Below, in pieces: positions 1-64,000 of a stretch of DNA of 64,000 bases. The translations under genes were made by a program, and so were the position numbers. Origin of the DNA: Bdellovibrio sp. (GTDB lineage Bacteria; Bdellovibrionota; Bacteriovoracia; Bacteriovoracales; Bacteriovoracaceae); the NCBI GenBank assembly GCA_016187935.1, contig JACPIU010000010.1:124001-188000 (forward strand), written 5' to 3'. Numbering within the stretch: the stretch's first letter is position 1; every line of letters starts with the position of its first letter. The notes beneath the pieces were generated by a model, which saw only the letters and a program-made list of their open reading frames with translations, was not told the DNA's origin and did not search any database.

Positions 1-177
1 AAGGATCAACACACTCAAAAGTCTAAGCTGGTTTTTATCTGTCCAATTTGACTCGATTAAGTAGATCGACAAAATAGTTGCACATATGGAGGTCAGAATA
101 ACAAATGGAAATTTGATGAGGGTTGACTTCGCTTCTAAAGCAAAAATACCTAATGATTTTGAATTGAGAACTTTCAT
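1..177 (-). CDS. Partial membrane protein, N-terminus only (DUF4153-like)
   Basis: An open frame runs from ATG at 177 to the left edge (59 codons) with no stop. The protein starts MKVLNSKSLGIFALEA, then has a hydrophobic segment at about residues 23-42 (FPFVILTSICATILSIYL) and a polar stretch. A short amphipathic start followed by 'KFPFVIL' and a membrane helix resembles the N-terminus of DUF4153-type integral membrane proteins. Only 59 residues are visible, so the family is a guess. No convincing ribosome binding site precedes it. It reads in the same direction as the other island genes and could be the last gene of the accessory region or its chromosomal neighbour. Confidence 0.45.
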   Translation of the reverse strand, partial: MKVLNSKSLGIFALEAKSTLIKFPFVILTSICATILSIYLIESNWTDKNQLRLLSVLIL

Positions 178-275
178 ACTTTTTATTTTAATTTGATTAT
201 AGGTTGATCTCACCGATCGGTCTATTAGATAGCACCGAGCAAAAAAGAGGGCATAAATTAGTGTCTTCACTTTCC

Positions 276-579
276 TCAAAACGTCTGCGAGATCGTTTTC
301 ATGGTTTTCAGCTTATCCTCACTCATTCGCCTCAGCAGGGCCGAACATTCCTCAAACTCGTCTTGGGGCATTTCAATTTGCCCTAGGACAAAGCTTTTGA
401 AAGTGGTCATAGTCGTAACCATAGGCATGGAGAAATTTGGCGATAATGCCAGGGTGAAGATCAATCCTTCCATGCTCACAATGACTAACAAACGAATCAG
501 AGAGGCCAATAAGTTTACCGGCATTCCACATCGAAAGCCGGAATGAATACTTGACCTCAAAGCCTGGGTAAGCCAGTTT
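276..579 (-). pseudogene. Broken XRE-type helix-turn-helix regulator
   Basis: One minus frame, open from 579 to a TGA at 375-373, encodes KYSFRLSMWNAGKLIGLSDS followed by FVSHCEHGRIDL, a recognisable helix-turn-helix with the usual 'S..S..E.GR..L' spacing. It then stops. The frame one base over carries on to 276 with EMPQDEFEECSALLRRMSED and KLKTMKTISQTF, which looks like the C-terminal helix of the same kind of small regulator. A single-base shift near 375-395 would join them. A TGA at 582-580 lies upstream and no start codon is evident, so the N-terminus is also missing. I read it as a decayed regulator gene next to hipA. Programmed frameshifting is possible but there is no supporting motif. 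Confidence 0.5.
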
Positions 580-615
580 TCAATTAGGATAACAATTTGA
601 GGCTGAAGAGAATAG

Positions 616-1920
616 TTAAACTTGGTTGAAGATTTCCGCAGATCTTATTTTCATTCCCTCGCGTATTATTTCGAGGGTCGTAATTTTTAAATTAGAATCA
701 AGTTCTTTTTTATCAATAGTCAGTCCCTCATAGGCCTTTTGAAGTTCTGAGGAGATTTGTTCGAAATCTTGTTTGCTTAAATTACATTTCACGGCCGATT
801 CTTCATAATGCTTCCTTCTGATTCTGTGGAATGCATAATGACCTGAATTACCAATTTTCATCGCTAACTTTAATTTTTGCATAGGTCTTTTTTCTCTTGC
901 ATGCAAAAAATATCCACTCATCACATCATAAAAAGGAGTTAGTTTGAATCCAGATGGTTCCAAGAAAATACTAAAATTTTTGGCGTGCCCGTCGGTAGCG
1001 AAAAACAAATCAAAGATCATGATTGCTTTAAAAAAATTTCGTCTATCTTCAATCTCTTTGGAGGCCATCAGAAAATTACTAATTTCTTCTAAACCTGGGC
1101 CTCCATCACATTGATATTTCTTATAAGGAGAAACTTGTAATGCCTGGCACATATCTTCTTGTGGGATACGAAGTAAAACGTCCTTCGCTTTAACTTGCTT
1201 CCACGCTCGATCGAATCTTTTTACTATCAAAACGCGTTGATCTTCAAACTGGCATATTTTTGCTTCGCAGACGTTTAGGCCCATCTTTTTCATCAAAAAT
1301 AATGAGGCCCACTCATTATCTATGCTGTCTTCAAAATTTACTTTCGCATTTAATGCACCGATGGATGTTTTAAAAATATGAGTCGTTGGAGTCATGCCAT
1401 GTGGCTCATTCCATACCCCATTGATTTCAAGCAACGCAGTTTTTTCCTGTGCACCTGCAATAGAAAGCCTAAAGTCGCCATCATCCATTCCAAGTGGAGA
1501 GGTGCTACTTAGATTTCGAATTTTATTTGCAATTTCAGCATCACTTAATTTTGAATACTTTAAGTAGTAAGTTTCTGGAAAATTACTTTCTGCCGGTAAG
1601 AACGATAATGCCCCAACACAATCTCTCCCTATGACCTCTAGTAGATCAAAAGGCCGGATGCTTTCTGCTCCAAATTTTGTCGCAATCTTTTTCCTTATTT
1701 CATCGTTATCAGGCAGTAGATTGTCAAAATACCTTGTAACAGCTTCCCCTCGATATTCGTCCTCTTGAATAGGAAGGGAATTGGAAATACCAAATCCATC
1801 CCTGATCCATTCTTCAGTATATTTAAAAGATATCGAACCATTGGTGTACTTTGTTAGGTTGCCTACATGCAAACCATTTAATAAGACATTCAATTGTTTT
1901 GTGAGTTTTTTTCTTCCCAT
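616..1920 (-). CDS. hipA: HipA-like serine/threonine kinase toxin
   Basis: Toxin of a type II HipBA module. Family members are Ser/Thr kinases that phosphorylate targets such as glutamyl-tRNA synthetase and induce dormancy; the target here is unknown. The product is 434 aa (E. coli HipA is 440). Visible features are an N-terminal couple_hipA region, SIAGAQEK at about 153 (the autophosphorylation/P-loop segment), the catalytic TDGHAKN with Asp near 310, and PFYDV with the metal-binding Asp near 332, all where HipA has them. A TTG six bases upstream could also start it; ATG at 1920 is preferred. The antitoxin gene ends 27 bases upstream, so the two are almost certainly one operon. All key kinase residues are intact, so the toxin may be active. 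Confidence 0.9.
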   Translation of the reverse strand: MGRKKLTKQLNVLLNGLHVGNLTKYTNGSISFKYTEEWIRDGFGISNSLPIQEDEYRGEAVTRYFDNLLPDNDEIRKKIATKFGAESIRPFDLLEVIGRDCVGALSFLPAESNFPETYYLKYSKLSDAEIANKIRNLSSTSPLGMDDGDFRLSIAGAQEKTALLEINGVWNEPHGMTPTTHIFKTSIGALNAKVNFEDSIDNEWASLFLMKKMGLNVCEAKICQFEDQRVLIVKRFDRAWKQVKAKDVLLRIPQEDMCQALQVSPYKKYQCDGGPGLEEISNFLMASKEIEDRRNFFKAIMIFDLFFATDGHAKNFSIFLEPSGFKLTPFYDVMSGYFLHAREKRPMQKLKLAMKIGNSGHYAFHRIRRKHYEESAVKCNLSKQDFEQISSELQKAYEGLTIDKKELDSNLKITTLEIIREGMKIRSAEIFNQV

Positions 1921-1947
1921 AATCAAATCAGCTAAACATCTCTAAGA

Positions 1948-2250
1948 TCAAGGTGTATACATAAGCTCAAGCAGCTTCTCTGCCTTACTTTTACCTGCTT
2001 TTTTGGAAACTTTAATATCGTTAGTTGCGATACAAAGATTCACTTTTAAAGCTTGGATTATTTTAAAAAATGAATCCAAGGTACCTCGTCCATTTTCAAT
2101 ATCGCTAATTGTGGACTGCCTCATATTCATTAATTTTGCCAGTTGTGTCTGGGTTAATCCTCGCAGATTTCTCAATCTCCTGAGAGCAATCCCTGATTGC
2201 TGGGGTGTATTTATATGCTCAATACTTAATTCTTTTCTTTTTAGTTTCAT
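1948..2250 (-). CDS. hipB: HipB-like XRE-family antitoxin/repressor
   Basis: Antitoxin and autorepressor of the downstream hipA-like kinase. The product is 100 aa, with an XRE helix-turn-helix at about residues 22-75 (LRGLTQTQLAKLMN, then QSTISDIENGRGTL) and a basic C-terminal tail (SKKAGKSKAEKLLELMYTP) that may be the degradation or toxin-contact tail. ATG at 2250 is preferred over ATG at 2256. Upstream lie four palindromic repeats at 27-base spacing, one of them between a good -35/-10 pair, which fits HipB-type autoregulation. Gene order antitoxin-toxin is canonical. Confidence 0.88.
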   Translation of the reverse strand: MKLKRKELSIEHINTPQQSGIALRRLRNLRGLTQTQLAKLMNMRQSTISDIENGRGTLDSFFKIIQALKVNLCIATNDIKVSKKAGKSKAEKLLELMYTP

Positions 2251-2259
2251 AATCATCTC

Positions 2260-2358
2260 GATACTAAAATCCGCATAAAATCAGTATATACTAATTTTAG
2301 TATTAATCAAGTTTATGCTATTTTCAGTATAAGTAAAAACTATACTAAAATTAGTATA
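2260..2358 (-). promoter_or_regulatory. hipBA promoter with four phased operators
   Basis: Four 18-base imperfect palindromes begin at 2260, 2287, 2314 and 2341, exactly 27 bases apart, with 9-base spacers. The consensus is TATACTAAWWTTAGTATA. The copy at 2341 has perfect 8-base arms, 2287 has one mismatch, and 2314 and 2260 are weaker. On the minus strand a likely promoter reads TTGATT (2310-2305), a 16-base spacer, then TATACT (2288-2283), so the second operator sits between -35 and -10. E. coli hipBA also has four operators, with an unrelated sequence. Binding by the HipB-like protein is inferred. Confidence 0.75.
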
Positions 2359-2405
2359 AATAGGTTCTGAAAATTGTTAAGTAGCTGAAACTTCGAGCAG
2401 CAGAA

Positions 2406-2436
2406 TGGTGGAGGTGCCGAGACTAGAACCAACGTC
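2406..2436 (-). repeat. Degenerate ssrA 3'-end copy (att relic 1)
   Basis: Aligned base by base with the ssrA 3' end at 10591-10621, this 31-base stretch matches at 25 positions. It keeps the whole acceptor strand and CCA (TGGTGGAGGTG on the plus strand) and most of the T-loop. It is not a functional RNA end because the T-stem no longer pairs well. The flanks also resemble those of relic 2: TAGCTGAAA and TTCGAG on the left, TTTGTAGC and AAAATAGC on the right. It is best read as the far attachment site left by an element that integrated at ssrA. The rest of the gene-free stretch 2359-2580 shows nothing else. Confidence 0.6.
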
Positions 2437-2580
2437 TTGTTTCTGTTGATTCTCGCTATTCGTTTGTAGCCAAAATAGCCACGGCCCCGTCCGATTTTCC
2501 TTAAACGTCAGCACTACTTCGTGTAACGATTAGAGCTAGTTCATTTTATCATCAGACTACTCAAAATTGTAGCTATAATT

Positions 2581-2940
2581 TTAATCAATAAAGAAGCTCT
2601 TTCTAACCTCGACAACTTGGTGGTCACGGTTAAAAACAACCCATCGTTGATCGAAGTCAGATGTCCCCGAGTCCTGTTTGGTGTAATTCCAAAAACATAT
2701 ATCTTCACAATTTTTCGACATGTTCAATGGTTTCCCCATGAGAGATAAAACTTCTTCGGAGGTCATTCCTTTTGTAAGTTTACTGAAGTTTTCTTCTGAA
2801 AAATTTGGGGCCCATATTGTTCCTTCATCGATAGACCAAACGACTCGCCAAAAAGCATCATTAACCCCATAACCATAAGAGTACATATTTTTGAAAATAC
2901 ACCCCAGGAATAAAAGAAAAATAGCGATTGTAATTTTCAA
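2581..2940 (-). CDS. Small SmpA/BamE-like lipoprotein
   Basis: The 119-aa product has a signal peptide ending in a lipobox (FLLFLGC), so it is probably a membrane-anchored lipoprotein. Residues about 50-117 show the SmpA/OmlA (BamE-like) pattern: FSKLTKGMTSEEVLSLMGKP, a C-x-x-x-C pair (CEDIC), a WNY strand, then VVFNRDHQVVEV. In that fold the 'kGMt..eV...lG.P' segment is diagnostic. The start is TTG, and TTGA overlaps the stop of the upstream gene by four bases, implying translational coupling. It is the last gene of a three-gene cassette between att relics 1 and 2. It is unlikely to be the housekeeping BamE given its place in an island; it may help an exported partner. Confidence 0.65.
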   Translation of the reverse strand: MKITIAIFLLFLGCIFKNMYSYGYGVNDAFWRVVWSIDEGTIWAPNFSEENFSKLTKGMTSEEVLSLMGKPLNMSKNCEDICFWNYTKQDSGTSDFDQRWVVFNRDHQVVEVRKSFFID

Positions 2941-3518
2941 GTTTTACTCTTTTTTGAAAAATTATTAAGAACTATTTTGTCTCTTTTACTTCTAATATAT
3001 GGGTTTCCTTTGCGAGGAAATACTGGTTGTGCATTGTCAATCTCATGCCGACAGGTCATTAGTAACGTCGTTTCAAAATTCAGCCAGCCGTGACCACTAA
3101 CGTAGTATGATTCAATTCTATGGGTCCGTCCCCTCTTTGTGTCAAGTATAACGGTAAGAGGTTCTCCCCATTTTTCATTAATGTACTTCACAACCTCACC
3201 AAAGTGTTTTTCGGAAACAGCAGTTTTTGAAAAAACTGATACTCTTAAACCTTTTCCATCTGAAAAAACTTCAGCTATAGAAAAATCATACAATTTCCAG
3301 CAGTCCTTATGCCCTTGAATGGCCTTTCCGTCTTTTCTCTTGAAAGCATCACAATCAATTCCCCTTGGAGTTTTATATCCAGGAGAAAGAATTCTCGCAA
3401 TGGGCCTGCCTGTCGTATCCGTTTCCAAAACCCATAAATCTGCGTTAGAGTAATTTTTGACAGATCCTTTAATCCCAAGTTTTTTCCAAAGTGATTTCAA
3501 AGACTGATATAACTCCAT
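2937..3518 (-). CDS. Hypothetical protein of island cassette
   Basis: The 193-aa product has no signal peptide and no family I recognise. It is rich in charged and aromatic residues, with two cysteines near each other (GIDCDAF and GHKDCWK). The central part reads like an alternating alpha/beta domain (FGEVVKYINEKWGEPLTVIL), and the basic C-terminus ends KIVLNNFSKKSKT. Its ATG directly abuts the TAG of the upstream gene, and its stop overlaps the start of the BamE-like gene, so the three genes are one transcription unit. The function is unknown. Confidence 0.7.
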   Translation of the reverse strand: MELYQSLKSLWKKLGIKGSVKNYSNADLWVLETDTTGRPIARILSPGYKTPRGIDCDAFKRKDGKAIQGHKDCWKLYDFSIAEVFSDGKGLRVSVFSKTAVSEKHFGEVVKYINEKWGEPLTVILDTKRGRTHRIESYYVSGHGWLNFETTLLMTCRHEIDNAQPVFPRKGNPYIRSKRDKIVLNNFSKKSKT

Positions 3519-4109
3519 CTAGACGGCCTTTAGAAAAATATCCAAGTAGGTTCTAATTTCTTTTTCCCAAAATTCTCGTAGTTTTTTATCTTGGGAAGTG
3601 ATTGCCGTCATCATCTTCAAGACTGCAGTTTCTACAATTTGATAGGGTTTCATGTCTATCACTTCTGATATGGCCACCAGATCAAGCATCATATTTGGCT
3701 TGAATTGAATATTAACCTTTTTCTTGTCTTTATCATTTAGAAATGAATCATAGATTTGAGCATCAAGAAGGGAATCAAGTTTCGAGGAAAGGTTTTCATT
3801 AACATCTACAACATTGAGATAAACGGTTACCAAAAATCTCATAAGCACGGTTGAAGAGATCCCAGGATAATCTTCCAAGAAATTATCAGCACATTTAATG
3901 AGATTGCTTGAAAAGGTGCACTGTACCTGGAATTTGTCTCTGCGATCCTTGTATACGCCCTCAAGCCAATGCATGTAGGTCTTTTCAAATTCACTGTCGC
4001 GTAGGTGGGCCCCACAATCTTTGCACACCTGAGTTTTATACTTAAACTTCAAGTCGAAAATTTCTTTTTCAATAGTTTCTGTTGCAAAGTCTTTATGTGT
4101 ACATTCCAT
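3519..4109 (-). CDS. Hypothetical protein with N-terminal Cys/His cluster
   Basis: The 196-aa product begins MECTHKDFATE and later has VCKDCGAHLRD. One Cys-x-His and one CxxC could form a small zinc site in the first 35 residues. The C-terminal part (VNIQFKPNMMLDLVAISEVI, then KPYQIVETAVLKMM) resembles a ribbon-helix-helix or similar small DNA-binding fold, suggesting a regulator, but this is weak. The start is supported by GGGTGA seven bases upstream of ATG 4109. It is the first clear gene of the cassette 4109-2581. Confidence 0.6.
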   Translation of the reverse strand: MECTHKDFATETIEKEIFDLKFKYKTQVCKDCGAHLRDSEFEKTYMHWLEGVYKDRRDKFQVQCTFSSNLIKCADNFLEDYPGISSTVLMRFLVTVYLNVVDVNENLSSKLDSLLDAQIYDSFLNDKDKKKVNIQFKPNMMLDLVAISEVIDMKPYQIVETAVLKMMTAITSQDKKLREFWEKEIRTYLDIFLKAV

Positions 4110-4117
4110 AAGTCACC

Positions 4118-4234
4118 CTACTTTTTAACGACCTTTAAGGCCGTTGATTTTTTAAAAGACTGAATCTCAACCCCTCTAGGGTCATGCTCCTCAAAAAAGA
4201 ATCCCTTGAGATAGACATCCATACTTTTTCCCAT
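4118..4234 (-). CDS. Possible 38-aa small protein between recombinase and cassette
   Basis: A short frame from ATG 4234 (or ATG 4222) to TAG 4118 fills the gap between the recombinase stop and the next gene. The peptide MGKSMDVYLKGFFFEEHDPR continues for 18 more residues to STALKVVKK. The Shine-Dalgarno signal is weak (GGGA before ATG 4222), but the composition is coding-like and there is no other content here. The frame does not overlap its neighbours. No function can be given. Confidence 0.35.
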   Translation of the reverse strand: MGKSMDVYLKGFFFEEHDPRGVEIQSFKKSTALKVVKK

Positions 4235-4251
4235 AATAGAAAACTTGTCTT

Positions 4252-5463
4252 TCAACTTAAAACCCATTTAAATCCAGTTTGCCAGTATTTGCCACTATCG
4301 CTTTCTCTGACAGACATCTCTGGATTCACATCTCTATTTTCGTCAAGGCCATGTAGATAGCGGATAAGGATTTCTCGTGAAAAGTTTTCTGGCCTTTTTT
4401 CCCAGTACTCCAATTCGTTGAGGCCCGTGAAGGCCTTCCTGCCGCCGTAAAGTGAAACAGTTTTACCGAAGTGGAACCTTAACGATTTGACCAAAGGCCT
4501 CGTAAAATTATTTGCCTCCAAGATTTTAATTCCATGCTCTTGCTCTTGATAGAGAATCGGAATAGGTTTCCACCGATCTTCCTCAGGTAGGGCGATCACT
4601 TTTGTTTGATAGACCCACAATACCTTTCTTCCATTAAAGAAAGACTCAACCCGCCAGAGATTTTCATCGTGAAGATTGTCAACTTCTTTAGGCCGAAGTC
4701 CAAACCAAACGGTCAAATAAATCCAATTATAGAGGTCCTCTCTCAGATCGTTCTTTTTGTGCTTCAAGGCTTCTTCAGATATCGGCCCTGACACTTTATT
4801 GTGTGTTCTAGTTTTTTCAAAATAGGCCTCAATAATTCTCCGCTTTTCGTATCCCCCAGGTCTTGGTACTTGCAAAAATGGCTGGCCCATTTTTTTGCAA
4901 ATAAAAAATCCCCATAAATTAGCGAATTTTAAAATCTCATTCATGTATCGAACACTCAATTGCCGATCCGTGAAATAATCATAGAAATCGTAGAGATTGA
5001 AATACCATTCAGAAGGTTCTCCCTCAATCGCAAGAATCAGCTTTTGCGCCGCCTTCCACAACCGAAGGAACCTATTGCCATCATAGTTTCGATCCTTGGA
5101 TAGAAAGGTTTTCGTAACAAATCTTTTTTCAAACTCAGAGACGAATTCCTCCGGCAGTTTAGATATAAACCTTTCTTGAAAATCTTTTTGCTTATTTGGC
5201 TCCAACTTTATTCTTCCTTCTTGAGCCTTAGTTTGGTTTTGCGCATTTATCTGCTTGGCCCTTTCTCTTGCATCCCCGATGGTCATACTTTTATAAAAGC
5301 CAAGTGCTCTCCATCGATCTTTTTCAACATCCCAAGTTTTCTTGGGCTTTTTGACCTTCGAGCTTTCCAATGTTCTGATGTGATCTTTTTTATAAGAAAC
5401 AAATTGAACTTTCCATTTGGGTTCTTCATTCTTCCAAGACAATGCCTTCACATAGTAGCTCAT
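4252..5463 (-). CDS. Divergent tyrosine recombinase (integrase)
   Basis: The 403-aa product is probably a site-specific recombinase. ATG 5463 is chosen because AGGAGG lies just upstream; a longer frame to 5523 lacks support. The N-terminal arm-type region (KKTWDVEKDRWRALGFY, then IGDARERAKQIN) and a core-binding helical part precede a catalytic-like domain. That domain has Arg in GLRPKEVDNL (about 257), a beta-hairpin Lys in YQTK (about 288), YGGR instead of HxxR (about 339-342), RYLHG (His about 371) and GKYW (Tyr about 393). The second-box His is Tyr and the His-Tyr spacing is long, so it is a distant or partly degenerate member. It starts 114 bases from att relic 2, the usual place for an integrase of an ssrA-targeting element. 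Confidence 0.6.
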   Translation of the reverse strand: MSYYVKALSWKNEEPKWKVQFVSYKKDHIRTLESSKVKKPKKTWDVEKDRWRALGFYKSMTIGDARERAKQINAQNQTKAQEGRIKLEPNKQKDFQERFISKLPEEFVSEFEKRFVTKTFLSKDRNYDGNRFLRLWKAAQKLILAIEGEPSEWYFNLYDFYDYFTDRQLSVRYMNEILKFANLWGFFICKKMGQPFLQVPRPGGYEKRRIIEAYFEKTRTHNKVSGPISEEALKHKKNDLREDLYNWIYLTVWFGLRPKEVDNLHDENLWRVESFFNGRKVLWVYQTKVIALPEEDRWKPIPILYQEQEHGIKILEANNFTRPLVKSLRFHFGKTVSLYGGRKAFTGLNELEYWEKRPENFSREILIRYLHGLDENRDVNPEMSVRESDSGKYWQTGFKWVLS

Positions 5464-5518
5464 GACCTCTCCTCCTTGAGAATTCGTGTTTGGATCTACT
5501 GTAAAATGAAATGCGTCC

Positions 5519-5549
5519 ACCACGTCCGAATCGGACGTGGTTTTCTTTG
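5519..5549 (+). terminator. Perfect 10-bp hairpin with T-run
   Basis: ACCACGTCCG (5519-5528), loop AAT, CGGACGTGGT (5532-5541), then TTTCTTT on the plus strand. It has the form of a rho-independent terminator for plus-strand transcription, which could shield the element from transcripts entering from the left. It also sits about 56 bases upstream of the recombinase start on the minus strand and could be an operator or attenuator there. No plus-strand gene precedes it. Confidence 0.5.
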
Positions 5550-5576
5550 CTAACTAGCTGAAATTATTCGAGATCA

Positions 5577-5607
5577 TGGTGGAATCGAAGTAAATCGAAC
5601 GAACGTC
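5577..5607 (-). repeat. Degenerate ssrA 3'-end copy (att relic 2)
   Basis: This stretch matches the ssrA 3' end (10591-10621) at 22 of 31 positions. On the minus strand it retains GACGT, the T-loop GTTCGATT and TCCACCA, but the acceptor strand has drifted. Left and right flanks share short blocks with relic 1 (TAGCTGAAA, TTCGAG, TTTGTAGC, AAAATAGC). It lies between the divergent recombinase and a small membrane protein gene and probably marks an old element boundary. Confidence 0.5.
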
Positions 5608-5649
5608 TATAGTTAGGAGATTTGTAGCACTAAAATAGCATCAGTTTTG

Positions 5650-5943
5650 TTATTTTGATTTTCGATTACACAGCTCTTGAGCATTCACTTCTTTCTTTCG
5701 GCAAGTATTATCAACCTTATCCCAGCAGCCGCCACTATCTAAGCATGAGTCAACTTCAAAAAATGTTTTCACCCTTTCATAGGCAATACTTTTGAATTTG
5801 AAGCCAATTAAGATAAATAGAAATAATGGTAGAATCAGAAACCAATACTTTACGAGGAATGCTAAAATATTATTAATTTTTTTCCACTTGGATATGAGGT
5901 TATCAACTCTCGTTTCATTACTGTTTTCACTCTGCTTACTCAT
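5650..5943 (-). CDS. Small membrane protein with Cys-rich tail
   Basis: The 97-aa product has a polar N-terminus, one strong membrane segment at about residues 27-47 (ILAFLVKYWFLILPLFLFIL) and a C-terminal tail with five cysteines: DSCLDSGGCWDKVDNTC, then NAQELC. The tail looks like a short disulfide-stabilised module found on small single-pass membrane proteins. Topology would put the cysteines outside the cytoplasm. The family and function are not recognised. It lies downstream of the AbiE-like pair but about 95 bases apart, so co-transcription is uncertain. Confidence 0.6.
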   Translation of the reverse strand: MSKQSENSNETRVDNLISKWKKINNILAFLVKYWFLILPLFLFILIGFKFKSIAYERVKTFFEVDSCLDSGGCWDKVDNTCRKKEVNAQELCNRKSK

Positions 5944-6038
5944 TACTATTATTCACTTCATTGGCAGTTCTTCTCTGCCTGGGGTCATGTTTTTTTTACG
6001 ATTCCAAACAAATAGCTACCGATTTCTTTTTCCACTTT

Positions 6039-6785
6039 TTATAGGACAGGGAAAGCTTTTTTCAAGATATCCAAAATTTCAGACTTATTTAAAGCAGTCC
6101 CGATTAATTGCTTTATTGTTAAATCTTCCATTATTTCAATTGCAGCACAAATCTGTAAGAAGTCCTTATTCGGCTGGCCAGAAAGTGTTACCTGTTGCGC
6201 CGTCAATGTTTGAGCTAACCTCACAACATCATTTCTGTGCTTGTTGATCTTTTTCTTTTCCTCTTTTCTATCCGTTAACTCTCTAAAGGCCCTCGCCTTA
6301 AGACAAATGTTTGCATAAGAATTAATGATAGAATATCCGGCATTGCTCTTTACTGCATTGGCCTTGATCAGATTAAAATACTCATCATCTAATAGAATGG
6401 CCGATAGCTGGGCCACTGAATCATTTTGAATCGGGATAATATACTGACCTTGCTTAAGTTCAATTTCGCTATCCGCCTTGGCGAAAATCTCCACGATCTC
6501 GGGGAATTCTGTGTTTTGAGGTTCTGAAAAACGATAATACTGAGGAGTACTTTGCGTCTTTTCGTTCACTTCATATTTCCCAAGGAAAATATACTCGCTG
6601 ATTTTTTTATTTAGCTCAGTTGAGTTATTGGTGAAAAGAACCATATCAATATCTTTGGTAACGCGGAATTCTAAGTCTTCATCCTCAAGTGTTACTGAAG
6701 CTGCGCCACCACCTATAATGACGTAGTCATTTTCATGATTTTTGAAAAAGTCAGTAAAATGTTTAATTCCTCTGGGTAGTGCCAT
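6039..6785 (-). CDS. AbiEii-like nucleotidyltransferase toxin
   Basis: The 248-aa product is a likely toxin of a type IV toxin-antitoxin pair. Family members are nucleotidyltransferases of the DNA polymerase beta fold that modify tRNA or similar targets and cause growth arrest or abortive infection. Residues about 20-50 carry the hallmark YVIIGGGAASV followed by RVTKDIDMVLF, i.e. GG...D-x-D. The rest is helical (AVKSNAGYSIINSYANICLK). The start has AGGTGA just upstream, and the putative antitoxin stop lies 8 bases before it, so the pair is one operon. It could instead belong to the related DUF6036-type nucleotidyltransferases. Target and partner specificity are inferred. Confidence 0.7.
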   Translation of the reverse strand: MALPRGIKHFTDFFKNHENDYVIIGGGAASVTLEDEDLEFRVTKDIDMVLFTNNSTELNKKISEYIFLGKYEVNEKTQSTPQYYRFSEPQNTEFPEIVEIFAKADSEIELKQGQYIIPIQNDSVAQLSAILLDDEYFNLIKANAVKSNAGYSIINSYANICLKARAFRELTDRKEEKKKINKHRNDVVRLAQTLTAQQVTLSGQPNKDFLQICAAIEIMEDLTIKQLIGTALNKSEILDILKKAFPVL

Positions 6786-6793
6786 TCATTCAC

Positions 6794-7792
6794 CTAGGCC
6801 TTTATTCCAAGATTGGTGATCATCTGTTCTAATGCGATCTGCACTCTCTCATCACTATGCGCTCTTAGCAAAAAATATAGCTCAACGGGATTTAAAAACC
6901 CATCATCTTTAGCAAAGAGTCTTGGTGATTCCTTTAAAACATCACAAACAAACTGCGGTTTGCCGAAATCACCGACGGGATCACCTGACTTTTGAATCTG
7001 CTTAAATTGTTGATTCGTCATCGCAAGATATCTCATTTTAGGTTCGGCCAGATCAGAATAATGAGCTAAGGCCGTCTCACCTGAGAAAATATAATCGGCA
7101 TTGGTCATGTAGTAACTTTCAATTGTTTTGGAGAATGGCTTCAGCGGTTGCTTCTTGAGTCTATCCCAAATTTCTTGCCTATTTTTAAATGTAACCAAAC
7201 GATTAGGCCCCGCCCCTTTGGTATCAACGAAATCCAATTCAATAAGATGATTAATTGCTTGTGCCAATTTTGCTTTGGAGCACTTAAACTTATAACCTTC
7301 AAGAATAAACTCTAGCTGGCTGAGATTGAATCCCTCTCTCATGATAAAGGCGGTCAGGTATCCCGCGAGTAACTTTAACTCAAATGGTGAAATGGCCTCT
7401 TCAAGCTGTCTTGTTTTCTGAGGTTTTGTTTCTCGATAATTTAATAGTTTCAATCCAAGCTTCGGTGCAAAAATTGTTTTTTCTTTATATACAAAAGGAA
7501 CATTATTTTTCACAAATAGTGGTCGATATTTTGGATTCACATCATCCGCAACAAGAAGTGCTGGCCCCCCAAGCTTGCTTTCAACTTGTGCAAGGATGTT
7601 GGTTAGCTGATCAAACTCCAACTCCTTCAAAGGCCTTACCAAATACACGCTGTGATTCTTCGCTAAATTGAAAGCGTAAATTTGCACTGTTCGACTGATC
7701 CATGCTGGGAAATTATCCAAAGCTACGGGGAGAGCTTTTCGTTCTCCACTCTTTCCAAATACAAATCGTTCTAATAAGCGATGCGCTTCCAT
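6794..7792 (-). CDS. AbiEi-like winged-helix antitoxin/regulator
   Basis: The 332-aa product is the partner of the downstream nucleotidyltransferase. The start is ATG 7792 (MEAHRLLERFVFGKSG); the frame stays open to 7930, but that extension crosses an AT-rich promoter and an inverted repeat and has biased composition. The middle part has helix-rich segments consistent with a winged helix (LSQLEFILEGYKFKCSKAKL, then INHLIELDFVDTKG). The C-terminal half (YIFSGETALAHYSDLAEP) matches the 'sGetAL..ys.l..p' pattern of AbiEi/type IV TA antitoxin C-terminal domains. It probably represses its own promoter through the inverted repeat upstream. Confidence 0.65.
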   Translation of the reverse strand: MEAHRLLERFVFGKSGERKALPVALDNFPAWISRTVQIYAFNLAKNHSVYLVRPLKELEFDQLTNILAQVESKLGGPALLVADDVNPKYRPLFVKNNVPFVYKEKTIFAPKLGLKLLNYRETKPQKTRQLEEAISPFELKLLAGYLTAFIMREGFNLSQLEFILEGYKFKCSKAKLAQAINHLIELDFVDTKGAGPNRLVTFKNRQEIWDRLKKQPLKPFSKTIESYYMTNADYIFSGETALAHYSDLAEPKMRYLAMTNQQFKQIQKSGDPVGDFGKPQFVCDVLKESPRLFAKDDGFLNPVELYFLLRAHSDERVQIALEQMITNLGIKA

Positions 7793-7815
7793 AATATAAA
7801 TAATAACATATATAT

Positions 7816-7838
7816 ACGTATTTGCAAATGTTATACGT
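7816..7838 (-). promoter_or_regulatory. Inverted repeat upstream of AbiE-like operon
   Basis: ACGTAT (7816-7821) and ATACGT (7833-7838) flank an inner palindromic ATTTGCAAAT, about 24 bases upstream of ATG 7792 in a very AT-rich stretch. AbiEi-type antitoxins are known to bind inverted repeats in their promoters, so this is the natural candidate operator. Binding is not demonstrated. Confidence 0.4.
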
Positions 7839-7917
7839 TTAATTATGTATAAAGTGTTGTAAATATATAAATACCTGTATCTACTATATTTTTCTGGTCT
7901 ATGTTTGACGAAAACAA

Positions 7918-7971
7918 GAGGTGTAGCCAAAATGGGTCGTTTTTAGCGTTCGCTCATTTTGGCCACACCTC
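7918..7971. repeat. Long imperfect inverted repeat after truncated integrase
   Basis: The arms at 7918-7936 (GAGGTGTAGCCAAAATGGG) and 7953-7971 pair at 17 of 19 positions around a 16-base loop. It sits 7 bases past the stop of the truncated integrase and upstream of the AbiE-like promoter. There is no T-run directly after either arm, so it is not a standard terminator. It could be a recombination or excisionase site, or a foldback remnant of the element. Confidence 0.55.
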
Positions 7972-7978
7972 TGCAAAA

Positions 7979-8740
7979 CTATTTAAATCTAAAAAGCTCC
8001 ACAACATGACCCATAATGGCCGCATCACTAGGCAAGAACCTAAGTCCATCAGTTGCCCCTCGCTCATCCACCCCCGCTAGGCGTAGGTAGATTTGCATGG
8101 TTTTGATGTCCTTCCAGCCGCCGATCTTCATAACCTTGGTCATTTCAACACCGTCGGCAAGCAACTGAGTCGCGAAGCAGGCCCTTAGCGTATGGAATTT
8201 TACAGAGGGCAAACCGGCACCGCGTAGAAAACTTCTGAGCGGCTTGCTTTGTTCGCCTCTGTTCCAGTCGGTGAGTCTTGGTAGCAAATGCCTTTCCGAT
8301 CCCGTCATACTTTTCAGCTCCACGAGGAGCTGGTTAAGTTCGGATGAGATAGGGACATTTCGCCAATATCCGGCCTTGGTGGATTTTGTTTCACGAGTTC
8401 GCTTATTGAAAGACTTCGTGACTCGCACGAGCTTGTTTTCAAAATCGACGTCGTTCCACTCAAGGGCGAATAGCTCACCACTTCGCATACCTGTTAAAAG
8501 TGCCATGGCCCAGATGGGATACCATGTGTGGTTTTGTTTACGGGCCTCATAAAGAAACTGTCTGATCTCGGTGAGGTTTAAGATTTCAGGAAATTTGTCC
8601 TCACGCTTATCAATCTTTATTCCATGCATGGGGCTGATAAAGGCATCTTTAATATGCCGATGATCGATGCCCCACTGGAAAACTACATTGATGGTGTTTT
8701 TCACCTTGGCAATGAAGCTTTTCGACTTTCCCGCTTTCAT
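7979..8740 (-). CDS. N-terminally truncated tyrosine recombinase
   Basis: The 253-aa product has a well-kept catalytic domain: GMRSGELFALEW (first Arg), the KAGYWRNVPIS hairpin region, FHTLRACFAT (HxxR), GGWKDIKTMQIYLR (Trp in place of His, then the nucleophile Tyr). The start of the core-binding domain is present (KVKNTINVVFQWGIDHR), but the arm-binding N-terminus of about 100-150 residues is absent. The frame is open a further 23 codons upstream (GTCRVSKVGRHYESIEAL) until a TAG created inside the 11-base tandem repeats at 8810-8842, so the gene seems cut at the repeats. It belongs to the phage-type integrase family and was probably the mobility gene of an ssrA element. It may be inactive. 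Confidence 0.75.
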   Translation of the reverse strand: MKAGKSKSFIAKVKNTINVVFQWGIDHRHIKDAFISPMHGIKIDKREDKFPEILNLTEIRQFLYEARKQNHTWYPIWAMALLTGMRSGELFALEWNDVDFENKLVRVTKSFNKRTRETKSTKAGYWRNVPISSELNQLLVELKSMTGSERHLLPRLTDWNRGEQSKPLRSFLRGAGLPSVKFHTLRACFATQLLADGVEMTKVMKIGGWKDIKTMQIYLRLAGVDERGATDGLRFLPSDAAIMGHVVELFRFK

Positions 8741-8809
8741 CAATGCTTCAATACTTTCGTAGTGCCTGCCGACTTTTGAGACACGGCAAGTGCCAAAAGT
8801 CAGCTGGAA

Positions 8810-8842
8810 CTATTTCGGGACTATTTCGGGACTATTTCGGGA
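8810..8842. repeat. Three 11-bp tandem repeats upstream of integrase
   Basis: CTATTTCGGGA occurs three times head to tail (8810-8820, 8821-8831, 8832-8842) without a mismatch, followed by TGGTGG, which repeats the last six bases of the ssrA end. Short direct repeats next to an integrase are typical arm-type binding sites. They also supply the stop codon that truncates the integrase frame. Confidence 0.8.
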
Positions 8843-8887
8843 TGGTGGTTTTCATTTTTAACTTTTAGAAGTTGCATATTGCAACCC

Positions 8888-9403
8888 TTAGATTTCAATT
8901 TTATCTTCCCTTGAGTTCATGATTCTTACGTTTGGCATAATATGCAGTTCATCATCAGGAACAATGGTTAATCGCATACCCCAACCAGAAAAAGTCGTGA
9001 GCATCCTGCCAAATTCTTGCCACGACAGCTCTTTGCCATCTACTTCAATAATTGGCTCAGAAACATCAGTCTCAGGATGTCTGAGATCACTGATGCTTGC
9101 CCTAAGGACATCTCCGCGCATGCTCCACTGACCGCATTGTTTATCAAATTCAATCTGCGGCTTGCCTAAGGGGATTTCAACGGCAATATGTTCATATCGA
9201 TCTCTTGTTTCCTGAATTGAACGAACTACATTATTATGGTGTTCAAGCAACTCATCGTCATTTAAGCTGGCAACTTCGGGACCAATCTTAAGGTTCATAC
9301 CTCCACCCATTGTTTCGTCGGCGTAGGTGAAAATGGCTGATACGCCATCGCGAGAAATTTTGACTTCGTCATGACCGACAACGCGGAATTTTGGTCTTGG
9401 CAC
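8888..9403 (-). CDS. Hypothetical protein of island
   Basis: The 171-aa soluble product has no recognised family. GTG 9403 is the start, supported by AGGAGG nine bases upstream. It begins MPRPKFRVVGHDEVKISRDG and is mostly beta-rich with acidic patches (VSEPIIEVDGKELSWQEFGR, then GWGMRLTIVPDDELH). There is no membrane segment. It lies between the truncated integrase and the decayed region around 9404-9680 and is transcribed in the same direction as its neighbours. It may be cargo of the integrated element. Confidence 0.7.
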   Translation of the reverse strand: MPRPKFRVVGHDEVKISRDGVSAIFTYADETMGGGMNLKIGPEVASLNDDELLEHHNNVVRSIQETRDRYEHIAVEIPLGKPQIEFDKQCGQWSMRGDVLRASISDLRHPETDVSEPIIEVDGKELSWQEFGRMLTTFSGWGMRLTIVPDDELHIMPNVRIMNSREDKIEI

Positions 9404-9476
9404 TTGCAGCCTCCTTGATTATAAAAATAATAATAATAAAGTTTGAAAAATGTCTATAAAAGTATTGGTCTATTGT

Positions 9477-9632
9477 CTACTCTGGGTTTTGAGTGAATTG
9501 CTCCGCTTGAGGCAATGCACGTAAGTCTGAGATCACCATTTCAAAATTGTTACAACTGCCATGATTTCCCATGAGATGTTCTGAGACGCCAAACTCTCTT
9601 GTCTGGTTATTACATGCTAATGCCTTGATATT
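9477..9632 (-). pseudogene. Possible 3' fragment of a lost gene
   Basis: A 51-codon open stretch ends at TAG 9477 and reads coding-like (CNNQTREFGVSEHLMGNHGS, then VISDLRALPQAEQF), but has no plausible start except an internal ATG and stops at its upstream end. It abuts the duplicated ssrA end at 9641. It may be the tail of a gene cut by integration. The rest of 9404-9640 is AT-rich and featureless. Confidence 0.2.
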
Positions 9633-9640
9633 TCAGGCAT

Positions 9641-9691
9641 AAAAAAAGCCCCTTGTGGAGCTTAGTTTATCGATTCATTTGGTGGAGGTGG
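9641..9691 (-). repeat. Partial copy of ssrA terminator and 3' end (att relic 3)
   Basis: AAAAAAAGCCCC at 9641, a GCTTAG block, then TGGTGGAGGTGG at 9680-9691 repeat, in the same order and almost the same spacing, the ssrA terminator (10554-10580) and the last 12 bases of ssrA (10591-10602). The two copies are 911 bases apart and flank the RelE/ParE-like toxin-antitoxin genes. This is the clearest sign that the small segment was inserted at ssrA. Confidence 0.65.
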
Positions 9692-9775
9692 CCCACCTTA
9701 AATGAAATTGAATGGTTAAGTTTGAGAAGTAGATAAAGTAGACTGAAACTGAAAATTCCTACACGCAAAATAAAA

Positions 9776-10093
9776 TTAATAACTCTTTCTTACGTCGAGC
9801 AAAGTCAATCGGGCCTTCATTGTTCCACGAGCATCTTCAAAATGTTCTTTTCGATAGACCAGAACGTAACCGCTCGACAAAAGTGGCGCAACTCGTTCTT
9901 CACCAGTTCGTTGCTGATATAAATTTAGATTTTTTGAAATTTCGCTTATCTTATCTTGAACTTCACGAATGAATCGAACTCCCAAGCCGTGGTTGCCATT
10001 ATAATTTCCCCAAGCTTCTCTCTCAATGGCCCTTTCAATAAATCGTTCTTCGGAGTCACCATACCATTCGATCTCATCAGCTACTTCCATCAT
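9776..10093 (-). CDS. RelE/ParE-family toxin
   Basis: The 105-aa product is a putative type II toxin. It has the compact RelE/ParE pattern: N-terminal helices, GLGVRFIREVQDKISEIS, then a beta-sheet segment ERVAPLLSSGYVLVYRKEH and the C-terminal LTLLDVRKSY. Relatives either cleave mRNA on the ribosome (RelE) or poison gyrase (ParE); this sequence does not say which. ATG shares one base with the antitoxin stop (TAATG), so translation is coupled. The module lies between two copies of the ssrA end. Confidence 0.75.
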   Translation of the reverse strand: MMEVADEIEWYGDSEERFIERAIEREAWGNYNGNHGLGVRFIREVQDKISEISKNLNLYQQRTGEERVAPLLSSGYVLVYRKEHFEDARGTMKARLTLLDVRKSY

Positions 10094-10377
10094 TATACAA
10101 CTCGCTTACGGGCCTCGGCTTTATCAATCAGGTTATTTAATTTTTCTACTTTGCTCTCAAAATCGGCCATCAATTTTTCAGGATTATAGCTAGTTCTTTT
10201 GGCAATGCCTTCTGATTTTTCTAGCCGTGCCATCAGAGTAAAAAAATATTCCTGCGTCATCATCACTTTTACATCTTGGCCGCGATGAAAAACTTGGAAG
10301 ACATCACCATCTTTCATTTCTGAAATTAGATTCGGGTCGCTTTTTAGGTCGCTAAAATTCAGGGTTCTCTTAAACAT
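10093..10377 (-). CDS. Phd/YefM-like antitoxin of the RelE/ParE-like pair
   Basis: The 94-aa product starts at ATG 10377, chosen because GGAGG lies five bases upstream; the frame extends to 10461 without a binding site. The N-terminal part (FSDLKSDPNLISEMKDGDVF, then VKVMMTQEYFFTLM) has the 'l..dp..i......v.i...g...v.lm..eyf' pattern of Phd/YefM antitoxins, followed by a charged C-terminal tail (ESKVEKLNNLIDKAEARKRV) likely to wrap the toxin. It precedes and overlaps the toxin gene. It probably autoregulates, but no clear operator is seen. Confidence 0.7.
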   Translation of the reverse strand: MFKRTLNFSDLKSDPNLISEMKDGDVFQVFHRGQDVKVMMTQEYFFTLMARLEKSEGIAKRTSYNPEKLMADFESKVEKLNNLIDKAEARKRVV

Positions 10378-10505
10378 ACTAACCTCCAATGGCTTATTAA
10401 TAGACCATTTACTATCCATTATAGCGCCATTATCGGCATTTTTCAATCGCTTGTTAATCATTACACTATCCTAAAACCCTATACTTACAGGGCATTACAA
10501 GTTTC

Positions 10506-10537
10506 TTAAAAAGAGCGGGAGTGGATGCCTCCCGCTC
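10506..10537 (-). terminator. Second terminator downstream of ssrA
   Basis: On the minus strand GAGCGGGAG (10537-10529), a 7-base loop, CTCCCGCTC (10521-10513), then TTTTT. It is a rho-independent terminator 16 bases beyond the first ssrA terminator. Confidence 0.75.
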
Positions 10538-10552
10538 ATTGTTTGCTATTCT

Positions 10553-10580
10553 CAAAAAAAAGCCCCTGAAATCAGGGGCT
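10553..10580 (-). terminator. Rho-independent terminator of ssrA
   Basis: On the minus strand AGCCCCTGA (10580-10572), loop TT, TCAGGGGCT (10569-10561), then a run of T (10560-10554). It begins 10 bases past the mature 3' end of ssrA. Confidence 0.85.
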
Positions 10581-10590
10581 TAGACGGTAG

Positions 10591-10957
10591 TGGTGGAGGT
10601 GGTGGGAATCGAACCCACGTCCAAAACATCATTGGTAGATAGGACTACGTGTGTAGTTTGCATTTATCGCCAGCAAACAAGGCCACCCGAGTTCGTGCCC
10701 TCGAGAAACCTCGGTGCTTTTTTTATGAGGTGGCCCGACTGATCCTCAGAGGCAAGTTCAACTGCTGCCTCAACAGCTTTGGTAGCTTCTGTTTCTTGGT
10801 GCTACCCCCTCAATGTCTAGAAACGCACTAGGCGGCTAGAGCATAAGACTCATGAGAGTCTGCACATACATTTGATCTCCTTTTGACCAGGGCCTGGAGA
10901 TCAACCTGGACACGCCCACAAAACCGAAGATTGCCTTGTCGAAGCCATGGCACCCCC
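10591..10957 (-). ncRNA. ssrA: tmRNA (trans-translation RNA)
   Basis: tmRNA rescues stalled ribosomes and tags incomplete proteins for proteolysis. The 5' end GGGGGUG (10957-10951) pairs with CACCUCC before A-CCA at the 3' end (10591), giving a 7-bp acceptor stem with the G3-U70 pair recognised by alanyl-tRNA synthetase. The T-arm is GTGGG TTCGATT CCCAC. The tag frame (10863-10828) encodes ADSHESYALAA then TAG, ending in the YALAA degron read by ClpXP. The CCA is encoded. The length of 367 nt is typical of a one-piece tmRNA. Its 3' end has been the target of repeated integration. Confidence 0.95.
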
Positions 10958-10976
10958 ATTTTTGGTAACTGAACAC

Positions 10977-11004
10977 AATATAGCATCGAAAATGCCATAG
11001 GCAA
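10977..11004 (-). promoter_or_regulatory. Putative ssrA promoter
   Basis: On the minus strand TTGCCT (11004-10999), a 16-base spacer, then TATATT (10982-10977). Transcription would start about 10 bases before the mature 5' end, leaving a short leader to be processed. Only the match to the sigma-70 consensus supports this. Confidence 0.5.
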
Positions 11005-11126
11005 GGGATGGCCTGTATTAAAAACCGCAACTTGAATGGAATTGAGCGTGAGACTCAAGTTTTGTCGATGTCCGACCGAAAAGCTTTGAAACGGCAAGGA
11101 GGCCAAACTAACACAAAGGACGCGCT

Positions 11127-12023
11127 ATGGGTTTCAAGCGTTTACAATTTGGTTTTCTCCTTCTCTTGGCCGCTATCGTACTTCCGGGATGTGCGACAAA
11201 ATCACTCCAAAAGATGACCGATCAGGAATTGACCAAAATGCTGATGGAGAGAAGCGGTGTGGCCACATCCTTGACCACGCTTCCTCAATCAGTGGATGAG
11301 GGGTTGGAAAAACAGCGGGATAAATTTAAATCTCAGCCAGAAATCTATGAACTGATGGTGAAAAGCTTTCGCGAGGCTTTTGAGCCGAATCGGTTACTCA
11401 AAAATATGGAAGATGAGATCAATCTTAAGCTCAATCGCCAGGACAAGTTGGCGGTGCTTGAATGGTACGAGCAATCACTCGGGCGTAAGGCCTATTTGAT
11501 GGAAGGCTTCATGGATACGCAGCAAGGTCAAGATGCTTTTAATACTTTTATCGATTCCTTTGAAAAAGACAATAAGACCCCCGATCGGGAGCTACTGGAA
11601 TTTGCCGCCAAGTTGGCGCGAGAAACGCATGCTCTACAGATCATGGTGGACACAATGAGTTCTGTCAGCCTTGGATTGCTCACGGGATTTAACGGCATTC
11701 TTCCGGAAAAACAGCGCATGAATATTTTTGAAATTGATCAGCGCATTCTTACCATCCGACAACATCTGTCGGAACAGCTAGCGCCCAGCATAGTGTTGGT
11801 GTTGGCCTTCACCTATAAAGACTTGAACCAAGAAGAACGCGCGCAGCTATTGGCCTTTTATTCCCGCGGAGTGGGCAGAAAATACATCACCACGCTTTCA
11901 CAGGGCATGAGTTCTAATCTTGAGCGTGCTGCTATGAGAGTCGGGGATGGTGTCGCTCGTGGTGTCGCCGATCTACCCGAGAAAAGTACTTCAGGTCGCG
12001 CTCCCGCTTCCATCAAAAAATAA
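11127..12023 (+). CDS. Lipoprotein of unknown function (DUF2059-like)
   Basis: The 298-aa product has a lipoprotein signal peptide ending LPGC (Cys22). The mature part is almost all helix, with two segments that resemble each other, LNRQDKLAVLEWYEQSLGRK (about 106-125) and LNQEERAQLLAFYSRGVGRK (about 234-253). Both match the 'lt.eel..l..fY.sp.Gkk' signature of DUF2059-type periplasmic proteins, here present twice. It is likely anchored in the outer membrane. It precedes the RND export operon by about 100 bases and could be part of it or separate. The role is unknown. Confidence 0.7.
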   Translation: MGFKRLQFGFLLLLAAIVLPGCATKSLQKMTDQELTKMLMERSGVATSLTTLPQSVDEGLEKQRDKFKSQPEIYELMVKSFREAFEPNRLLKNMEDEINLKLNRQDKLAVLEWYEQSLGRKAYLMEGFMDTQQGQDAFNTFIDSFEKDNKTPDRELLEFAAKLARETHALQIMVDTMSSVSLGLLTGFNGILPEKQRMNIFEIDQRILTIRQHLSEQLAPSIVLVLAFTYKDLNQEERAQLLAFYSRGVGRKYITTLSQGMSSNLERAAMRVGDGVARGVADLPEKSTSGRAPASIKK

Positions 12024-12121
12024 AATCCGCCCGGAAAACTCAGAGGCAGTTTTTTCATTCTTCTTTTCGTCCACGAACTGTCTAAAATTCTAATAAACAA
12101 GCTTACTTAAGGAAGAAAAGC

Positions 12122-12457
12122 ATGCGCATGGATGTCCGCCGCCACGATGACAAAATCCTGCTCACGGTATTGGGTGACATTGATGATTATACTTATCCGT
12201 TATTTGCACACGAACTGGAAATGCTTGATCGAATTGCCTCTCAAAATCTGTTGATTAATTTGGAGGGATGTCCTTTTCTTAATTTTCAGTGCATCCGTCT
12301 GATGGTGGATACTCATCGTCGTTTTCATCAGGCCGGCAGGCGGGTGGTGTTTCGATTGGGAAAAGAGAAACGTACCGTCAGCGAGTTAATGAAAATCATG
12401 ACACTCACCATGGGGTCCGAAGGGCTTAATATCGATGATGGGGCGACAGGAATCTAA
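12122..12457 (+). CDS. STAS-domain protein (anti-anti-sigma-like)
   Basis: The 111-aa single-domain product matches the STAS fold: DKILLTVLGDIDDYTYPLFA, then NLLINLEGCPFLNFQCIRLM where the phospho-Ser loop of SpoIIAA-type proteins would lie, then GRRVVFRLGKEKRTVSELM. The usual phosphorylated Ser/Thr in 'D.SG...l' is replaced (NFQCIRL), so it may act as a binding domain and not a phosphoswitch. It is the first gene of the export operon, with TolC-like ATG one base past its stop. Why a STAS protein is co-transcribed with an RND pump is unclear; control of the pump or of an associated regulator is a guess. Confidence 0.65.
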   Translation: MRMDVRRHDDKILLTVLGDIDDYTYPLFAHELEMLDRIASQNLLINLEGCPFLNFQCIRLMVDTHRRFHQAGRRVVFRLGKEKRTVSELMKIMTLTMGSEGLNIDDGATGI

Positions 12458-12458
12458 T

Positions 12459-13829
12459 ATGAAAATAAAGTTAGGATTAATTCTGTTGGGTGTGCTTGCT
12501 TTGGGTGAGAGTTATGGCATCACACTGAAAGAGATTGAAAATCAACTACTAGAGCAAAATGCGGATTTGAAATTAAACGAGTATAAGCTGGGGTTTGATC
12601 GGGAGCAATTGATCGGCACCAAGGCACTTCACTTCCCCTCACTGACACTCAATGCGGGCGTGTCTACCGGCAAGGATCAAGAGTCAACCGTGAATCCATA
12701 CTCGTCCGCCGGTTCGCCAGGCGTCAGCGGAGGTCCTGCTATTTCCGGTTCCACAGGGACAACGCAATCAGTGGTGGTTGAACGTGATGCTTGGACTTCT
12801 GATATCAGTATGTCTTATGTATTTTTCTCGCGCTTTAATATCACTGCTAATGTTAATAGTGCTAAAAATACTTTGCGTGCCTCAGAGCTTACTAACAATG
12901 CTGCTGCTATTGAAAAGCGCTCCCAACTTTATCAACTCCTGCTGGAAATTTCCGCCTTGAGGGACATGCAAACCAGTCTTGATCGTGCTGGCCAGGTTAT
13001 GTCTCGCATACGAGAGCAACGTCAACGTTCTCATAATCTGTACGGAAGGGGCGATCAACTCCAGCTTGATACCAAGTACTATGAGTTGGAACATCAAAAA
13101 GCACGTTTAAGTGGTGGGCTGATCATGGCACGAGAGGCCTTGAAGGATTTAGTGCCCGGATTGAAGACCGAAGTCCTGGAAAAAACTCCCACGATTAAAA
13201 TTAGCTATGATCTTCCGACCTTGGAAAAAATCCAAGACAGCTATGAGAGGGAAAATTACGAAATAGAAAATATGAATTTGGCCATTGATACTTACCGAGG
13301 CTACCAAGAATCGACTTCATGGGAACGACCTTGGGTACCCTCCATCATGTTGACTTCATCCTATTCCGAGCAAGGTGATTTTAAAGGAGGAGAGCCCTCC
13401 GATGATTATCGCGCGAGTATTCTGTTCTCCTTCAACGTCTTTGATGGTTTTCAAAGCAAGGCCCGTCGTGCTCAGGCAACCTTGGCCCATCAAATGGCGA
13501 TCAAAAGGAAAGAATCGGAAGTGCAAAAAAATATGATTTACATCGCCAAACTCTATACCGATGCCATGACCGCCAAGACCGAATTTGCCTTAAAGAACGC
13601 CATTGCGGAGGAGAAAAAACACAAGCTGGAGCAGACAAAAATAATTCGAAATAGTGGTGCCGGCACAGAGCTAGAAGAATCCCTTATGCGACTGGAATGG
13701 GTCAATGCCCAACTTGAGGCCCATCAGGCCAATAAAAATTATCAACAATCCATTTTAAATCTGGCCATCAAGGCCAATCAATTTAACCAAGTTTCTGTCA
13801 TAGAGATGGAGTCACAGAATGGGAAGTAA
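12459..13829 (+). CDS. TolC-family outer-membrane channel
   Basis: The 456-aa product is an outer membrane efflux protein that would form the exit duct for the RND pump. ATG 12459 is preferred, with AGGA upstream and a typical signal peptide MKIKLGLILLGVLALGESYG; a longer frame from 12435 overlaps the STAS gene. The mature part has long helices interrupted by beta segments, with two outer-membrane efflux repeats: ALHFPSLTLNAG and YVFFSRFNITANVNSAKN in the first, PWVPSIMLTSSYSEQG and SILFSFNVFDGFQSKARRAQ in the second. An insert rich in Ser/Gly (about 65-95) sits in the first repeat. The C-terminus overlaps the adaptor gene by 11 bases. Confidence 0.85.
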   Translation: MKIKLGLILLGVLALGESYGITLKEIENQLLEQNADLKLNEYKLGFDREQLIGTKALHFPSLTLNAGVSTGKDQESTVNPYSSAGSPGVSGGPAISGSTGTTQSVVVERDAWTSDISMSYVFFSRFNITANVNSAKNTLRASELTNNAAAIEKRSQLYQLLLEISALRDMQTSLDRAGQVMSRIREQRQRSHNLYGRGDQLQLDTKYYELEHQKARLSGGLIMAREALKDLVPGLKTEVLEKTPTIKISYDLPTLEKIQDSYERENYEIENMNLAIDTYRGYQESTSWERPWVPSIMLTSSYSEQGDFKGGEPSDDYRASILFSFNVFDGFQSKARRAQATLAHQMAIKRKESEVQKNMIYIAKLYTDAMTAKTEFALKNAIAEEKKHKLEQTKIIRNSGAGTELEESLMRLEWVNAQLEAHQANKNYQQSILNLAIKANQFNQVSVIEMESQNGK

Positions 13830-14490
13830 AATTTTGATGGTCTTTCTGGCATTGCTTGTCTTGATCCCGATTTGCAGGGCCCAAGCTACCGCCCAACTGG
13901 AGCGCACGGTGTTGATCTATGGGATTGTGAAACCCAAAAAAATGAGTACGGTGGTGGCCATTGGACAAGGTTTGGTTAACCAAATTTTCAATCAAATCGG
14001 CGATGAAGTAAAAAAGGGAAGTGGACTCCTTCAGGTTTTTGAACGTGATACGGTGAGAAATTACAGCAACACACTTGATGGCCGAGTGGCAAAAGTCCAT
14101 GTCACGCTAGGTGCCGCAATTTCCCCCGGCATGCCTCTGGTTACGGTGGTCAATGATGGAGAACTCTATTTGGAATTCGGTCTTTCCCCTTCCCAGGCCC
14201 AACTGCTCAAACAGGGAACCACCCTTCGTCTTCCATCCCACAAAGAACCGCTTGGTATCTTGGAAAAGATTTCTCCCATCGTCGATCCCGAGAGTGGTTC
14301 AGTGGTGGCGCTTTCGAGTGTATTACAGACGAAAGATTTCTTGATCGGGCAAGTGCTGACCGTGAGTGTGAGCTTGGGTGTTGCCGACTGCGATCAGGTA
14401 GTTGCCCTCAAAGAGGTGAATCAGTTTACGACAGGTTGGAAAGTGGATTTTATTTCTGACGATCGGGCATGTTTAAAAAAGGTTCTCTAA
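13819..14490 (+). CDS. Short RND membrane-fusion (adaptor) protein
   Basis: The 223-aa product is a periplasmic adaptor linking pump and TolC-like channel. After a signal peptide ending near Ala21 it shows the lipoyl/barrel-sandwich half motifs: IGQGLVNQIFNQIGDEVKKG (about 48-67) and DGRVAKVHVTLGAAISPGMP (about 87-106), then a beta-barrel domain (LYLEFGLSPSQAQLL). The long alpha-helical hairpin that usually separates the two lipoyl halves is missing, and the whole protein is little over half the usual 350-400 aa. The pump may therefore contact the channel differently. The start overlaps the preceding gene, so the order STAS-TolC-adaptor-pump is one operon. Confidence 0.75.
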   Translation: MGSKILMVFLALLVLIPICRAQATAQLERTVLIYGIVKPKKMSTVVAIGQGLVNQIFNQIGDEVKKGSGLLQVFERDTVRNYSNTLDGRVAKVHVTLGAAISPGMPLVTVVNDGELYLEFGLSPSQAQLLKQGTTLRLPSHKEPLGILEKISPIVDPESGSVVALSSVLQTKDFLIGQVLTVSVSLGVADCDQVVALKEVNQFTTGWKVDFISDDRACLKKVL

Positions 14491-14505
14491 TATTTAAAAA
14501 TTTCT

Positions 14506-17466
14506 ATGATCGAAGCATTTATACGGAAAGGCGTTTTCACCCTCAGCATCAATCTGATGGTTTTACTGGCGGGGTATTTCACTTTGCCGTATATCGCCAA
14601 CGAATTTATTCCTTCAATTGAAATCCCTGCCGTTGCCGTCATTATTCCTTCTCCCATGATGCCCAAAGATAAGATGACCTCCCAAGTTGTCTCACCACTT
14701 GAACGTGCATTTCTTCAGTCAGGGGAAATTACCAGTGTTGAAGGTGTGATCGAAGATGGTAAGGTCATCCTGATTGTTTTCTATAAATGGGATTTTTCTC
14801 CCGAAGAGGCCTTGCGAAAAGCACGCCAGATTGTGGATAATGCTCCACGAGTGCAAGGGACCCTTGATCCCATTTTTATTCTCCATCGTCCCAGTAATAA
14901 CCCTATTTTTCGTGTCGCCCTCTATGGGAAATCCATTCAGGATATTTCCGAGAAGGCTCGCATGATTGCGCCTGAAATTGAGCGCATTGCCGGTGTTGCT
15001 CAAGTCATTATTTCCGGGGATGTTGCCAAGGCAATGGTGGCGGAAGTTCATCCCGAAGATATGGCCATGGCAGGGATTAATTCCGGTGACATTGTTAAAT
15101 CCGCCAAGGAATTTTGGAACCTCAATTTGTACTTGAAAGGCGAATCCTATGATCATCTCCTGACAAATAATATTAAGAGTACTGCCCAGCTTATCAATCT
15201 TCCCGTTGTTTCATCCCAAATCAAAAAAATTATTCCTTTGGGACATTTTGCCACGATAAAAAACAATGAAGGCTCGGTAAACGTGCTCATGAATGGTGAT
15301 TCACCGGCGGTAATTATTGAAGCCTTAAAGGGTGCCGGCGCCGATACACTTTCGATCGTTGCCAATATTCAAAATATTTTAAATAAGTTCAGCAATATTC
15401 CGGGTCTTAACCAAAAAATCATTTACAACGAAGCGGATAAAATCCGCGAGGGGCAAGATAGTGTGTTGAGCAATTTCTATGCAGGACTGGCCCTCAACTC
15501 TTTTATTCTTATGATCTTTCTCGGTTCACCTGTGGGTGTGTTGGTGGCCTCGGTTATTTTTCCCACATCCTTAATTGGTTCTCTTCTTGCCATGAAGTTT
15601 TTTGGCATTTCCATCAACCTTTTCAGTCTCAATGGTTTTTCTCTGGCAGTCGGAATGATCACAGATGCCTCCACCGTAATTTTGGAATCTGTTACAAGAC
15701 GGGTGCAGGCAGGCATCGATCTCTATAAGGCCTGTGTTAGTGGAGTGAAAGACGTGAGTTTGGGGATTGTTTCATCAACCCTTGCCTCTGCGGGAGTGCT
15801 ACTACCCATTGCCATGCAGAAGAACATCACCAGTAAACTATTTTCAGATTTGGCCTTGACAGTGGTTTCTACTCAGATTCTTTCACTTCTGGCGGTTTTT
15901 AGTTTAGTACCCTGGCTCTGTTATAAGGTGCTCGGGCGCAAATCTCGCCCCAATCGTTTCAGCAAAATTATCTTTTCCGTCGGCCCGACTATTGTTGATT
16001 TTTCTGTGAAGTATTCCAGTCAGATTCAAAGTTATTGTCGCTCAAAACCCATTCGACAATTAATCGCGTCAGCGATCGCCATGTCCATTTGCCTTGGCAT
16101 GCTTATCTTTATGCCTAAAACCGAATTTCTTCCAATGGTTAGTAGTCGTGTTTACTCTCTGGATTATCCTATCGACCGCCGCGAGTATGAAGGCACAGGC
16201 GATGCGGCCATGAAAACGATTGCAAAAACTCTTTCCTCCTGGACAGATTCAAATTGGGCCATCACTAAAAAAGGCACTAATGGAATTGAAGCGCTCTTTG
16301 AGTTGAAAGATTCCTTGCCATTAAAAGAACTTGAGAATCGTCTCAAAGAAGTTGATTTAAGGCGTGAACGCCTGCACATTTTACCTGTCGGTCCTGCCCC
16401 TACGGGAGAGGCCATGGGTTACGATGGTCTGATTTTTGTCTCGGAAGAATTGAGTGCCAAGAATCGCCATGATTTTATCAACTCACTTTGCCAGTCAGAG
16501 AAAATTTCCGAATGTCTAGGAGATGATTTTTACAGTATGACCGAGAACAATTTGGTTTCCCAGCACATTTTAACTCATGCTCTTGGCTCAAATGAAATTG
16601 AAACTTTGGGGCAAGTGGTGATTCCTTTGCACAGAGTCGACTTGGCCGATCTGGGAAGACTCAATATTGATTCACCCTTGGAGCTGTCTGTGCAATTTTC
16701 GGGTTTGCTGCTCAATCTTCCCTTACATGTGAAAGAAAAGGGGACTGCCATTTTGAGTGATTTATATGATGTTTCTTTTGGCAAAACTAGGTCTCTCTTG
16801 AACCGCCTGAATAATAAAAGTTTTTCTTCGCTGTACTTTAAGTTAAAGGATTCCACTCTGGGAGAAATTGATTTGCAGATAACTGAAATCGCCAAAAAGT
16901 TGGGTATTCCTGCGGATGAAATCTCTCCTCGCGGTGGGATGGAAACAATGAATGAAAGTTTTTCCAGCATGATTGTGGCCTTATGTCTGTCGGCCTTAAT
17001 TGTATTTACTATTTTGATGCTGCAATTTAAATCGATCACCCAGTCTGTAATTATTATGAGCACAATTCCTTTGGCCTTGGGTGGGGCGATTATCGGACTC
17101 CTTGTGATGCATGAAACCCTCAATGCTTCAGTCATGGTGGGCCTGATTCTCCTGGTCGGCATCATCGTCAATAACGGAATTTTTCTGGTTGAGGCCACCA
17201 ATCAAAAATTGGAAGAAGGAAAATCAAATTCTCAGGCCATCATTGAGTCGGTAAGCGAACGTACGCGACCTATTCTCATGACCAGCTTCGCTACCATTTT
17301 TGGCATGCTACCCACTTTACTAGTTGGAGGTGAGGGGAGCGAACTCTATCGTGGCATGGCGGTAGTTAACATTTTTGGAATGCTCACGGGGACATTCTTT
17401 TCACTTTGTATAACTCCAATGACAATTGAATATTTTCTTCCTAAACAAAATGGTGAAAGTCAATGA
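14506..17466 (+). CDS. RND-family efflux pump subunit (AcrB/CzcA superfamily)
   Basis: The 986-aa product is a proton-driven inner-membrane exporter. The N-terminal helix (FTLSINLMVLLAGYFTLPYI) is followed by the porter motif PSPMMPKDKMTSQVVSPLER, a first periplasmic part, and helices 2-6 at about 325-490. TM4 reads GFSLAVGMITDASTVILE: of the two aspartates of AcrB (VDDA), only the second is kept (TDA). Next come a second periplasmic part and C-terminal helices with LLVGIIVNNGIFLVEATNQ, where the AcrB Lys is Asn as in heavy-metal and other CzcA-type pumps. The length is near family average. It is coupled by a 4-base overlap to a PII-like gene and then to a degenerate RND protein. The substrate is not predictable. 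Confidence 0.85.
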   Translation: MIEAFIRKGVFTLSINLMVLLAGYFTLPYIANEFIPSIEIPAVAVIIPSPMMPKDKMTSQVVSPLERAFLQSGEITSVEGVIEDGKVILIVFYKWDFSPEEALRKARQIVDNAPRVQGTLDPIFILHRPSNNPIFRVALYGKSIQDISEKARMIAPEIERIAGVAQVIISGDVAKAMVAEVHPEDMAMAGINSGDIVKSAKEFWNLNLYLKGESYDHLLTNNIKSTAQLINLPVVSSQIKKIIPLGHFATIKNNEGSVNVLMNGDSPAVIIEALKGAGADTLSIVANIQNILNKFSNIPGLNQKIIYNEADKIREGQDSVLSNFYAGLALNSFILMIFLGSPVGVLVASVIFPTSLIGSLLAMKFFGISINLFSLNGFSLAVGMITDASTVILESVTRRVQAGIDLYKACVSGVKDVSLGIVSSTLASAGVLLPIAMQKNITSKLFSDLALTVVSTQILSLLAVFSLVPWLCYKVLGRKSRPNRFSKIIFSVGPTIVDFSVKYSSQIQSYCRSKPIRQLIASAIAMSICLGMLIFMPKTEFLPMVSSRVYSLDYPIDRREYEGTGDAAMKTIAKTLSSWTDSNWAITKKGTNGIEALFELKDSLPLKELENRLKEVDLRRERLHILPVGPAPTGEAMGYDGLIFVSEELSAKNRHDFINSLCQSEKISECLGDDFYSMTENNLVSQHILTHALGSNEIETLGQVVIPLHRVDLADLGRLNIDSPLELSVQFSGLLLNLPLHVKEKGTAILSDLYDVSFGKTRSLLNRLNNKSFSSLYFKLKDSTLGEIDLQITEIAKKLGIPADEISPRGGMETMNESFSSMIVALCLSALIVFTILMLQFKSITQSVIIMSTIPLALGGAIIGLLVMHETLNASVMVGLILLVGIIVNNGIFLVEATNQKLEEGKSNSQAIIESVSERTRPILMTSFATIFGMLPTLLVGGEGSELYRGMAVVNIFGMLTGTFFSLCITPMTIEYFLPKQNGESQ

Positions 17467-17756
17467 AAGCATTAATGTTGGTGTTTGATTCTGAGTTGGC
17501 CGAGGAAGTTTTTACTTTGATGAAGCTGGCGGAGATTATCAATTACACTTATTTTAAAGGTTTGTATGGATCGGGAAATCAGGGAAAAAAAGAGGGAAGC
17601 ATTACCTGGCCTGGTAATAATGAGCTTCTCCTGATGCTGCTTAATGAATCCGAGCTTGAACGTTTTAAAGTGGTGGTAAAGGAATTTAAGAAAAATAAGG
17701 GCGTCCCCACCGGATTGCTGTTCTTCCACTGGCCGCTAACGGAAATGATTGTATGA
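17463..17756 (+). CDS. PII-like small protein linked to RND pump
   Basis: The 97-aa product has the alternating strand-helix order of PII-like ferredoxin folds: MKALMLVFDSELAEEVFTLM, IINYTYFKGLYGSGNQG, NNELLLMLLNESELERFKVV, and PTGLLFFHWPLTEMIV. The 'YT...g.yG.G...' loop resembles DUF3240/PII-like proteins that accompany CusA/CzcA-type RND pumps. ATGA overlaps on both sides (17463-17466 and 17753-17756) put it in strict translational coupling between the two RND genes. It may sense a ligand and tune the pump; ligand and mechanism are unknown. Confidence 0.6.
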   Translation: MKALMLVFDSELAEEVFTLMKLAEIINYTYFKGLYGSGNQGKKEGSITWPGNNELLLMLLNESELERFKVVVKEFKKNKGVPTGLLFFHWPLTEMIV

Positions 17757-20413
17757 TTTTAAAATATTTAACCAAGATTGCCCAGGCCCGCCGTATCGTT
17801 TTCACGGTCTTGATGCTTCCTGTGGTTTTGGCCATTTTCTTTTCCAATTATAAATTCAACATTATGCCGGAATCACCCTACCTTGAATATACCATTACCA
17901 TCGAAGCGCCGGGAATGACCGCCAATGAAATTGAACGAAAAGTTACCATTGTGGCGGAAAAAGTCATGAACGGTCTTCCGGCACTTTTAGTTTTGGAATC
18001 GGCCACCTCTCACGAGAAAGCGGTGCTCAATTTAAAATTCAAGGCAAAAACCAAGGAAGGGACGACCTTTTTATTTATCCAAGAAAAAATTGACCGTCTC
18101 AAAATATTACTACCGTCAGAGGCCAAGCGCATAATAGTCTCTGCCGTCAAGCAACTCGAGTATCCGGACATTGTTATTCAAAATCCCAATTCGACTCAAG
18201 TTGTAGATTTGTCGCGTAAGTTTGCCAAATACAAAAAATCCATTCGACAGTGGAACCCGAATCTGGACGATGACAGTTTGCGACCGCATTTCCAAATTGT
18301 TCCAGACCTGGATAAAATTCTTCAGCATGGGTTGGGAATTGATTCTGTTTGGAAGGCCCTGAAAATTAATAGCTTTACCTATAATCTTGGGCAGAAACAA
18401 GATTTGGTGTATTTTGTCAGTGGGACTTTTCAATCTGTCGCACAAGTTGAAAGTGTGGTGATCGGTGCCAAAGGTACTTTTCTCATTCGTATCGGAGATG
18501 TGGCGAGGGTTTCGCTTATTCCTGCCATTATGCCGGAAACCGTAAAAGTCTGGTTGGACCATTCTGAAGTATCGTCACTGCGCTTTTACTTTTGGGCCAA
18601 GAGTGCGCTTAAGGATTATGACATTTCCTTTCCTTTTATCACGGCATTTTTGGATGGACTCTCGCGCGTGCTCCTTGCCATTGTTGCTCTGGTCGTTTTG
18701 CAGCTCATGGCAGGTCATTTGGTATTCAAAAATTATAAGGCCCAAATCAGTTTTTTGGTACTGGATGGTATAGTGATTTTACATTATCCATTTTGGCTGA
18801 CTGTCATGGAAAAGGAAATTTCGTTGATTGATTTTCCTGCCATGTTATTCACCATCATTTTGACTTCGTTTTTTTGGATTGTTCTACAAGGTCGTATTCG
18901 CAGCTATTATTTTCCTTCCAAGTTACATACCTATATACGCCGCCAGCTTCCCCAGGCGGTATTGTTCACCTTGGCGGAGTACTTGCCAACGGTCGGTATC
19001 TTGCTCGGTAGTCTGCTAGTCCTTATGCTTCCTTTGCTTCTCACTGATATCAATGTCATCGCGCAATTTATTACCTTACGCTTTTTGGTTTATGGCGTTC
19101 CTCTGACTTTTGTAACTCTGATAATATTGGCCCTGTTTGCGCCTTTACAGTGGGTGATAAAATCCGGCGAAAATCTAACTTCCTTCTCCCACGTGGGAAA
19201 ATTTACGATTAAAACCTCGGCGGCGTTTGGTTACATAGTGATTGTACTCTTGCTCTTATCTCCTCTGGCCTGGCGTTTATTAAATTATGGAATCAAAAAT
19301 CCTGCTTCCCATCCCATGGTGAGTCATTTTCGTGGTCATGGAGATGTGATGATTTACCAAGAGAAATCGCAGACCAATTCTTCGGCGTCAGTGTCCAATA
19401 GTGAATGGCAAATTTCACCAGTGAAGAGTTTAGTTTCAAGTTGGTTGGCACGTTGGGAAGTTACACCTCAAGGCCTATCCTTGCTCCCTGGCGTAGATCT
19501 TACAAGCTTTAAGTTTGCTCTGGCAGACTTCTTCTCCCACGCAACTATGTCTGTCATGCAACCGATAGATTACAATATTAATGTCGCTCTTCCAATCTTA
19601 AATGCCTTTGAGTTTTCGAAGCTCAGTCTGGCACAAAAAGATAAAAATGCGTTACCTTTGTCAATAATTACCAATCAGAATTTAGTGGCGGAGGAGTCTT
19701 ATATTTTCCGTTCTCAGCTTGATCGTCGCAATGAAAAAAATTCCCTGGCGGAAATGCAGTATCGGCGTTCGCTTCCCTTAATGAAAATAGAGAACAGCAA
19801 AGATAATACCCTCTTGGCCCCTTTCAGTGCCTATCTTGCTTCGCAATTTGAAGACTATAAACGCAATGGTCCGTTTGCTCTTCTTTTTCTTTTTATTCTC
19901 TTGGCCTTGTATCTCAATTCTTTTTACCGTGCCGGCATTTTGCTCTCATTAGGTATGATAAGTAATGCCGTCTATCCTTTCTTCAAAGTGATTCTTCAAT
20001 CATCATTTCATCTTGATTCACTGTGGCCAATAACACTACCGATGTGGGCCACACTGGCGGCAGTTCTCTTGGTATCTCGTTCGATCGATACTGAACGAGG
20101 ACGGGGTAATGATCGCGATGAAGTCTTGCGGGAAGCTGAAATGCATATTTATCCGACAATTCGCGCTGCCATTATCTTTCTCGGCAGTGCAGTCTTTCTT
20201 TGCGGTGCCATTGATCGTCTTTTCATTTCCCAGGGACAGAATTTTTTCCTGGAATGTATGGGGTTGGGATTGGCGGTTTTAGTGATGGGGCATATTGGGA
20301 TCAATCATTTCTTCAGACTCTACTATTTGGTCGCCCAAATTTTCTTGGAGAGACAGGCCTTGAAAGTGATCCTGCTTTATTACCGCTTTCGTGCCAAAGG
20401 CATGAGGAAGTAA
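17753..20413 (+). CDS. Degenerate second RND-type protein
   Basis: The 886-aa product keeps the RND layout but not the proton-relay residues. The N-terminal helix and first periplasmic part are clear (MPESPYLEYTITIEAPGMTA, then NEIERKVTIVAEKV), and helices follow at about 295-545. The TM4 segment that should hold the aspartates reads PAMLFTIILTSFFWIVLQG, with none. The second periplasmic part is short and rich in Ser/Thr. The C-terminal bundle (FALLFLFILLALYLN, then LWPITLPMWATLAAVLLV) also lacks the Lys/Asn motif. It is probably a non-catalytic partner forming a hetero-oligomer with the 14506 pump, though decay cannot be excluded. The open frame of full length argues for selection. Confidence 0.7.
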   Translation: MILKYLTKIAQARRIVFTVLMLPVVLAIFFSNYKFNIMPESPYLEYTITIEAPGMTANEIERKVTIVAEKVMNGLPALLVLESATSHEKAVLNLKFKAKTKEGTTFLFIQEKIDRLKILLPSEAKRIIVSAVKQLEYPDIVIQNPNSTQVVDLSRKFAKYKKSIRQWNPNLDDDSLRPHFQIVPDLDKILQHGLGIDSVWKALKINSFTYNLGQKQDLVYFVSGTFQSVAQVESVVIGAKGTFLIRIGDVARVSLIPAIMPETVKVWLDHSEVSSLRFYFWAKSALKDYDISFPFITAFLDGLSRVLLAIVALVVLQLMAGHLVFKNYKAQISFLVLDGIVILHYPFWLTVMEKEISLIDFPAMLFTIILTSFFWIVLQGRIRSYYFPSKLHTYIRRQLPQAVLFTLAEYLPTVGILLGSLLVLMLPLLLTDINVIAQFITLRFLVYGVPLTFVTLIILALFAPLQWVIKSGENLTSFSHVGKFTIKTSAAFGYIVIVLLLLSPLAWRLLNYGIKNPASHPMVSHFRGHGDVMIYQEKSQTNSSASVSNSEWQISPVKSLVSSWLARWEVTPQGLSLLPGVDLTSFKFALADFFSHATMSVMQPIDYNINVALPILNAFEFSKLSLAQKDKNALPLSIITNQNLVAEESYIFRSQLDRRNEKNSLAEMQYRRSLPLMKIENSKDNTLLAPFSAYLASQFEDYKRNGPFALLFLFILLALYLNSFYRAGILLSLGMISNAVYPFFKVILQSSFHLDSLWPITLPMWATLAAVLLVSRSIDTERGRGNDRDEVLREAEMHIYPTIRAAIIFLGSAVFLCGAIDRLFISQGQNFFLECMGLGLAVLVMGHIGINHFFRLYYLVAQIFLERQALKVILLYYRFRAKGMRK

Positions 20414-20466
20414 TTTTTACATGTTTTATCCGCTGGTCACGAAAATGATGGATAATACCTGCGCTT

Positions 20467-21840
20467 ATGAGGACATTATCGCGCATCATCGTATTAATAT
20501 TTGTTCTTACGTATGTATCGGCCCATGCGTATTGGAAAGATGATTTTCCTACCACTCCTTTTGAAACGGTAACTAAAGAAAAAATCAAGGATTTAGAAAA
20601 ACAAATCAAGACCTTAATCCCCATGTGCCTGGGAAAATTGGAGACAAGTTTTGGAAAAGTCTGGAAACGTAATCGCCATGGATTTCCCAAATTCTTAAGT
20701 GTTACTGTGTTGAGTGAAAATGAGGCACAGGCTTTTGAGGGATTTGCAGAAACTCACGGTTCACTTTTTGTCGGAATGCTCTTTAATCCATATCCTTTTT
20801 TAAGCGGGCATACCGATTTAGAAACCACCGTTTGTCATGAAACAGTTCATGCCTATTTTCGAAAACATATGAGTTTCGGAACCTATTTCCGCTTACCTAA
20901 ATGGGCGCGAGAAGGGAGCGCCGTCTATCTGGTCAATCAACTGTCTCATAAAGAACGTCGTGCCTTGTATCGTCAATGGTCCGGTGAAAGAAATGCCCAA
21001 TTAAATGGACTCGAAGGTGCGCATAGTTTGGAAGATTATTTTGAAGATGCTCTGGCCTTTACTTTCTTAGACGAAAAGTACTCCGCGGTTCAACGTGTGC
21101 TATCTCTTGTGCTTGAAGGAAAAGATATTTTCGAAGCTATTGAACAGGCCAGCGGACTTCGTAAGGAGATTTTCTTAAGGGAGGCCTTGGCCTACGCCCA
21201 GAATTATATTGCTCGCCGTTTACAGAGCTTAAACAAGGAAACCCGTGAGGCCATCACCAATTGGTCGAATCCCGCTGCCCGGAACAGGGCCTCCATCGAA
21301 TTCATGCGGCAATTCAAATCCGGTATTTCCCAGGCCGGTTTGCCCAAGACGCTTGATTTTGCCTTAAGTGTGGCATTCTCTTTAGATGTTTATTCAATTA
21401 CGAGTGATGAACGGGAACTTATTCATGATTACGAACGAGTTCTTAAAGAGATTCCTAGTATTGAGTATGGTTCTAATCTCGCGAATGTTCGTTATAAACT
21501 GGGCGGTCTTTACCTTAATATTGGTGATTACAATAAGTCCTTGCACTACTACACTTTGATCTTTAATGAAAATATAGAAGTCCCTATTTTGCAGCAATCC
21601 GCCACCGCTGGAATTTTGCGCTCTTATGTCGGTCTGACTGATTGGCGAAAGGTTTTGGCCTGGTCCGAACGTGAGCGTGGTTTGCATGAGAGTAATGTGG
21701 TGGAGTATCGCTATTATCGCGGACTTGCTTACCAGGCCATGGGCAAATCCAAGAAGGCCAGAGATTTGTTTGAATGGGCCTGTTTGAGTAATGCAAACCG
21801 CCGCTTTAAAGAAAAGGCCTGTCAGGCATTCAACCAGTAG
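20467..21840 (+). CDS. Exported metallopeptidase-like protein with TPR region
   Basis: The 457-aa product has a signal peptide (MRTLSRIIVLIFVLTYVSAHA). A gluzincin-type zinc site is visible: TTVCHETVHAYF (HExxH, about 125) and, about 20 residues later, WAREGSAVYLVNQ supplying the Glu ligand, as in peptidase MA-like proteins. The C-terminal third holds TPR-like helices (YGSNLANVRYKLGGLYLNIG, then YRYYRGLAYQAMGKSKKARD). It would act in the periplasm. It starts 53 bases after the degenerate RND gene with no terminator seen, so it may belong to that operon. The substrate is unknown. Confidence 0.7.
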   Translation: MRTLSRIIVLIFVLTYVSAHAYWKDDFPTTPFETVTKEKIKDLEKQIKTLIPMCLGKLETSFGKVWKRNRHGFPKFLSVTVLSENEAQAFEGFAETHGSLFVGMLFNPYPFLSGHTDLETTVCHETVHAYFRKHMSFGTYFRLPKWAREGSAVYLVNQLSHKERRALYRQWSGERNAQLNGLEGAHSLEDYFEDALAFTFLDEKYSAVQRVLSLVLEGKDIFEAIEQASGLRKEIFLREALAYAQNYIARRLQSLNKETREAITNWSNPAARNRASIEFMRQFKSGISQAGLPKTLDFALSVAFSLDVYSITSDERELIHDYERVLKEIPSIEYGSNLANVRYKLGGLYLNIGDYNKSLHYYTLIFNENIEVPILQQSATAGILRSYVGLTDWRKVLAWSERERGLHESNVVEYRYYRGLAYQAMGKSKKARDLFEWACLSNANRRFKEKACQAFNQ

Positions 21841-21974
21841 AACCCTGTTAGTTTTTTAACACCTGCCAAAATTATCTGTAGCAATTTTTGTCGGCACCAT
21901 TTTTATTGGCACCTAAGCTGCCAGAATTACGAGCTACCCCCTGCCTCCACTTTTTGGCACATTTTTTGAAGTGA

Positions 21975-22003
21975 TTGGCGCAGACTGATTGTTACTTTTA
22001 TAA
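21975..22003 (+). promoter_or_regulatory. Putative promoter of coiled-coil protein gene
   Basis: TTGGCG (21975-21980), 17 bases, TTATAA (21998-22003), 18 bases before the start codon. A strong ribosome binding site, GGGAGGA at 22011-22017, follows. The remaining intergenic sequence 21841-21974 shows no feature. Confidence 0.4.
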
Positions 22004-22021
22004 CTTTTTTGGGAGGACCCC

Positions 22022-23593
22022 ATGAGAACGCCAATGTTTAAAAAAACTATTCCCTTGATTGCCATGCTTACACTGGCCGTGGGGGCAACAGTTAATTCTG
22101 TTTACAATCTGCAATCTGAACAACATTCGCACAAGCTATTCCGGGGTATTGCTAGTGCGGAAGGGGATGCAGTCCCAGCTACTGTTAACAATACTGTCAA
22201 CGCTGTCTCCATTAATATTATTACCATCTACCATAACACCGCTGAGCTACAGGCCAAGCAGGCAGAAATAGACCGCTTGGTAAAAGAACATAATGAGCGT
22301 GGCGCGCGTTTAGTCGAATTGGATAGTCGCTTAAAACAAGTCGAAACGGACTTGGCATCAGAAAAAGCACGCGCTGATCGCGCCACCACAGAACTAACGA
22401 CCGAAAAGGCCCGACTGGAAGAAGAGCGCGCAAAATTTGCGGCAGAAAAGAAAACTCTTGAAGATCAAATTGTTGCCCAATCTCAGGCCAATAAAGATTT
22501 GTTGGCCCAGATTGACGCCCTTAGAGCGGAAGGTGACGCCAAAACCAGCAAAATAGTAAAACTTGAAAGTGATAAGGCCGAGTTGGAAAAGGCCAAGGCC
22601 GATTTAGAAAGGCAACTTGCCGAGGCCGGATCTGCTAATACAGCTCTGCGGGCCGAAAAAGAAAAAGTTGATGCCGAACTTGAGAAAACTAAAAAAGCTT
22701 TAGCGGACGAAACGCTGGCCCGTACTGGACTTGTGGCGGAAAGAGATGCTCTGATTCAAAACTTGAGCGTGAGAGATGCTTCCTTGAAAGAAAAAATCAA
22801 GGCCCTGGAAGAGTCCCTGGCCGCCAATACCGAGCTTCGTGCCAAGCTCGAGTTAGCGGAAAAAGATTTGGCCGCTGCTCGCACCAATATTGCTGAGCTG
22901 ACGACAAAGATTGAGGCCCTCACTAAATTGATTGCTGAGAAGGATGCCACCATCGCTGAACGCGACCGCACCATTGCTCAGAATGCAGCTGATCGCCAAA
23001 AATTAGTGCAAGAGATGTGTAAACAGAAGCAAGATCTCGAAAGATTGGGATTAGATGTTCAATCTTTGATTAAAGATAAAGAAAAAGTTCTTGCAGAAAT
23101 TAAAGCTAAAGATGAAGTGATCAATGGAAAAGACGCTGAATTTAAAAAGAAAACGGAAGAAGCCGAAGCCAAGCATAAGGCCGAATTGGCAAAAGTGCAG
23201 GAAGAATTCGAGCGTAGTATGGTCGGTATGACGACCATGTTTAAGTACATGATGATGCAAAATATGGGAATGGTTGGAATGAATGGTATGAATGGTATGA
23301 ATGGTATGAATGGTATGAATGGTATGAATGGTATGATGCTGACCAACCCTTTAAATGGTGGCGGTGCTGATAATCAATTCATGATGCAACTTTTAATGAG
23401 CCAGCTCTTAATGAACCGTAGTGGTGGAAGTGCTTTTGGTGGCTTCAATCCAGGCGGTTACTACTCTATGCCAACACCTTCTCCTTATCTTGGTGAACAG
23501 TACGGATCATTCGGTGATTACTATCCGAGAGTAATGCGCAGTTATGGAGACAGGCATCAAGCTGGATCACCTTTTTTTAACTTTGGTTCTTAA
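22022..23593 (+). CDS. Exported long coiled-coil protein with MNG repeats
   Basis: The 523-aa product has an N-terminal hydrophobic segment (IPLIAMLTLAVGATVNSVY) that could be a signal peptide or anchor. Residues about 75-400 are one almost unbroken heptad coiled coil, rich in Ala, Glu, Lys and Leu (e.g. KADLERQLAEAGSANTALRA). There follows a Met-rich stretch (MTTMFKYMMMQNMGMVG), six MNG tripeptides encoded by identical 9-base units, and a Gly/Asn/Ser/Tyr-rich tail (GGYYSMPTPSPYLGEQYG). No family is recognised. The layout suggests an extracytoplasmic structural fibre or scaffold. The composition is unusual but codon use matches neighbours. The start has GGAGG five bases upstream. Confidence 0.75.
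   Translation: MRTPMFKKTIPLIAMLTLAVGATVNSVYNLQSEQHSHKLFRGIASAEGDAVPATVNNTVNAVSINIITIYHNTAELQAKQAEIDRLVKEHNERGARLVELDSRLKQVETDLASEKARADRATTELTTEKARLEEERAKFAAEKKTLEDQIVAQSQANKDLLAQIDALRAEGDAKTSKIVKLESDKAELEKAKADLERQLAEAGSANTALRAEKEKVDAELEKTKKALADETLARTGLVAERDALIQNLSVRDASLKEKIKALEESLAANTELRAKLELAEKDLAAARTNIAELTTKIEALTKLIAEKDATIAERDRTIAQNAADRQKLVQEMCKQKQDLERLGLDVQSLIKDKEKVLAEIKAKDEVINGKDAEFKKKTEEAEAKHKAELAKVQEEFERSMVGMTTMFKYMMMQNMGMVGMNGMNGMNGMNGMNGMNGMMLTNPLNGGGADNQFMMQLLMSQLLMNRSGGSAFGGFNPGGYYSMPTPSPYLGEQYGSFGDYYPRVMRSYGDRHQAGSPFFNFGS
23279..23332 (+). repeat. Six perfect 9-bp in-frame repeats (MNG coding)
   Basis: ATGAATGGT is repeated six times without a mismatch inside the coiled-coil gene. 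Perfect conservation at third positions implies recent copy-number change by slippage. Each unit adds three residues, so changes keep the frame. Confidence 0.9.
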
Positions 23594-23626
23594 TTACGCT
23601 TGCCTCTCATAACTTACTGAAAATAG

Positions 23627-23665
23627 AAACAAGGCCGACTAAATATGTTGGCCTTGTTTTTTTAT
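23627..23665 (+). terminator. Rho-independent terminator
   Basis: AAACAAGGCC (23627-23636), a 13-base loop, GGCCTTGTTT (23650-23659) and a T-run follow the coiled-coil gene by about 35 bases. Confidence 0.85.
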
Positions 23666-23681
23666 TGGCAACTTTTTCCTC

Positions 23682-23963
23682 ATGATAATTTTGAACGTTC
23701 CGAAGAAGTTGTTGATGAAGACCGATAGAAAAATTGAAGACCAACAAAAGCTGATTTTAAGAATATGTCATAAGTGTGGTCATGCCAATGAATCCGTCAA
23801 AGAATTGGAACGCTGTCAAAAGTGTTCCAAGGCCTTTTTACCACTGATGTACGCAACGTGTTCAGACGCCAAAACCACCAAAGAATACAAAAATCTTTTT
23901 CAAGAATCTTCCGAAGTAGAACCAGAAGATGTAATAAAGGGTTTAGTTGCCATCTGGGATTAA
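23682..23963 (+). CDS. Small zinc-ribbon protein
   Basis: The 93-aa product has CHKCGHANES and, 15 residues on, CQKCSKAF: two CxxC knuckles of a zinc ribbon at about residues 29-50. The rest is charged and helical (PEDVIKGLVAIWD at the end). A later start at residue 12 (MKTDRKIEDQ) is possible, as no clear ribosome binding site separates the options. It lies alone between a terminator and recJ, 65 bases upstream of recJ. The function is unknown; small zinc ribbons often bind nucleic acid or a protein partner. Confidence 0.65.
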   Translation: MIILNVPKKLLMKTDRKIEDQQKLILRICHKCGHANESVKELERCQKCSKAFLPLMYATCSDAKTTKEYKNLFQESSEVEPEDVIKGLVAIWD

Positions 23964-24028
23964 AGATTCGTGGAATTTGAAAGACAAAGTTAGCATGTCC
24001 GTGCCAGACTAAAAAATCAGGAGGCGAC

Positions 24029-25753
24029 ATGCAACCCCAAACCACTTCCTCTCAAATTGACCTCCACCCCACCATCTTGGCCTTGCTTGAACGTCGTGGC
24101 CATAAAGGCCAACAAGGCATAGCGGAATTCTTGTCTTGGGATTTGAAAAAATTGAGCGATCTCGGTGCTCTCAAGGATCTGAACAAAGGTGCCAATCGCA
24201 TTGTCCAGGCCGTCGAAGGTGGAGAAAAAATCGGTGTCTATGGTGATTATGATGTTGATGGCACAACCGCCTGCGCTCTTTTGTACTTCTTTTTTAAAAT
24301 GCTTAACGTCAGCGTGGATTTGATCCAACCGTCGCGTTTTGTTGAAGGATATGGCATTCATCCCAGTAACATTGATGCCGCTGTACAAAGAGGTCTCAAT
24401 GTTCTCATCACTGTGGATTGTGGGATTACCGCCCACGATGCTGCTCGCCGAGCGCGAGAAGTGAATCTGGATTTGATTATCACGGACCATCACAAAGAGG
24501 CGGTGGAAGGGTTACCAGAAGCTTTTGCCGTTATCAATCCCAATCGTTGTGACGAAGCTCCCGATTTGACCCTGAAATCTCTCGCTGGAGTTGCGGTGGC
24601 CTTTTGCTTGGCCTTAGAGATTAAAAAAGTCTTCGAGGGGCAGGGACGGACCGTTCCCAGCCTTTATCCACTTTTACAATTTGTAGCGATCGGGACCATT
24701 TGTGACCTCGCTCCTATGTCTCTCAACAATTTGAAGTTAGTACGACATGGACTGAAACAAATGGCCGATTCTTGCTACTTTGGCCTTCGTTCTTTTTTCA
24801 CGCCTGAGGAAAGGGAAGTCGGCAAGGTGCTGAGTGAAAAATGTGGCTTTTTTATCGGGCCCATGATTAATTCCAAAGGTCGTCTTGAGCATCCTGAAAA
24901 GGCCCTGGAACTTCTGGTGGCGGAAGATTCGGATCGTGCATTCCTCTGTTATAACCAATTGGATATTTCTAATAGAGAGAGGAAAATGATTCAGGCAAGA
25001 GTTTTCGAATTGGCACGGGAGCAAGTGGTGCGTGAATTGGAAGGGGATGATCCGGTCGCCTGCGTAGTTTATTCTCCCGATTGGCATGAAGGCGTGATTG
25101 GAATTGTTGCCTCGAAACTAGTTGATACGTTCAAAGTTCCTGCCATCGTTTTTACCAATGCTCAGGAGAATGGGCTGCTCAAGGGTTCTGCCCGAAGTGC
25201 CGGAGATTTGAATATTTTTGAAATTTTACAAAAGCTATCCCATCATTTTGTGCGTTTTGGCGGGCACAAAGCGGCAGCTGGTCTCTCGCTTAAATCAGAA
25301 AATTTTCCTGCTTTCACCCAAGAGTTTAAAAAAATCTTGCGTACACTTCCTCTCATGCTAAGAACCGGGTCAGAAACTTTTGATTTAGAGATTAAGGCCC
25401 ATGATATCGGGCCAAAATTGGTCCGTGACTTGGAAATGCTGGAACCTTTTGGCAATGGAAATGAGCGACCAGTTTTTCGCGCAAGAGACCTTCAGATTGA
25501 ATCCTACGAGCTGATGAAAGATGTCCATGTGCGCTGGAATTTAGTCAGCAAGACCGATCCGAATTATCGTCTTAAGGGCGTAAGTTTTAATTATATTGGT
25601 AAGTGGCAGGCCATTCACCCGGAAGAAATTTTTAAAACTTATGCCTCACATCCGCACTCTTCACCCATCATCGACTTTGAACTTGGTATCAACCGATGGA
25701 AGGGCAAAGAGTTTGTACAATTACAAATAAAAAATATCCAGATGAGTTGTTAA
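24029..25753 (+). CDS. recJ: Single-stranded-DNA-specific exonuclease RecJ
   Basis: The 574-aa product degrades single-stranded DNA 5' to 3' in recombination and repair. The DHH phosphoesterase motifs are in order: [16 protein letters not shown] (motif I, about 71), [12 protein letters not shown] (motif II, about 132), ITDHHKE (the DHH motif, about 152) and the DHHA1 part with [15 protein letters not shown] and [10 protein letters not shown], then [11 protein letters not shown]. The length is typical (E. coli 577). ATG 24029 follows GGAGG. The last codons overlap the convergent cyclophilin gene by four bases. Confidence 0.95.
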
Positions 25754-26295
25754 ACGGCAGTTCGTTGAATCGTCACTTTCTCAATAATGACATCTGCCTT
25801 TGGGCGATCTTGGGCACCGGTTTCCACACTGCCAATTTTTTCCACCACATCCATTCCTTCAGTCACTCGACCAAAAACAGTATGACGACCATCTAAATGA
25901 GGAGTGGGTGCCAGGGTAATAAAAAATTGACTGCCATTGGTACCAGGTCCGGCATTGGCCATGGACAGAATTCCTGCCTTATCGTGACGCAATTTAGGAT
26001 TAAATTCATCTTTAAAACGATAACCTGGTCCACCCGTGCCTGTTCCTAGTGGACAGCCCCCTTGAATCATAAAACCATCGATGATGCGATGAAATTTAAG
26101 ACCATCATAGAAAGGTCCCTTACGAGAAGTTTCCTGACGACCTTCCGCCAAATTTATGAAGTTCCAAACTGTTTCAGGGCATTCTGAGGCAAAGAGTTCG
26201 ATAGTGAATTCACCCAAAGTGGTTTTAAATATGGCCTTGGGACGTGTTTCTTTTTCTTCTTTGTAATCTACTTTCTTTGGATTAGCGCCAAACAT
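25750..26295 (-). CDS. Cyclophilin-type peptidyl-prolyl cis-trans isomerase
   Basis: The 181-aa product catalyses proline isomerisation in folding. Catalytic and binding residues are visible: [13 protein letters not shown] (Arg, Phe, Gln), [20 protein letters not shown] and [14 protein letters not shown]. There is no signal peptide, and the N-terminal 25 residues are charged ([20 protein letters not shown]), so it should be cytoplasmic. It is transcribed after a lipoprotein gene 20 bases upstream. Confidence 0.92.
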
Positions 26296-26315
26296 AAATA
26301 ACTCCTTTTTGAAAT

Positions 26316-27149
26316 TTAAAAATCATGAAGTGTGACCGTACCCTCAAGTTCCAAGGGAATTTTTTTACCCCGTGAATATAGATGCAATTCTTGTTCTTTG
26401 GCAAAAAATCCCTCTATAAAGAGTTTAGCGCCTGTGCCCATGCTTAAATCAGGACGAAAAGGAGTCATGGCATCGGCTCCAAGTATGCGAATATTGTGAT
26501 CGGCGACTTTTTCCTGCTCAAGAAATTTTTCGAGATCTAAGGAAGTTAGACAAAATGAAATGATCACAGGATGACCAGATTGTGCCCAATTATGATTGAG
26601 CAAGGATTGGACTATCTGAGGTTTGAGAGTCGGTACAGCACCCGCTTCTCCCGACCACACCAGGAGAGGATCGATCCAAAGGAAATTAATGCGTTTGAAG
26701 GTCGGAACTTTAAAGGAATAAAATTTGGCCTGAGCACGATCGAGCGCTTGATAAAATAAAAGTTCTTCTTGTTTTGGCGGAAGTCCAACTTCCATCTTTG
26801 GGGGAAGATCGGGGGCCAGCCGGGCGACGCGCAAGACATTTTGCTTTTCTTGATTGAAGTTTATTTGTGCTTGGAGAATATCAAAGTAAGAGATGTTGTA
26901 GGAGCCGCTTACTTCTTTGACATCAAAATAGCGGACACTTTCTAGGCGATGACACGCTCCAGAGAGAGAAATATTGGCCCAGGTGGGAACTTCCGGTAGA
27001 AGATATTTAACAACATCACTGGGAATATAATAGGCGTTGAGGTCTCTTCTATTGTCTCCGCTGTCGAGATTCTTCTTGGTATAAGTACAAGACCATATTG
27101 TGATCATTAGAAAGATACAAGCTAGACAAGCATGCAACACAGTACGCAT
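26316..27149 (-). CDS. Lipoprotein of unknown function
   Basis: The 277-aa product has a signal peptide with a lipobox-like IWSC near Cys21. The mature part is mixed alpha/beta ([20 protein letters not shown], then [20 protein letters not shown]) and ends with a beta-rich domain ([20 protein letters not shown]). No family is recognised. It lies between an FAD-dependent oxidoreductase (15 bases upstream) and a cyclophilin (20 bases downstream), all on the minus strand, so it is probably co-transcribed with both. Confidence 0.65.
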
Positions 27150-27164
27150 GATTTTCCTTTAACA

Positions 27165-28367
27165 TTATGCACGGTGAAAAAAGCGAAGCAAATCTCTTTT
27201 TATCAATTCTATGTTGAGAAGACCATTTATTAAAGAGGGAGTTGCACGTAAATGATAGAAGCCGGGTTCATTGGGAAGAAGAATCACTGAACAATCTTGA
27301 TAAGGGCAACGTCTGTTAGCGCTGAAAACATAATCAGCACCGATGGTAAAAGGTCCTTTGTTGATCAGCTCGCCATTATCCCACCGAACGCGATCATAGG
27401 TTATGAAAAGATCTTTACGATCAACCGGTGCATCAATGGCCTGGATATGGGCGTCGCCAATAAATTCGATTTGAAAACGAGGTGGAACGGGTTTATTCAC
27501 TTTGGCCTGAATATAATCTTCGAGCTTCTCCCAGTCCTTTAATTCTTGCAGATATTTTGTATAGTGATTTTGATAAGTTTCATGCCCCCAATTGATGGCC
27601 GCTTCCAAATGGTGCAAAAGGTAGGAGTAATTTTCATCCTGTTTGAGTTGCCCATAAAATTTTTCTTCGCCAGAAAGAACTGTCAACGAAATTGCTTTGG
27701 GAGAGTTTTTTAAAACTTGGGCCCATTTGAGAAAAAGACAAGCGCTAGTCAATCCGGTGCCACAAATCACAACACGAATCGGATCGGGTGAGGTGGGTAA
27801 GTCATGCTCGATTTTTTGCCATTGCTCAGGAGTGGGAAGGCCATACAGAAGTTTGCAGGATTTAATTTCGCTCTCGCCGAGAGCGCGCGCGCCATCCAAG
27901 GAGAGTCCGCATGCTCGGCCGGGGCCTCGGGCATCTATGACCGCATCGACATCCATAAAACTCTCATAAGAAGTGCGTCGATAGTGTATGCGAAAGAGGT
28001 CGCGCATGCGGGCGTCGCCCATCAGGGGACCGGTATGGGTGAGGGTACATTTGCGAATGAGGGTGACGTGACTTCTGACAAGCAGTCCAAGTTCTTCACA
28101 AGTTCGCCCTAAATTTTTGCACAGCTCGGCAATTTCTCTATAGGTCAACTTGGATTGTGAATAGGTTTTATTTTCATCCGGCAGCATAAGTTCTTGCATG
28201 CTGAGGTTGGAAAGTAAGTCAGGATGAAGGGCACCAATTCGCGCCAATTCTCCTCCAAGGGGGTGCTCCTCTTCAGCGCCAAGCAAAACGACATGGCATT
28301 CCAATGAATGAAAAAAAAGGGCGGCCTGCATCCCTAAAAGACCGGTTCCCACGATGGCGATTTTCAT
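27165..28367 (-). CDS. FAD-dependent oxidoreductase
   Basis: The 400-aa product starts at ATG 28367, directly before the Rossmann segment MKIAIVGTGLLGMQAALFFH. The frame is open to 28523, but that part overlaps the divergent gene at 28417 and lacks protein-like composition. GxGxxG followed by an acidic strand (VVLLGAEEEHPLGG) marks an FAD or NAD(P) fold. A second nucleotide-binding-like segment, PIRVVICGTGLTSACLFLKW, lies at about 195-214, and YVFSANRRCPYQD is near the C-terminus. It resembles flavin monooxygenases and pyridine-nucleotide oxidoreductases, but the reaction cannot be assigned. Confidence 0.65.
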   Translation of the reverse strand: MKIAIVGTGLLGMQAALFFHSLECHVVLLGAEEEHPLGGELARIGALHPDLLSNLSMQELMLPDENKTYSQSKLTYREIAELCKNLGRTCEELGLLVRSHVTLIRKCTLTHTGPLMGDARMRDLFRIHYRRTSYESFMDVDAVIDARGPGRACGLSLDGARALGESEIKSCKLLYGLPTPEQWQKIEHDLPTSPDPIRVVICGTGLTSACLFLKWAQVLKNSPKAISLTVLSGEEKFYGQLKQDENYSYLLHHLEAAINWGHETYQNHYTKYLQELKDWEKLEDYIQAKVNKPVPPRFQIEFIGDAHIQAIDAPVDRKDLFITYDRVRWDNGELINKGPFTIGADYVFSANRRCPYQDCSVILLPNEPGFYHLRATPSLINGLLNIELIKRDLLRFFHRA

Positions 28368-28416
28368 GGCGACATTTTGATAGATAAAAGACGGTTGTTC
28401 AAGGCAGAATACTGGT

Positions 28417-30135
28417 ATGAAAATAATTCTATTCATCTTCTTGTTTACGTTAGGCGGTTCTTGCACCCGTTCTTCCCACGAAGATTTGACCCAAAAAGTC
28501 CTCAATGTGGCCTCTACACCCATTTCCCATTTTGATCCTCAACTGGTGACTGATCTGGCCTCGCTCTTAGTCCTGGCCAAGTCTTATGAGGCCTTAATGG
28601 AAACCCACCCATACCAGGCGCCCTATGTGGTGTTGCCCAATCTGGCCGCAGGCATGCCGACGGTTTCAAATGATGGACGTGTTTACACTTTTAAAATTCG
28701 TTCTGATATTTTTTATCATCCGTGTGAATGTTTTGGTGCCGTGAAAACCAGAAAAGTGATCGCCGCCGATTTTGAAACGGCCTTTAAACGTATGGCCGAT
28801 CCCCATATTCAATCCCCCCATTTTTCTTATTGGGCGAAACAGATTGAGGGATTGTCGGAGTGGTATGAACTTCAGAAAACTTTTTCCAAGACTGATTATT
28901 CACGGAGTATAACGGGGATTACGGCTTTGGATGAGACCACTCTCAAGATCACTTTGAAAGTGCGCAATCATTATTTCCTCAACGATTTGACAGTTTCTGT
29001 CACCGCTCCACTTCCGAAAGAGGCCTTGGATTTCTACCATAACAATCTGGCGGAGGTGATGGTGGGAACCGGCCCTTTTATTCTCAAGAATGTAGTTCAT
29101 AAAAATCGTCTTGAATTTGAAAGAAACCCCAATTTTCGTGAAAAATTATTTCCTGGCCCTGACAAAAAGCGTGTCCCTTTTGTGGATAAGGTTGTCGTGC
29201 ATGTGATGAATGAGGCCCAAACCATCTGGCTGAATTTTCTAAAGGGAAAGGTTGATTATCTGGAAATTCCCAAAGATAGTTTTGATACATCGATCACAGC
29301 TCAAACGACGTTATCCCCCGAACTTGCCAGGAAGGGGATTAAACTCGGAATTACGGATTCAAACACAAATCTGTATTATTTTGGAATCAACAATAGACAT
29401 CCTTTTTTAAAAGATCGATCGCTGCGGAAGGCCATGCTGATGGCCCTTGATCATGCAAAATTTAATCGATTGTTTTTCAATGGGACCGCGCAAATTGCTC
29501 ATACCGTTTTACCCCCGGGGATTCCAGGCAACGATACACCTTTGCAAAATCCCGCCATAGGTGCTCCCCTTGAGCAGGCAAAAAAATTGATGGTGAGTGC
29601 CGGTTTTCCCGAAGGAAAAGGATTGCCGACTCTGACACTGACTGTACGAGACACCACCCTGGCCAGACAGGTTGGCGAATTTTTTCAACAAGAGATGGTC
29701 AAAATTGGTGTGACTATCAAAGTCGATATGGTTCCTTTTGCCACACTTCTTGAACGCGCCCAAAAAGGAAAATTGGAAATTTTTTATCTTGCTTGGTTTG
29801 TCGGCGTACCTACCGGACTGCAATTTTTTGATTTGCTCTACGGCCCGAATTGGCCGGCATCATTTAATCGCATGGCCTTTCAGAACAATGAGTTCGATGA
29901 CCTTTACCGGAAGGCCCTGGCTGCCCCCACGCGGGTGAGGCAGAATGTTCTTTTTCATCAAATGAATCAAATCGCTTTGGAGCAAGTCCCCCTCATTCCC
30001 ATAGTTCATGCGCGCGATTTCTTCGTGCATCAGGGATGGATTAAAAATTTTGTACCATCGGAAACAGCTTTAGGGCTCGAACAATATTTTGATGTCGATT
30101 TAGAGCTAAAAGAAAAATTACTCAAGTCGCTTTAA
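28417..30135 (+). CDS. ABC transporter peptide-binding lipoprotein (SBP family 5)
   Basis: The 572-aa product is an OppA/DppA-type solute-binding protein. It has a lipobox LGGSC (Cys16). Family segments are clear: FDPQLVTDLASLLVLAKSYE, TVSNDGRVYTFKIRSD, VMVGTGPFILKN, LKGKVDYLEIP, LYYFGINNRHPFLKDRSLRK and YLAWFVGVPTGLQFFDLLYG. The size is normal. It probably captures oligopeptides at the inner membrane. No permease or ATPase genes lie next to it, so the transporter partner is elsewhere or the protein acts alone. It is divergent from the FAD oxidoreductase with a 49-base gap. Confidence 0.88.
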   Translation: MKIILFIFLFTLGGSCTRSSHEDLTQKVLNVASTPISHFDPQLVTDLASLLVLAKSYEALMETHPYQAPYVVLPNLAAGMPTVSNDGRVYTFKIRSDIFYHPCECFGAVKTRKVIAADFETAFKRMADPHIQSPHFSYWAKQIEGLSEWYELQKTFSKTDYSRSITGITALDETTLKITLKVRNHYFLNDLTVSVTAPLPKEALDFYHNNLAEVMVGTGPFILKNVVHKNRLEFERNPNFREKLFPGPDKKRVPFVDKVVVHVMNEAQTIWLNFLKGKVDYLEIPKDSFDTSITAQTTLSPELARKGIKLGITDSNTNLYYFGINNRHPFLKDRSLRKAMLMALDHAKFNRLFFNGTAQIAHTVLPPGIPGNDTPLQNPAIGAPLEQAKKLMVSAGFPEGKGLPTLTLTVRDTTLARQVGEFFQQEMVKIGVTIKVDMVPFATLLERAQKGKLEIFYLAWFVGVPTGLQFFDLLYGPNWPASFNRMAFQNNEFDDLYRKALAAPTRVRQNVLFHQMNQIALEQVPLIPIVHARDFFVHQGWIKNFVPSETALGLEQYFDVDLELKEKLLKSL

Positions 30136-30587
30136 AAAGAATAGACTTTGGCATCTCCATGATCAATCACTGACAATTCGGCGAATTTTAGCAGAAAAAC
30201 AGCGAAGGCCTTGATGGCTTCATACGATGCCATAGAGGAATCAAATTCAAGTCCGTAGTTTAAATAGGTTTGCCCATCAGTTTCAATGGATTCGCGGCAA
30301 TAGCGAAGATTGCATACGGCGGGTATGAATGATTGTTTGGTAAAGTAAAAGCGCAAGGTAAGCTCCTGACCAATTTCAAGAACCGTCTCGCGCTTGTTCC
30401 AAGGCACCCTGATCATGCAACCCTCAGGAGAGATATCCACCAGTTTAACAGGATAAATAACACCGTTTTTATCTAAAACGGTGTATGCGCCCAGGAAATT
30501 GTCGAAAACCACACGCTCAAAGTTGCGTCTTTTTTGCTCGATCACTTCTTTTCGCTTGTCGACAAAGTTGATTAGTTTGCTATCCAC
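30132..30587 (-). CDS. PilZ-domain protein
   Basis: The 151-aa product has a PilZ-like beta-barrel: an N-terminal RRNFERV (the Arg-rich stretch expected to bind cyclic di-GMP), VKLVDISPEGCMIRV (the DxSxxG motif), then the strand ELTLRFYFTK and YLNYGLEFD. The start is GTG 30587 with GGAGG five bases upstream. The stop overlaps the convergent SBP gene end. It may read out cyclic di-GMP for motility or surface behaviour. The basic RxxxR motif is not perfect, so ligand binding is uncertain. Confidence 0.75.
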   Translation of the reverse strand: MDSKLINFVDKRKEVIEQKRRNFERVVFDNFLGAYTVLDKNGVIYPVKLVDISPEGCMIRVPWNKRETVLEIGQELTLRFYFTKQSFIPAVCNLRYCRESIETDGQTYLNYGLEFDSSMASYEAIKAFAVFLLKFAELSVIDHGDAKVYSF

Positions 30588-30751
30588 AGCGCCTCCAGGG
30601 GATTACATTCGTTGGTCTTGCGACCATCTTCTCGGTTCATTGTGGCGCATGATCAAAAAAAAGAAACGGCCCTTTAAAAAGGGATAAATTTTCCGATGAG
30701 CTGAATTATTAAAGTGCTTTCTTTTGAGTGCTTTCTGGAGGAGGTATCGCT

Positions 30752-31294
30752 GTGAGTGTTTCTCGATGGTTGGCCTGTTTAGTAATTTTTTCATGCTTTT
30801 GCGCTCTTCCTCTCGCTACTTTTTTCGGGAGTACAAAAAGTGAAACGATCAGTCTTTTGGTTCCCATTTATGAGCAATTCCCTCAAATAGTTGGTCAGGG
30901 GCATCAATCTTGGACGATTCCCGAGCATGAATTTTTGCGTAACTCCTGGAGTTCATATATGCAAGAAAGGCCCAGGTCATGGGCCTTAAACAACCAAGAG
31001 TGGAATTCAATTCGTGGCAAAGCACGCAGTCTAAATAGTACAAGCTATGAGTTATCCATTAACGGTCATATTTTTAAGCCAGATCAAGAGGTCATGAACG
31101 CTGCGCTCTTGGAACGTGTGGAAGTCGCCATTGATTCCAGTCTCGATTATGGGCCATCGCTGATTGATGTCTTTATGTCCAATGCCCGGGCCTCTCTTTT
31201 GTCGCAGCAACTTTCTTATAAAGTCCTCTTTACCATCGCTGCATTAAAAAGTTGTGGCGAGCGTTGTTTGAACCAAAAGGTTTCTCACCAATAG
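30752..31294 (+). CDS. Hypothetical exported protein
   Basis: The 180-aa product starts at GTG 30752, with GGAGGAGG ending 7 bases upstream; a longer frame from 30728 is not supported. The signal peptide is MSVSRWLACLVIFSCFCALP. The mature part is polar and helical (GHQSWTIPEHEFLRNSWSSY, then VEVAIDSSLDYGPSLIDVFM) with two cysteines at the end (CGERC). No family is recognised. It is divergent from the PilZ gene and convergent with rsgA. The 30588-30751 gap holds only a weak CCCTTT hairpin. Confidence 0.6.
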   Translation: MSVSRWLACLVIFSCFCALPLATFFGSTKSETISLLVPIYEQFPQIVGQGHQSWTIPEHEFLRNSWSSYMQERPRSWALNNQEWNSIRGKARSLNSTSYELSINGHIFKPDQEVMNAALLERVEVAIDSSLDYGPSLIDVFMSNARASLLSQQLSYKVLFTIAALKSCGERCLNQKVSHQ

Positions 31295-31299
31295 ACTCG

Positions 31300-32292
31300 T
31301 TACCATTTTTTTTGCCAATCCGGCTTTGAGGAAACTTCCTCCAGAATACGTTGGTATGACTGAAGTCTGGAGAGCAGGAGATAGGAATCTCGATTGCTAG
31401 ATTGGAAGATCGGGTGAAAGGCACATCCGGGAATTTTTTCACTATGCTTACAGTTGGTAAACTTGCAATGTGAAGCGTAGGTGAAAAGATCAGGAAAATA
31501 CTGAATCAAATCATCAGGAGAAATATCTTCCACGGAAATCGAGCGCATTCCGGGAGAATCGATTAACTCAAAATTTCCAATCGTGACAATCTCGGACCAT
31601 GTGGTGGTATGTGAACCTTTACCAACCTTGCTTATCTTGAGCGATGGCAATTCTACTAATCCATCTGATAAGGCACTGATGAGACGACTCTTCCCCACTC
31701 CTGATTGGCCAACGACAATAGCGGTTTTTCCTTGGAGCATTTGTTTGAGTTCCGCCAGTCCGTTGGATAGAAAACGGGGTTTATAATTGCTATCAATCGC
31801 CGCAATTTCAAAAAAAACACCGTTAATATTTTTGAGCCGGGCAACTTCATACTCAATATGAAATTCATTCTCGTCCATTTTTGCTTCATCGATTACCGGA
31901 TGTTGGAGGTAAGTATCCATTTTGTTAAAAACCACGAATGCATCCACACCCCACTGCACCGCTCGCAAGAGCAAACGATCCAAGACACCGCGCTTATATT
32001 CGGGCATGGAAGCAGAAGTGACGGCGATAAGAAGATCACAATTGGCGGCGGTGACACGTTTGCGATGTTCACGAACTTGGAGGCGAAAGATTTCGTTTCT
32101 GCGAGGATGACTGGAAACAATTTTATACTCATTAACTTTCGAATCAAATTCCACCTCAACATAATCACCCACAACTAAGGATGTCTCGCCTTTAAGCAAA
32201 TTCCCCAAAGCCGTGGCCGGGACGATTTTATGATTATCTTCCAAACGGCAATCAAAAACGCGCTTATCCGATCGGATAATCCTGGCCTTCAT
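31300..32292 (-). CDS. rsgA: Ribosome small-subunit-dependent GTPase RsgA
   Basis: The 330-aa product is a late 30S maturation GTPase. An N-terminal OB fold (VVGDYVEVEFD) is followed by a circularly permuted GTPase domain: G4 VFNKMD, then G1 VVGQSGVGKSRL, G2 region TTTW and G3 LIDSPGMR. The zinc site is CKFTNCKH followed by C six residues on. All motifs are intact and the length is normal. Its start overlaps the stop of the FAD-linked oxidase by four bases (ATGA), so both are one transcript. Confidence 0.95.
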   Translation of the reverse strand: MKARIIRSDKRVFDCRLEDNHKIVPATALGNLLKGETSLVVGDYVEVEFDSKVNEYKIVSSHPRRNEIFRLQVREHRKRVTAANCDLLIAVTSASMPEYKRGVLDRLLLRAVQWGVDAFVVFNKMDTYLQHPVIDEAKMDENEFHIEYEVARLKNINGVFFEIAAIDSNYKPRFLSNGLAELKQMLQGKTAIVVGQSGVGKSRLISALSDGLVELPSLKISKVGKGSHTTTWSEIVTIGNFELIDSPGMRSISVEDISPDDLIQYFPDLFTYASHCKFTNCKHSEKIPGCAFHPIFQSSNRDSYLLLSRLQSYQRILEEVSSKPDWQKKW

Positions 32293-33656
32293 GGATTCAT
32301 CCCCATCTTCAGCGACATAAAGCCGATGGGGAAAAACTGATTGTTTGGATCAAAACATTTTTTTAAATAATCGAACATTTCGAAGTGAGTTTTCTGATAG
32401 AAATATTTCATATACTTTTGTTTAATCAGTCCGACACTATGTTCGGCAAACGGTGAGCCCTGCCAGTTTGCCACCTTGGGATAGAGTTGGGTGAGCATTT
32501 TTTCGGCGATCGGGACCTGATCTTGGGTGGGTAAAAAATTAAAATGCAAATGACCATCCCCGAAGTGACCGAAGAGATTATAGCGCAGACCAACTTTGGT
32601 GCACTCACGATAATAATCCAAGAGCTTCGAAAAACTTTTAACCGGCATTTGGACATCCGTTCCCATTTTGATGACTCCCATGCGGGAGTTGGCTTCAAAA
32701 GTCGCGCGCGGAACCAGCATTCGCAGCTCGCGGCATTTCTGACGGGGAATTTCAAAAATATTATCTTCCCCAATCTTTGAAATGATATTGGAAAAATCAT
32801 TCATGAAGTCCTCAAGGTGATCAGTATTAATCTCCAGAAAAAGCAGATCTTGGCCAATGTTCCCAGGGCGTTCTGAGGCCGGGAGCACATTCAATGATTG
32901 ATCATCCAGCATCTCACATGCATAAACTATGTTTCGCTTGGTTTGGACATAGTTAAAAAGGTCCAAGTGTTGAGCGCAATCTTGTTCCCATTTAGGCAGT
33001 AAGAGAAAGAGGAAGGTCGATTCGGTGGAAGGGCGAGTTAAAAAAGTGGCCTGAATGATCACACCCAGTTGCCCTTCGGTGCCGGTCATTAAATCTGTTT
33101 CCCGCTCAAAACGTGGAAAGGGGGCATTTTTAAAATTCTGATAACTTGTGTATGACTGTTGATAACGCTCTAAAATATTTTTGGCCTGGGAATCCTGAAA
33201 TTCAGGACGATCTTTTAACAGACGATCATGGTTCAACAAATGCCGCCTCCCACCCCCGTCTAAATATTCCAGCTTTGTGACTTGGTCGCGCAACGAACCA
33301 AAGCCAAAGCATCGTTCCCCCGTTGCCGAGGTTGCAATGCCAGCAAGCATGGATGCCAATTCTTCAGTAGGTGAGGTGAGGATTTCCCGCCCTTGTGATT
33401 GGGCAAAAGCACGGGCCTCCTGCCAATTAACTGGACCTATGATATGCAAACGCCCGTCTTCAAGAAACATGTGCTTGGGCAACAAACTTAAGTCAACCAA
33501 ATCCAATTCTCCCTGACGGATTTTCAAATAAGAATCCAACTGATCATAGGGAATAACTGTGGAGGTTTTTGAAGACATGAAAAAACTGGCCCGCCCACTC
33601 TCAAGGTGACGGCCCAATTGTTCTAAAGTCTGAGGTCGAATATTGTTTAACTTCAT
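32289..33656 (-). CDS. FAD-linked oxidase/dehydrogenase (glycolate/D-lactate type)
   Basis: The 455-aa product belongs to the FAD-binding PCMH superfamily. The N-terminal domain shows the flavin-binding pattern (RLHIIGPVNWQEARAFAQSQ, then LAGIATSATGERCFGFGSLR) and the C-terminal domain ends with the typical NLFGHFGDGHLHFNFLP, whose histidines sit near the flavin in GlcD/D-lactate dehydrogenase relatives. The substrate is likely a 2-hydroxy acid, but the pocket residues cannot be read reliably. It is translationally coupled to rsgA, an unusual pairing without an evident functional link. Confidence 0.8.
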   Translation of the reverse strand: MKLNNIRPQTLEQLGRHLESGRASFFMSSKTSTVIPYDQLDSYLKIRQGELDLVDLSLLPKHMFLEDGRLHIIGPVNWQEARAFAQSQGREILTSPTEELASMLAGIATSATGERCFGFGSLRDQVTKLEYLDGGGRRHLLNHDRLLKDRPEFQDSQAKNILERYQQSYTSYQNFKNAPFPRFERETDLMTGTEGQLGVIIQATFLTRPSTESTFLFLLLPKWEQDCAQHLDLFNYVQTKRNIVYACEMLDDQSLNVLPASERPGNIGQDLLFLEINTDHLEDFMNDFSNIISKIGEDNIFEIPRQKCRELRMLVPRATFEANSRMGVIKMGTDVQMPVKSFSKLLDYYRECTKVGLRYNLFGHFGDGHLHFNFLPTQDQVPIAEKMLTQLYPKVANWQGSPFAEHSVGLIKQKYMKYFYQKTHFEMFDYLKKCFDPNNQFFPIGFMSLKMGMNP

Positions 33657-33750
33657 AGTGATAACGTCTTTTCAATATCATACCAGAGTTGTCCCTTGAC
33701 ATAAAGGCCAAAGACAAGGCAGTATGCTCGGCACATCAAAATTCCATTGT

Positions 33751-33827
33751 GCGATCGTAGCTCAGTTGGATAGAGCAAGCGCCTTCTAAGCGCTAGGTCA
33801 CAGGTTCGACTCCTGTCGGTCGCGCCA
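33751..33827 (+). tRNA. tRNA-Arg (anticodon UCU)
   Basis: The cloverleaf is complete: acceptor GCGATCG/CGGTCGC (one G-U), D-arm GCTC/GAGC, anticodon stem AGCGC/GCGCT with loop CTTCTAA (anticodon TCT), T-arm ACAGG TTCGACT CCTGT, discriminator G and an encoded CCA. It reads AGA codons. Confidence 0.97.
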
Positions 33828-33852
33828 TTTCAAAACCAACTAAATTAACAAC

Positions 33853-34016
33853 AATTCCAGACAGGAGTCGAAGCGAGCTCCATGTGCCTGCCTAAGCAGG
33901 CCGAGGGAGCGTGATGCGACCGAGAATGGAGTGAGGTGAGGCCACGCAGGAAGGGAGCTGGAAGCGACCGCCCGTAGTGGCCGACGTATGTTGCAAAAAA
34001 ATGTCCTGCCTGGATT
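33853..34016. repeat. Foldback, GC-rich structured element after tRNA-Arg
   Basis: This 164-base stretch is bounded by nearly complementary ends, AATTCCAGACAGGA (33853-33866) and TCCTGCCTGGATT (34004-34016). It contains an inner perfect hairpin GCCTGC-CTAA-GCAGGC (33886-33901) and CTCCAT/ATGGAG arms around it. It is much richer in GC than its surroundings. GACAGGAGTCGAA (33860-33872) is the exact complement of the tRNA T-arm segment at 33805-33817. It could be a structured RNA processed from the tRNA transcript or a small mobile repeat. No ORF is present. Confidence 0.5.
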
Positions 34017-34047
34017 AAGCCTTAACGAAACGCCAATGTGAAATTAT

Positions 34048-34548
34048 TTAGTAAAGTTCCATATCAATGAGCATCTTTTTCCCAGACTCACGATCTAAAT
34101 ACTTAGGCGAGCCTGTGCCATAGTAATCGAGTATCCCTTGTGCCCAGTGACCGCGCGTGATTCCGTTGCCAAGACCGATGAATGCCAGAAAGTCTTTTAA
34201 CTCTGAATTATTGACTTTCCCATCGCCATCTTCGTCAGATTTGTTCAACATTTTGTCGAGCGCGGCTTCACCGGTCGATCTTCCCAAGAAAGATTTCAAT
34301 TTGCTGGTGGCCTCCGCCAAGTCTTCTTCACTGACATCTGCTGCTGTAAATGCATCTTCGGATGGGTCTTGCACTGCTGTGTAAGTTCCTGTGGTTCGCT
34401 CAACAAATTGTGACATCTCCTGAAATCCAAAACCTGAGCGTCCGCTATTTGGAAAAATATCAAGTCCATTACTTCGACAGGCCAATGCCGCCTTGCCCAT
34501 GGTGAATGTCATAATAGAAATTGCCATAAATAAAATTTTGTGCCCCAT
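34048..34548 (-). CDS. Exported EF-hand protein
   Basis: The 166-aa product has a signal peptide (MGHKILFMAISIMTFTMGKA). A calcium-binding EF-hand loop, DEDGDGKVNNSE at about 105-116, has acidic or oxygen residues at positions 1, 3, 5, 9 and 12. A second, degenerate loop (DYYGTGSPKYLDRESG) lies near the C-terminus. It is likely a periplasmic or secreted calcium binder. It has no operon partner: the upstream gap is 248 bases and the tRNA element follows. No enzyme domain is seen. Confidence 0.7.
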   Translation of the reverse strand: MGHKILFMAISIMTFTMGKAALACRSNGLDIFPNSGRSGFGFQEMSQFVERTTGTYTAVQDPSEDAFTAADVSEEDLAEATSKLKSFLGRSTGEAALDKMLNKSDEDGDGKVNNSELKDFLAFIGLGNGITRGHWAQGILDYYGTGSPKYLDRESGKKMLIDMELY

Positions 34549-34625
34549 TTTTTAACCCCTAGAAATCAAGATAGTGAAAACCCCGATCTCAGAGCTGCAA
34601 AAAGATGGCCAAAAAGAGTATGTAA

Positions 34626-34775
34626 TTGCAATGGGTTATACCGATTTTAGCGTTGAGAGAATTGACAGTGCCGTTTAAAGAGACATCGCGAACAGGCCAG
34701 TTTGTGAATCCGGCCACATTCTTGGGACCGAATAACATCATGGCGAAGGTTAACAAGAATTACCGACATCGATGA
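34626..34775 (+). CDS. Possible 49-aa ORF in intergenic region
   Basis: TTG 34626 to TGA 34775 encodes a peptide ending VNPATFLGPNNIMAKVNKNY-RHR, which reads like real protein. An overlapping frame (GTG 34575 to TAA) encoding SELQKDGQKEYVIAMGYTDF also looks coding-like. Neither has a ribosome binding site. They may be two frames of one decayed gene. The rest of 34549-34796 shows nothing. Confidence 0.2.
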   Translation: MQWVIPILALRELTVPFKETSRTGQFVNPATFLGPNNIMAKVNKNYRHR

Positions 34776-34796
34776 ATAAAGATTTTATTGTAGGGC

Positions 34797-35477
34797 ATGT
34801 ATCTATATAAAATTATCGTCCTATTTATTTTTATCGTTTTTTCATGTTGTACTATGGCCGCTGTCGTTCAAAGAGTTGCCACTGGCATCAAAGGCAAATG
34901 GGTAAGTATCACATGTGAATTAAGGTTTCATGAGATTGCGACAGAATCGAATGGAAAAGTTGAGGCCACATGGATAAAGAGAGAATTTATTTTTGATGGA
35001 CGAAATAACTTTCAAGGAAGGCATACGACCTATGATGATTCCTTATGCCAGAGTCCTCATTTCGAATATTATTTTAGAGGCAGACTTGAGTGGAGAGGCC
35101 CACATGAAACGGCACCTACGGCACAGAAAGTTGATTTCATTATGGATGAAGAATTTTCCATCACACCGCGATCAAGGGTCTTCATTGAACAAATGAACAA
35201 GTTACCTTCAGGTGCATGTGGCGACAAAAAATGGGAATTGAATGTTGCTCAGGATGTTTTAAGAAGGCCATGTGTATTGTTGAATACCAAGCAAGGTGAG
35301 GTGGTCAAAGATTTTGATCTGATCTACCTGTCATACGAAGGAATGTTTTTATTTATGGGAGCAAAACAAAATATGGATCAGAGATTTTCTAAGGATGAAG
35401 AGCATCGTCCCAAAGGCGGATTGCAAGTCCCCTTGGTTCGGGCACACTACTTGAATCCATGGAATTATTGGAAGTGA
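34797..35477 (+). CDS. Exported APCDD1-domain-like protein
   Basis: The 226-aa product has a hydrophobic N-terminus with FSCC near residue 18 (signal peptide or lipobox). The mature part matches the APCDD1 pattern, a beta-barrel first described in a vertebrate Wnt inhibitor and also found in bacteria: GKWVSITCELRF, then TWIKREFIFDGRNNFQGRHT, DSLCQSPHFEYYFRGRLEW. Two conserved cysteines (in ITCEL and DSLCQ) could pair. The assignment is by pattern only. It lies 27 bases upstream of a PilB/GspE-like ATPase on the same strand; a functional link is not evident. Confidence 0.5.
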   Translation: MYLYKIIVLFIFIVFSCCTMAAVVQRVATGIKGKWVSITCELRFHEIATESNGKVEATWIKREFIFDGRNNFQGRHTTYDDSLCQSPHFEYYFRGRLEWRGPHETAPTAQKVDFIMDEEFSITPRSRVFIEQMNKLPSGACGDKKWELNVAQDVLRRPCVLLNTKQGEVVKDFDLIYLSYEGMFLFMGAKQNMDQRFSKDEEHRPKGGLQVPLVRAHYLNPWNYWK

Positions 35478-35504
35478 AAATATTTTTGGCATGCGGGATT
35501 TTTT

Positions 35505-36737
35505 GTGAATAACTTGAACACCCTTACCATCAAAAACGAAGACATTGGCGATGATGTTATCAAACTTGTCAATAGAATATTGGCGGAAGCTTTCATGAAA
35601 AAGGCCAGTGACATCCATATTGAACCTTACGAACATTCTTTTAGAGTAAGATTTCGCATCGATGGTTCTTTGCAAGAAGTTATGAAGCCAAATAAAAGGC
35701 TCATGCTTCCAATTATTTCCCGTCTAAAAATTTTATCTTCTATGGATATTTCAGAAAAGAGAAGACCACAAGATGGCAGAATAAAATTTGAATTGGGAAG
35801 CAAAACCATTGATTGCCGCGTTTCTTCGCTCCCTTGTCTTTTTGGCGAGAAAGTGTGTTTGCGCATATTGGACAAAGCAAATTTGCAACTTGATATGACG
35901 AAACTGGGTTTTGAAGAAAGGCAGATCTCTATTTTCAAAGAGAGCATCCATCAACCTTTTGGCATGTGTCTATTGACCGGCCCAACTGGTTCTGGGAAGA
36001 CCACGACACTTTACTCTGCCCTAAGTGAGCTGAACAAAATCGATGTAAATATCTCCACGGCAGAAGATCCCTGTGAATATAATTTAGAAGGGGTCAATCA
36101 AGTGAACATTAAAAAGGAAGTTGGACTAACTTTTGCCACGGCACTCAAGACATTCCTCAGACAAGACCCGGATATTATCATGGTGGGAGAAATCCGCGAC
36201 TTTGAAACGGGGGAAATTGCATTGGAAGCCGCTTTATCCGGGCATTTGGTCTTGTCTACTTTGCATACCAATGATGCCCCGTCATCGGTAGCGCGACTTC
36301 TCCACATGGGGGTAGAGCCTTATCTTGTTACTGGAGCTTTAAATGTGGTGGTGGCCCAAAGACTTTGTCGGAAAATTTGTGATCGTTGCAAGAGCGAACA
36401 TCCAATCCCAATTGAGGAGCTTGTGGCATGCGGAATGGCCGAGAGTTCTGCTTTGAGGTTGAAATATTTCAAGGGTAAAGGTTGTATGTTTTGTAACGGG
36501 ACAGGATACCAGGGGAGAGTTGCTATTTACGAGGTGTTGGCAATTTCCCCCGCAATACGAGAAATTATTCTTAAGCGTGGAAGCGCTGATGATATTAAAA
36601 AGCAGGCGATTAAAGAAGGTATGAAGACCTTGCGAATGGCCGCTTTAACGAAAGTGGCGCAAGGATTGACGACTTTGGATGAAGCTGTTTCAAATTCAGG
36701 TCCAGATACCCTATCAAACGAAAATCAATCTAAATAA
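35505..36737 (+). CDS. Short PilB/GspE-type secretion ATPase
   Basis: The 410-aa product is an ATPase of the type II secretion/type IV pilus family. Motifs are in order: DIHIEPYEHSFRVRFRIDG (N2 domain), LLTGPTGSGKTTTLY (Walker A), the Asp box AEDPCEY, IIMVGEIRDFET (Walker B), STLHTND (His box) and the zinc tetracysteine CRKICDRC...CMFC. The N1 domain, which binds the inner membrane platform in PilB/GspE (about 560 aa), is absent: the frame starts directly at N2. GTG 35505 is used. No other secretion genes are near, so it is an orphan ATPase that must work with a platform encoded elsewhere or serve another role. Confidence 0.88.
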   Translation: MNNLNTLTIKNEDIGDDVIKLVNRILAEAFMKKASDIHIEPYEHSFRVRFRIDGSLQEVMKPNKRLMLPIISRLKILSSMDISEKRRPQDGRIKFELGSKTIDCRVSSLPCLFGEKVCLRILDKANLQLDMTKLGFEERQISIFKESIHQPFGMCLLTGPTGSGKTTTLYSALSELNKIDVNISTAEDPCEYNLEGVNQVNIKKEVGLTFATALKTFLRQDPDIIMVGEIRDFETGEIALEAALSGHLVLSTLHTNDAPSSVARLLHMGVEPYLVTGALNVVVAQRLCRKICDRCKSEHPIPIEELVACGMAESSALRLKYFKGKGCMFCNGTGYQGRVAIYEVLAISPAIREIILKRGSADDIKKQAIKEGMKTLRMAALTKVAQGLTTLDEAVSNSGPDTLSNENQSK

Positions 36738-36792
36738 GCGGTCACTTCGTTCCCCCTAGACCTTGGCCACTTGTGTTCATTAAAATAAGACA

Positions 36793-37764
36793 ATGAAGTT
36801 TAAAATCTTCTTAATCATTGCTCTTTGGGCGACTCAGGTGCCGGCCCCGGCCTTCGGACAAGGCGAGTTTATGGTACGACCTTTTAGTAGCATTGGAAAA
36901 TTGCAACTCAAACTGCGACCGAAACCCGGCGCCAACGGTGTTACCGAAAGTGCCAAGCTTCAGACCTATGAACCGAATGTTACCAATTTTTCAGGCATAG
37001 TGGTGGGACATAAAGGTTTTAGTATGACTTTTGGAGGTACGGTTCCCCCCAGCGACGCCGCCATTCGAGAAAAAGGCGAAACTGATTATCGAGATTATCA
37101 ATTCCAATTCTATTTTAACCATATCGGAATAGACCTTTTCTATCAGACATTTGAAGGTTTTTACCGCTCCAGTGCCGAAGAGAGTGAGAAATCAGTCTTG
37201 AGTGATGGCACCAAGGCCTTCCCCCAGCTTGCTGATATGCAAATGAAAAAGTATGGCGCCAATCTCTGGTATGTTTTTTCCCCTCAGAAATATTCGATCA
37301 CCGCAGCTTTCAATCAAACTTCGCGACAGACTCAAACTGGTGGTTCGTGGATTGCCATGATGTCGGCGAACGATATCAACATCTCAAATAAGGGTGCTCC
37401 CATTCTACCAGAATCTCAGCGTGCTGAATTTGGAGTGAATGGCAATATCAACGGCGCCAGATTGAAGTCTTTAGGAGGGCTCTTGGGTGCCGGTTACACT
37501 TTTGCCAGCGGAGGATGGTACCTTTCACTCCAAGGTCTAGGAGGACTTGCGGCCCAACAGTTCAAAGGAAACGGATTGCAAAATACGGCGACTCAAAATG
37601 TCGTTTCCAAACTTTATAATGTTCGCGGTTCCTTAGGATACAATGGTCAAACTTTTTTCATAGGTTTTATGTGGTTGACGGATCAGGTGACGACCGAAGT
37701 TGATGGACTGGAGATTGAACCTGCAAGTATGCGAGCGGAAGTATTTTTAGGAGCGCGTTTTTAA
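36793..37764 (+). CDS. Outer-membrane-like exported protein (DUF4421-like)
   Basis: The 323-aa product has a signal peptide (MKFKIFLIIALWATQVPAPA). The mature part has alternating beta-strands with aromatic girdles (GFSMTFGGTVPP, DYRDYQFQFYFNHIGIDLFY, GGWYLSLQGLGGLAA, TFFIGFMWLTDQ) and ends EVFLGARF, a C-terminal Phe strand expected of outer-membrane beta-barrels. The pattern 'Y.PN.....G.vvghkgf..tfgg' then 'd.yyq.fegfY' resembles DUF4421. It sits 10 bases upstream of a secreted phosphodiesterase-family gene and probably shares its transcript. Confidence 0.6.
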   Translation: MKFKIFLIIALWATQVPAPAFGQGEFMVRPFSSIGKLQLKLRPKPGANGVTESAKLQTYEPNVTNFSGIVVGHKGFSMTFGGTVPPSDAAIREKGETDYRDYQFQFYFNHIGIDLFYQTFEGFYRSSAEESEKSVLSDGTKAFPQLADMQMKKYGANLWYVFSPQKYSITAAFNQTSRQTQTGGSWIAMMSANDINISNKGAPILPESQRAEFGVNGNINGARLKSLGGLLGAGYTFASGGWYLSLQGLGGLAAQQFKGNGLQNTATQNVVSKLYNVRGSLGYNGQTFFIGFMWLTDQVTTEVDGLEIEPASMRAEVFLGARF

Positions 37765-37774
37765 GGGTCGTTAT

Positions 37775-38926
37775 ATGAAGCGCTATTTTGCACTGACTTT
37801 TTTTTATATATGTTTCCTCGAAAGCGCGCATGCTCTTGAACTGTTAACTTACAACTTGGGTCTGGCGAATGGTTTTGTCGATCACTATGAGGAAAGACGA
37901 CTACCGCTTTTTCAGCAGATAAAAAATTCCAATGCTGACATTATATGTTTACAGGAATTATGGAGTGAGGAGGATCGCCAAACACTTGCCAAGGAAATGG
38001 CTCCAGTCTACCCCCATCAACTGATCACACCTATCGAGCGTGTTACTTCCGAACATTCGCCGGCCTGCAAGTTTTCAAATCTCTTTGGAGAAGGAAGCAT
38101 TGTCACTTGTATGCGTTCGCGCTGCGATGGGAAAAAAGGGCGTGAGTTTACCGCTTGTATCATTGCCGATTGCAAATTGCCTTTAGAGTCTCTGAAAACA
38201 AGTCATCCGTCTTGCGCTAATGCGCTTATGGCACAGGTGGGAACTCATCCCTTGCTTGCCATGCTGAAACTTTTGCTGCCATTTGGAAAAATCGATACCT
38301 ATATTTATGGTGGCAGCAATGGTCTGGCGATTTTTTCCAAGTATCCCATTAAGCCTGGAGCGTCAGGCATGGTATCACTGCGCGACTATTCCACTCTTTC
38401 GCGAAGGGATTTATTATATGGAGTGTTTGAAGTGGAGAAGAAAGAAGTTTTTGTCGGCTGTACGCATTTAACCGCCAATCTCACCGACAGCGCCCCCTAT
38501 GCGGGTAAGTTTTCCGGGTGGGAGCAAGAAAATTTGAAACAAAGCGAATATCTTTTAACCAAGATTGAGCAACTAGCTGCAGGCCGCCCCCAGGCAATCA
38601 TGGGAGACTTCAATTTTAGTCCGGCAGTGCCTAGTCAGGGTATCGAGGCCAATTTTGAAAAAAGTCTTTTGGCCTTCAAGGCGCAAGGATATTTCGATCC
38701 CCTGTCAGATGGAGCTAAACCGGCCTGCACATTTTGCAAGAGCAATAGTTTGAACTTACCCACTGATCCCGATCAATTGATCGATCACATTTTTTTAAAA
38801 AAAGTGGCCCCGAAGAATATTATCGGGGCCCAGATTGTCATGGATCAGAAAATAGAAACAAAAAATTCTGTGAAAACCAACCTTTCTGATCACTATGGCA
38901 TCAAAGTCAAATTGACGTCGTTTTAA
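37775..38926 (+). CDS. Exported endonuclease/exonuclease/phosphatase-family hydrolase
   Basis: The 383-aa product has a signal peptide and the EEP fold: LLTYNLGLANG, DIICLQELWSEEDR (metal-binding Glu), FVGCTHLTANL, QAIMGDFNFSP (catalytic Asp/Asn), DQLIDHIFLKK and LSDHYGIKVKL (catalytic His). A cysteine-rich insert (CMRSRCDG, CIIADC) at about 110-150 is unusual. In exported bacterial members the typical activity is sphingomyelinase or DNase, but the substrate cannot be told here. It follows the DUF4421-like gene; its end overlaps the convergent phosphate transporter gene by four bases. Confidence 0.8.
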   Translation: MKRYFALTFFYICFLESAHALELLTYNLGLANGFVDHYEERRLPLFQQIKNSNADIICLQELWSEEDRQTLAKEMAPVYPHQLITPIERVTSEHSPACKFSNLFGEGSIVTCMRSRCDGKKGREFTACIIADCKLPLESLKTSHPSCANALMAQVGTHPLLAMLKLLLPFGKIDTYIYGGSNGLAIFSKYPIKPGASGMVSLRDYSTLSRRDLLYGVFEVEKKEVFVGCTHLTANLTDSAPYAGKFSGWEQENLKQSEYLLTKIEQLAAGRPQAIMGDFNFSPAVPSQGIEANFEKSLLAFKAQGYFDPLSDGAKPACTFCKSNSLNLPTDPDQLIDHIFLKKVAPKNIIGAQIVMDQKIETKNSVKTNLSDHYGIKVKLTSF

Positions 38927-39927
38927 CTTTGCAAGAGCATATGTCCAATCCACCAGGTCACTGCTGCGATGAAGGCGGAAGCCGGGATAGTTAAGACCCA
39001 GGCCCAGATGATCTTTTCAGCAACTCCCCAGCGAACAGCGGAAAACTTGGTTACTGAACCAACTCCCATGATTGAGCCAGTAATGGTATGAGTGGTTGAA
39101 ACGGGAATTCCAAGACCTGTGGCCATGAAAAGGGTTAGAGCACCAGCGGTTTCTGCACACATTCCACCGATTGGACGAAGTTTGGTTATTTTCATCCCCA
39201 TAGTTTCAACGATACGCCAGCCACCAAAGAGTGTTCCCATTCCCATGGCCGCGTGACATGAAAGTACGATCCAAAGAGGGACATGGAATTCGGGCCCCAA
39301 ACGACCAGTAGAGAAGAGCAGTACAGCGATGATACCCATGGTTTTTTGAGCATCATTTCCACCATGGCCTAAGCTGTATAGGGAAGCGGAAACCAATTGA
39401 AGTCGCCTGCCCCAACGATCGACTTTCCGTGGTGTGGATTTAAAAAGCAAGAGGGACACGAGACTCATAAAAATGAAGGCCAGAACGAATCCGAAGAGTG
39501 GTGAGAGTACGATTGAAAAAGCTATCTTGGTAAAACCCGAAAGCATTAGTCCGCTCACGCCTACTTTTGCCACCGCAGCGCCAGCAAGAGAACCTATTAA
39601 TGCGTGAGAAGAACTGGAAGGCAGTCCGTAGTACCAGGTAATAATATTCCAAATAATGGAACCACTTAAGGCCGCCAAGAGGAGCATTGGGTCAACGATA
39701 TGAGGATCGATGACCCCTTTCCCAATGGTATTGGCGACATGTAAACCAAAAAACATAAAAGAAATAAAGTTAAAAAAGGCTGCCCACGCCACCGCCCACT
39801 GAGGACGGAGAACTCGTGTGGAAACCACAGTAGCAATGGAGTTTGCGGCATCATGGAAACCATTTAAGAAGTCGAAACCCAGGGCCACGATAATGATAAA
39901 GACAATGAATACAGTTGAATGATCCAT
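38923..39927 (-). CDS. pit: PiT-family inorganic phosphate transporter
   Basis: The 334-aa inner-membrane product has about ten hydrophobic helices. The two PiT signature repeats are visible: GFDFLNGFHDAANSIATVVS at the N-terminus and SLGHGGNDAQKTMGIIAVLL in the middle, with TGLGIPVSTTHTITGSIMGV near the C-terminus. It imports phosphate with cations. Length fits the short bacterial form. It follows a PhoU-like gene by 22 bases on the same strand, the usual pit accessory pair, and both are divergent from phoB-phoR, pointing to control by phosphate starvation. Confidence 0.92.
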   Translation of the reverse strand: MDHSTVFIVFIIIVALGFDFLNGFHDAANSIATVVSTRVLRPQWAVAWAAFFNFISFMFFGLHVANTIGKGVIDPHIVDPMLLLAALSGSIIWNIITWYYGLPSSSSHALIGSLAGAAVAKVGVSGLMLSGFTKIAFSIVLSPLFGFVLAFIFMSLVSLLLFKSTPRKVDRWGRRLQLVSASLYSLGHGGNDAQKTMGIIAVLLFSTGRLGPEFHVPLWIVLSCHAAMGMGTLFGGWRIVETMGMKITKLRPIGGMCAETAGALTLFMATGLGIPVSTTHTITGSIMGVGSVTKFSAVRWGVAEKIIWAWVLTIPASAFIAAVTWWIGHMLLQS

Positions 39928-39949
39928 AATGAAGTCCTAATGGAAGGGG

Positions 39950-40576
39950 TTAAGCGTACTCGAGCACGATTCCTTCAATAATATTGGCCACATCCTCACA
40001 ACGGTCAGTCATGGTTTCCAGCATTTCATAAAGCTCTTTTAGCATAATGAGGCGGCGAACATCGGGCTCATCTTTAAAGAGTTTTGCCATGGCCGAGCGT
40101 AAAATATGGTCTGCTTCGTTTTCCAAGCGATTGACTTCCACGCAGTACTTAATGATCTCTTCAGGATTTTTTAATTGATGAAGCCGGTTTACCGCTTCTT
40201 TAACATTTTGCACTGATTTAATACCCACATCTGCCAGAGCGTTCAATTCAGGTGTGCCTTTGGTGATGTTGTATAGAAACATGCGTTGAGAGGCAGCTTC
40301 AATCATATCGAGAATGTCGTCCAATTTGCTTATTAAAGAGTGGATGTCGTTGCGATCGAGTGGAGTGATGAATGTCGTGTGCAAGAGATCAACTGTACGG
40401 TGGGTAACTTCATCGCATTTATGTTCAAGATCCTTAATCACTCGAGAATGACTTTCAGCATTTCCCAGGTCGTCCAGCATGGTACGAAAGCGTTGAGTTG
40501 ATTCGACAATTAAAGTCGCCGCTTGATCAAAGAGATCAAAAAACTTTTCTTCCCGTGGCATAAAGCGTCCAAACAT
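39950..40576 (-). CDS. PhoU-like (DUF47) pit accessory protein
   Basis: The 208-aa all-helical cytoplasmic product belongs to DUF47. Typical segments are VIKDLEHKCDEVTHRTVDLL, TPLDRNDIHSLISKLDDILD and NRLENEADHILRSAMAKLF, with the E/DxxxD metal-binding pattern of PhoU. Proteins of this family are usually co-transcribed with pit and tune phosphate uptake. It starts with MFGRFMPREEKFFDLFDQAA, typical of the family. The promoter region is shared with phoB. Confidence 0.92.
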   Translation of the reverse strand: MFGRFMPREEKFFDLFDQAATLIVESTQRFRTMLDDLGNAESHSRVIKDLEHKCDEVTHRTVDLLHTTFITPLDRNDIHSLISKLDDILDMIEAASQRMFLYNITKGTPELNALADVGIKSVQNVKEAVNRLHQLKNPEEIIKYCVEVNRLENEADHILRSAMAKLFKDEPDVRRLIMLKELYEMLETMTDRCEDVANIIEGIVLEYA

Positions 40577-40640
40577 AAGACCTCTCCTGTAAATATATGA
40601 TTCAGTTCAAATTTATAATTTGGCCCAGACTTTAAGTATT

Positions 40641-40672
40641 GTTAGGATTTGGTTAGGATTACTTATTAGGAT
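40641..40672 (+). promoter_or_regulatory. Pho-box-like direct repeats before phoB
   Basis: GTTAGGAT at 40641 and 40652 (11 bases apart) and ATTAGGAT at 40665 form direct repeats in the 102-base gap between divergent phoB and the PhoU-like gene. OmpR/PhoB-type regulators bind direct repeats spaced 11 bases, so this is a candidate PhoB site, though its sequence differs from the enterobacterial box. The last repeat contains the AGGA of the phoB ribosome binding site. Confidence 0.5.
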
Positions 40673-40678
40673 GTATCT

Positions 40679-41356
40679 ATGCCGAGTATTTTAGTCGTGG
40701 AAGATGCCGCAGATATTCGCGAACTTATGGTTTTGCATTTGGAACGGGCCGCTTATAAGGTTGTTTGGGCCAGCAATGGTGAAGAGGCCATAAAGTATCT
40801 CCAGTCAGGACAAATATTTGATTTGGTGATACTCGATTGGATGTTGCCAGGGTTGTCGGGAATTGAAGTTTGCCGTCAAATTCAGCAGAAGATTCCAGTA
40901 CTTATGGCAACGGCACGGGCCATGCCCGATGACATCGTTTTAGGTTTGGAAAGCGGTGCCGATGATTATATTACCAAGCCATTTGATCTGGCGGTATTTA
41001 TGGCGCGCGTGCGTGCGTTGTTGCGACGAGGAGAGATGCTGTCGCAAGGGAGTTCCAGAAAATATAAGGTAGGTCAGCTTGTTGTGGATGTTGATGCCCA
41101 TTTAGTAAAATGCGGTGAAAATGAAGTACGCACAACAACCTATGAATTTAAATTGCTGGCGACTCTCATGGCAAATCAAGGAAAGGTTCTTTCGCGTGAG
41201 GCCTTGATTGAGCAAGTACAAGGGGAAGGAGTTATCGTGATAGATCGTGCTATTGATACTCATATCTTCGGACTACGTAAAAAACTGGGCCTTTGCGCCG
41301 ACGTGGTTGAGACAATCCGCGGAGTGGGTTATCGAATCAAGGCCGACAATGGGTAG
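40679..41356 (+). CDS. phoB: PhoB-like response regulator
   Basis: The 225-aa product is a two-domain OmpR-family regulator. The receiver domain has the acidic pair in LVVEDAADIR, phospho-acceptor Asp in LVILDWMLPG (about 53) and the Lys of DYITKPFD. The winged helix has TTYEFKLLATLM, then VIDRAIDTHIFGLRKKLG and ETIRGVGYRIK. It is paired with a histidine kinase that overlaps its end by 8 bases and is divergent from phosphate uptake genes, so it is most likely PhoB. Confidence 0.85.
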   Translation: MPSILVVEDAADIRELMVLHLERAAYKVVWASNGEEAIKYLQSGQIFDLVILDWMLPGLSGIEVCRQIQQKIPVLMATARAMPDDIVLGLESGADDYITKPFDLAVFMARVRALLRRGEMLSQGSSRKYKVGQLVVDVDAHLVKCGENEVRTTTYEFKLLATLMANQGKVLSREALIEQVQGEGVIVIDRAIDTHIFGLRKKLGLCADVVETIRGVGYRIKADNG

Positions 41357-42419
41357 GAGAAATTTACTTTCACTGCTTAATCCTTTCAACATGAGAGATA
41401 AAGGTGAACAGGCGGCGCTCATGTCTGCCATCTCCGATCCACTTCTCGCGGTAGATATCCACAATGCCCCGCTTTTTTATAACAGCAAATTTAACATTTT
41501 GGTGGATGACAAGGATATTGGTCGGCGACGCCTATGGAAAGTTATTATCGATCATGAAGTGGTGCAGGGATATCAGGCCGCTTTGAAGCAAGGTCTTTCC
41601 ACTTCGATCAAGGCGGTTCAATTTCACACCGCCACCGGGGTGATGTATTTTTTTGTAACGATTTCGCCCTTACGGCGAAGCAGTGGGAAGATATACGGTG
41701 CCCTGGGAGTATTTCATGATGTCACGGCGTTGAAATTGGCCGAGCAGATGCGCATTGATTTTGTGGCCAACGTTTCTCACGAGCTGCGCACACCGTTGAC
41801 CTCGATTAAGGGTTATACCGACACTCTTATGGAAGATGTCGCTCAAGGTCGCCCAGTGGAAGAAAAATTTATTCACGCCATCGACCGAAATACCTCGCGC
41901 CTGATGAATCTGGTGGATGATCTGCTTGATCTTTCTTCCTTGGAGTCTGACGGAGTTTTACAAAAAATTGAATTGGAAACTGAAGAGGTCACTTCACGCA
42001 TTGTTAAGCAATTACAGAGTACATTTGAAAGAAAAAAACATAGCGTTTTCCAGCAAATTGATAGCAGAATTGTCTTTGCGGATCCCAGGCGATTGGAGCA
42101 AGTGCTGGTGAATCTTCTGGATAATGCCTGCAAGTATACTCCCGAAGGAGGGAAAATTTCGGTGCATTGGACGGCCCAAAACTCGGAGAGTGTGGAAGTA
42201 CGAATCACTGACAATGGTTCGGGAATTTCCAAGGAACACCAAGGCAGGCTTTTTGAGCGCTTCTATCGCGTGGATAAAGCTCGTTCACGTGAATCAGGTG
42301 GCACTGGTCTTGGTCTGGCCATCGTCAAGCATATTATGCAGAGACACGGCGGTACCGTATGGTTGGAGAGCACTCCCGGTAACGGATCGACCTTTATCTG
42401 CAAGTTTCCAGTAAAATAG
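41349..42419 (+). CDS. phoR: PhoR-like histidine kinase without membrane segments
   Basis: The 356-aa sensor kinase starts at ATG 41349 (MGRRNLLSLLNPFNMRDKGE), overlapping phoB; the longer frame to 41247 lies inside phoB. A PAS domain (ISDPLLAVDIHNAPLFYNSK, then GVFHDVTALKLAEQM) precedes the HisKA region with the phospho-His in NVSHELRTPLTSIKGYTD, and the ATPase has VLVNLLDNACKYTP (N box), DNGSGIS (G1) and GGTGLGLAIVKHI (G2). Typical PhoR has one or two N-terminal membrane helices; none is seen, so this kinase is probably soluble and must reach the transporter through a partner such as the PhoU-like protein. Confidence 0.85.
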   Translation: MGRRNLLSLLNPFNMRDKGEQAALMSAISDPLLAVDIHNAPLFYNSKFNILVDDKDIGRRRLWKVIIDHEVVQGYQAALKQGLSTSIKAVQFHTATGVMYFFVTISPLRRSSGKIYGALGVFHDVTALKLAEQMRIDFVANVSHELRTPLTSIKGYTDTLMEDVAQGRPVEEKFIHAIDRNTSRLMNLVDDLLDLSSLESDGVLQKIELETEEVTSRIVKQLQSTFERKKHSVFQQIDSRIVFADPRRLEQVLVNLLDNACKYTPEGGKISVHWTAQNSESVEVRITDNGSGISKEHQGRLFERFYRVDKARSRESGGTGLGLAIVKHIMQRHGGTVWLESTPGNGSTFICKFPVK

Positions 42420-42509
42420 CTGAAAAAATTACTCGATTGTTTAATCTCAGCGCCAAAGACGGATGAATAATGTTAATTGGCCCTCAAAAAATTAGGATTG
42501 GAGGGACTG

Positions 42510-44543
42510 GTGAGAGCATTATTCATATTGATGTGTTTTTTGAGCTTTAAAGCATTTGCGGAAGTTCCTGACGCCAGTACCAGTGGCATTAAGGCGGTAA
42601 AAAATTGGGCACGCTCTCGTGTTAAAGCGGTCGCAAGTGTTCGGCAAAATTACTATCCTTCTCCCGGCTTCTGGGGTGAGGAAATCATTTATCAAATTCA
42701 AGTTGATCGCTTTAACAATGGTGATCTGGAAAATGATAATCAAAACGTCGAAGAATATCAGCAAACTCACCAAGCAACCGCGGATTGGTTTGGTCTGCCG
42801 GATTATCGCCACGGCGGTGATCTTCAAGGCATCATTGATCGCTTGGACTATTTAAAAGATTTGGGTGTGTCTGTTTTGTGGCTCACTCCCGTTTTTAAAC
42901 ACAATGGTTCTTACCACGGATATTGTACTGTCGATTTTACCGAAATTGATCCGGGATTCGGTACCAAGGAAGAACTCAAAAACTTGGTCGCCCAGGCCCA
43001 TACCAAGGGTATCAAGGTGGTGCTGGATATCGTTGTCAATCATATGTGCAATCCCAAAACAACCTATCGCAAACTTCCCAATCACTATGGCTGCGCCGAT
43101 CAGCTTAACAACAAGACGTGGAGAGGCGAGGCGGGAGGTTCTGAGCATCAAGGCGAGTTGGATTTTGCCCCCGATTTTTTTCCTCCGTTTAAATCTCAAT
43201 TTTTCTTTAATCGTTGTGGCGCGAACTCTCAGTCGGATATGCAAGGTATCGGGCCTGCCGCTGTCTATGGAGATTTTGTCGCCACCATGTTTGACTTTGA
43301 TACCAGAAATTATGATTTCCAAGAAATCTTCACCGATCTCCATAAATATTGGATTGCCTATGCAGATATCGATGGCTACCGAATGGATGCCGCCAAGCAT
43401 GTGACGGAAGATTTTATCGCCTATTTTAGTACCAGCATTCGTGAATATGCTCGCACCTTGGGGAAAAAGAACTTCTTTGTCGTGGGAGAAGTGGCCGGCC
43501 CATCAGACTGGATTGGCAGGCGAGTTGGGAAGATGTACTCCAATCCTCATAATCCAGATGATCACGGCAATGTACCCTTGAGTTTGATCAAGAGAATGTG
43601 GGAGTTAAAAAGTATTTATCTTAGCAATCCCATTGCTCCTTATCCGGGCCTCAATGCCGCTTACGACTTTGCCCATGGAGGCACGGCGATTGATGTACTA
43701 TTAAATCGGCGCCCCTCACGTGCTCTGGAAGATCATTTCTTTGGTGGATACTTAAGCGATATTGCCAACCAGGGAGATTATCGTTTGACTTGGAACCTTT
43801 TGGAGATTCACGACTGGCCACGTTTCGTTTCCCATGATCCGACTTCTCCTGAACGCTCGGCCTTAGGCCTGAGCTATCTGGCCATGGCCGAAGGTTCACC
43901 AATCATTTATTACGGGATGGAGCAAGGGTTTAATGGTGACTGCCATTTTGGTAACATGAATGCCGGTCGTGCCAACCAAGAAATCCAGCGAGAATGCAAG
44001 GGAAATTCCCACTCCCTCTATCGGCAAGATATGTTTGTGGGCGGAATGTATCGTCTGGGAAGCACTGTCGGTACAATTAATAACCAGGCCTATATTGGAA
44101 AAGTAAAACCGACCAAATCTCCTGAATGGACTCACGACCCGATGTTGAATAGAAATCATGATGTCTACAAAATCTCCCGCAAGATGAACAATATTCGCCG
44201 CTCTTGCAAGGCCCTCAAATATGGCCAAACCAAGTTTCGTTGGGTGAGCGTTGGTACCAACGGAATGTTTGCCTTTTCACGCGTGGACGGCGGTTATGAA
44301 GCGCTGGTGATCGTGAATACATCCTGGCAAAAACGCGGTATTCCAGAACTAACGGTGAATGACGCCCGCAATGGTCAACGTTGGGTCAATTTATTAAACG
44401 CCAATGAACAGGCCTGGGGGAATGGTTACGGCAAACTCAATTTTGCCGGACTGGAAATCATCGGCAATACCGTCATGGTGTTTGTGCCTGACTACGCTTT
44501 GGGGGCGTACAATAGCACTCTGGAAGCGCATCTTTGCAAATGA
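42510..44543 (+). CDS. Exported alpha-amylase (GH13)
   Basis: The 677-aa glycoside hydrolase starts at GTG 42510, preceded by GGAGG; the frame reaches back to a TTG at 42477. The signal peptide is MRALFILMCFLSFKAFA. GH13 regions in order: VVLDIVVNHMCNP (I), DIDGYRMDAAKHV (II, nucleophile Asp), FFVVGEVAG (III, acid/base Glu) and LLEIHDWPRF (IV). The barrel begins with EEIIYQIQVDRFNNGD, a pattern of maltogenic and cell-surface amylases, and the C-terminal 130 residues form a beta domain. It degrades alpha-glucans outside the cytoplasm. It stands alone between phoR and a tandem repeat. Confidence 0.9.
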   Translation: MRALFILMCFLSFKAFAEVPDASTSGIKAVKNWARSRVKAVASVRQNYYPSPGFWGEEIIYQIQVDRFNNGDLENDNQNVEEYQQTHQATADWFGLPDYRHGGDLQGIIDRLDYLKDLGVSVLWLTPVFKHNGSYHGYCTVDFTEIDPGFGTKEELKNLVAQAHTKGIKVVLDIVVNHMCNPKTTYRKLPNHYGCADQLNNKTWRGEAGGSEHQGELDFAPDFFPPFKSQFFFNRCGANSQSDMQGIGPAAVYGDFVATMFDFDTRNYDFQEIFTDLHKYWIAYADIDGYRMDAAKHVTEDFIAYFSTSIREYARTLGKKNFFVVGEVAGPSDWIGRRVGKMYSNPHNPDDHGNVPLSLIKRMWELKSIYLSNPIAPYPGLNAAYDFAHGGTAIDVLLNRRPSRALEDHFFGGYLSDIANQGDYRLTWNLLEIHDWPRFVSHDPTSPERSALGLSYLAMAEGSPIIYYGMEQGFNGDCHFGNMNAGRANQEIQRECKGNSHSLYRQDMFVGGMYRLGSTVGTINNQAYIGKVKPTKSPEWTHDPMLNRNHDVYKISRKMNNIRRSCKALKYGQTKFRWVSVGTNGMFAFSRVDGGYEALVIVNTSWQKRGIPELTVNDARNGQRWVNLLNANEQAWGNGYGKLNFAGLEIIGNTVMVFVPDYALGAYNSTLEAHLCK

Positions 44544-44544
44544 A

Positions 44545-44614
44545 ATCCGCTGGAAATCCGCTGGTGCCATGTACTCGGTGTGATGTCCGCTGGTGCCATG
44601 TACTCGGTGTGATG
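44545..44614 (+). repeat. 29-bp tandem repeat after amylase gene
   Basis: Two identical 29-base units (44557-44585 and 44586-44614), each starting TCCGCTGGTGCCATGTACTC, are preceded by a partial unit (ATCCGCTGG at 44545). They lie directly downstream of the amylase stop and upstream of the convergent gene end. No coding function is seen. Confidence 0.85.
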
Positions 44615-44640
44615 TGTCGGTGCATTCATCTCATTGAAAA

Positions 44641-45120
44641 TTAAAACCTGATATTTTCTTTTACCCAGGGAGAACCTATTGACTCAACTTTACGATAAGC
44701 ATCTGGATGAAAGGCATTCAGAAAAATAAGATAAATTTCGGAAGAATTGAATCCAAGATCAATTCCACAATCGCGACCATATGAAATTTTTTCATTTGAA
44801 CGTCCCCTTAATCTACCGTGGACCTGAACTGTATCACCTTCTTTAAAGGTTCCTTTGATTTTTTTTTGCACGATGAAAGAATAAGAATAGCAACCAGTTT
44901 TTTGCTGTTTTTCAAACAGTTTTTGGGATTCGATTGGATCGCGCACTGGCCCATCAGTGGTGCAAAGGTCATGTATGTTAACGACTTTTCCAACAAACAC
45001 CTGCTGGGTCTTTGCATAAATAGTGGCGATAGGAAGAAACCAATCGTTTTCCGGGGCAAGATTACAAGCGGTAATCGAAGCAGAGTAAAAAATAATAAAA
45101 ATCAAAGGGACAATTTTCAT
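44641..45120 (-). CDS. Exported lipoprotein, netrin/TIMP-like
   Basis: The 159-aa product starts at ATG 45120 (MKIVPLIFIIFYSASITAC), giving a lipoprotein signal with ITAC; two earlier Met (45141, 45189) are possible but the longer N-terminus is unlike a signal. The mature protein begins CNLAPENDW and has TQQVFVGKVVNI, a second-half strand KIKGTFKEGDTVQVHGR and a Cys in GRDCGIDLG. This is the OB-like strand order of NTR/TIMP domains and parallels the divergent neighbour at 45172. The two are probably distant paralogues. The function is unknown. Confidence 0.55.
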   Translation of the reverse strand: MKIVPLIFIIFYSASITACNLAPENDWFLPIATIYAKTQQVFVGKVVNIHDLCTTDGPVRDPIESQKLFEKQQKTGCYSYSFIVQKKIKGTFKEGDTVQVHGRLRGRSNEKISYGRDCGIDLGFNSSEIYLIFLNAFHPDAYRKVESIGSPWVKENIRF

Positions 45121-45171
45121 GCTGTTAAGATTTTCATTCATAAAAGCAGTTGTCAAATATACACTAGAGCT

Positions 45172-45606
45172 ATGAATGTATTCCGCCACTGGAACATTTT
45201 TTTTATCCGAATAGTGCTATCGACAGGCCTGGTCTATTCAATTACAGGATCGTCTTGTGAGTGTCCTTCGCAAAGTACCCTTTCTCAGGAACTAGAACGA
45301 TCTAATGCGGTTTTTGTGGGCAAGGTCATTAAGCAGAAGCAAGGCGAACCCATCGTTTTTGAGGTGCAAAAAAGTTTTAAGGGGAAGTTTCAGAGCGTAT
45401 TTACAGCGAGTCCTGCTCGGACAAAGTGTGATTTTTTTTCGGATAAAAGTGACAGCATTGGGAAAATTTTTTTGATTTTTTCGCAGTTGGAAAAGGGGCA
45501 ATCGATTATTCATCGTTGCGGCCGAAGCCAACTCTATACAGAGTCAAAACTTCTCGCCCCGACTCTGCAGGAGTTAGAGAATTACGATCCGCATGTTCTG
45601 CGGTAG
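45172..45606 (+). CDS. Exported netrin/TIMP-like domain protein
   Basis: The 144-aa product starts at ATG 45172; the frame extends to 44818 but that part lies antisense to the neighbouring gene. Signal peptide: FFIRIVLSTGLVYSITGSSC. The mature part starts CECPSQSTLSQELERSNAVF, then VGKVIKQKQGEPIVFEVQKS and KCDFFSDKSDSIGKIFLIF, ending with a Cys in HRCGRSQ. A CxC start followed by 'r.naVFvGkV' and a beta-barrel is the pattern of the NTR/TIMP superfamily, which in animals inhibits metalloproteases. In bacteria the role is unknown. It is divergent from its likely paralogue. Confidence 0.6.
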   Translation: MNVFRHWNIFFIRIVLSTGLVYSITGSSCECPSQSTLSQELERSNAVFVGKVIKQKQGEPIVFEVQKSFKGKFQSVFTASPARTKCDFFSDKSDSIGKIFLIFSQLEKGQSIIHRCGRSQLYTESKLLAPTLQELENYDPHVLR

Positions 45607-45675
45607 AACGGCTGATCTACGTACGCCATGATTCTAGACTTCACGCTTGGGATTTTCAGCATGCGCTGGACGTTG

Positions 45676-47154
45676 TTATCGGCCAATACTACCGCCATCT
45701 CCCGAAGAAGATGAACCGGCGTCGCTTGGCGGACCGAAGATTCTATTGGGGTCGTTGGCGACTTTGCACAGTCGGGTCCTCTTTTTAATTACGCCCCATT
45801 GCTTCTCAACCGCCTTCCCGGCGTAGCCGGTGCGACTAATAATAGATGAGATTGTCGTATCCAGACGATTTCTGAAAGCGGAAAGTTTAAAATGATAATC
45901 ATTATTCATGCCCATGCCATTTTTTGTATCCTCACCACACATCCTCAAGTTTTTTGCTGCGGCCTGAGCTCCATCTAATATGACTTTTAATTCTTTCATG
46001 TGCTTTTCATAGGCCTTATCAATCTCGGGACCAAAACAATATTTATATTTTGATGAGTATTTGGATAGAAGTTTGGAGTCCATCTCCACCAGGCGTGCAT
46101 CAAATGCCTCTAAATCCGCAATTTTCAGATTTGGCAGAAGTTTGCATTCATTCATAAGCTTATTCTGCAAATCACTTACCGCGTATTCTTCCGAACCGTC
46201 TAACCAAGTCTTCATCTGCTCAATCGCTTCATCAACCTTGGTCTTGGGGCAAAATGAAGTGCAGGCAGCTTTTAAGGCATTTACCGTCTCTTGGGCCTTT
46301 GTATAAAGCTTTTCCATATTTTGTTTCGATTTCTTCAACTTCTCTAAGTCAGTCTCAACATTTGTGGCCCCCAAGGCCTTGCGTTCTTCCAATATCAAAA
46401 TGGCCTTATCCAAATTTTCAGGATAACCACACTTGAGCATCGCCGCTTTTATCTTGGCATAAACATCCGGTCTTTGCTGAGTTTCATTGAGATCAAAGTT
46501 CTCGTTGTCCCAATATGCAACAACAGTTCGCGTTTTTTCATATTCCATCGTGCATGCTGTTCCTTTGGCATATGTGGCAATAGCTTTCTGAATGTACTCA
46601 TCGGGTTTTGGAACACCATGGGTATTCAATAAAACAGTGTATTCCTTGACTTTGTCATTTATGGCACTTTGCTGTTCTTTGATTGCACTATTAACACCAT
46701 CTGTTTTCTGATCTAAGTCTTTTGTGGCATTCTTAACCGCTTCCAAGGCCTTCTTTTGCGTAACATAATATTGCAATAAGGTCTTTGATTTCTCTTTCGC
46801 ATCTCCGCTTGCAGTGGATGCATCGACTTTTTTCTTGGCGGCCTTACTGTCAACCGTCGCCTGATTAAAATCTTTTTCAAAACGTATCAGTGAATCGCGC
46901 TGCTCATTACTAATCTTTCCACTGCAATCCGCATGATCGTGATCACAGTTCTCAGGCTGGCATGATACATCACTAAACAAACAGCTATTCTCCACTTCAT
47001 CAAACTTGACCTCTGCATTGAGTTTAACCGAGAGATACATTCCCTTCTTGCAAGTTTTGCCTGAAACCTGCGGACATCCCTTGGCCCAGCTTGCCTCGAT
47101 CAACACTCCACTCAACAGCAGCACACTCAAAAACCACCATTTGCTTAGTTTCAT
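45676..47154 (-). CDS. Exported coiled-coil protein of unknown function
   Basis: The 492-aa product has a signal peptide (MKLSKWWFLSVLLLSGVLIE). The N-terminal part is Cys-rich (CPQVSGKTCKKG, CLFSDVSC, CDHDHADC). The middle is mostly coiled coil (SKTLLQYYVTQKKALEAVKN, then IKEQQSAINDKVKEY), followed by helical segments with spaced Cys, and a Ser/Gly tail (DAGSSSSGDGGSIGR). No family is recognised. It is co-directional with and 19 bases after the FecR-domain gene, so both are likely exported components of one system. Confidence 0.65.
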   Translation of the reverse strand: MKLSKWWFLSVLLLSGVLIEASWAKGCPQVSGKTCKKGMYLSVKLNAEVKFDEVENSCLFSDVSCQPENCDHDHADCSGKISNEQRDSLIRFEKDFNQATVDSKAAKKKVDASTASGDAKEKSKTLLQYYVTQKKALEAVKNATKDLDQKTDGVNSAIKEQQSAINDKVKEYTVLLNTHGVPKPDEYIQKAIATYAKGTACTMEYEKTRTVVAYWDNENFDLNETQQRPDVYAKIKAAMLKCGYPENLDKAILILEERKALGATNVETDLEKLKKSKQNMEKLYTKAQETVNALKAACTSFCPKTKVDEAIEQMKTWLDGSEEYAVSDLQNKLMNECKLLPNLKIADLEAFDARLVEMDSKLLSKYSSKYKYCFGPEIDKAYEKHMKELKVILDGAQAAAKNLRMCGEDTKNGMGMNNDYHFKLSAFRNRLDTTISSIISRTGYAGKAVEKQWGVIKKRTRLCKVANDPNRIFGPPSDAGSSSSGDGGSIGR

Positions 47155-47173
47155 TTTTCTATCTCCTTACAAA

Positions 47174-48466
47174 TTACTCATTTAGTTTACTTAAATTAAA
47201 CGGTAAAAGATCTATACAACGATAAGCTGACGTGCCTCGATAAACAAAAACGCCAGATTGCAAGAAAACATCCGAGTATGTGGCACACTTCATGGGCTTT
47301 ATGACACATTCATTTTCTAAAATACCAATATTGCATCCCAAGCATACCTTGACTGCCTCCATCGCACTTTTCGTTCTTTCATTTTCATCTAGTACATTTC
47401 CAAGCATGTACGGTGTATTGCCAGAACACTGCTTGGCCGTTTTACATAAAAAACCTTGCACACCGGCCCAACGACAAACATTAGTGCTACGAATTCTAAC
47501 TATCTCCAATGTTCTTTTTTCGTGATTGCCAGCAATGACTTGAGGTGAGGAAACTTGCATGACAGGTTCTGGTGTCATCGTTGGAGTTGGCGTCAAAGCT
47601 GGCGAGAGCGAGGGTTCCGTGCTGGCGAAGGCATCAATTGATTCCGATTCACGTCCAATCGATGGTATTTCAATTAAAATAGCTTCACCAAATTGTTCTT
47701 TCTCGCGCCCCTCTTCATTGTATTTTAGGGAAATGGCGTCAATAAATGGTTTAAGTTCCCTATTCCGCAATTGGGCCACCTGTTTTGCTACTTCTGTGTT
47801 GCGAAGATCCGAAGTCTGGACTTTCTTGGCATAAAGAAAATTATTCTCTATGGCACCTTTCCACTCCAATTTCTTGGCCCAATCATAGGTTAAACTTCTG
47901 GTTAGGTATTTTCCCTGTAATGCCACCATCGATTCACCTTTAGCTATCAACTGATGGTCATCATGTTGATAGTCGACAGCTTGCACTGTTCCTCCTTTTA
48001 CCAACGTCCAAATATGGAGTGTACTGGGATCAATAAAGGTATAAAAATAAGTCCCTTTCACCCAAAAGGATATTTCTCTGTCAGTATTAATCTCCAAGGA
48101 TGCATGATCCTGAAATTTTTTAGTCACGTCGGCCAAGATTCCACCTTTCAGCAACATTAGTCTAGAAGCCCCTTGAAAGCCACGTGAAGTTTTATCAATC
48201 AAATCCTCAAATAGAAGTTCTGATTCTGGTTCCAAAGAGAGTTTTGAATCATCGGCCAATCGGATTACGACGCGCCCATTAGCGAGCGTCGTCAGGGAAT
48301 GCCGAACTTCAATTTTCCCACCGACATGAACGTCCTGCTCTACACCTTCATGATTAAGCTGGATAACGTCGCCTGCGAATGAAAGAATAGACGCCGTACC
48401 ATTTGATGCGTATCCGTCGTCCCAAAAGCAGGCGCAAAATAAAAATGCGAGAAATATTCTAAACAT
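47174..48466 (-). CDS. Exported FecR-domain protein
   Basis: The 430-aa product has a short signal peptide (MFRIFLAFLFCACFWDDGYA). Residues about 25-130 show the FecR beta-rich domain: SILSFAGDVIQL, GGKIEVRHSLTTLANGRVVI and RLADDSKLSLEPESELLFED, continued by GRGFQG-like strands and FWVKGTYFYTF. The C-terminal half has a Pro/Thr linker (ALTPTPTMTPEPVM) and a cysteine-rich end (CRWAGVQGFLCKTAKQC, CLGCNIG). Without an adjacent sigma factor it is unlikely to be a signal-transducing FecR; FecR domains also occur in envelope proteins. It is the first gene of a two-gene unit. Confidence 0.75.
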   Translation of the reverse strand: MFRIFLAFLFCACFWDDGYASNGTASILSFAGDVIQLNHEGVEQDVHVGGKIEVRHSLTTLANGRVVIRLADDSKLSLEPESELLFEDLIDKTSRGFQGASRLMLLKGGILADVTKKFQDHASLEINTDREISFWVKGTYFYTFIDPSTLHIWTLVKGGTVQAVDYQHDDHQLIAKGESMVALQGKYLTRSLTYDWAKKLEWKGAIENNFLYAKKVQTSDLRNTEVAKQVAQLRNRELKPFIDAISLKYNEEGREKEQFGEAILIEIPSIGRESESIDAFASTEPSLSPALTPTPTMTPEPVMQVSSPQVIAGNHEKRTLEIVRIRSTNVCRWAGVQGFLCKTAKQCSGNTPYMLGNVLDENERTKSAMEAVKVCLGCNIGILENECVIKPMKCATYSDVFLQSGVFVYRGTSAYRCIDLLPFNLSKLNE

Positions 48467-48535
48467 GAATGAAGTTAGAATAACAATCTTTCATTTTTTT
48501 TTCAATCATTCTACAATAAATGCCACGGAGGATTG

Positions 48536-49795
48536 ATGTTGACTGGACCACTTTTTGGCGTGCTAATTGTAACTCTAATTACTTTATGCCAACCTGATAT
48601 CAGTCATGGTCAGCACGGATTCCCTTCGCGCAGTACCCAGGAAGGTAGGCATCCCACACCAACACCCACATCTTCTCCCTTTTTTTCCAGAACAAAACGA
48701 TCACTTGATCGTGACAATTCCCGGAGGCAATCATCCAGCGAAAACGCTTCTTCATCCGAAAGAAGTGCCTCACGATCAAATAATGCGTTCTCGAATACAT
48801 CTAACAACAGTACCTTAAGAAATTTTCGTGGCGATAGCATGAGTCAATCCCTACTCTTAAATACTTGTAAATCACAGCAACTTATGCTGAGTAAAAATGA
48901 TTTTTCTACTCAAAAACTCTTTAACGACTATCAGCGACTTTGCCAGAAATCATCGAATGTATCATGCTCCTCAATAAAAATTCTTTCAGGTAAAGATTTC
49001 ATCACGGATCAAAAATACAGAGAGTATCTAGCTTCATGTAAGAATGGAAGGCCGAAACAAGAATCCAGTGTTAAAAACATCACACCTTTACAAGAGAATA
49101 AGCCTGGTTTATTCGCACAAGCTCCTTCTAATATTTTGAAAGATTGCCCACCGTTACCGGAAACTATGTCATGTACTTCTCTTTGGAATGAGATCAAGGC
49201 CATGCCAAAAGATCCATCAACCAGCGGCAACACCAAAACTTTCGATAAAGATGCATGTTCGCCTTGGAACCAGATGAATTGTTGCAACAAACTCAAAACA
49301 ATTGTGATTCAAGGAAAAATAAGCCCCATCCAACTTGCAAAACAAAGCGATGTTGCAGAAGCTGATCTGACAGCAATTGCCAGTTATTACTTATCTGACC
49401 CCGCCACTGACAATGCCACCAAAACGCAAAGCCTCAATAATCAATTAAAGATTTTGAAGAATACTAATTTCCGATCGCCGCATGGATCTGCCAAAATTCA
49501 CCTGATCAATGAAAAACACAATGTAAGAGCTTTTAATACTCTCACCCGTTTTCTCCTAGAAAAAATGCATTATTCCCGCTATGAAGTACGAAAGGTTTTG
49601 GCCCAAATGCTCCAGGGAAACACGCCTGTCGCAATGAATTTTCAAAAAAATGCTCTCATTGATAACATTGCAAAAGATTCCAAAATTTTTACGACAGTTC
49701 TCCAGACACCCCCTGTCCTTATTCAAGCAGACGCTGCCAAAAAAAAGCAAGAAATCAGCAACGATTCCCTCATTCTTAATGAGATTTGTAAGTAA
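48536..49795 (+). CDS. Exported Ser/Asn-rich protein
   Basis: The 419-aa product starts at ATG 48536, with GGAGG upstream. The signal peptide is MLTGPLFGVLIVTLITLCQP. A low-complexity, Ser/Arg/Asn/Pro-rich stretch follows (SSENASSSERSASRSNNAFS), then a Cys-containing domain with repeated-looking blocks: LLNTCKSQQLMLSKNDFSTQ and SSIKILSGKDFITDQ, each followed by KLFNDYQRLC or KYREYLASC. The C-terminal part is helical (FNTLTRFLLEKMHYSRYEVR). It is divergent from the FecR gene by 69 bases. No family is recognised. Confidence 0.6.
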   Translation: MLTGPLFGVLIVTLITLCQPDISHGQHGFPSRSTQEGRHPTPTPTSSPFFSRTKRSLDRDNSRRQSSSENASSSERSASRSNNAFSNTSNNSTLRNFRGDSMSQSLLLNTCKSQQLMLSKNDFSTQKLFNDYQRLCQKSSNVSCSSIKILSGKDFITDQKYREYLASCKNGRPKQESSVKNITPLQENKPGLFAQAPSNILKDCPPLPETMSCTSLWNEIKAMPKDPSTSGNTKTFDKDACSPWNQMNCCNKLKTIVIQGKISPIQLAKQSDVAEADLTAIASYYLSDPATDNATKTQSLNNQLKILKNTNFRSPHGSAKIHLINEKHNVRAFNTLTRFLLEKMHYSRYEVRKVLAQMLQGNTPVAMNFQKNALIDNIAKDSKIFTTVLQTPPVLIQADAAKKKQEISNDSLILNEICK

Positions 49796-49823
49796 TCTTC
49801 CAGTCATTAATAATTTCCGACAA

Positions 49824-49858
49824 CGTAATAATTACATCGCGAGGATGTAATTATTACG
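49824..49858. terminator. Perfect 15-bp inverted repeat between convergent genes
   Basis: CGTAATAATTACATC (49824-49838), loop GCGAG, GATGTAATTATTACG (49844-49858) lie between the ends of the Ser/Asn-rich gene and the convergent hypothetical gene. Bidirectional transcription termination is likely from the position, but there is no T-run. Confidence 0.5.
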
Positions 49859-49912
49859 CAGCTTTGACTGACAAGTCCCGATCAAAGAATGTAAGCTGGA
49901 ATCTATGACATG

Positions 49913-50815
49913 CTAGTGCGAAATCGTCGCGAAAATTTGTGTGGCAATTCGGGCAAGTTGATCAAGTTCTTCAGAATTTGTTTCAAGAAAGATACAATCC
50001 TTGGGTTTTTCTTCGGCAGGAAGGAGAGAAGAAACATCTAACTTTTTGCATGTTTTGTGTTCGGATAAAAACTTAGCAAGTTCGGCGTCAGTGCGAAACT
50101 TTAATTGCGTGTCAATCAAGTCTTCTTTTCCTGTGTCTGTGTTGAAGCGGTACTGATATTCAAATATTTCCGAATTGGTGACTTTGCAGGTGACACCATT
50201 TTTATCTCGAAACGTTGATTTCTTTTTGGGTTTCTCAAAGGATGGGCTTCCTGCTCCATATCCCGCATCTAGAAGGATGCCGTCAAAGGAAGTGATCTCA
50301 ACTCCGCCCTTGTTTTCACGGTTAATTTCGGATTCCGTAAATTCGACTCCCGTGATCGAGAGAATTTTTCCAGAGGTAGAATCAAACTGAAATTCACGTT
50401 GCCCGGTGCGAACGATGACTTTGTCGGGATTCGTCAGATCGAACACCGGAACTCCGGTCCGTGGGAATAAAAAGAAATATCGTGCATCAGTTGTCCGCGA
50501 GTATGTATCATCTGTTCCATAATGGTTCTGGATCATTAATAGACCGGCAGCGGTAATCGAAAAGCCGCGGGAATGGGTGATCGAGTCCTCTTCCTCGATT
50601 TTCTGTTTGATAGTTACTAAACAGCGGTTTCGGCGCACATCCCTGAAGGAATCCAAGCTCAAGGCACCGTGGCTCCCTTCGGGCACACCGTCTGAGCAAG
50701 CCGTCAGTTCGGGGTTAATTGCTTGGGCAAATGTCATAGTGATGGCGCTAGAAAAAAAGCAGTAGATCCCGCCGGTCGCCAGCAGCAAAAATTTTATCGC
50801 ATTACTGCTATTCAT
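49913..50815 (-). CDS. Hypothetical exported protein
   Basis: The 300-aa product has a signal peptide (FLLLATGGIYCFFSSAIT) near residues 9-30. The mature part is beta-rich (TGQREFQFDSTSGKILSITG, then KSTFRDKNGVTCKVTNSEIF, EYQYRFNTDTGKEDLIDTQL) with several cysteines that could form disulfides (ACSDG, NRCLV, HKTCKK, PKDCIF). No family is recognised. It is convergent with the Ser/Asn-rich gene and divergent from the gene at 51040, with 224 bases between that hold no clear signal. Confidence 0.6.
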   Translation of the reverse strand: MNSSNAIKFLLLATGGIYCFFSSAITMTFAQAINPELTACSDGVPEGSHGALSLDSFRDVRRNRCLVTIKQKIEEEDSITHSRGFSITAAGLLMIQNHYGTDDTYSRTTDARYFFLFPRTGVPVFDLTNPDKVIVRTGQREFQFDSTSGKILSITGVEFTESEINRENKGGVEITSFDGILLDAGYGAGSPSFEKPKKKSTFRDKNGVTCKVTNSEIFEYQYRFNTDTGKEDLIDTQLKFRTDAELAKFLSEHKTCKKLDVSSLLPAEEKPKDCIFLETNSEELDQLARIATQIFATISH

Positions 50816-51039
50816 AGGATCTCACTTAAACCTGACTGAACTTGTTTGTCATCTATGAAAATACATAATTGCCCATGTGACTTATCGGCAACTGGTGGTT
50901 CGAGATAAATGGTTTATGTGAAACTTCTGCAAAGTATTCAGATGCCTCTTTTGAAGCGAAATTATCAGTTATACCCTTGGCCCTTTATTTTTCAAGCATG
51001 TTACAATTTTCACAAAAAATATATTGATAGGGAGCGGAC

Positions 51040-51813
51040 ATGAGCAATCTGAATTATTTTTATACTGCTAAAACAAAAATCTGTTTTATCTTAGTCATCA
51101 TTATTTTCGCGGCCAATTTTGGTCTCGCAGATGATTCCAATTCATCGAGGCCGGGAAAATTCCGTAAAAAATCTAATGCGGCAGAAAGAGAGTCCGTGCG
51201 TGAACAAGAAAAGCAAAAGTCCGATCAAGAAAATGCTCGCAAGCAGGCCTATGATGATTCTTATTCCGCCATTAGCGACTGCGAGTTTATTCATAGATCA
51301 CAAAATCCTTCCAGCCTAACAGACAAGCTTAGCTCGTATAAAAAGTATAAACAGGCCGCTCTGGCTGGTTTTTCAAACATTACGAAAGAAGAAATGACAA
51401 TGACATTCAGAGTTTCCGGTGAGTCAACTGAAATGACGAAAACTATTGGTGAATGGTTTGCCTTCTGCGATAAGAGCATGACAGGAAAAATTTCCAACCT
51501 AGATACTAAAGTCAAAAGCGATACGGCCCAGGCAGAGGCCGAAGACCAAAAGCGCAAGGCCTATAATGACCGCGTACGCGCCGAGCAGGAGGCCAAGTTC
51601 AAGGCCTTGGTTGCCTCAAGCCATGGCGATAGAAAACGCATTCTCGAATCCAAGGGGTATCTGCCAAACTGGCCGCGTTCTGGTGATTTGAAAACAGCTC
51701 CTGTGTGGAAGTGGGAAATCAACATTACCAATGAGGCCGTACGCTGTGAGATGTTTCAATTTTCCGGCGAAAAACTCAAATCAAATTCCACTGATTTAGG
51801 CGCCTGCCCTTAA
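51040..51813 (+). CDS. Hypothetical exported charged protein
   Basis: The 257-aa product has an N-terminal signal (ICFILVIIIFAANFGLA). The first 60 mature residues are strongly charged (NAAERESVREQEKQKSDQEN), and the rest is helical (SLTDKLSSYKKYKQAALAGF, then EDQKRKAYNDRVRAEQEAKF) ending in a small beta/Cys part (EAVRCEMFQFSG). ATG 51040 follows GGGAGCGGAC. It is unrelated to any family I know. It is the last of the run of exported unknowns before the fatty-acid genes. Confidence 0.6.
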   Translation: MSNLNYFYTAKTKICFILVIIIFAANFGLADDSNSSRPGKFRKKSNAAERESVREQEKQKSDQENARKQAYDDSYSAISDCEFIHRSQNPSSLTDKLSSYKKYKQAALAGFSNITKEEMTMTFRVSGESTEMTKTIGEWFAFCDKSMTGKISNLDTKVKSDTAQAEAEDQKRKAYNDRVRAEQEAKFKALVASSHGDRKRILESKGYLPNWPRSGDLKTAPVWKWEINITNEAVRCEMFQFSGEKLKSNSTDLGACP

Positions 51814-51835
51814 GTTCTGGCCTTTGGCATCATGA

Positions 51836-52864
51836 TTAATGTTCAGAAATTTTGATGGCATTCCCAAGCTGGGTGGTCTGCGCCTGCTTGATAAACATCT
51901 CGCGTGCACTGGTTTGTGGATTTTTCATGGCCTCGTTCAAGTCAAGCACCGGGCTTAAGCAAACATCCTGATCCGCAAAAAAAGTGACCCATTCATTCCG
52001 AGTTTTGGTGAGAAAAATACTGGAAAGTTTTTTGATTGCGTTGATGTTCTCGATTCCCGCCGTCATATGGGCCTCAATCAACTCTTCCGCTTTGAGAGCA
52101 CGGCACAGATTGGTCCAGAATTTTTTTTCAAAAGCACCCAGTGCCAAAAACTTGCGGTCAGAAGTTTGGTAGGTGCGGTAACAGGCTTGGCCACCGTTTA
52201 AGATATCGCCACCGCTTTGAGGAACTTGACCGTGTTCCATCATCATGCTGAAGGGAATGACTGCCATGGAAAGGGCGCTGTCCATCAGAGAGATATCGAG
52301 AAATTGTGCCTTGTCTGTTTTACTGCGGGCATAGACGCCGGACAAAATGGCGATGCACGCGTTAAAACCTCCCGCCAGATCAGAAACTTGGATATTGGGG
52401 AGAGCACCATTCATCTGGTCAATTCCCATTTGATGAAGCACCCCACTTTCGGCCAGATAGTTAATGTCATGTGCGGCCTTCTGGGACGATGGACCGTTTT
52501 GGCCATAACCACTTAAGGCGCAATAAATAATTTTAGGATTGAATTTTAAAATGGTGTCAAAATCGACTCCTAATTTCTTTGTCACTCCCGGCCGAAAACC
52601 TTCGATGACGACGTCGACATTCTTACATTCCTGATAAAATTTTTGGCGATCATCGGGATTATTCAAATCCAAAATCAAAATTTCTTTGTGGCGATTGAGT
52701 GTCGAAAAAAGCTGAGGCATAGAACTCAAAGGATCACCAATCTTGGGTGAAACCACGCTGATGACTTGAGCGCCAAGATCGCCCAAAAGCATGGTGGCAA
52801 ATGGTCCCGGTAGCAGCTTGGTCAAATCGAGAATGCGCAGTCCTTCAAGTGCTTTATGGGTCAT
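51836..52864 (-). CDS. CoA-transferase family III (CaiB/BaiF) protein
   Basis: The 342-aa product belongs to the family that includes formyl-CoA transferase and alpha-methylacyl-CoA racemase. Markers: GLRILDLTKLLPGPFATMLL, GDLGAQVISV, EILILDLNNPDDRQKFYQEC, VDVVIEGFRPGVTKKLGVDF, IIYCALSGYGQNGP and DISLMDSALSMAV; the conserved catalytic Asp is in the YLAESG/QVSDLAGG region. The gene overlaps the preceding fadB-like gene by four bases. In this operon a role as an acyl-CoA racemase or transferase during degradation of branched fatty acids is plausible. Confidence 0.85.
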   Translation of the reverse strand: MTHKALEGLRILDLTKLLPGPFATMLLGDLGAQVISVVSPKIGDPLSSMPQLFSTLNRHKEILILDLNNPDDRQKFYQECKNVDVVIEGFRPGVTKKLGVDFDTILKFNPKIIYCALSGYGQNGPSSQKAAHDINYLAESGVLHQMGIDQMNGALPNIQVSDLAGGFNACIAILSGVYARSKTDKAQFLDISLMDSALSMAVIPFSMMMEHGQVPQSGGDILNGGQACYRTYQTSDRKFLALGAFEKKFWTNLCRALKAEELIEAHMTAGIENINAIKKLSSIFLTKTRNEWVTFFADQDVCLSPVLDLNEAMKNPQTSAREMFIKQAQTTQLGNAIKISEH

Positions 52865-54993
52865 AAATTTTTCCCATGGAATGTTTCGCCTCGGGAAGCC
52901 ATGTCGCTTAAGAGCTTAGGCGGTGTAAAGCGCGGGCCCCAATCTTTTTGCAAAGAAACACAGTTTTTCATGAAGGTATCTAGGCCTTCATAGTCAAGAA
53001 AGGAAAGCATGCCTCCGGTGAAGGGAGCAAAACCCAATCCCAAGATGGAACCGACATCTCCATCACGATCAGAGGTAAGAATTTTTTCTTGCATGCACTT
53101 GATGGTTTCCAAAACTTGGCGATAAAGAAGGCGTTTCATGACAACTTGAACATCAGTCTTCTTCGCATCCAAAGGAAAATATTTTGCAAGTTCGGGCCAG
53201 AGGAATTTTTTCCCATCGGCGGGGTATTGATAGAGTCCGCCGCCGGATTTTCGTCCCAGACGTTTTAGGTCTTTCACAAAAGTGGTGACGTCCTTAAAAA
53301 GACCTTGATCTACGGCCTTAGTGCCCAAGTCTTGCACCGTTTGATTGAGAATATGATAAATCAAATCCAGACCAACTTCATCCGCGACGGCCAGCGGCCC
53401 AACCGGCATTCCCGCCATTTTACCGGCATTTTCAATGATGGCCGGAGCAAAACCATCGCGCAGACAACTGAGACCTTCCTCAATGTAGGTGGTGAAAACG
53501 CGTGAAGTGAAAAAACCGCGACCGTCATTGACCACAATAGGGGTTTTTTTAATTTGAGCGGTGTAATCCAAACATAAACTTAAGGCTTCCTTGGAAGATT
53601 TTTCTCCCATGATAATTTCAATGAGAGGCATTTTTTCTACCGGAGAAAAAAAGTGCAGACCAATGAAATTGGCGGGGCGCTTCGATTCAAGTGCCAGCGA
53701 AGTAATGGGCAACGTTGAAGTGTTCGAGGCAAAGATCGCATCGGGCGCTAGAACAGCTTCTGATTCATGGGTAACTCGGGCCTTGATGGCGCGATCTTCG
53801 ATCACCGCCTCAATCACCAAGTCGCAGCCTTTGACGGCAGTCGGATCAACGGTAGGGGTGATGAGACTCAAAATCTCTTTTACCTTGCTTTCCGTGATGT
53901 AACCTCTGGCCAAATCTTTCGCCAAAATTTTCTCCGAATAATTTTTTCCTTTCTCGGCAACTTCGACGCTCACATCTTTTAAAATGACTTGAATGCCGGC
54001 CTTGGCGGAAACATAGGCGATACCAGCACCCATCATACCAGCGCCAAGGATTCCGACTTTGGTGACTTTCTTGGGAGTCACTCCTTGAGGACGTGCGATG
54101 CCTTTATTGCATTGGTTAATGCCAAAGAAGAGAGTGCGAATCATGCCTTTGGCCACTTTGCCGGTGACTAAGGAGGCAAAATACTTCGATTCGATTTCCA
54201 GCGCACGATCTAAGGGAACTTGCAGCCCTTCGTAAACACAAGAGAGAATGGCGGCCGGCGCAGGATAATTGTTATATGTTTTTTCCGTTAGCATCGCGGT
54301 GGAAGCGGGAAAAACTTGATAGCCTCGGGGAGACTGTACATCTCCACCGGGCACTTTAAATTTTGGATTATCCCAAGGTTGAGCGGGAGTGGTACAGGCC
54401 AAAATCCAGGTTCGTGCTTTGGAGAGAAGCTGGTCCAGATCATTGGCCAGTTCGGAGACTAAGCCGTCCTTCAAGGCCTTGTCGGGACTGGCCTTGGTTC
54501 CTTGCAGAAGGTAAGGAAGGGCCTTTTCAAAGCCGATCAAGCGAGGAAGACGTTGAGTGCCACCTCCGCCAGGAAGAAGTCCAAGTCCCACTTCGGGCAG
54601 CCCAATTTGCGCTTTAGAGTCATTAAGCATGATGCGATGATGGCAGGCCAAAACAATTTCATATCCCATGCCCAGACATGTTCCGTTGATCGCCGCCACC
54701 ACGGGAATTTTTGACGTTTCCATTTTGCGTAAAAAACGATGAATTTCAGAGGTGAGTTTCACACTATCATCGACATTTTTGATCGTTTGTAACATAGAGA
54801 GATCGGCACCCGCCATAAATTCTTTTTTGCTGGATGTGAGAATGATGCCTTTCAAATCTTTTTCACCCAAGGCCTGATTAAACTTTTTTTCCAGCTCAAG
54901 CGTGAAAGGGATGTCGCCGACATTCATGGGAGTATCAGTGCGGTTAATGCTTAAAGTGACAATTTTGTTTTGGTCAATATTGTAATCAATCAT
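52861..54993 (-). CDS. Multifunctional fatty-acid oxidation enzyme (FadB/FadJ-like)
   Basis: The 710-aa fusion of enoyl-CoA hydratase and 3-hydroxyacyl-CoA dehydrogenase starts at ATG 54993, one base after the thiolase stop; a longer frame overlaps the thiolase gene. N-terminal crotonase part: [30 protein letters not shown] and [20 protein letters not shown] with both catalytic Glu. Dehydrogenase part: [20 protein letters not shown] (NAD), [28 protein letters not shown] and [16 protein letters not shown] (catalytic His). It catalyses the middle steps of beta-oxidation. Confidence 0.92.
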
Positions 54994-54994
54994 A

Positions 54995-56203
54995 TCATAC
55001 CCTCTCGATAATAGTGGCGATGCCCATGCCGCCACCAATGCATAAAGTGACCAGACCGGTTGATTTGTTTTGGCGCTCAAGTTCGTCAAGCAGTGTTCCC
55101 AAAAGAACTGAGCCGGTCGCACCAAGCGGATGGCCAAGGGCTATGGCCCCGCCGTTGACGTTAATTTTGGATTGATCCAAATTGAATTCGCGCATAAAGC
55201 GTAAGACCACTGCCGCAAAAGCTTCGTTAATTTCAATTAGGTCAATATCCTTAATGTCCATATGCGCTCTTTCAAGTGCCATCTTGGTTGCCGGACCAGG
55301 ACCTAAGAGCATAATGGTCGGGTCAGTGGAAGTGAGAGCAAAAGATTTAATCCGGGCCCTCGGTTTTAAATTGAGGCGTTTGCCAATTTCTTTGCTGCCT
55401 ACTAAAACAGCTGCTGCACCATCTACAATCCCGGAAGAATTACCGGCATGGTGAACGTGATTAATTTTTTCCACGCTTGGGTATTTCTGCATGGCCACGG
55501 AATCAAAACCAAAATTTTCGCCCATTTGCTGGAATGCCGGTTTGAGTTCACTCAAACTTTCCACGCTGGTTTCAGCGCGAAAATGTTCGTCTCGATCTAG
55601 TAAAATTTTTCCCACAGTATCTTTTACGGGAATGATCGACTTATTAAAACGTCCTTCACTCCAGGCCTTGGCTGCGCGCTGTTGCGAAACAACGGCGAAT
55701 TGATCGACATCACGTCGAGTAAATCCTTCGAGGGTGGCAATCAAATCGGCCGAAATGCCTTGTGGGATAAAATAAGTTTGTCTGGCCACTTCAGGGTCAA
55801 TCAACCAGGCACCTCCATCACTACCCATGGGGACACGGCTCATGGATTCGACACCACCGGCGACGATCAAGTGAGCTTGGCCTGCCATAATGTAGGCACT
55901 GGCGGTATTGACCGCTTCAAGACCGGAAGAGCAAAAACGGTTTAGCGTCATGCCTGGTACTTTTTCACTGTAGCCGGAATACATGGCGGCTGCCTTGGCG
56001 ATGTTTCCACCTTGTTCGGCCACAGGAGTGACACATCCCATGATGACGTCTTCCACTAAATTGGTGTCGAGGTGATTGCGACTTGCAAGGGCCTCAAGCA
56101 CTGTTTTTAAAAGATGGATAGGGCGGGCGACGTGCAATGCCCCTGTTGATTTCCCCTTGCCACGCGGGGTGCGGGCCGTATCGTAAATATAAGCGTCGGA
56201 CAC
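54995..56203 (-). CDS. fadA: Acetyl-CoA acyltransferase (thiolase)
   Basis: The 402-aa thiolase starts at GTG 56203 with AAGGAG upstream. Catalytic residues are in place: [14 protein letters not shown] (acyl-accepting Cys), [15 protein letters not shown] (His) and [11 protein letters not shown] (second Cys). It cleaves 3-ketoacyl-CoA in the last beta-oxidation step. It is followed without gap by the fadB-like gene, so the order thiolase-FadB-CoA transferase forms one operon. The substrate chain length is not predictable. Confidence 0.93.
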
Positions 56204-56218
56204 GAGAAACTCCTTTGG

Positions 56219-57226
56219 TTATGCTTGTACCAGATGGACAGTGCTTGTTGGGAAGGCAAAGTTAATCTTAGCTGCTTCGAATTCTTTAAAAATCGCCATG
56301 AAAATTTCTTGTTTCTTATCCATGTGAATCTTAAAATCGCTGCCGGAAACAAAATAGACAATTTCAAAGTTCAATGATGAAGCGGCATATTCGCAAAAAT
56401 GACAACGATCAAGTGTAACTCCGGCAATTCCGCTCATAATTTTAGTGATCATGGAGGGGATGGCCTGAAGTTTTTCATAGGTGGTACTGTATTCAACGCC
56501 CAATTGAAAAACCACACGACGATTGTCCATGCGCTTAAAGTTATGCAATTTGGTGTTCATCAATTGGGTATTGGAAAGGATGATCTGCTCACCAACCAGA
56601 GAGCGTATTTTGGTGGATTTTAAACCCATACTTTCGATCGTTCCTGAGATGTCACCCACGATGACAAAGTCACCAACCTCAAAGGGTTGATCGAATAAAA
56701 TAGCAAAGTAATTGAAAACATCACTCAAGAGAGTCTGAGCGGCCAGAGCGACTGCCACGCCTCCGATACCCAGACCGGCGATAATGGAGGTTACTTTAAA
56801 TCCGAGATTGTCCAGAATGAAAAGGGTCGCTAGAGACCAGATAACTGCTCTCACCAAGGTTATGATGCCCTTGTGTCCCTGTTCAGAAATCCCGCTAATT
56901 TTGAGATCAAGAATCGCCTTGATAAGGTCTAGAGAGGCCAAGGCCGAGATAATGGCACCGAGTCCGATCAGTAATTTTTGCAGAAAGGGCGGGATATTTG
57001 CAGGAATAGGCAAGACCATGACGGAATGGATGACCACAAAGAAATAGAGAAAAGGAATGATACGCTTTTTTAAGAGCAAAATAACAACATCATCCCACTG
57101 GGAAGTTGTTCGATTTGCCCATGCGGTGAGCTTCGTGTTGATCAAGATAGATAAGACTTTAACGGCCATCAGGCCGCCGATGAGAACAACAACGGCATGA
57201 ACGGGAATTGAGTTAAAAATGGCCAT
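56219..57226 (-). CDS. MscS-family mechanosensitive channel
   Basis: The 335-aa inner-membrane product has four hydrophobic segments in the first 170 residues, then the MscS pore helix and beta domain: LGIGGVAVALAAQTLLSDVF, NYFAILFDQPFEVGDFVIVG, GTIESMGLKSTKIRSLVGEQ and IILSNTQLMNTKLHNF. It would gate on membrane tension and release solutes under hypo-osmotic shock. It has the smaller YnaI/YbdG-like layout with additional helices. It precedes the thiolase by 15 bases and could be co-transcribed with it. Confidence 0.9.
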   Translation of the reverse strand: MAIFNSIPVHAVVVLIGGLMAVKVLSILINTKLTAWANRTTSQWDDVVILLLKKRIIPFLYFFVVIHSVMVLPIPANIPPFLQKLLIGLGAIISALASLDLIKAILDLKISGISEQGHKGIITLVRAVIWSLATLFILDNLGFKVTSIIAGLGIGGVAVALAAQTLLSDVFNYFAILFDQPFEVGDFVIVGDISGTIESMGLKSTKIRSLVGEQIILSNTQLMNTKLHNFKRMDNRRVVFQLGVEYSTTYEKLQAIPSMITKIMSGIAGVTLDRCHFCEYAASSLNFEIVYFVSGSDFKIHMDKKQEIFMAIFKEFEAAKINFAFPTSTVHLVQA

Positions 57227-57228
57227 TT

Positions 57229-57804
57229 TTAAAACCTCATTCTAAGTCCCAATTGGGCATCAATAAAGGCGGTGCTGGTCAGTCTAAAGGCCGAAACTTC
57301 GGCGAAAACATCGAATTTCATAAGAGGAACGCGTGCTCCCAAGCCATAGTAGGCCCCACCATCAGACCCCTGTAAAGAATCATACTCAGGATTATGACTG
57401 ACATCGGTATTGTTAATTTTGACAGTGGTATCCAAGGCATGGGAAGCATAACCACCAAAAATATTCACGAAGGTCAAAAAAGTAAGTCGCAAACCAAACA
57501 TGGTAATATTGGATTTCATATCAACACTGACTTGGTCGGTGGCACTTGCTGAGGCGTTAAAAACTCTTGCTCCGACAGTTCCTTTGACATGATTGGATTT
57601 GAAACCCATCTCTAAAGCAAACAAAGAAATTAATTGATAACCGGCCATAAAACCGTATGACTGGCCTTTGAATGCACCATCCAGTTCGGGATTATCGGAA
57701 GCCAACTTACTTGTTCCGCCTTGGGCAGCTAGATACACTTCACTTCGGGAAATTGATGGTAAAATTAGAATCAGGGCAAGAAAAAATGGCCACAATAATT
57801 TCAC
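57229..57804 (-). CDS. Small outer-membrane beta-barrel-like protein
   Basis: The 191-aa product starts at GTG 57804. The signal peptide is MKLLWPFFLALILILPSISR. The mature part shows amphipathic beta-strands (EVYLAAQGGTSKL, GFMAGYQLISLFALEMGFKS, ITMFGLRLTFLTFVNIFGGY, AYYGLGARVPLMKFDVFAEV) and ends DAQLGLRMRF, with a terminal Phe like outer-membrane proteins. This suggests an OmpA/OmpW-size eight-stranded barrel. It ends two bases before the MscS gene start and is likely in the same transcript. Confidence 0.65.
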   Translation of the reverse strand: MKLLWPFFLALILILPSISRSEVYLAAQGGTSKLASDNPELDGAFKGQSYGFMAGYQLISLFALEMGFKSNHVKGTVGARVFNASASATDQVSVDMKSNITMFGLRLTFLTFVNIFGGYASHALDTTVKINNTDVSHNPEYDSLQGSDGGAYYGLGARVPLMKFDVFAEVSAFRLTSTAFIDAQLGLRMRF

Positions 57805-57833
57805 AAAGCAACCTTGATAAAGTTGCTAAAAGT

Positions 57834-58151
57834 TTAGGGCATTTTTTCAAGGAAGGCAGCTACATCCTTCATTTCTTGTTTGTTCATTGCGTCGTAAGTT
57901 GCTTTCATCTCGACTGCCGGACGTTTTCCTGATTTAAATCGATTTAACTGATCGAGTAAGTAATAGCCTTTTTGTCCAGCGAGACGTGGCGTCAGCTTTC
58001 TCTCAATTCCTAAGGCATCCTGTCCGTGGCAAATAGCGCAATTTTCTTTGTAGTACCTTGCCCCCTTGGCAATATCCTGTCCGTATGAATGGAAAGAGAG
58101 CGTCAGCGTTAATGAAATCGCTAACCATGTGACAATGTTTTTTATGATCAT
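57834..58151 (-). CDS. Periplasmic class I cytochrome c
   Basis: The 105-aa product has a signal peptide (MIIKNIVTWLAISLTLTLSF) and one heme site, CAICHGQDALG, with a candidate axial Met in KATYDAMNKQ. It is similar to small soluble cytochromes c of the c4/c5 type and would carry electrons to a terminal oxidase. It lies 15 bases after the diheme lipoprotein gene and is divergent from the caa3 oxidase genes. Confidence 0.85.
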   Translation of the reverse strand: MIIKNIVTWLAISLTLTLSFHSYGQDIAKGARYYKENCAICHGQDALGIERKLTPRLAGQKGYYLLDQLNRFKSGKRPAVEMKATYDAMNKQEMKDVAAFLEKMP

Positions 58152-58166
58152 GCAAAACTCCGGATA

Positions 58167-59003
58167 CTATTTCGGTCGTAATTCTACGAGGGATTGAACG
58201 TAATAGGCCAGGGCCCATAGATCTTCATTTCTCAAAGTATCGGTTAAGCTTGTCATTTTTGTGCCACCGATGCCAGCGGCAATACGAACATACAATTCTT
58301 CCATCGTTTGTGCCGATTTTAGTTCGGTCACGGTGAAATCTGGTGGAGTAATCTTATGCCCAAAAGAAGAATCTTGAGGTTTGAGGGTAAAATAGTTTTC
58401 ATCAACTGCTTTAGCAATTTCACTGGGCGGCAGTTTGAGCATCAGCTCTGTCTTATCCATATATCCACGATGACAGGTCTGGCACTTGGTGGCCGTATGG
58501 TAGATGATTTTTCCTTTATTGGCGGCTTCAAGTCGATTGAGAAAACCGAAGGGATCAGGGCCGGGATCAATTCGTTTACCTAAACTTTTATCTTTTCCCT
58601 CCCAGGTTTTGGGGGCAAAAGTTTTTATGTATTGGATTACAGCGTGGGCATCTTTCTCACTTATTTTCCATGGCAGCATAGAAGTTCCCTTTAGACCGCG
58701 GAGAACAATTTGCATCAAATCCTGGTCATGGGGTAATCCGCCCGCAGCGACTTGACCGAATTTGAAAATTCCCATTCTGAAATCGCGAGGTGGTGACGTG
58801 GAACCTTTGGAAGAAATACCTTGACCGTCGCCAAGGTTGCCATGACAAGTTAAGCAATAAGTCGTGTATACAGACGCACCAAGATTTAATTCATCGACAG
58901 TGGCAATCACACCGCCAGCAAAGGTTTTGTCTTCAGTGAACTGGGTCTGTTGACAAGCACTCAGTCCCAAAAGCGCGAGCATGTATAAGAGATATCTAGC
59001 CAT
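58167..59003 (-). CDS. Diheme cytochrome c lipoprotein
   Basis: The 278-aa product has a lipobox LSAC (Cys17), so it is membrane-anchored. Two heme sites are visible, CLTCHGNLGDG at about 51 and CQTCHRGYMD at about 175, with a likely axial Met in GTSMLPWKI. The C-terminal part includes RIAAGIGGTKMTSLT, another Met that could ligate. It probably passes electrons from quinol or the soluble cytochrome toward the oxidase encoded divergently. It forms a unit with the monoheme cytochrome gene. Confidence 0.85.
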   Translation of the reverse strand: MARYLLYMLALLGLSACQQTQFTEDKTFAGGVIATVDELNLGASVYTTYCLTCHGNLGDGQGISSKGSTSPPRDFRMGIFKFGQVAAGGLPHDQDLMQIVLRGLKGTSMLPWKISEKDAHAVIQYIKTFAPKTWEGKDKSLGKRIDPGPDPFGFLNRLEAANKGKIIYHTATKCQTCHRGYMDKTELMLKLPPSEIAKAVDENYFTLKPQDSSFGHKITPPDFTVTELKSAQTMEELYVRIAAGIGGTKMTSLTDTLRNEDLWALAYYVQSLVELRPK

Positions 59004-59074
59004 ATTGTACGAGCTACTAAATTAAAATGTGATATACACTTTGACTATACAAAAGAAAATAAAAAAGACTCATT

Positions 59075-59944
59075 ATGGATAAAACGATGATGGTGAGATT
59101 TTTTTTGCTGGGGATATTTTTTCTCACGCCCGGGATGTTTTGTCACACGCTCTATGCTTTTGGTAACGGCACAGAGATACAGACTCCGGGGATTTCGGTC
59201 GGAACTGCACCGGAGATTCTTGAAAACGTGGGGATCGAAGAACATTTAGGTGAGACCCTTGATCTCTCTTTAATGTTTCGGGATGAAACGGGGAGCGTCC
59301 TCCCTCTAAGAAATTTTTTTCATGAGGACAAACCTGTCGTCCTTGCTCTGGTTTATTATTCTTGCCCCTCCATGTGTAATCTTCTTCTTAACGGTATGAC
59401 AGATACGCTCAAGAATCTGGAATGGAATGCCGGCAACCAATTTCACGTCGTGGTGGTAAGCATTGATCCCACGGAAACGCCTCAATTGGCAAAACTGAAG
59501 CGTGAGAGTTACTTGGCCAATTATGCACGCTTTCAAGCGGAAAAGGGTTGGCATTTTTTAACCGGCGATCAAGACAATATCACCCGTCTGACCAAGGCGG
59601 TTGGTTTTAAATATCGCTATGATGAAAAAAAATCAGAATATGTTCATGCCGCTGCCACGTATGTGATAACTCCGGCAGGTAAGATTTCATATTATCATTA
59701 CGGTCTTAAATCCGATCCTAAAGTTTTGCGACTTTCGCTGGTGGAAGCATCGGAAAATCGCATTGGCACAGTCATGGATCGAATAATTCTTTTTTGCCTG
59801 CGTTATGACCCCACTAAAAAAGGTTACGCTTTTTATGCCATGAACATTATGCGCATAGCGGGTGGATTGTTTGCTCTCGGTCTGGCGTTTTTTTTAGGAA
59901 TGTTTTGGTATCAACAACGTCGACCATCGACGCTTAAGGGATGA
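59075..59944 (+). CDS. SCO1/SenC-type copper chaperone
   Basis: The 289-aa product helps assemble the CuA centre of cytochrome oxidase. N-terminal signal (FFLLGIFFLTPGMFCHTLYA), thioredoxin fold with YYSCPSMCNLLLNG (CxxxC), VVSIDPTETP and HAAATYVITPAGKISYYHYG (the conserved His), and a C-terminal membrane helix (IAGGLFALGLAFFLGMFWY) that is less usual. It is the first gene of the caa3 operon, 7 bases before the CoxII gene. Confidence 0.9.
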   Translation: MDKTMMVRFFLLGIFFLTPGMFCHTLYAFGNGTEIQTPGISVGTAPEILENVGIEEHLGETLDLSLMFRDETGSVLPLRNFFHEDKPVVLALVYYSCPSMCNLLLNGMTDTLKNLEWNAGNQFHVVVVSIDPTETPQLAKLKRESYLANYARFQAEKGWHFLTGDQDNITRLTKAVGFKYRYDEKKSEYVHAAATYVITPAGKISYYHYGLKSDPKVLRLSLVEASENRIGTVMDRIILFCLRYDPTKKGYAFYAMNIMRIAGGLFALGLAFFLGMFWYQQRRPSTLKG

Positions 59945-59951
59945 GTGATTC

Positions 59952-60914
59952 ATGGATATACTTGAAAAACTTTTTTCTTTCATGCTTCCGGAACAGGCAA
60001 CCGGAACCGCCAGCATAATCGATCAAATTTTTTATGCAATAATCGGTCTTTCTGCTTTAGTGACAATCCTTTTTTTCCTTGTGGTTGTTTGGTTTGTGAT
60101 CAGATATCGACGCAGGCGCGAGGGTGAAAAAACAGGCACAATCACGGAGAGTCATAAACTGGAAATTGTGTGGACGGTGATTCCGACCATTGTCTTTGTC
60201 GCCATTGCCTTGTGGGGTTGGAGCGCCTATCGAACTTTGGAGCATCCCCCCGCCGATGCCTATCCCATTCGGGTAGTGGGAAAGCAGTGGGCCTGGGTTT
60301 TTAGTTATACATTGGACGGGAAAGAAATTCAGACCTTGGGACAACTCAATGTTCCCATCAACCGACCGATAGTTCTGGAGATGACTTCCTTAGATGTCCT
60401 TCATAGTTTTTCCGTACCGGCCTTTAGAGTGAAAAAAGATGTGGTGCCTGGGCTCAAGACTCAAGTCTGGTTTACCTCCAATAAGCTTGGCTCTTTTCAA
60501 ACTTATTGCACGGAATTTTGTGGAACGGCACATTCTAAAATGTTGGCGACGGTTAATGTCATGCCGGAGCAACAGTTTGAACGTTGGTTGCGGGATGAAG
60601 CGGCGGCATCCACCACCGCGTCTCCTAGCGTTTTGGGAGCAAGATTATATGAATTTAAGGGATGTAAATCCTGTCACACTTTGACCGGTGTTGATGATGT
60701 GGGACCGAGTTTTAAAGGGCTCGTCGGCAAAAGACGTGAATTTGAAGAGGGAGCACCAGTGGAGGCCGCCGATGAGAATTATATCCGGCGATCGATCCTC
60801 GATCCCAAATCCCAGATTGTGAAAGGTTTCAAACCGAAGATGAATAGTTTTGTCGGGCAGATGACGGATGAAGAAATTCATCAGATCACCCAGTTTATAA
60901 AGAGTTTGCACTGA
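59952..60914 (+). CDS. Cytochrome c oxidase subunit II with fused cytochrome c (caa3)
   Basis: The 320-aa subunit has two membrane helices at the N-terminus (AIIGLSALVTILFFLVVVWF and VIPTIVFVAIALWGWSAY). The CuA site is complete: DVLHSFSVPAF (His) and CTEFCGTAHSKM (C-x3-C-x3-H-x2-M). The C-terminal domain has CKSCHTLTG and an axial Met in KPKMNSF. The fusion marks the enzyme as caa3. It accepts electrons from soluble or membrane cytochromes and passes them to subunit I. Confidence 0.95.
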   Translation: MDILEKLFSFMLPEQATGTASIIDQIFYAIIGLSALVTILFFLVVVWFVIRYRRRREGEKTGTITESHKLEIVWTVIPTIVFVAIALWGWSAYRTLEHPPADAYPIRVVGKQWAWVFSYTLDGKEIQTLGQLNVPINRPIVLEMTSLDVLHSFSVPAFRVKKDVVPGLKTQVWFTSNKLGSFQTYCTEFCGTAHSKMLATVNVMPEQQFERWLRDEAAASTTASPSVLGARLYEFKGCKSCHTLTGVDDVGPSFKGLVGKRREFEEGAPVEAADENYIRRSILDPKSQIVKGFKPKMNSFVGQMTDEEIHQITQFIKSLH

Positions 60915-60938
60915 TGATTTTTACATAAGGATGCAAGA

Positions 60939-62516
60939 GTGGAAGTTGAAAGCAATTATTTAAATCACGAAAAAGGACTTAAGTCCTGGCTATGCAGTGT
61001 CGATCATAAACGCATTGGTATTCTGTATTTCATAGCGGTCATGACCTTTTTTTTAGTTGGTGGGCTTTTCGGACTTTTGGTCCGCCTGGAGTTGCTAACA
61101 CCCACCAGATTGTTTATGTCCTCTGATTTGTATAACAAGGCCATGACCTTACATGGTTCGGTCATGATTTTTATGGTGATCATTCCGGGCATTCCTGCGG
61201 TTCTGGGAAACTTTGTTTTGCCTTTGATGATTGGCGCTAAGGATGTGGCCTTTCCCAGATTGAATCTTTTAAGTTGGTATTTTTTGATGTTTGGAGCTAC
61301 CTTGGCCGTTTTGGCCATCGTTTTAGGGGGCGTGGATACGGGTTGGACCTTCTACACACCCTACAGCATCAGATCGATGGAGGCGGTGACGGTCATTCTC
61401 TTTGGCGCCTTTATCATGGGTTTTAGCTCAATTCTGACCGGCCTCAATTTCATCGTCACCATTCACCAACTACGGGCACCCGGAATGACCATGATGCACA
61501 TGCCGTTGTTTGGTTGGGCGCTTTATGCCGCTGCCATCATTCAAATTATCGCCACGCCTGTCCTGGCGATCACTCTTCTGCTCTTAATCGCCGAGAGGCT
61601 ATTTGGAGTGGGTATCTTTGATGCTTCCATTGGTGGAGACCCCATTCTCTTTCAACATTTCTTTTGGTTTTATTCTCACCCCGCCGTCTATATTATGATT
61701 TTGCCCGCCATGGGAATTATCTCCGAGGTGGTCTCCACTTTTTCACGCAAAACCATCTTTGGCTACAAGGCCATTGCCTTTTCCAGCGTTGCCATCTCTG
61801 CCATTAGCTTTTTTGTTTGGGGACATCATCTCTTTGTCAGTGGCCAATCGGAATTGGCCGGTGCCATTTTTTCTATCTTAACCGTCCTGGTGGGTGTGCC
61901 TACCGCCATCAAACTTTTTAACTGGGTCGCAACCATGTATCAAGGTTCCATTAAGTTGGATACGCCCATGCTTTATGCTATCGCCTTTATCGGACTCTTT
62001 CTGATCGGTGGTCTGACAGGATTATTCTTGGCCTCCATGGCCACCGATGTGCAACTTCACGATACTTATTTTGTAGTGGCGCATTTTCACTATACCATGG
62101 TGGGGGGAGTCGTGATGGGTATGTTTTCGGGCATGTTTTACTGGATGCCCAAGATAACCGGCAAAATGTACAACGAGTTATGGGGACGTGTCAGTGCGGT
62201 CTTGGCCTTTCTGGGTTTCAATGTTACTTTTATTCCTCAATTTATCATGGGCTCCCAAGGCATGCCCCGTCGTTATCATCTCTATGATCCCAAGTTTCAT
62301 GCTTATCATTTGACTTCTACGATAGGTTCTTGGATTTTAGGGCTTGGCATTGTGATTGCGATGATTGTCCTAATCAAATCCTTTAAAAAAGGATCAGTGG
62401 CGCCCGTTAATCCTTGGGGAGGCACCACCCTTGAATGGACCACCCCCAGTCCTCCGCCCCATGATAATTTTGCTCAAATTCCAACTGTAACAAGCAGGCC
62501 CTATGAGTACAATTAA
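60939..62516 (+). CDS. Cytochrome c oxidase subunit I (A2-type)
   Basis: The 525-aa subunit is the catalytic heme-copper oxidase core. It starts at GTG 60939 with AAGG upstream. Heme a and CuB ligands are visible: [27 protein letters not shown] (His and the cross-linked Tyr), GHHLFVSG and [12 protein letters not shown]. The Glu of A1-type enzymes (GHPEVY) is replaced by YSHPAVY, the Tyr-Ser pattern of the A2 K- and D-channel family known from caa3 oxidases. It overlaps the subunit III gene by 14 bases. Confidence 0.95.
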
Positions 62517-63150
62517 TTTTGAAAAGGGTGTCATTCCATCCCATCATTTTTCCACCGTGTCCCAAGAATATCATGCAGGAATATTGGGGATTTGGTTATT
62601 TCTGGCCACGGAAGTTTTAATGTTCGGCGGGCTCTTTGTGGCCTATGCCATTTTTCGCAATATGTATCCGAGTGTCTTTCATGATGCCAGCCAGTTGTTA
62701 GATATGCAATTAGGCGCAATGAATACGGTCATTCTCATTGCCAGTTCCTATTGCATGGCCCAGGCGGTTCACTATACTCAAAAAGGAGAAACGCACCATG
62801 CCTTCACTCTCATTCTCCTGACTATTTTGTGCGCGCTTTTCTTTTTAGGCGTGAAATATTTTGAATACCAACATAAGTTCCATGAGGGTCTTTTACCCGG
62901 AATGAATTTTACTCATGCCAATGCCACTCGGGAGATGGGGATTTTTTTTGGCCTTTATTTTGTCATGACCGGACTGCATGCCATTCATATTTTGGTGGGG
63001 ATCGGCCTCATGGCATGGCTTCTGTTGCGATTTAAAAGAAATGAATTTTCACCGCACTATTTTATTCCTGTGGATGGCGTGGGGTTGTATTGGCATATTG
63101 TGGATATCATTTGGATTTTTCTCTTCCCGCTGTTGTATTTGATTGGATAG
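62503..63150 (+). CDS. Cytochrome c oxidase subunit III
   Basis: The 215-aa product has five hydrophobic helices, the short caa3-type subunit III (seven-helix forms have about 260 aa or more). Markers: [20 protein letters not shown] (conserved Glu), [20 protein letters not shown] and [20 protein letters not shown]. The start overlaps the end of the subunit I gene by 14 bases. It stabilises the oxidase complex. Confidence 0.93.
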
Positions 63151-63159
63151 GAGTTTGCT

Positions 63160-63453
63160 ATGTCCTCTGAACATTCGCACTTCCATGTTGTTCCGGCGGC
63201 CATCAATTTCAAAGTATTTTTGGCCTTGATTGGTCTCACTATTTTAACCGTCATCACAGCACGAATTAATTTGGGTGGGCCATGGAATATTGTCCTGGCC
63301 CTAAGTATAGCTTGCACCAAGGCCATCTTGGTTTTTTTATGGTTCATGCATTTGAAATACAGTCATGCTATCAACCGAGTGGTGATCGGCAGCGCTCTTT
63401 TCTTTCTCATAGTCTTTCTGGGCCTTACCGCCACGGACGTTTTCTTTAGGTAA
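63160..63453 (+). CDS. Prokaryotic cytochrome c oxidase subunit IV
   Basis: The 97-aa small membrane subunit has three helices (FKVFLALIGLTILTVITARI, NIVLALSIACTKAILVFLW, VVIGSALFFLIVFLGLTATD) with FMHLKYS between, a pattern of prokaryotic subunit IV. It ends the caa3 operon 9 bases after subunit III. No heme A synthase or CtaB gene is in the window; these must lie elsewhere. Confidence 0.88.
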   Translation: MSSEHSHFHVVPAAINFKVFLALIGLTILTVITARINLGGPWNIVLALSIACTKAILVFLWFMHLKYSHAINRVVIGSALFFLIVFLGLTATDVFFR

Positions 63454-63545
63454 GTCATTAATTTTAGGTGAATATAAAATTTTTCCATCTATGGAACTGG
63501 CGCATCAATCGTTGTATGGTTTTTCCTTTTCTATAGGGGGATTCC

Positions 63546-64000
63546 ATGAAAAGAAGCGTGCAACTCATGTGGGCATTGTTGGCCTTAACTTTCTCGCTGT
63601 CGCTTTTTGGCCAAGATGATCCGAGTGGATGGAAGTTCTATCCTTATCAGGACCCTGGTTCGGAAATTGTTTTTCCCCAAGATGAAGGCAAGCATAACGG
63701 TATTCCCAACATGGAGTGGTGGTATTCAGTCATGCACCTGCGAGGTGAAACTTCGGGTGATCGTTATGCCGTTTTAGTCACACACTTTAATAATCACATT
63801 CGTCTTTTCACTGTTACAAACTTAGATAAGAAAGTTCACACTTCGGGCGCCACCATGGGGTTTCTCAATTCCGCCTCAGGCCATCTCGAACTTTCCCATA
63901 GAACGAAATACGGCAAAGATATTTTTCGCACCAAGCGTGGTGAAGATAGAAAATTGATTCCCTTTGAGTACGAAATTAAAACCCATCATGATAAAATGAA
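63546..64000 (+). CDS. Partial exported lipocalin-like protein (CrtC/AttH type)
   Basis: ATG 63546, preceded by AGGGGG, opens a frame that runs off the right edge (151 codons). The signal peptide is MKRSVQLMWALLALTFSLSL. The mature part has GIPNMEWWYSVMHLRGE, the EWWY motif of the CrtC N-terminal lipocalin-like (AttH) family, then VLVTHFNNHIRLFT, GATMGFLNSASGHLEL and a basic stretch. The C-terminal half lies outside the window. It may belong to a putative carotenoid or secondary lipid pathway, but many AttH proteins have no known role. Confidence 0.75.
   Translation, partial: MKRSVQLMWALLALTFSLSLFGQDDPSGWKFYPYQDPGSEIVFPQDEGKHNGIPNMEWWYSVMHLRGETSGDRYAVLVTHFNNHIRLFTVTNLDKKVHTSGATMGFLNSASGHLELSHRTKYGKDIFRTKRGEDRKLIPFEYEIKTHHDKM

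Follow-up and report, generated by a model that had tools for sequence, protein, structure and literature searches.

A conserved two-RND efflux operon with a PII-like gene and a relay-less second RND protein in Bdellovibrio-like bacteria

Described systems and the operon compared

RND pumps are understood through a model in which three equivalent protomers rotate, each cycling through the same three states. Two adjacent RND genes together with an adaptor gene are found in MdtABC and MuxABC (E. coli, P. aeruginosa), and MdtB2C is a heteromeric pump whose two RND subunits have unequal roles (PMC7015380, PMC4338810, PMC4107485). Relay mutations have been studied in both subunits of MdtBC, and those in MdtB hurt more than those in MdtC (PMC4338810). 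An RND pump operon containing a PII-domain gene is known from Geobacter sulfurreducens, where PII-NG stands beside CzcABC (GSU2134-2137) and a role as metal sensor has been proposed for it (PMC7726332). An adaptor lacking the alpha-hairpin belongs to the RND pump BesABC of Borrelia burgdorferi; the available part of its description reports one RND protein and does not describe a PII-like protein, a STAS protein or a second RND (PMC3807786).

The operon considered here comprises six tightly packed genes on the + strand at 12122-20413 of the window, the 64,000-nucleotide stretch of a Bdellovibrio sp. contig that was analysed:

12122..12457, + strand: STAS-domain protein, 111 aa, without a phosphorylatable serine (STAS, 22.1 bits)
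12459..13829, + strand: TolC-like outer membrane efflux protein (OEP), 456 aa (OEP, 71 bits)
13819..14490, + strand: periplasmic adaptor (MFP), 223 aa, without alpha-hairpin (HlyD_3 and RND_mfp matches)
14506..17466, + strand: RND1, 986 aa, the putative energised pump (ACR_tran, 376 bits; AF2 model)
17463..17756, + strand: PII-like protein, 97 aa, of the PG0541 transporter-associated family (NF045581, 50.5 bits)
17753..20413, + strand: RND2, 886 aa, RND homologue lacking the canonical proton relay, second porter half shortened (ACR_tran, 60 bits)

The preliminary description of this DNA had read the locus in the same way: all six frames are present and open, and the PII-like gene overlaps both flanking genes by four bases (17463-17466 with RND1, 17753-17756 with RND2). 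An alternative OEP start, ATG 12435, would give 464 aa; ATG 12459 looks the better choice, because it results in a signal-peptide-like N-terminus and lies one base past the STAS stop codon. Promoter and terminator scans gave matches at chance level only.

As in MdtABC/MuxABC, two adjacent RND genes are accompanied by an adaptor. MdtB and MdtC, however, are about 50% alike, whereas RND1 and RND2 share 13% identity over the N-terminal half; moreover, RND2 is relay-less and shortened, so that two full-length, relay-bearing RND proteins of the MdtBC type are not found here, and the two RND genes are separated by a PII-like gene. The PII-NG/CzcABC operon differs in that its pump is of the metal (CzcA) type, its PII gene comes first and it has one RND. 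The PG0541 family (NF045581) resembles the present case, in which the family cut-off is passed and a transporter adjoins, but its name is silent on a second, relay-less RND. BesA is a structural precedent for the hairpinless adaptor, a feature known here from alignment.

The operon is thus a real, conserved and unusual two-RND efflux variant and not a new class. The preliminary description knew of no characterised pump with exactly this set. The PII link and the hairpinless adaptor both have published precedents, and the one-aspartate relay is common to the sister pumps described below. What is new, as far as the open-access papers searched go, is the selected, relay-less and shortened second RND.

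Distribution, accessory proteins and the sister operon

A survey with gene context covered the Bdellovibrionota. The order STAS-OEP-MFP-RND1-PII-RND2 is unbroken in all nine loci with full context (the window counted), and in two further loci cut by contig ends the remaining part agrees; RND1, PII and RND2 are adjacent in 11 of 11. Within the family, RND2 was found in nine of 129 genomes, in six genera, and RND1 in exactly the same nine; these counts are lower bounds, since the search scored the best candidates per genome only and several genomes are incomplete. Both the six-gene co-occurrence that the preliminary description had proposed as a check and the adjacency and co-occurrence of two RND genes typical of MdtBC are therefore seen. 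A tenth RND2 match in the family (genome G201) was rejected as a generic full-length RND. A scan of GTDB-species genomes with a single peptide pattern, whose locus count is likewise a lower bound, returned ten RND2 loci, all in Bdellovibrionota, two of which (L053 and L054) belong to more divergent Bdellovibrionales. The named relatives are mostly Bacteriovoracaceae, and the closest, whose RND2 is 81% identical, is the MAG Bdellovibrionales bacterium GWA2_49_15. In their supported clades, the trees of RND1, PII and RND2 are consistent with one another, which is what inheritance as a block would produce. The set is scattered among Bdellovibrio-like bacteria but conserved.

A related arrangement, which we call the sister operon, occurs in another family of the same phylum at five loci, L037, L038, L039, L040 and L041 (genomes G039, G047, G070, G076 and G084, respectively). 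Its order is STAS, SpoIIE-type phosphatase, OEP, hairpin adaptor, RND, PII-like protein and a full-length second RND; the phosphatase is confirmed by Pfam in L037, L038-L041 have a similar-sized gene at that place, and the contig of L040 ends inside the second RND. The order of the shared genes and the PII-like gene between two RNDs are as in the window. In contrast, the sister STAS carries an S-S-[SA]-G motif, the sister adaptor (376-389 aa) has the hairpin block, and the second RND is full-length and retains the TM4 Asp and the TM11 motif. The sister operon is apparently an undescribed case of a partner-switch module encoded together with a two-RND pump. In L037, a CAAX-protease-like gene lies downstream of it.

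The PII-like protein of the window passes the cut-off of NF045581 (PG0541 family transporter-associated protein), with 50.5 bits where 45 are required, and stays below threshold against the P-II model. PDB hits to engineered chalcone isomerases had E values of 0.003-0.01 and were put down to chance, a weak PG0541 match in genome G023 was dropped as no RND gene lies nearby, and a search for plasmid-borne homologues found none. The adaptor measures 214-238 aa in ten loci, all of which show a gap of about 70 columns at the hairpin block when aligned with the full-length sister adaptors; the hairpin, whose lack had been noticed in the single sequence, is absent between the lipoyl half-motifs, giving a BesA-like architecture. 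The STAS protein of the window reaches 22.1 bits, just under the Pfam cut-off of 22.6, and its orthologues 32-41 bits. All nine proteins from the Bacteriovoracaceae operon have a hydrophobic residue where the phosphorylated serine would be, and there is no phosphatase gene between STAS and RND2; the serine and the phosphatase gene that characterise a SpoIIAA-type partner switch are both found in the sister operon. A classical partner-switch role for this STAS protein is unlikely, because the phosphorylatable serine has been lost in the lineage. The preliminary description had suggested regulation by PII-like and STAS components; PII-like proteins beside transporters are a family already named.

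The Bacteriovoracaceae operon is probably a reduced derivative of a sister-type operon. A parsimonious history would start from a two-RND, PII-linked and phospho-switched pump; in the Bacteriovoracaceae lineage, the phosphatase and the STAS serine would have been lost, the adaptor would have shed its hairpin and the second RND its relay. The RND2 profile does not discriminate between the sister RND1 (56-88 bits), the sister RND2 (74-78) and unrelated RNDs (50-76), so that its scores neither favour nor disfavour a descent of RND2 from the second RND of the sister operon.

The two RND proteins

RND1 matches ACR_tran with 376 bits, and its best NCBIfam model is RND_permease_2. Against the heavy-metal subfamily model for CusA/CzcA, TIGR00914, it scores 163.6 bits, under the cut-off of 701; HAE1-type models outscore the CusA/CzcA models, and therefore the substrate is not fixed as metal. 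The proton-relay positions of AcrB, D407, D408, K940, R971 and T978, correspond in RND1 to T386, D387, N889 and, in TM11, R919 and T926. D387 is invariant in an alignment of 14 RND1 proteins. In the sister operons, both RND1 and the second RND have V-D in place of D-D in TM4, N or D in TM10 and RxRPxxxT in TM11. Having a single TM4 Asp is normal for every RND1 and for the full-length second RNDs of these operons. The single aspartate that the preliminary description had pointed out is indeed present; it is the ordinary, invariant position of AcrB D408, accompanied by equivalents of R971 and T978, and not a defect or an oddity. The idea of RND1 as a half-crippled pump was rejected on the same grounds.

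The AF2 model of RND1 (14 sequences, pLDDT 79) superposes on AcrB-type pumps with Z 49 and an rmsd of 3.4 over 957 aligned residues, and conservation is highest at TM4 and TM10-12 (0.80-0.89). RND1 shows what defines the RND protein of a tripartite pump, namely twelve helices, a pair of porter halves, the Asp in TM4 and the relay motif in TM11, and the adaptor and outer membrane channel are encoded in the operon, in an order constant in the nine complete loci.

RND2 matches ACR_tran with 60 bits (1e-16) over residues 9-255 only. A profile comparison relates it to RND1 with 98.8% probability over the N-terminal half, where identity is 13%, and its AF2 model (mean pLDDT 63, modest confidence) superposes in the membrane part on AcrB and SecDF with Z 26-29, some 380 residues between positions 3 and 867 aligning at 3.5 A. 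By sequence homology and predicted fold, RND2 belongs to the RND superfamily. All twelve membrane helices are retained, as is the first periplasmic half. Judged by the hydrophobic segments, the stretch from TM7 to TM8 falls about 90 residues short of its RND1 counterpart, and the second porter half is modelled poorly (pLDDT about 30-40).

The relay motifs of TM4, TM10 and TM11 are absent from all 11 RND2 proteins in a motif search. In an alignment of seven of them, the D407 column holds S, L or C and the D408 column F, V or L; the K940 column is uncharged, R971 is replaced by residues other than Arg and T978 by residues other than Thr. Alignment with the AcrB positions and motif search thus agree that RND2 lacks the canonical proton relay, as had been claimed for the window alone. 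Nor was disruption found, the other outcome that the preliminary description had named as speaking against its view: the frame is open in 11 of 11 loci, with a near-constant length of 869-894 aa. Furthermore, pN is 0.11-0.15 as against pS of 0.63-0.79, and dN/dS is about 0.06-0.09 where dS could be computed, similar to that of OEP and approximate, as dS is near saturation. RND2 is a real protein under purifying selection, and its interpretation as a pseudogene or frameshift product was rejected on open frames and selection. It diverges faster than RND1. TM11-12 are among its least conserved parts (0.36-0.37), while its invariant residues (among them R383, E409, D779, E781, R782 and R784) are concentrated in the PN half and in loops on the cytoplasmic side, a pattern expected from the loss of proton coupling with assembly or regulatory contacts kept. 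RND2 also has ionisable residues that are conserved within its membrane helices or at their edges: H344 in TM3 (H in six of eight non-redundant sequences and D or Q in the others), D360 where TM4 begins (D in seven of the eight and H in the remaining one) and the invariant D755 where TM10 begins. No described case of an inactive or degenerate RND subunit was found in open-access papers, most subscription journals being outside the scope of this search.

Proposed exporter, its alternatives and the neighbouring genes

We favour, at a probability of about 0.5, a single tripartite exporter that is powered by RND1 and contains RND2 as a proton-uncoupled partner, with the PII-like protein on its cytoplasmic face. 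RND1 would be the energised pump, using a one-aspartate relay of D387 with R919 and T926, and would partner the BesA-like hairpinless adaptor and the TolC-like channel. RND2, a pump homologue that is relay-less and about 90 residues short in the second porter half but still has its twelve helices, a conserved cytoplasmic face and the first of the two periplasmic halves, would most likely sit beside RND1 in the inner-membrane assembly as a structural or regulatory subunit. The PII-like protein may bind the cytoplasmic side of RND1/RND2 and tune the pump to a metabolite or metal signal, and the STAS protein, not phosphorylatable at the usual site, may be a docking domain remaining from an ancestral STAS-SpoIIE switch. 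That RND1 and RND2 share one inner-membrane assembly is suggested because they co-occur and adjoin, and because of the sister operon and the precedent of MdtB2C. Several of the invariant charged residues of RND2 lie at the cytoplasmic face, where the PII-like protein would act; the conserved face is by itself no evidence for PII binding. A more specific form of the proposal, which we hold only tentatively, is an obligate hetero-oligomer with one class of protomer that is never coupled to protons and lacks part of the porter, serving as fixed scaffold and PII-gated regulator.

SecDF and MmpL are not AcrB-like trimer pumps, and the membrane part of RND2 matches their structures too; much of its second porter half is gone, and the RND1 model is by itself a complete AcrB-type protomer (Z 49 over 957 residues). 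It is therefore conceivable, though less likely than the joint exporter, that RND1 forms an ordinary homotrimer and that RND2 works separately, as a monomer or self-assembled; it would sense or deliver a substrate or lipid and have the PII-like protein as its partner on the cytoplasmic side. It also counts against the joint exporter that the C-terminal periplasmic half of RND2 is modelled with low confidence (pLDDT about 30-40), so that a place for it in a trimer is no more than a possibility. Strict co-occurrence, adjacency and the sister operons with two pump-like RNDs nevertheless favour joint assembly. The conservation of H344 (6/8), D360 (7/8) and D755 (invariant) might possibly allow another form of coupling, which would make the pump one of two differently coupled active subunits. 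We regard an RND2 so energised as unlikely: H344 lies in TM3, D360 and D755 are close to where TM4 and TM10 meet the periplasm, all three are off the relay site, and TM11-12 are poorly conserved. As to a decaying, functionless gene copy, the lost relay, the missing stretch of porter and the faster divergence would fit it, but it is effectively refuted by the uniformly intact frames, the low dN/dS and the residues kept invariant across deep divergence.

If the proton-uncoupled partnership with RND1 were true in its obligate form, it would break the rule that all RND protomers cycle through the same three states. A partner under selection that lacks the usual proton route would amount to a natural experiment, one that bears on the number of active protomers required by a pump, and the locus would show how a PII-type signalling protein is wired into an exporter. 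The relay-bearing sister operon of the same phylum offers a direct comparison.

Outside the operon, a gene for a DUF2059-like lipoprotein (11127-12023) precedes it, and one with a zinc-protease-like HETVHAY motif and TPR repeats (20467-21840) follows RND2; the sister genome G002 is the only one in which both are likewise conserved next to the operon. Further downstream, 22022-23593 encodes a coiled-coil protein with a methionine-asparagine-glycine repeat, inside which a 9-base tandem repeat of about 6.9 copies lies at 23275-23336. On the minus strand, two small overlapping genes at 9776-10461 look toxin-antitoxin-like by eye, and Pfam gave no match for either. Finally, positions 1-8000 have a GC content of 0.36-0.39, against 0.40-0.48 in the rest of the window, and are possibly acquired DNA.
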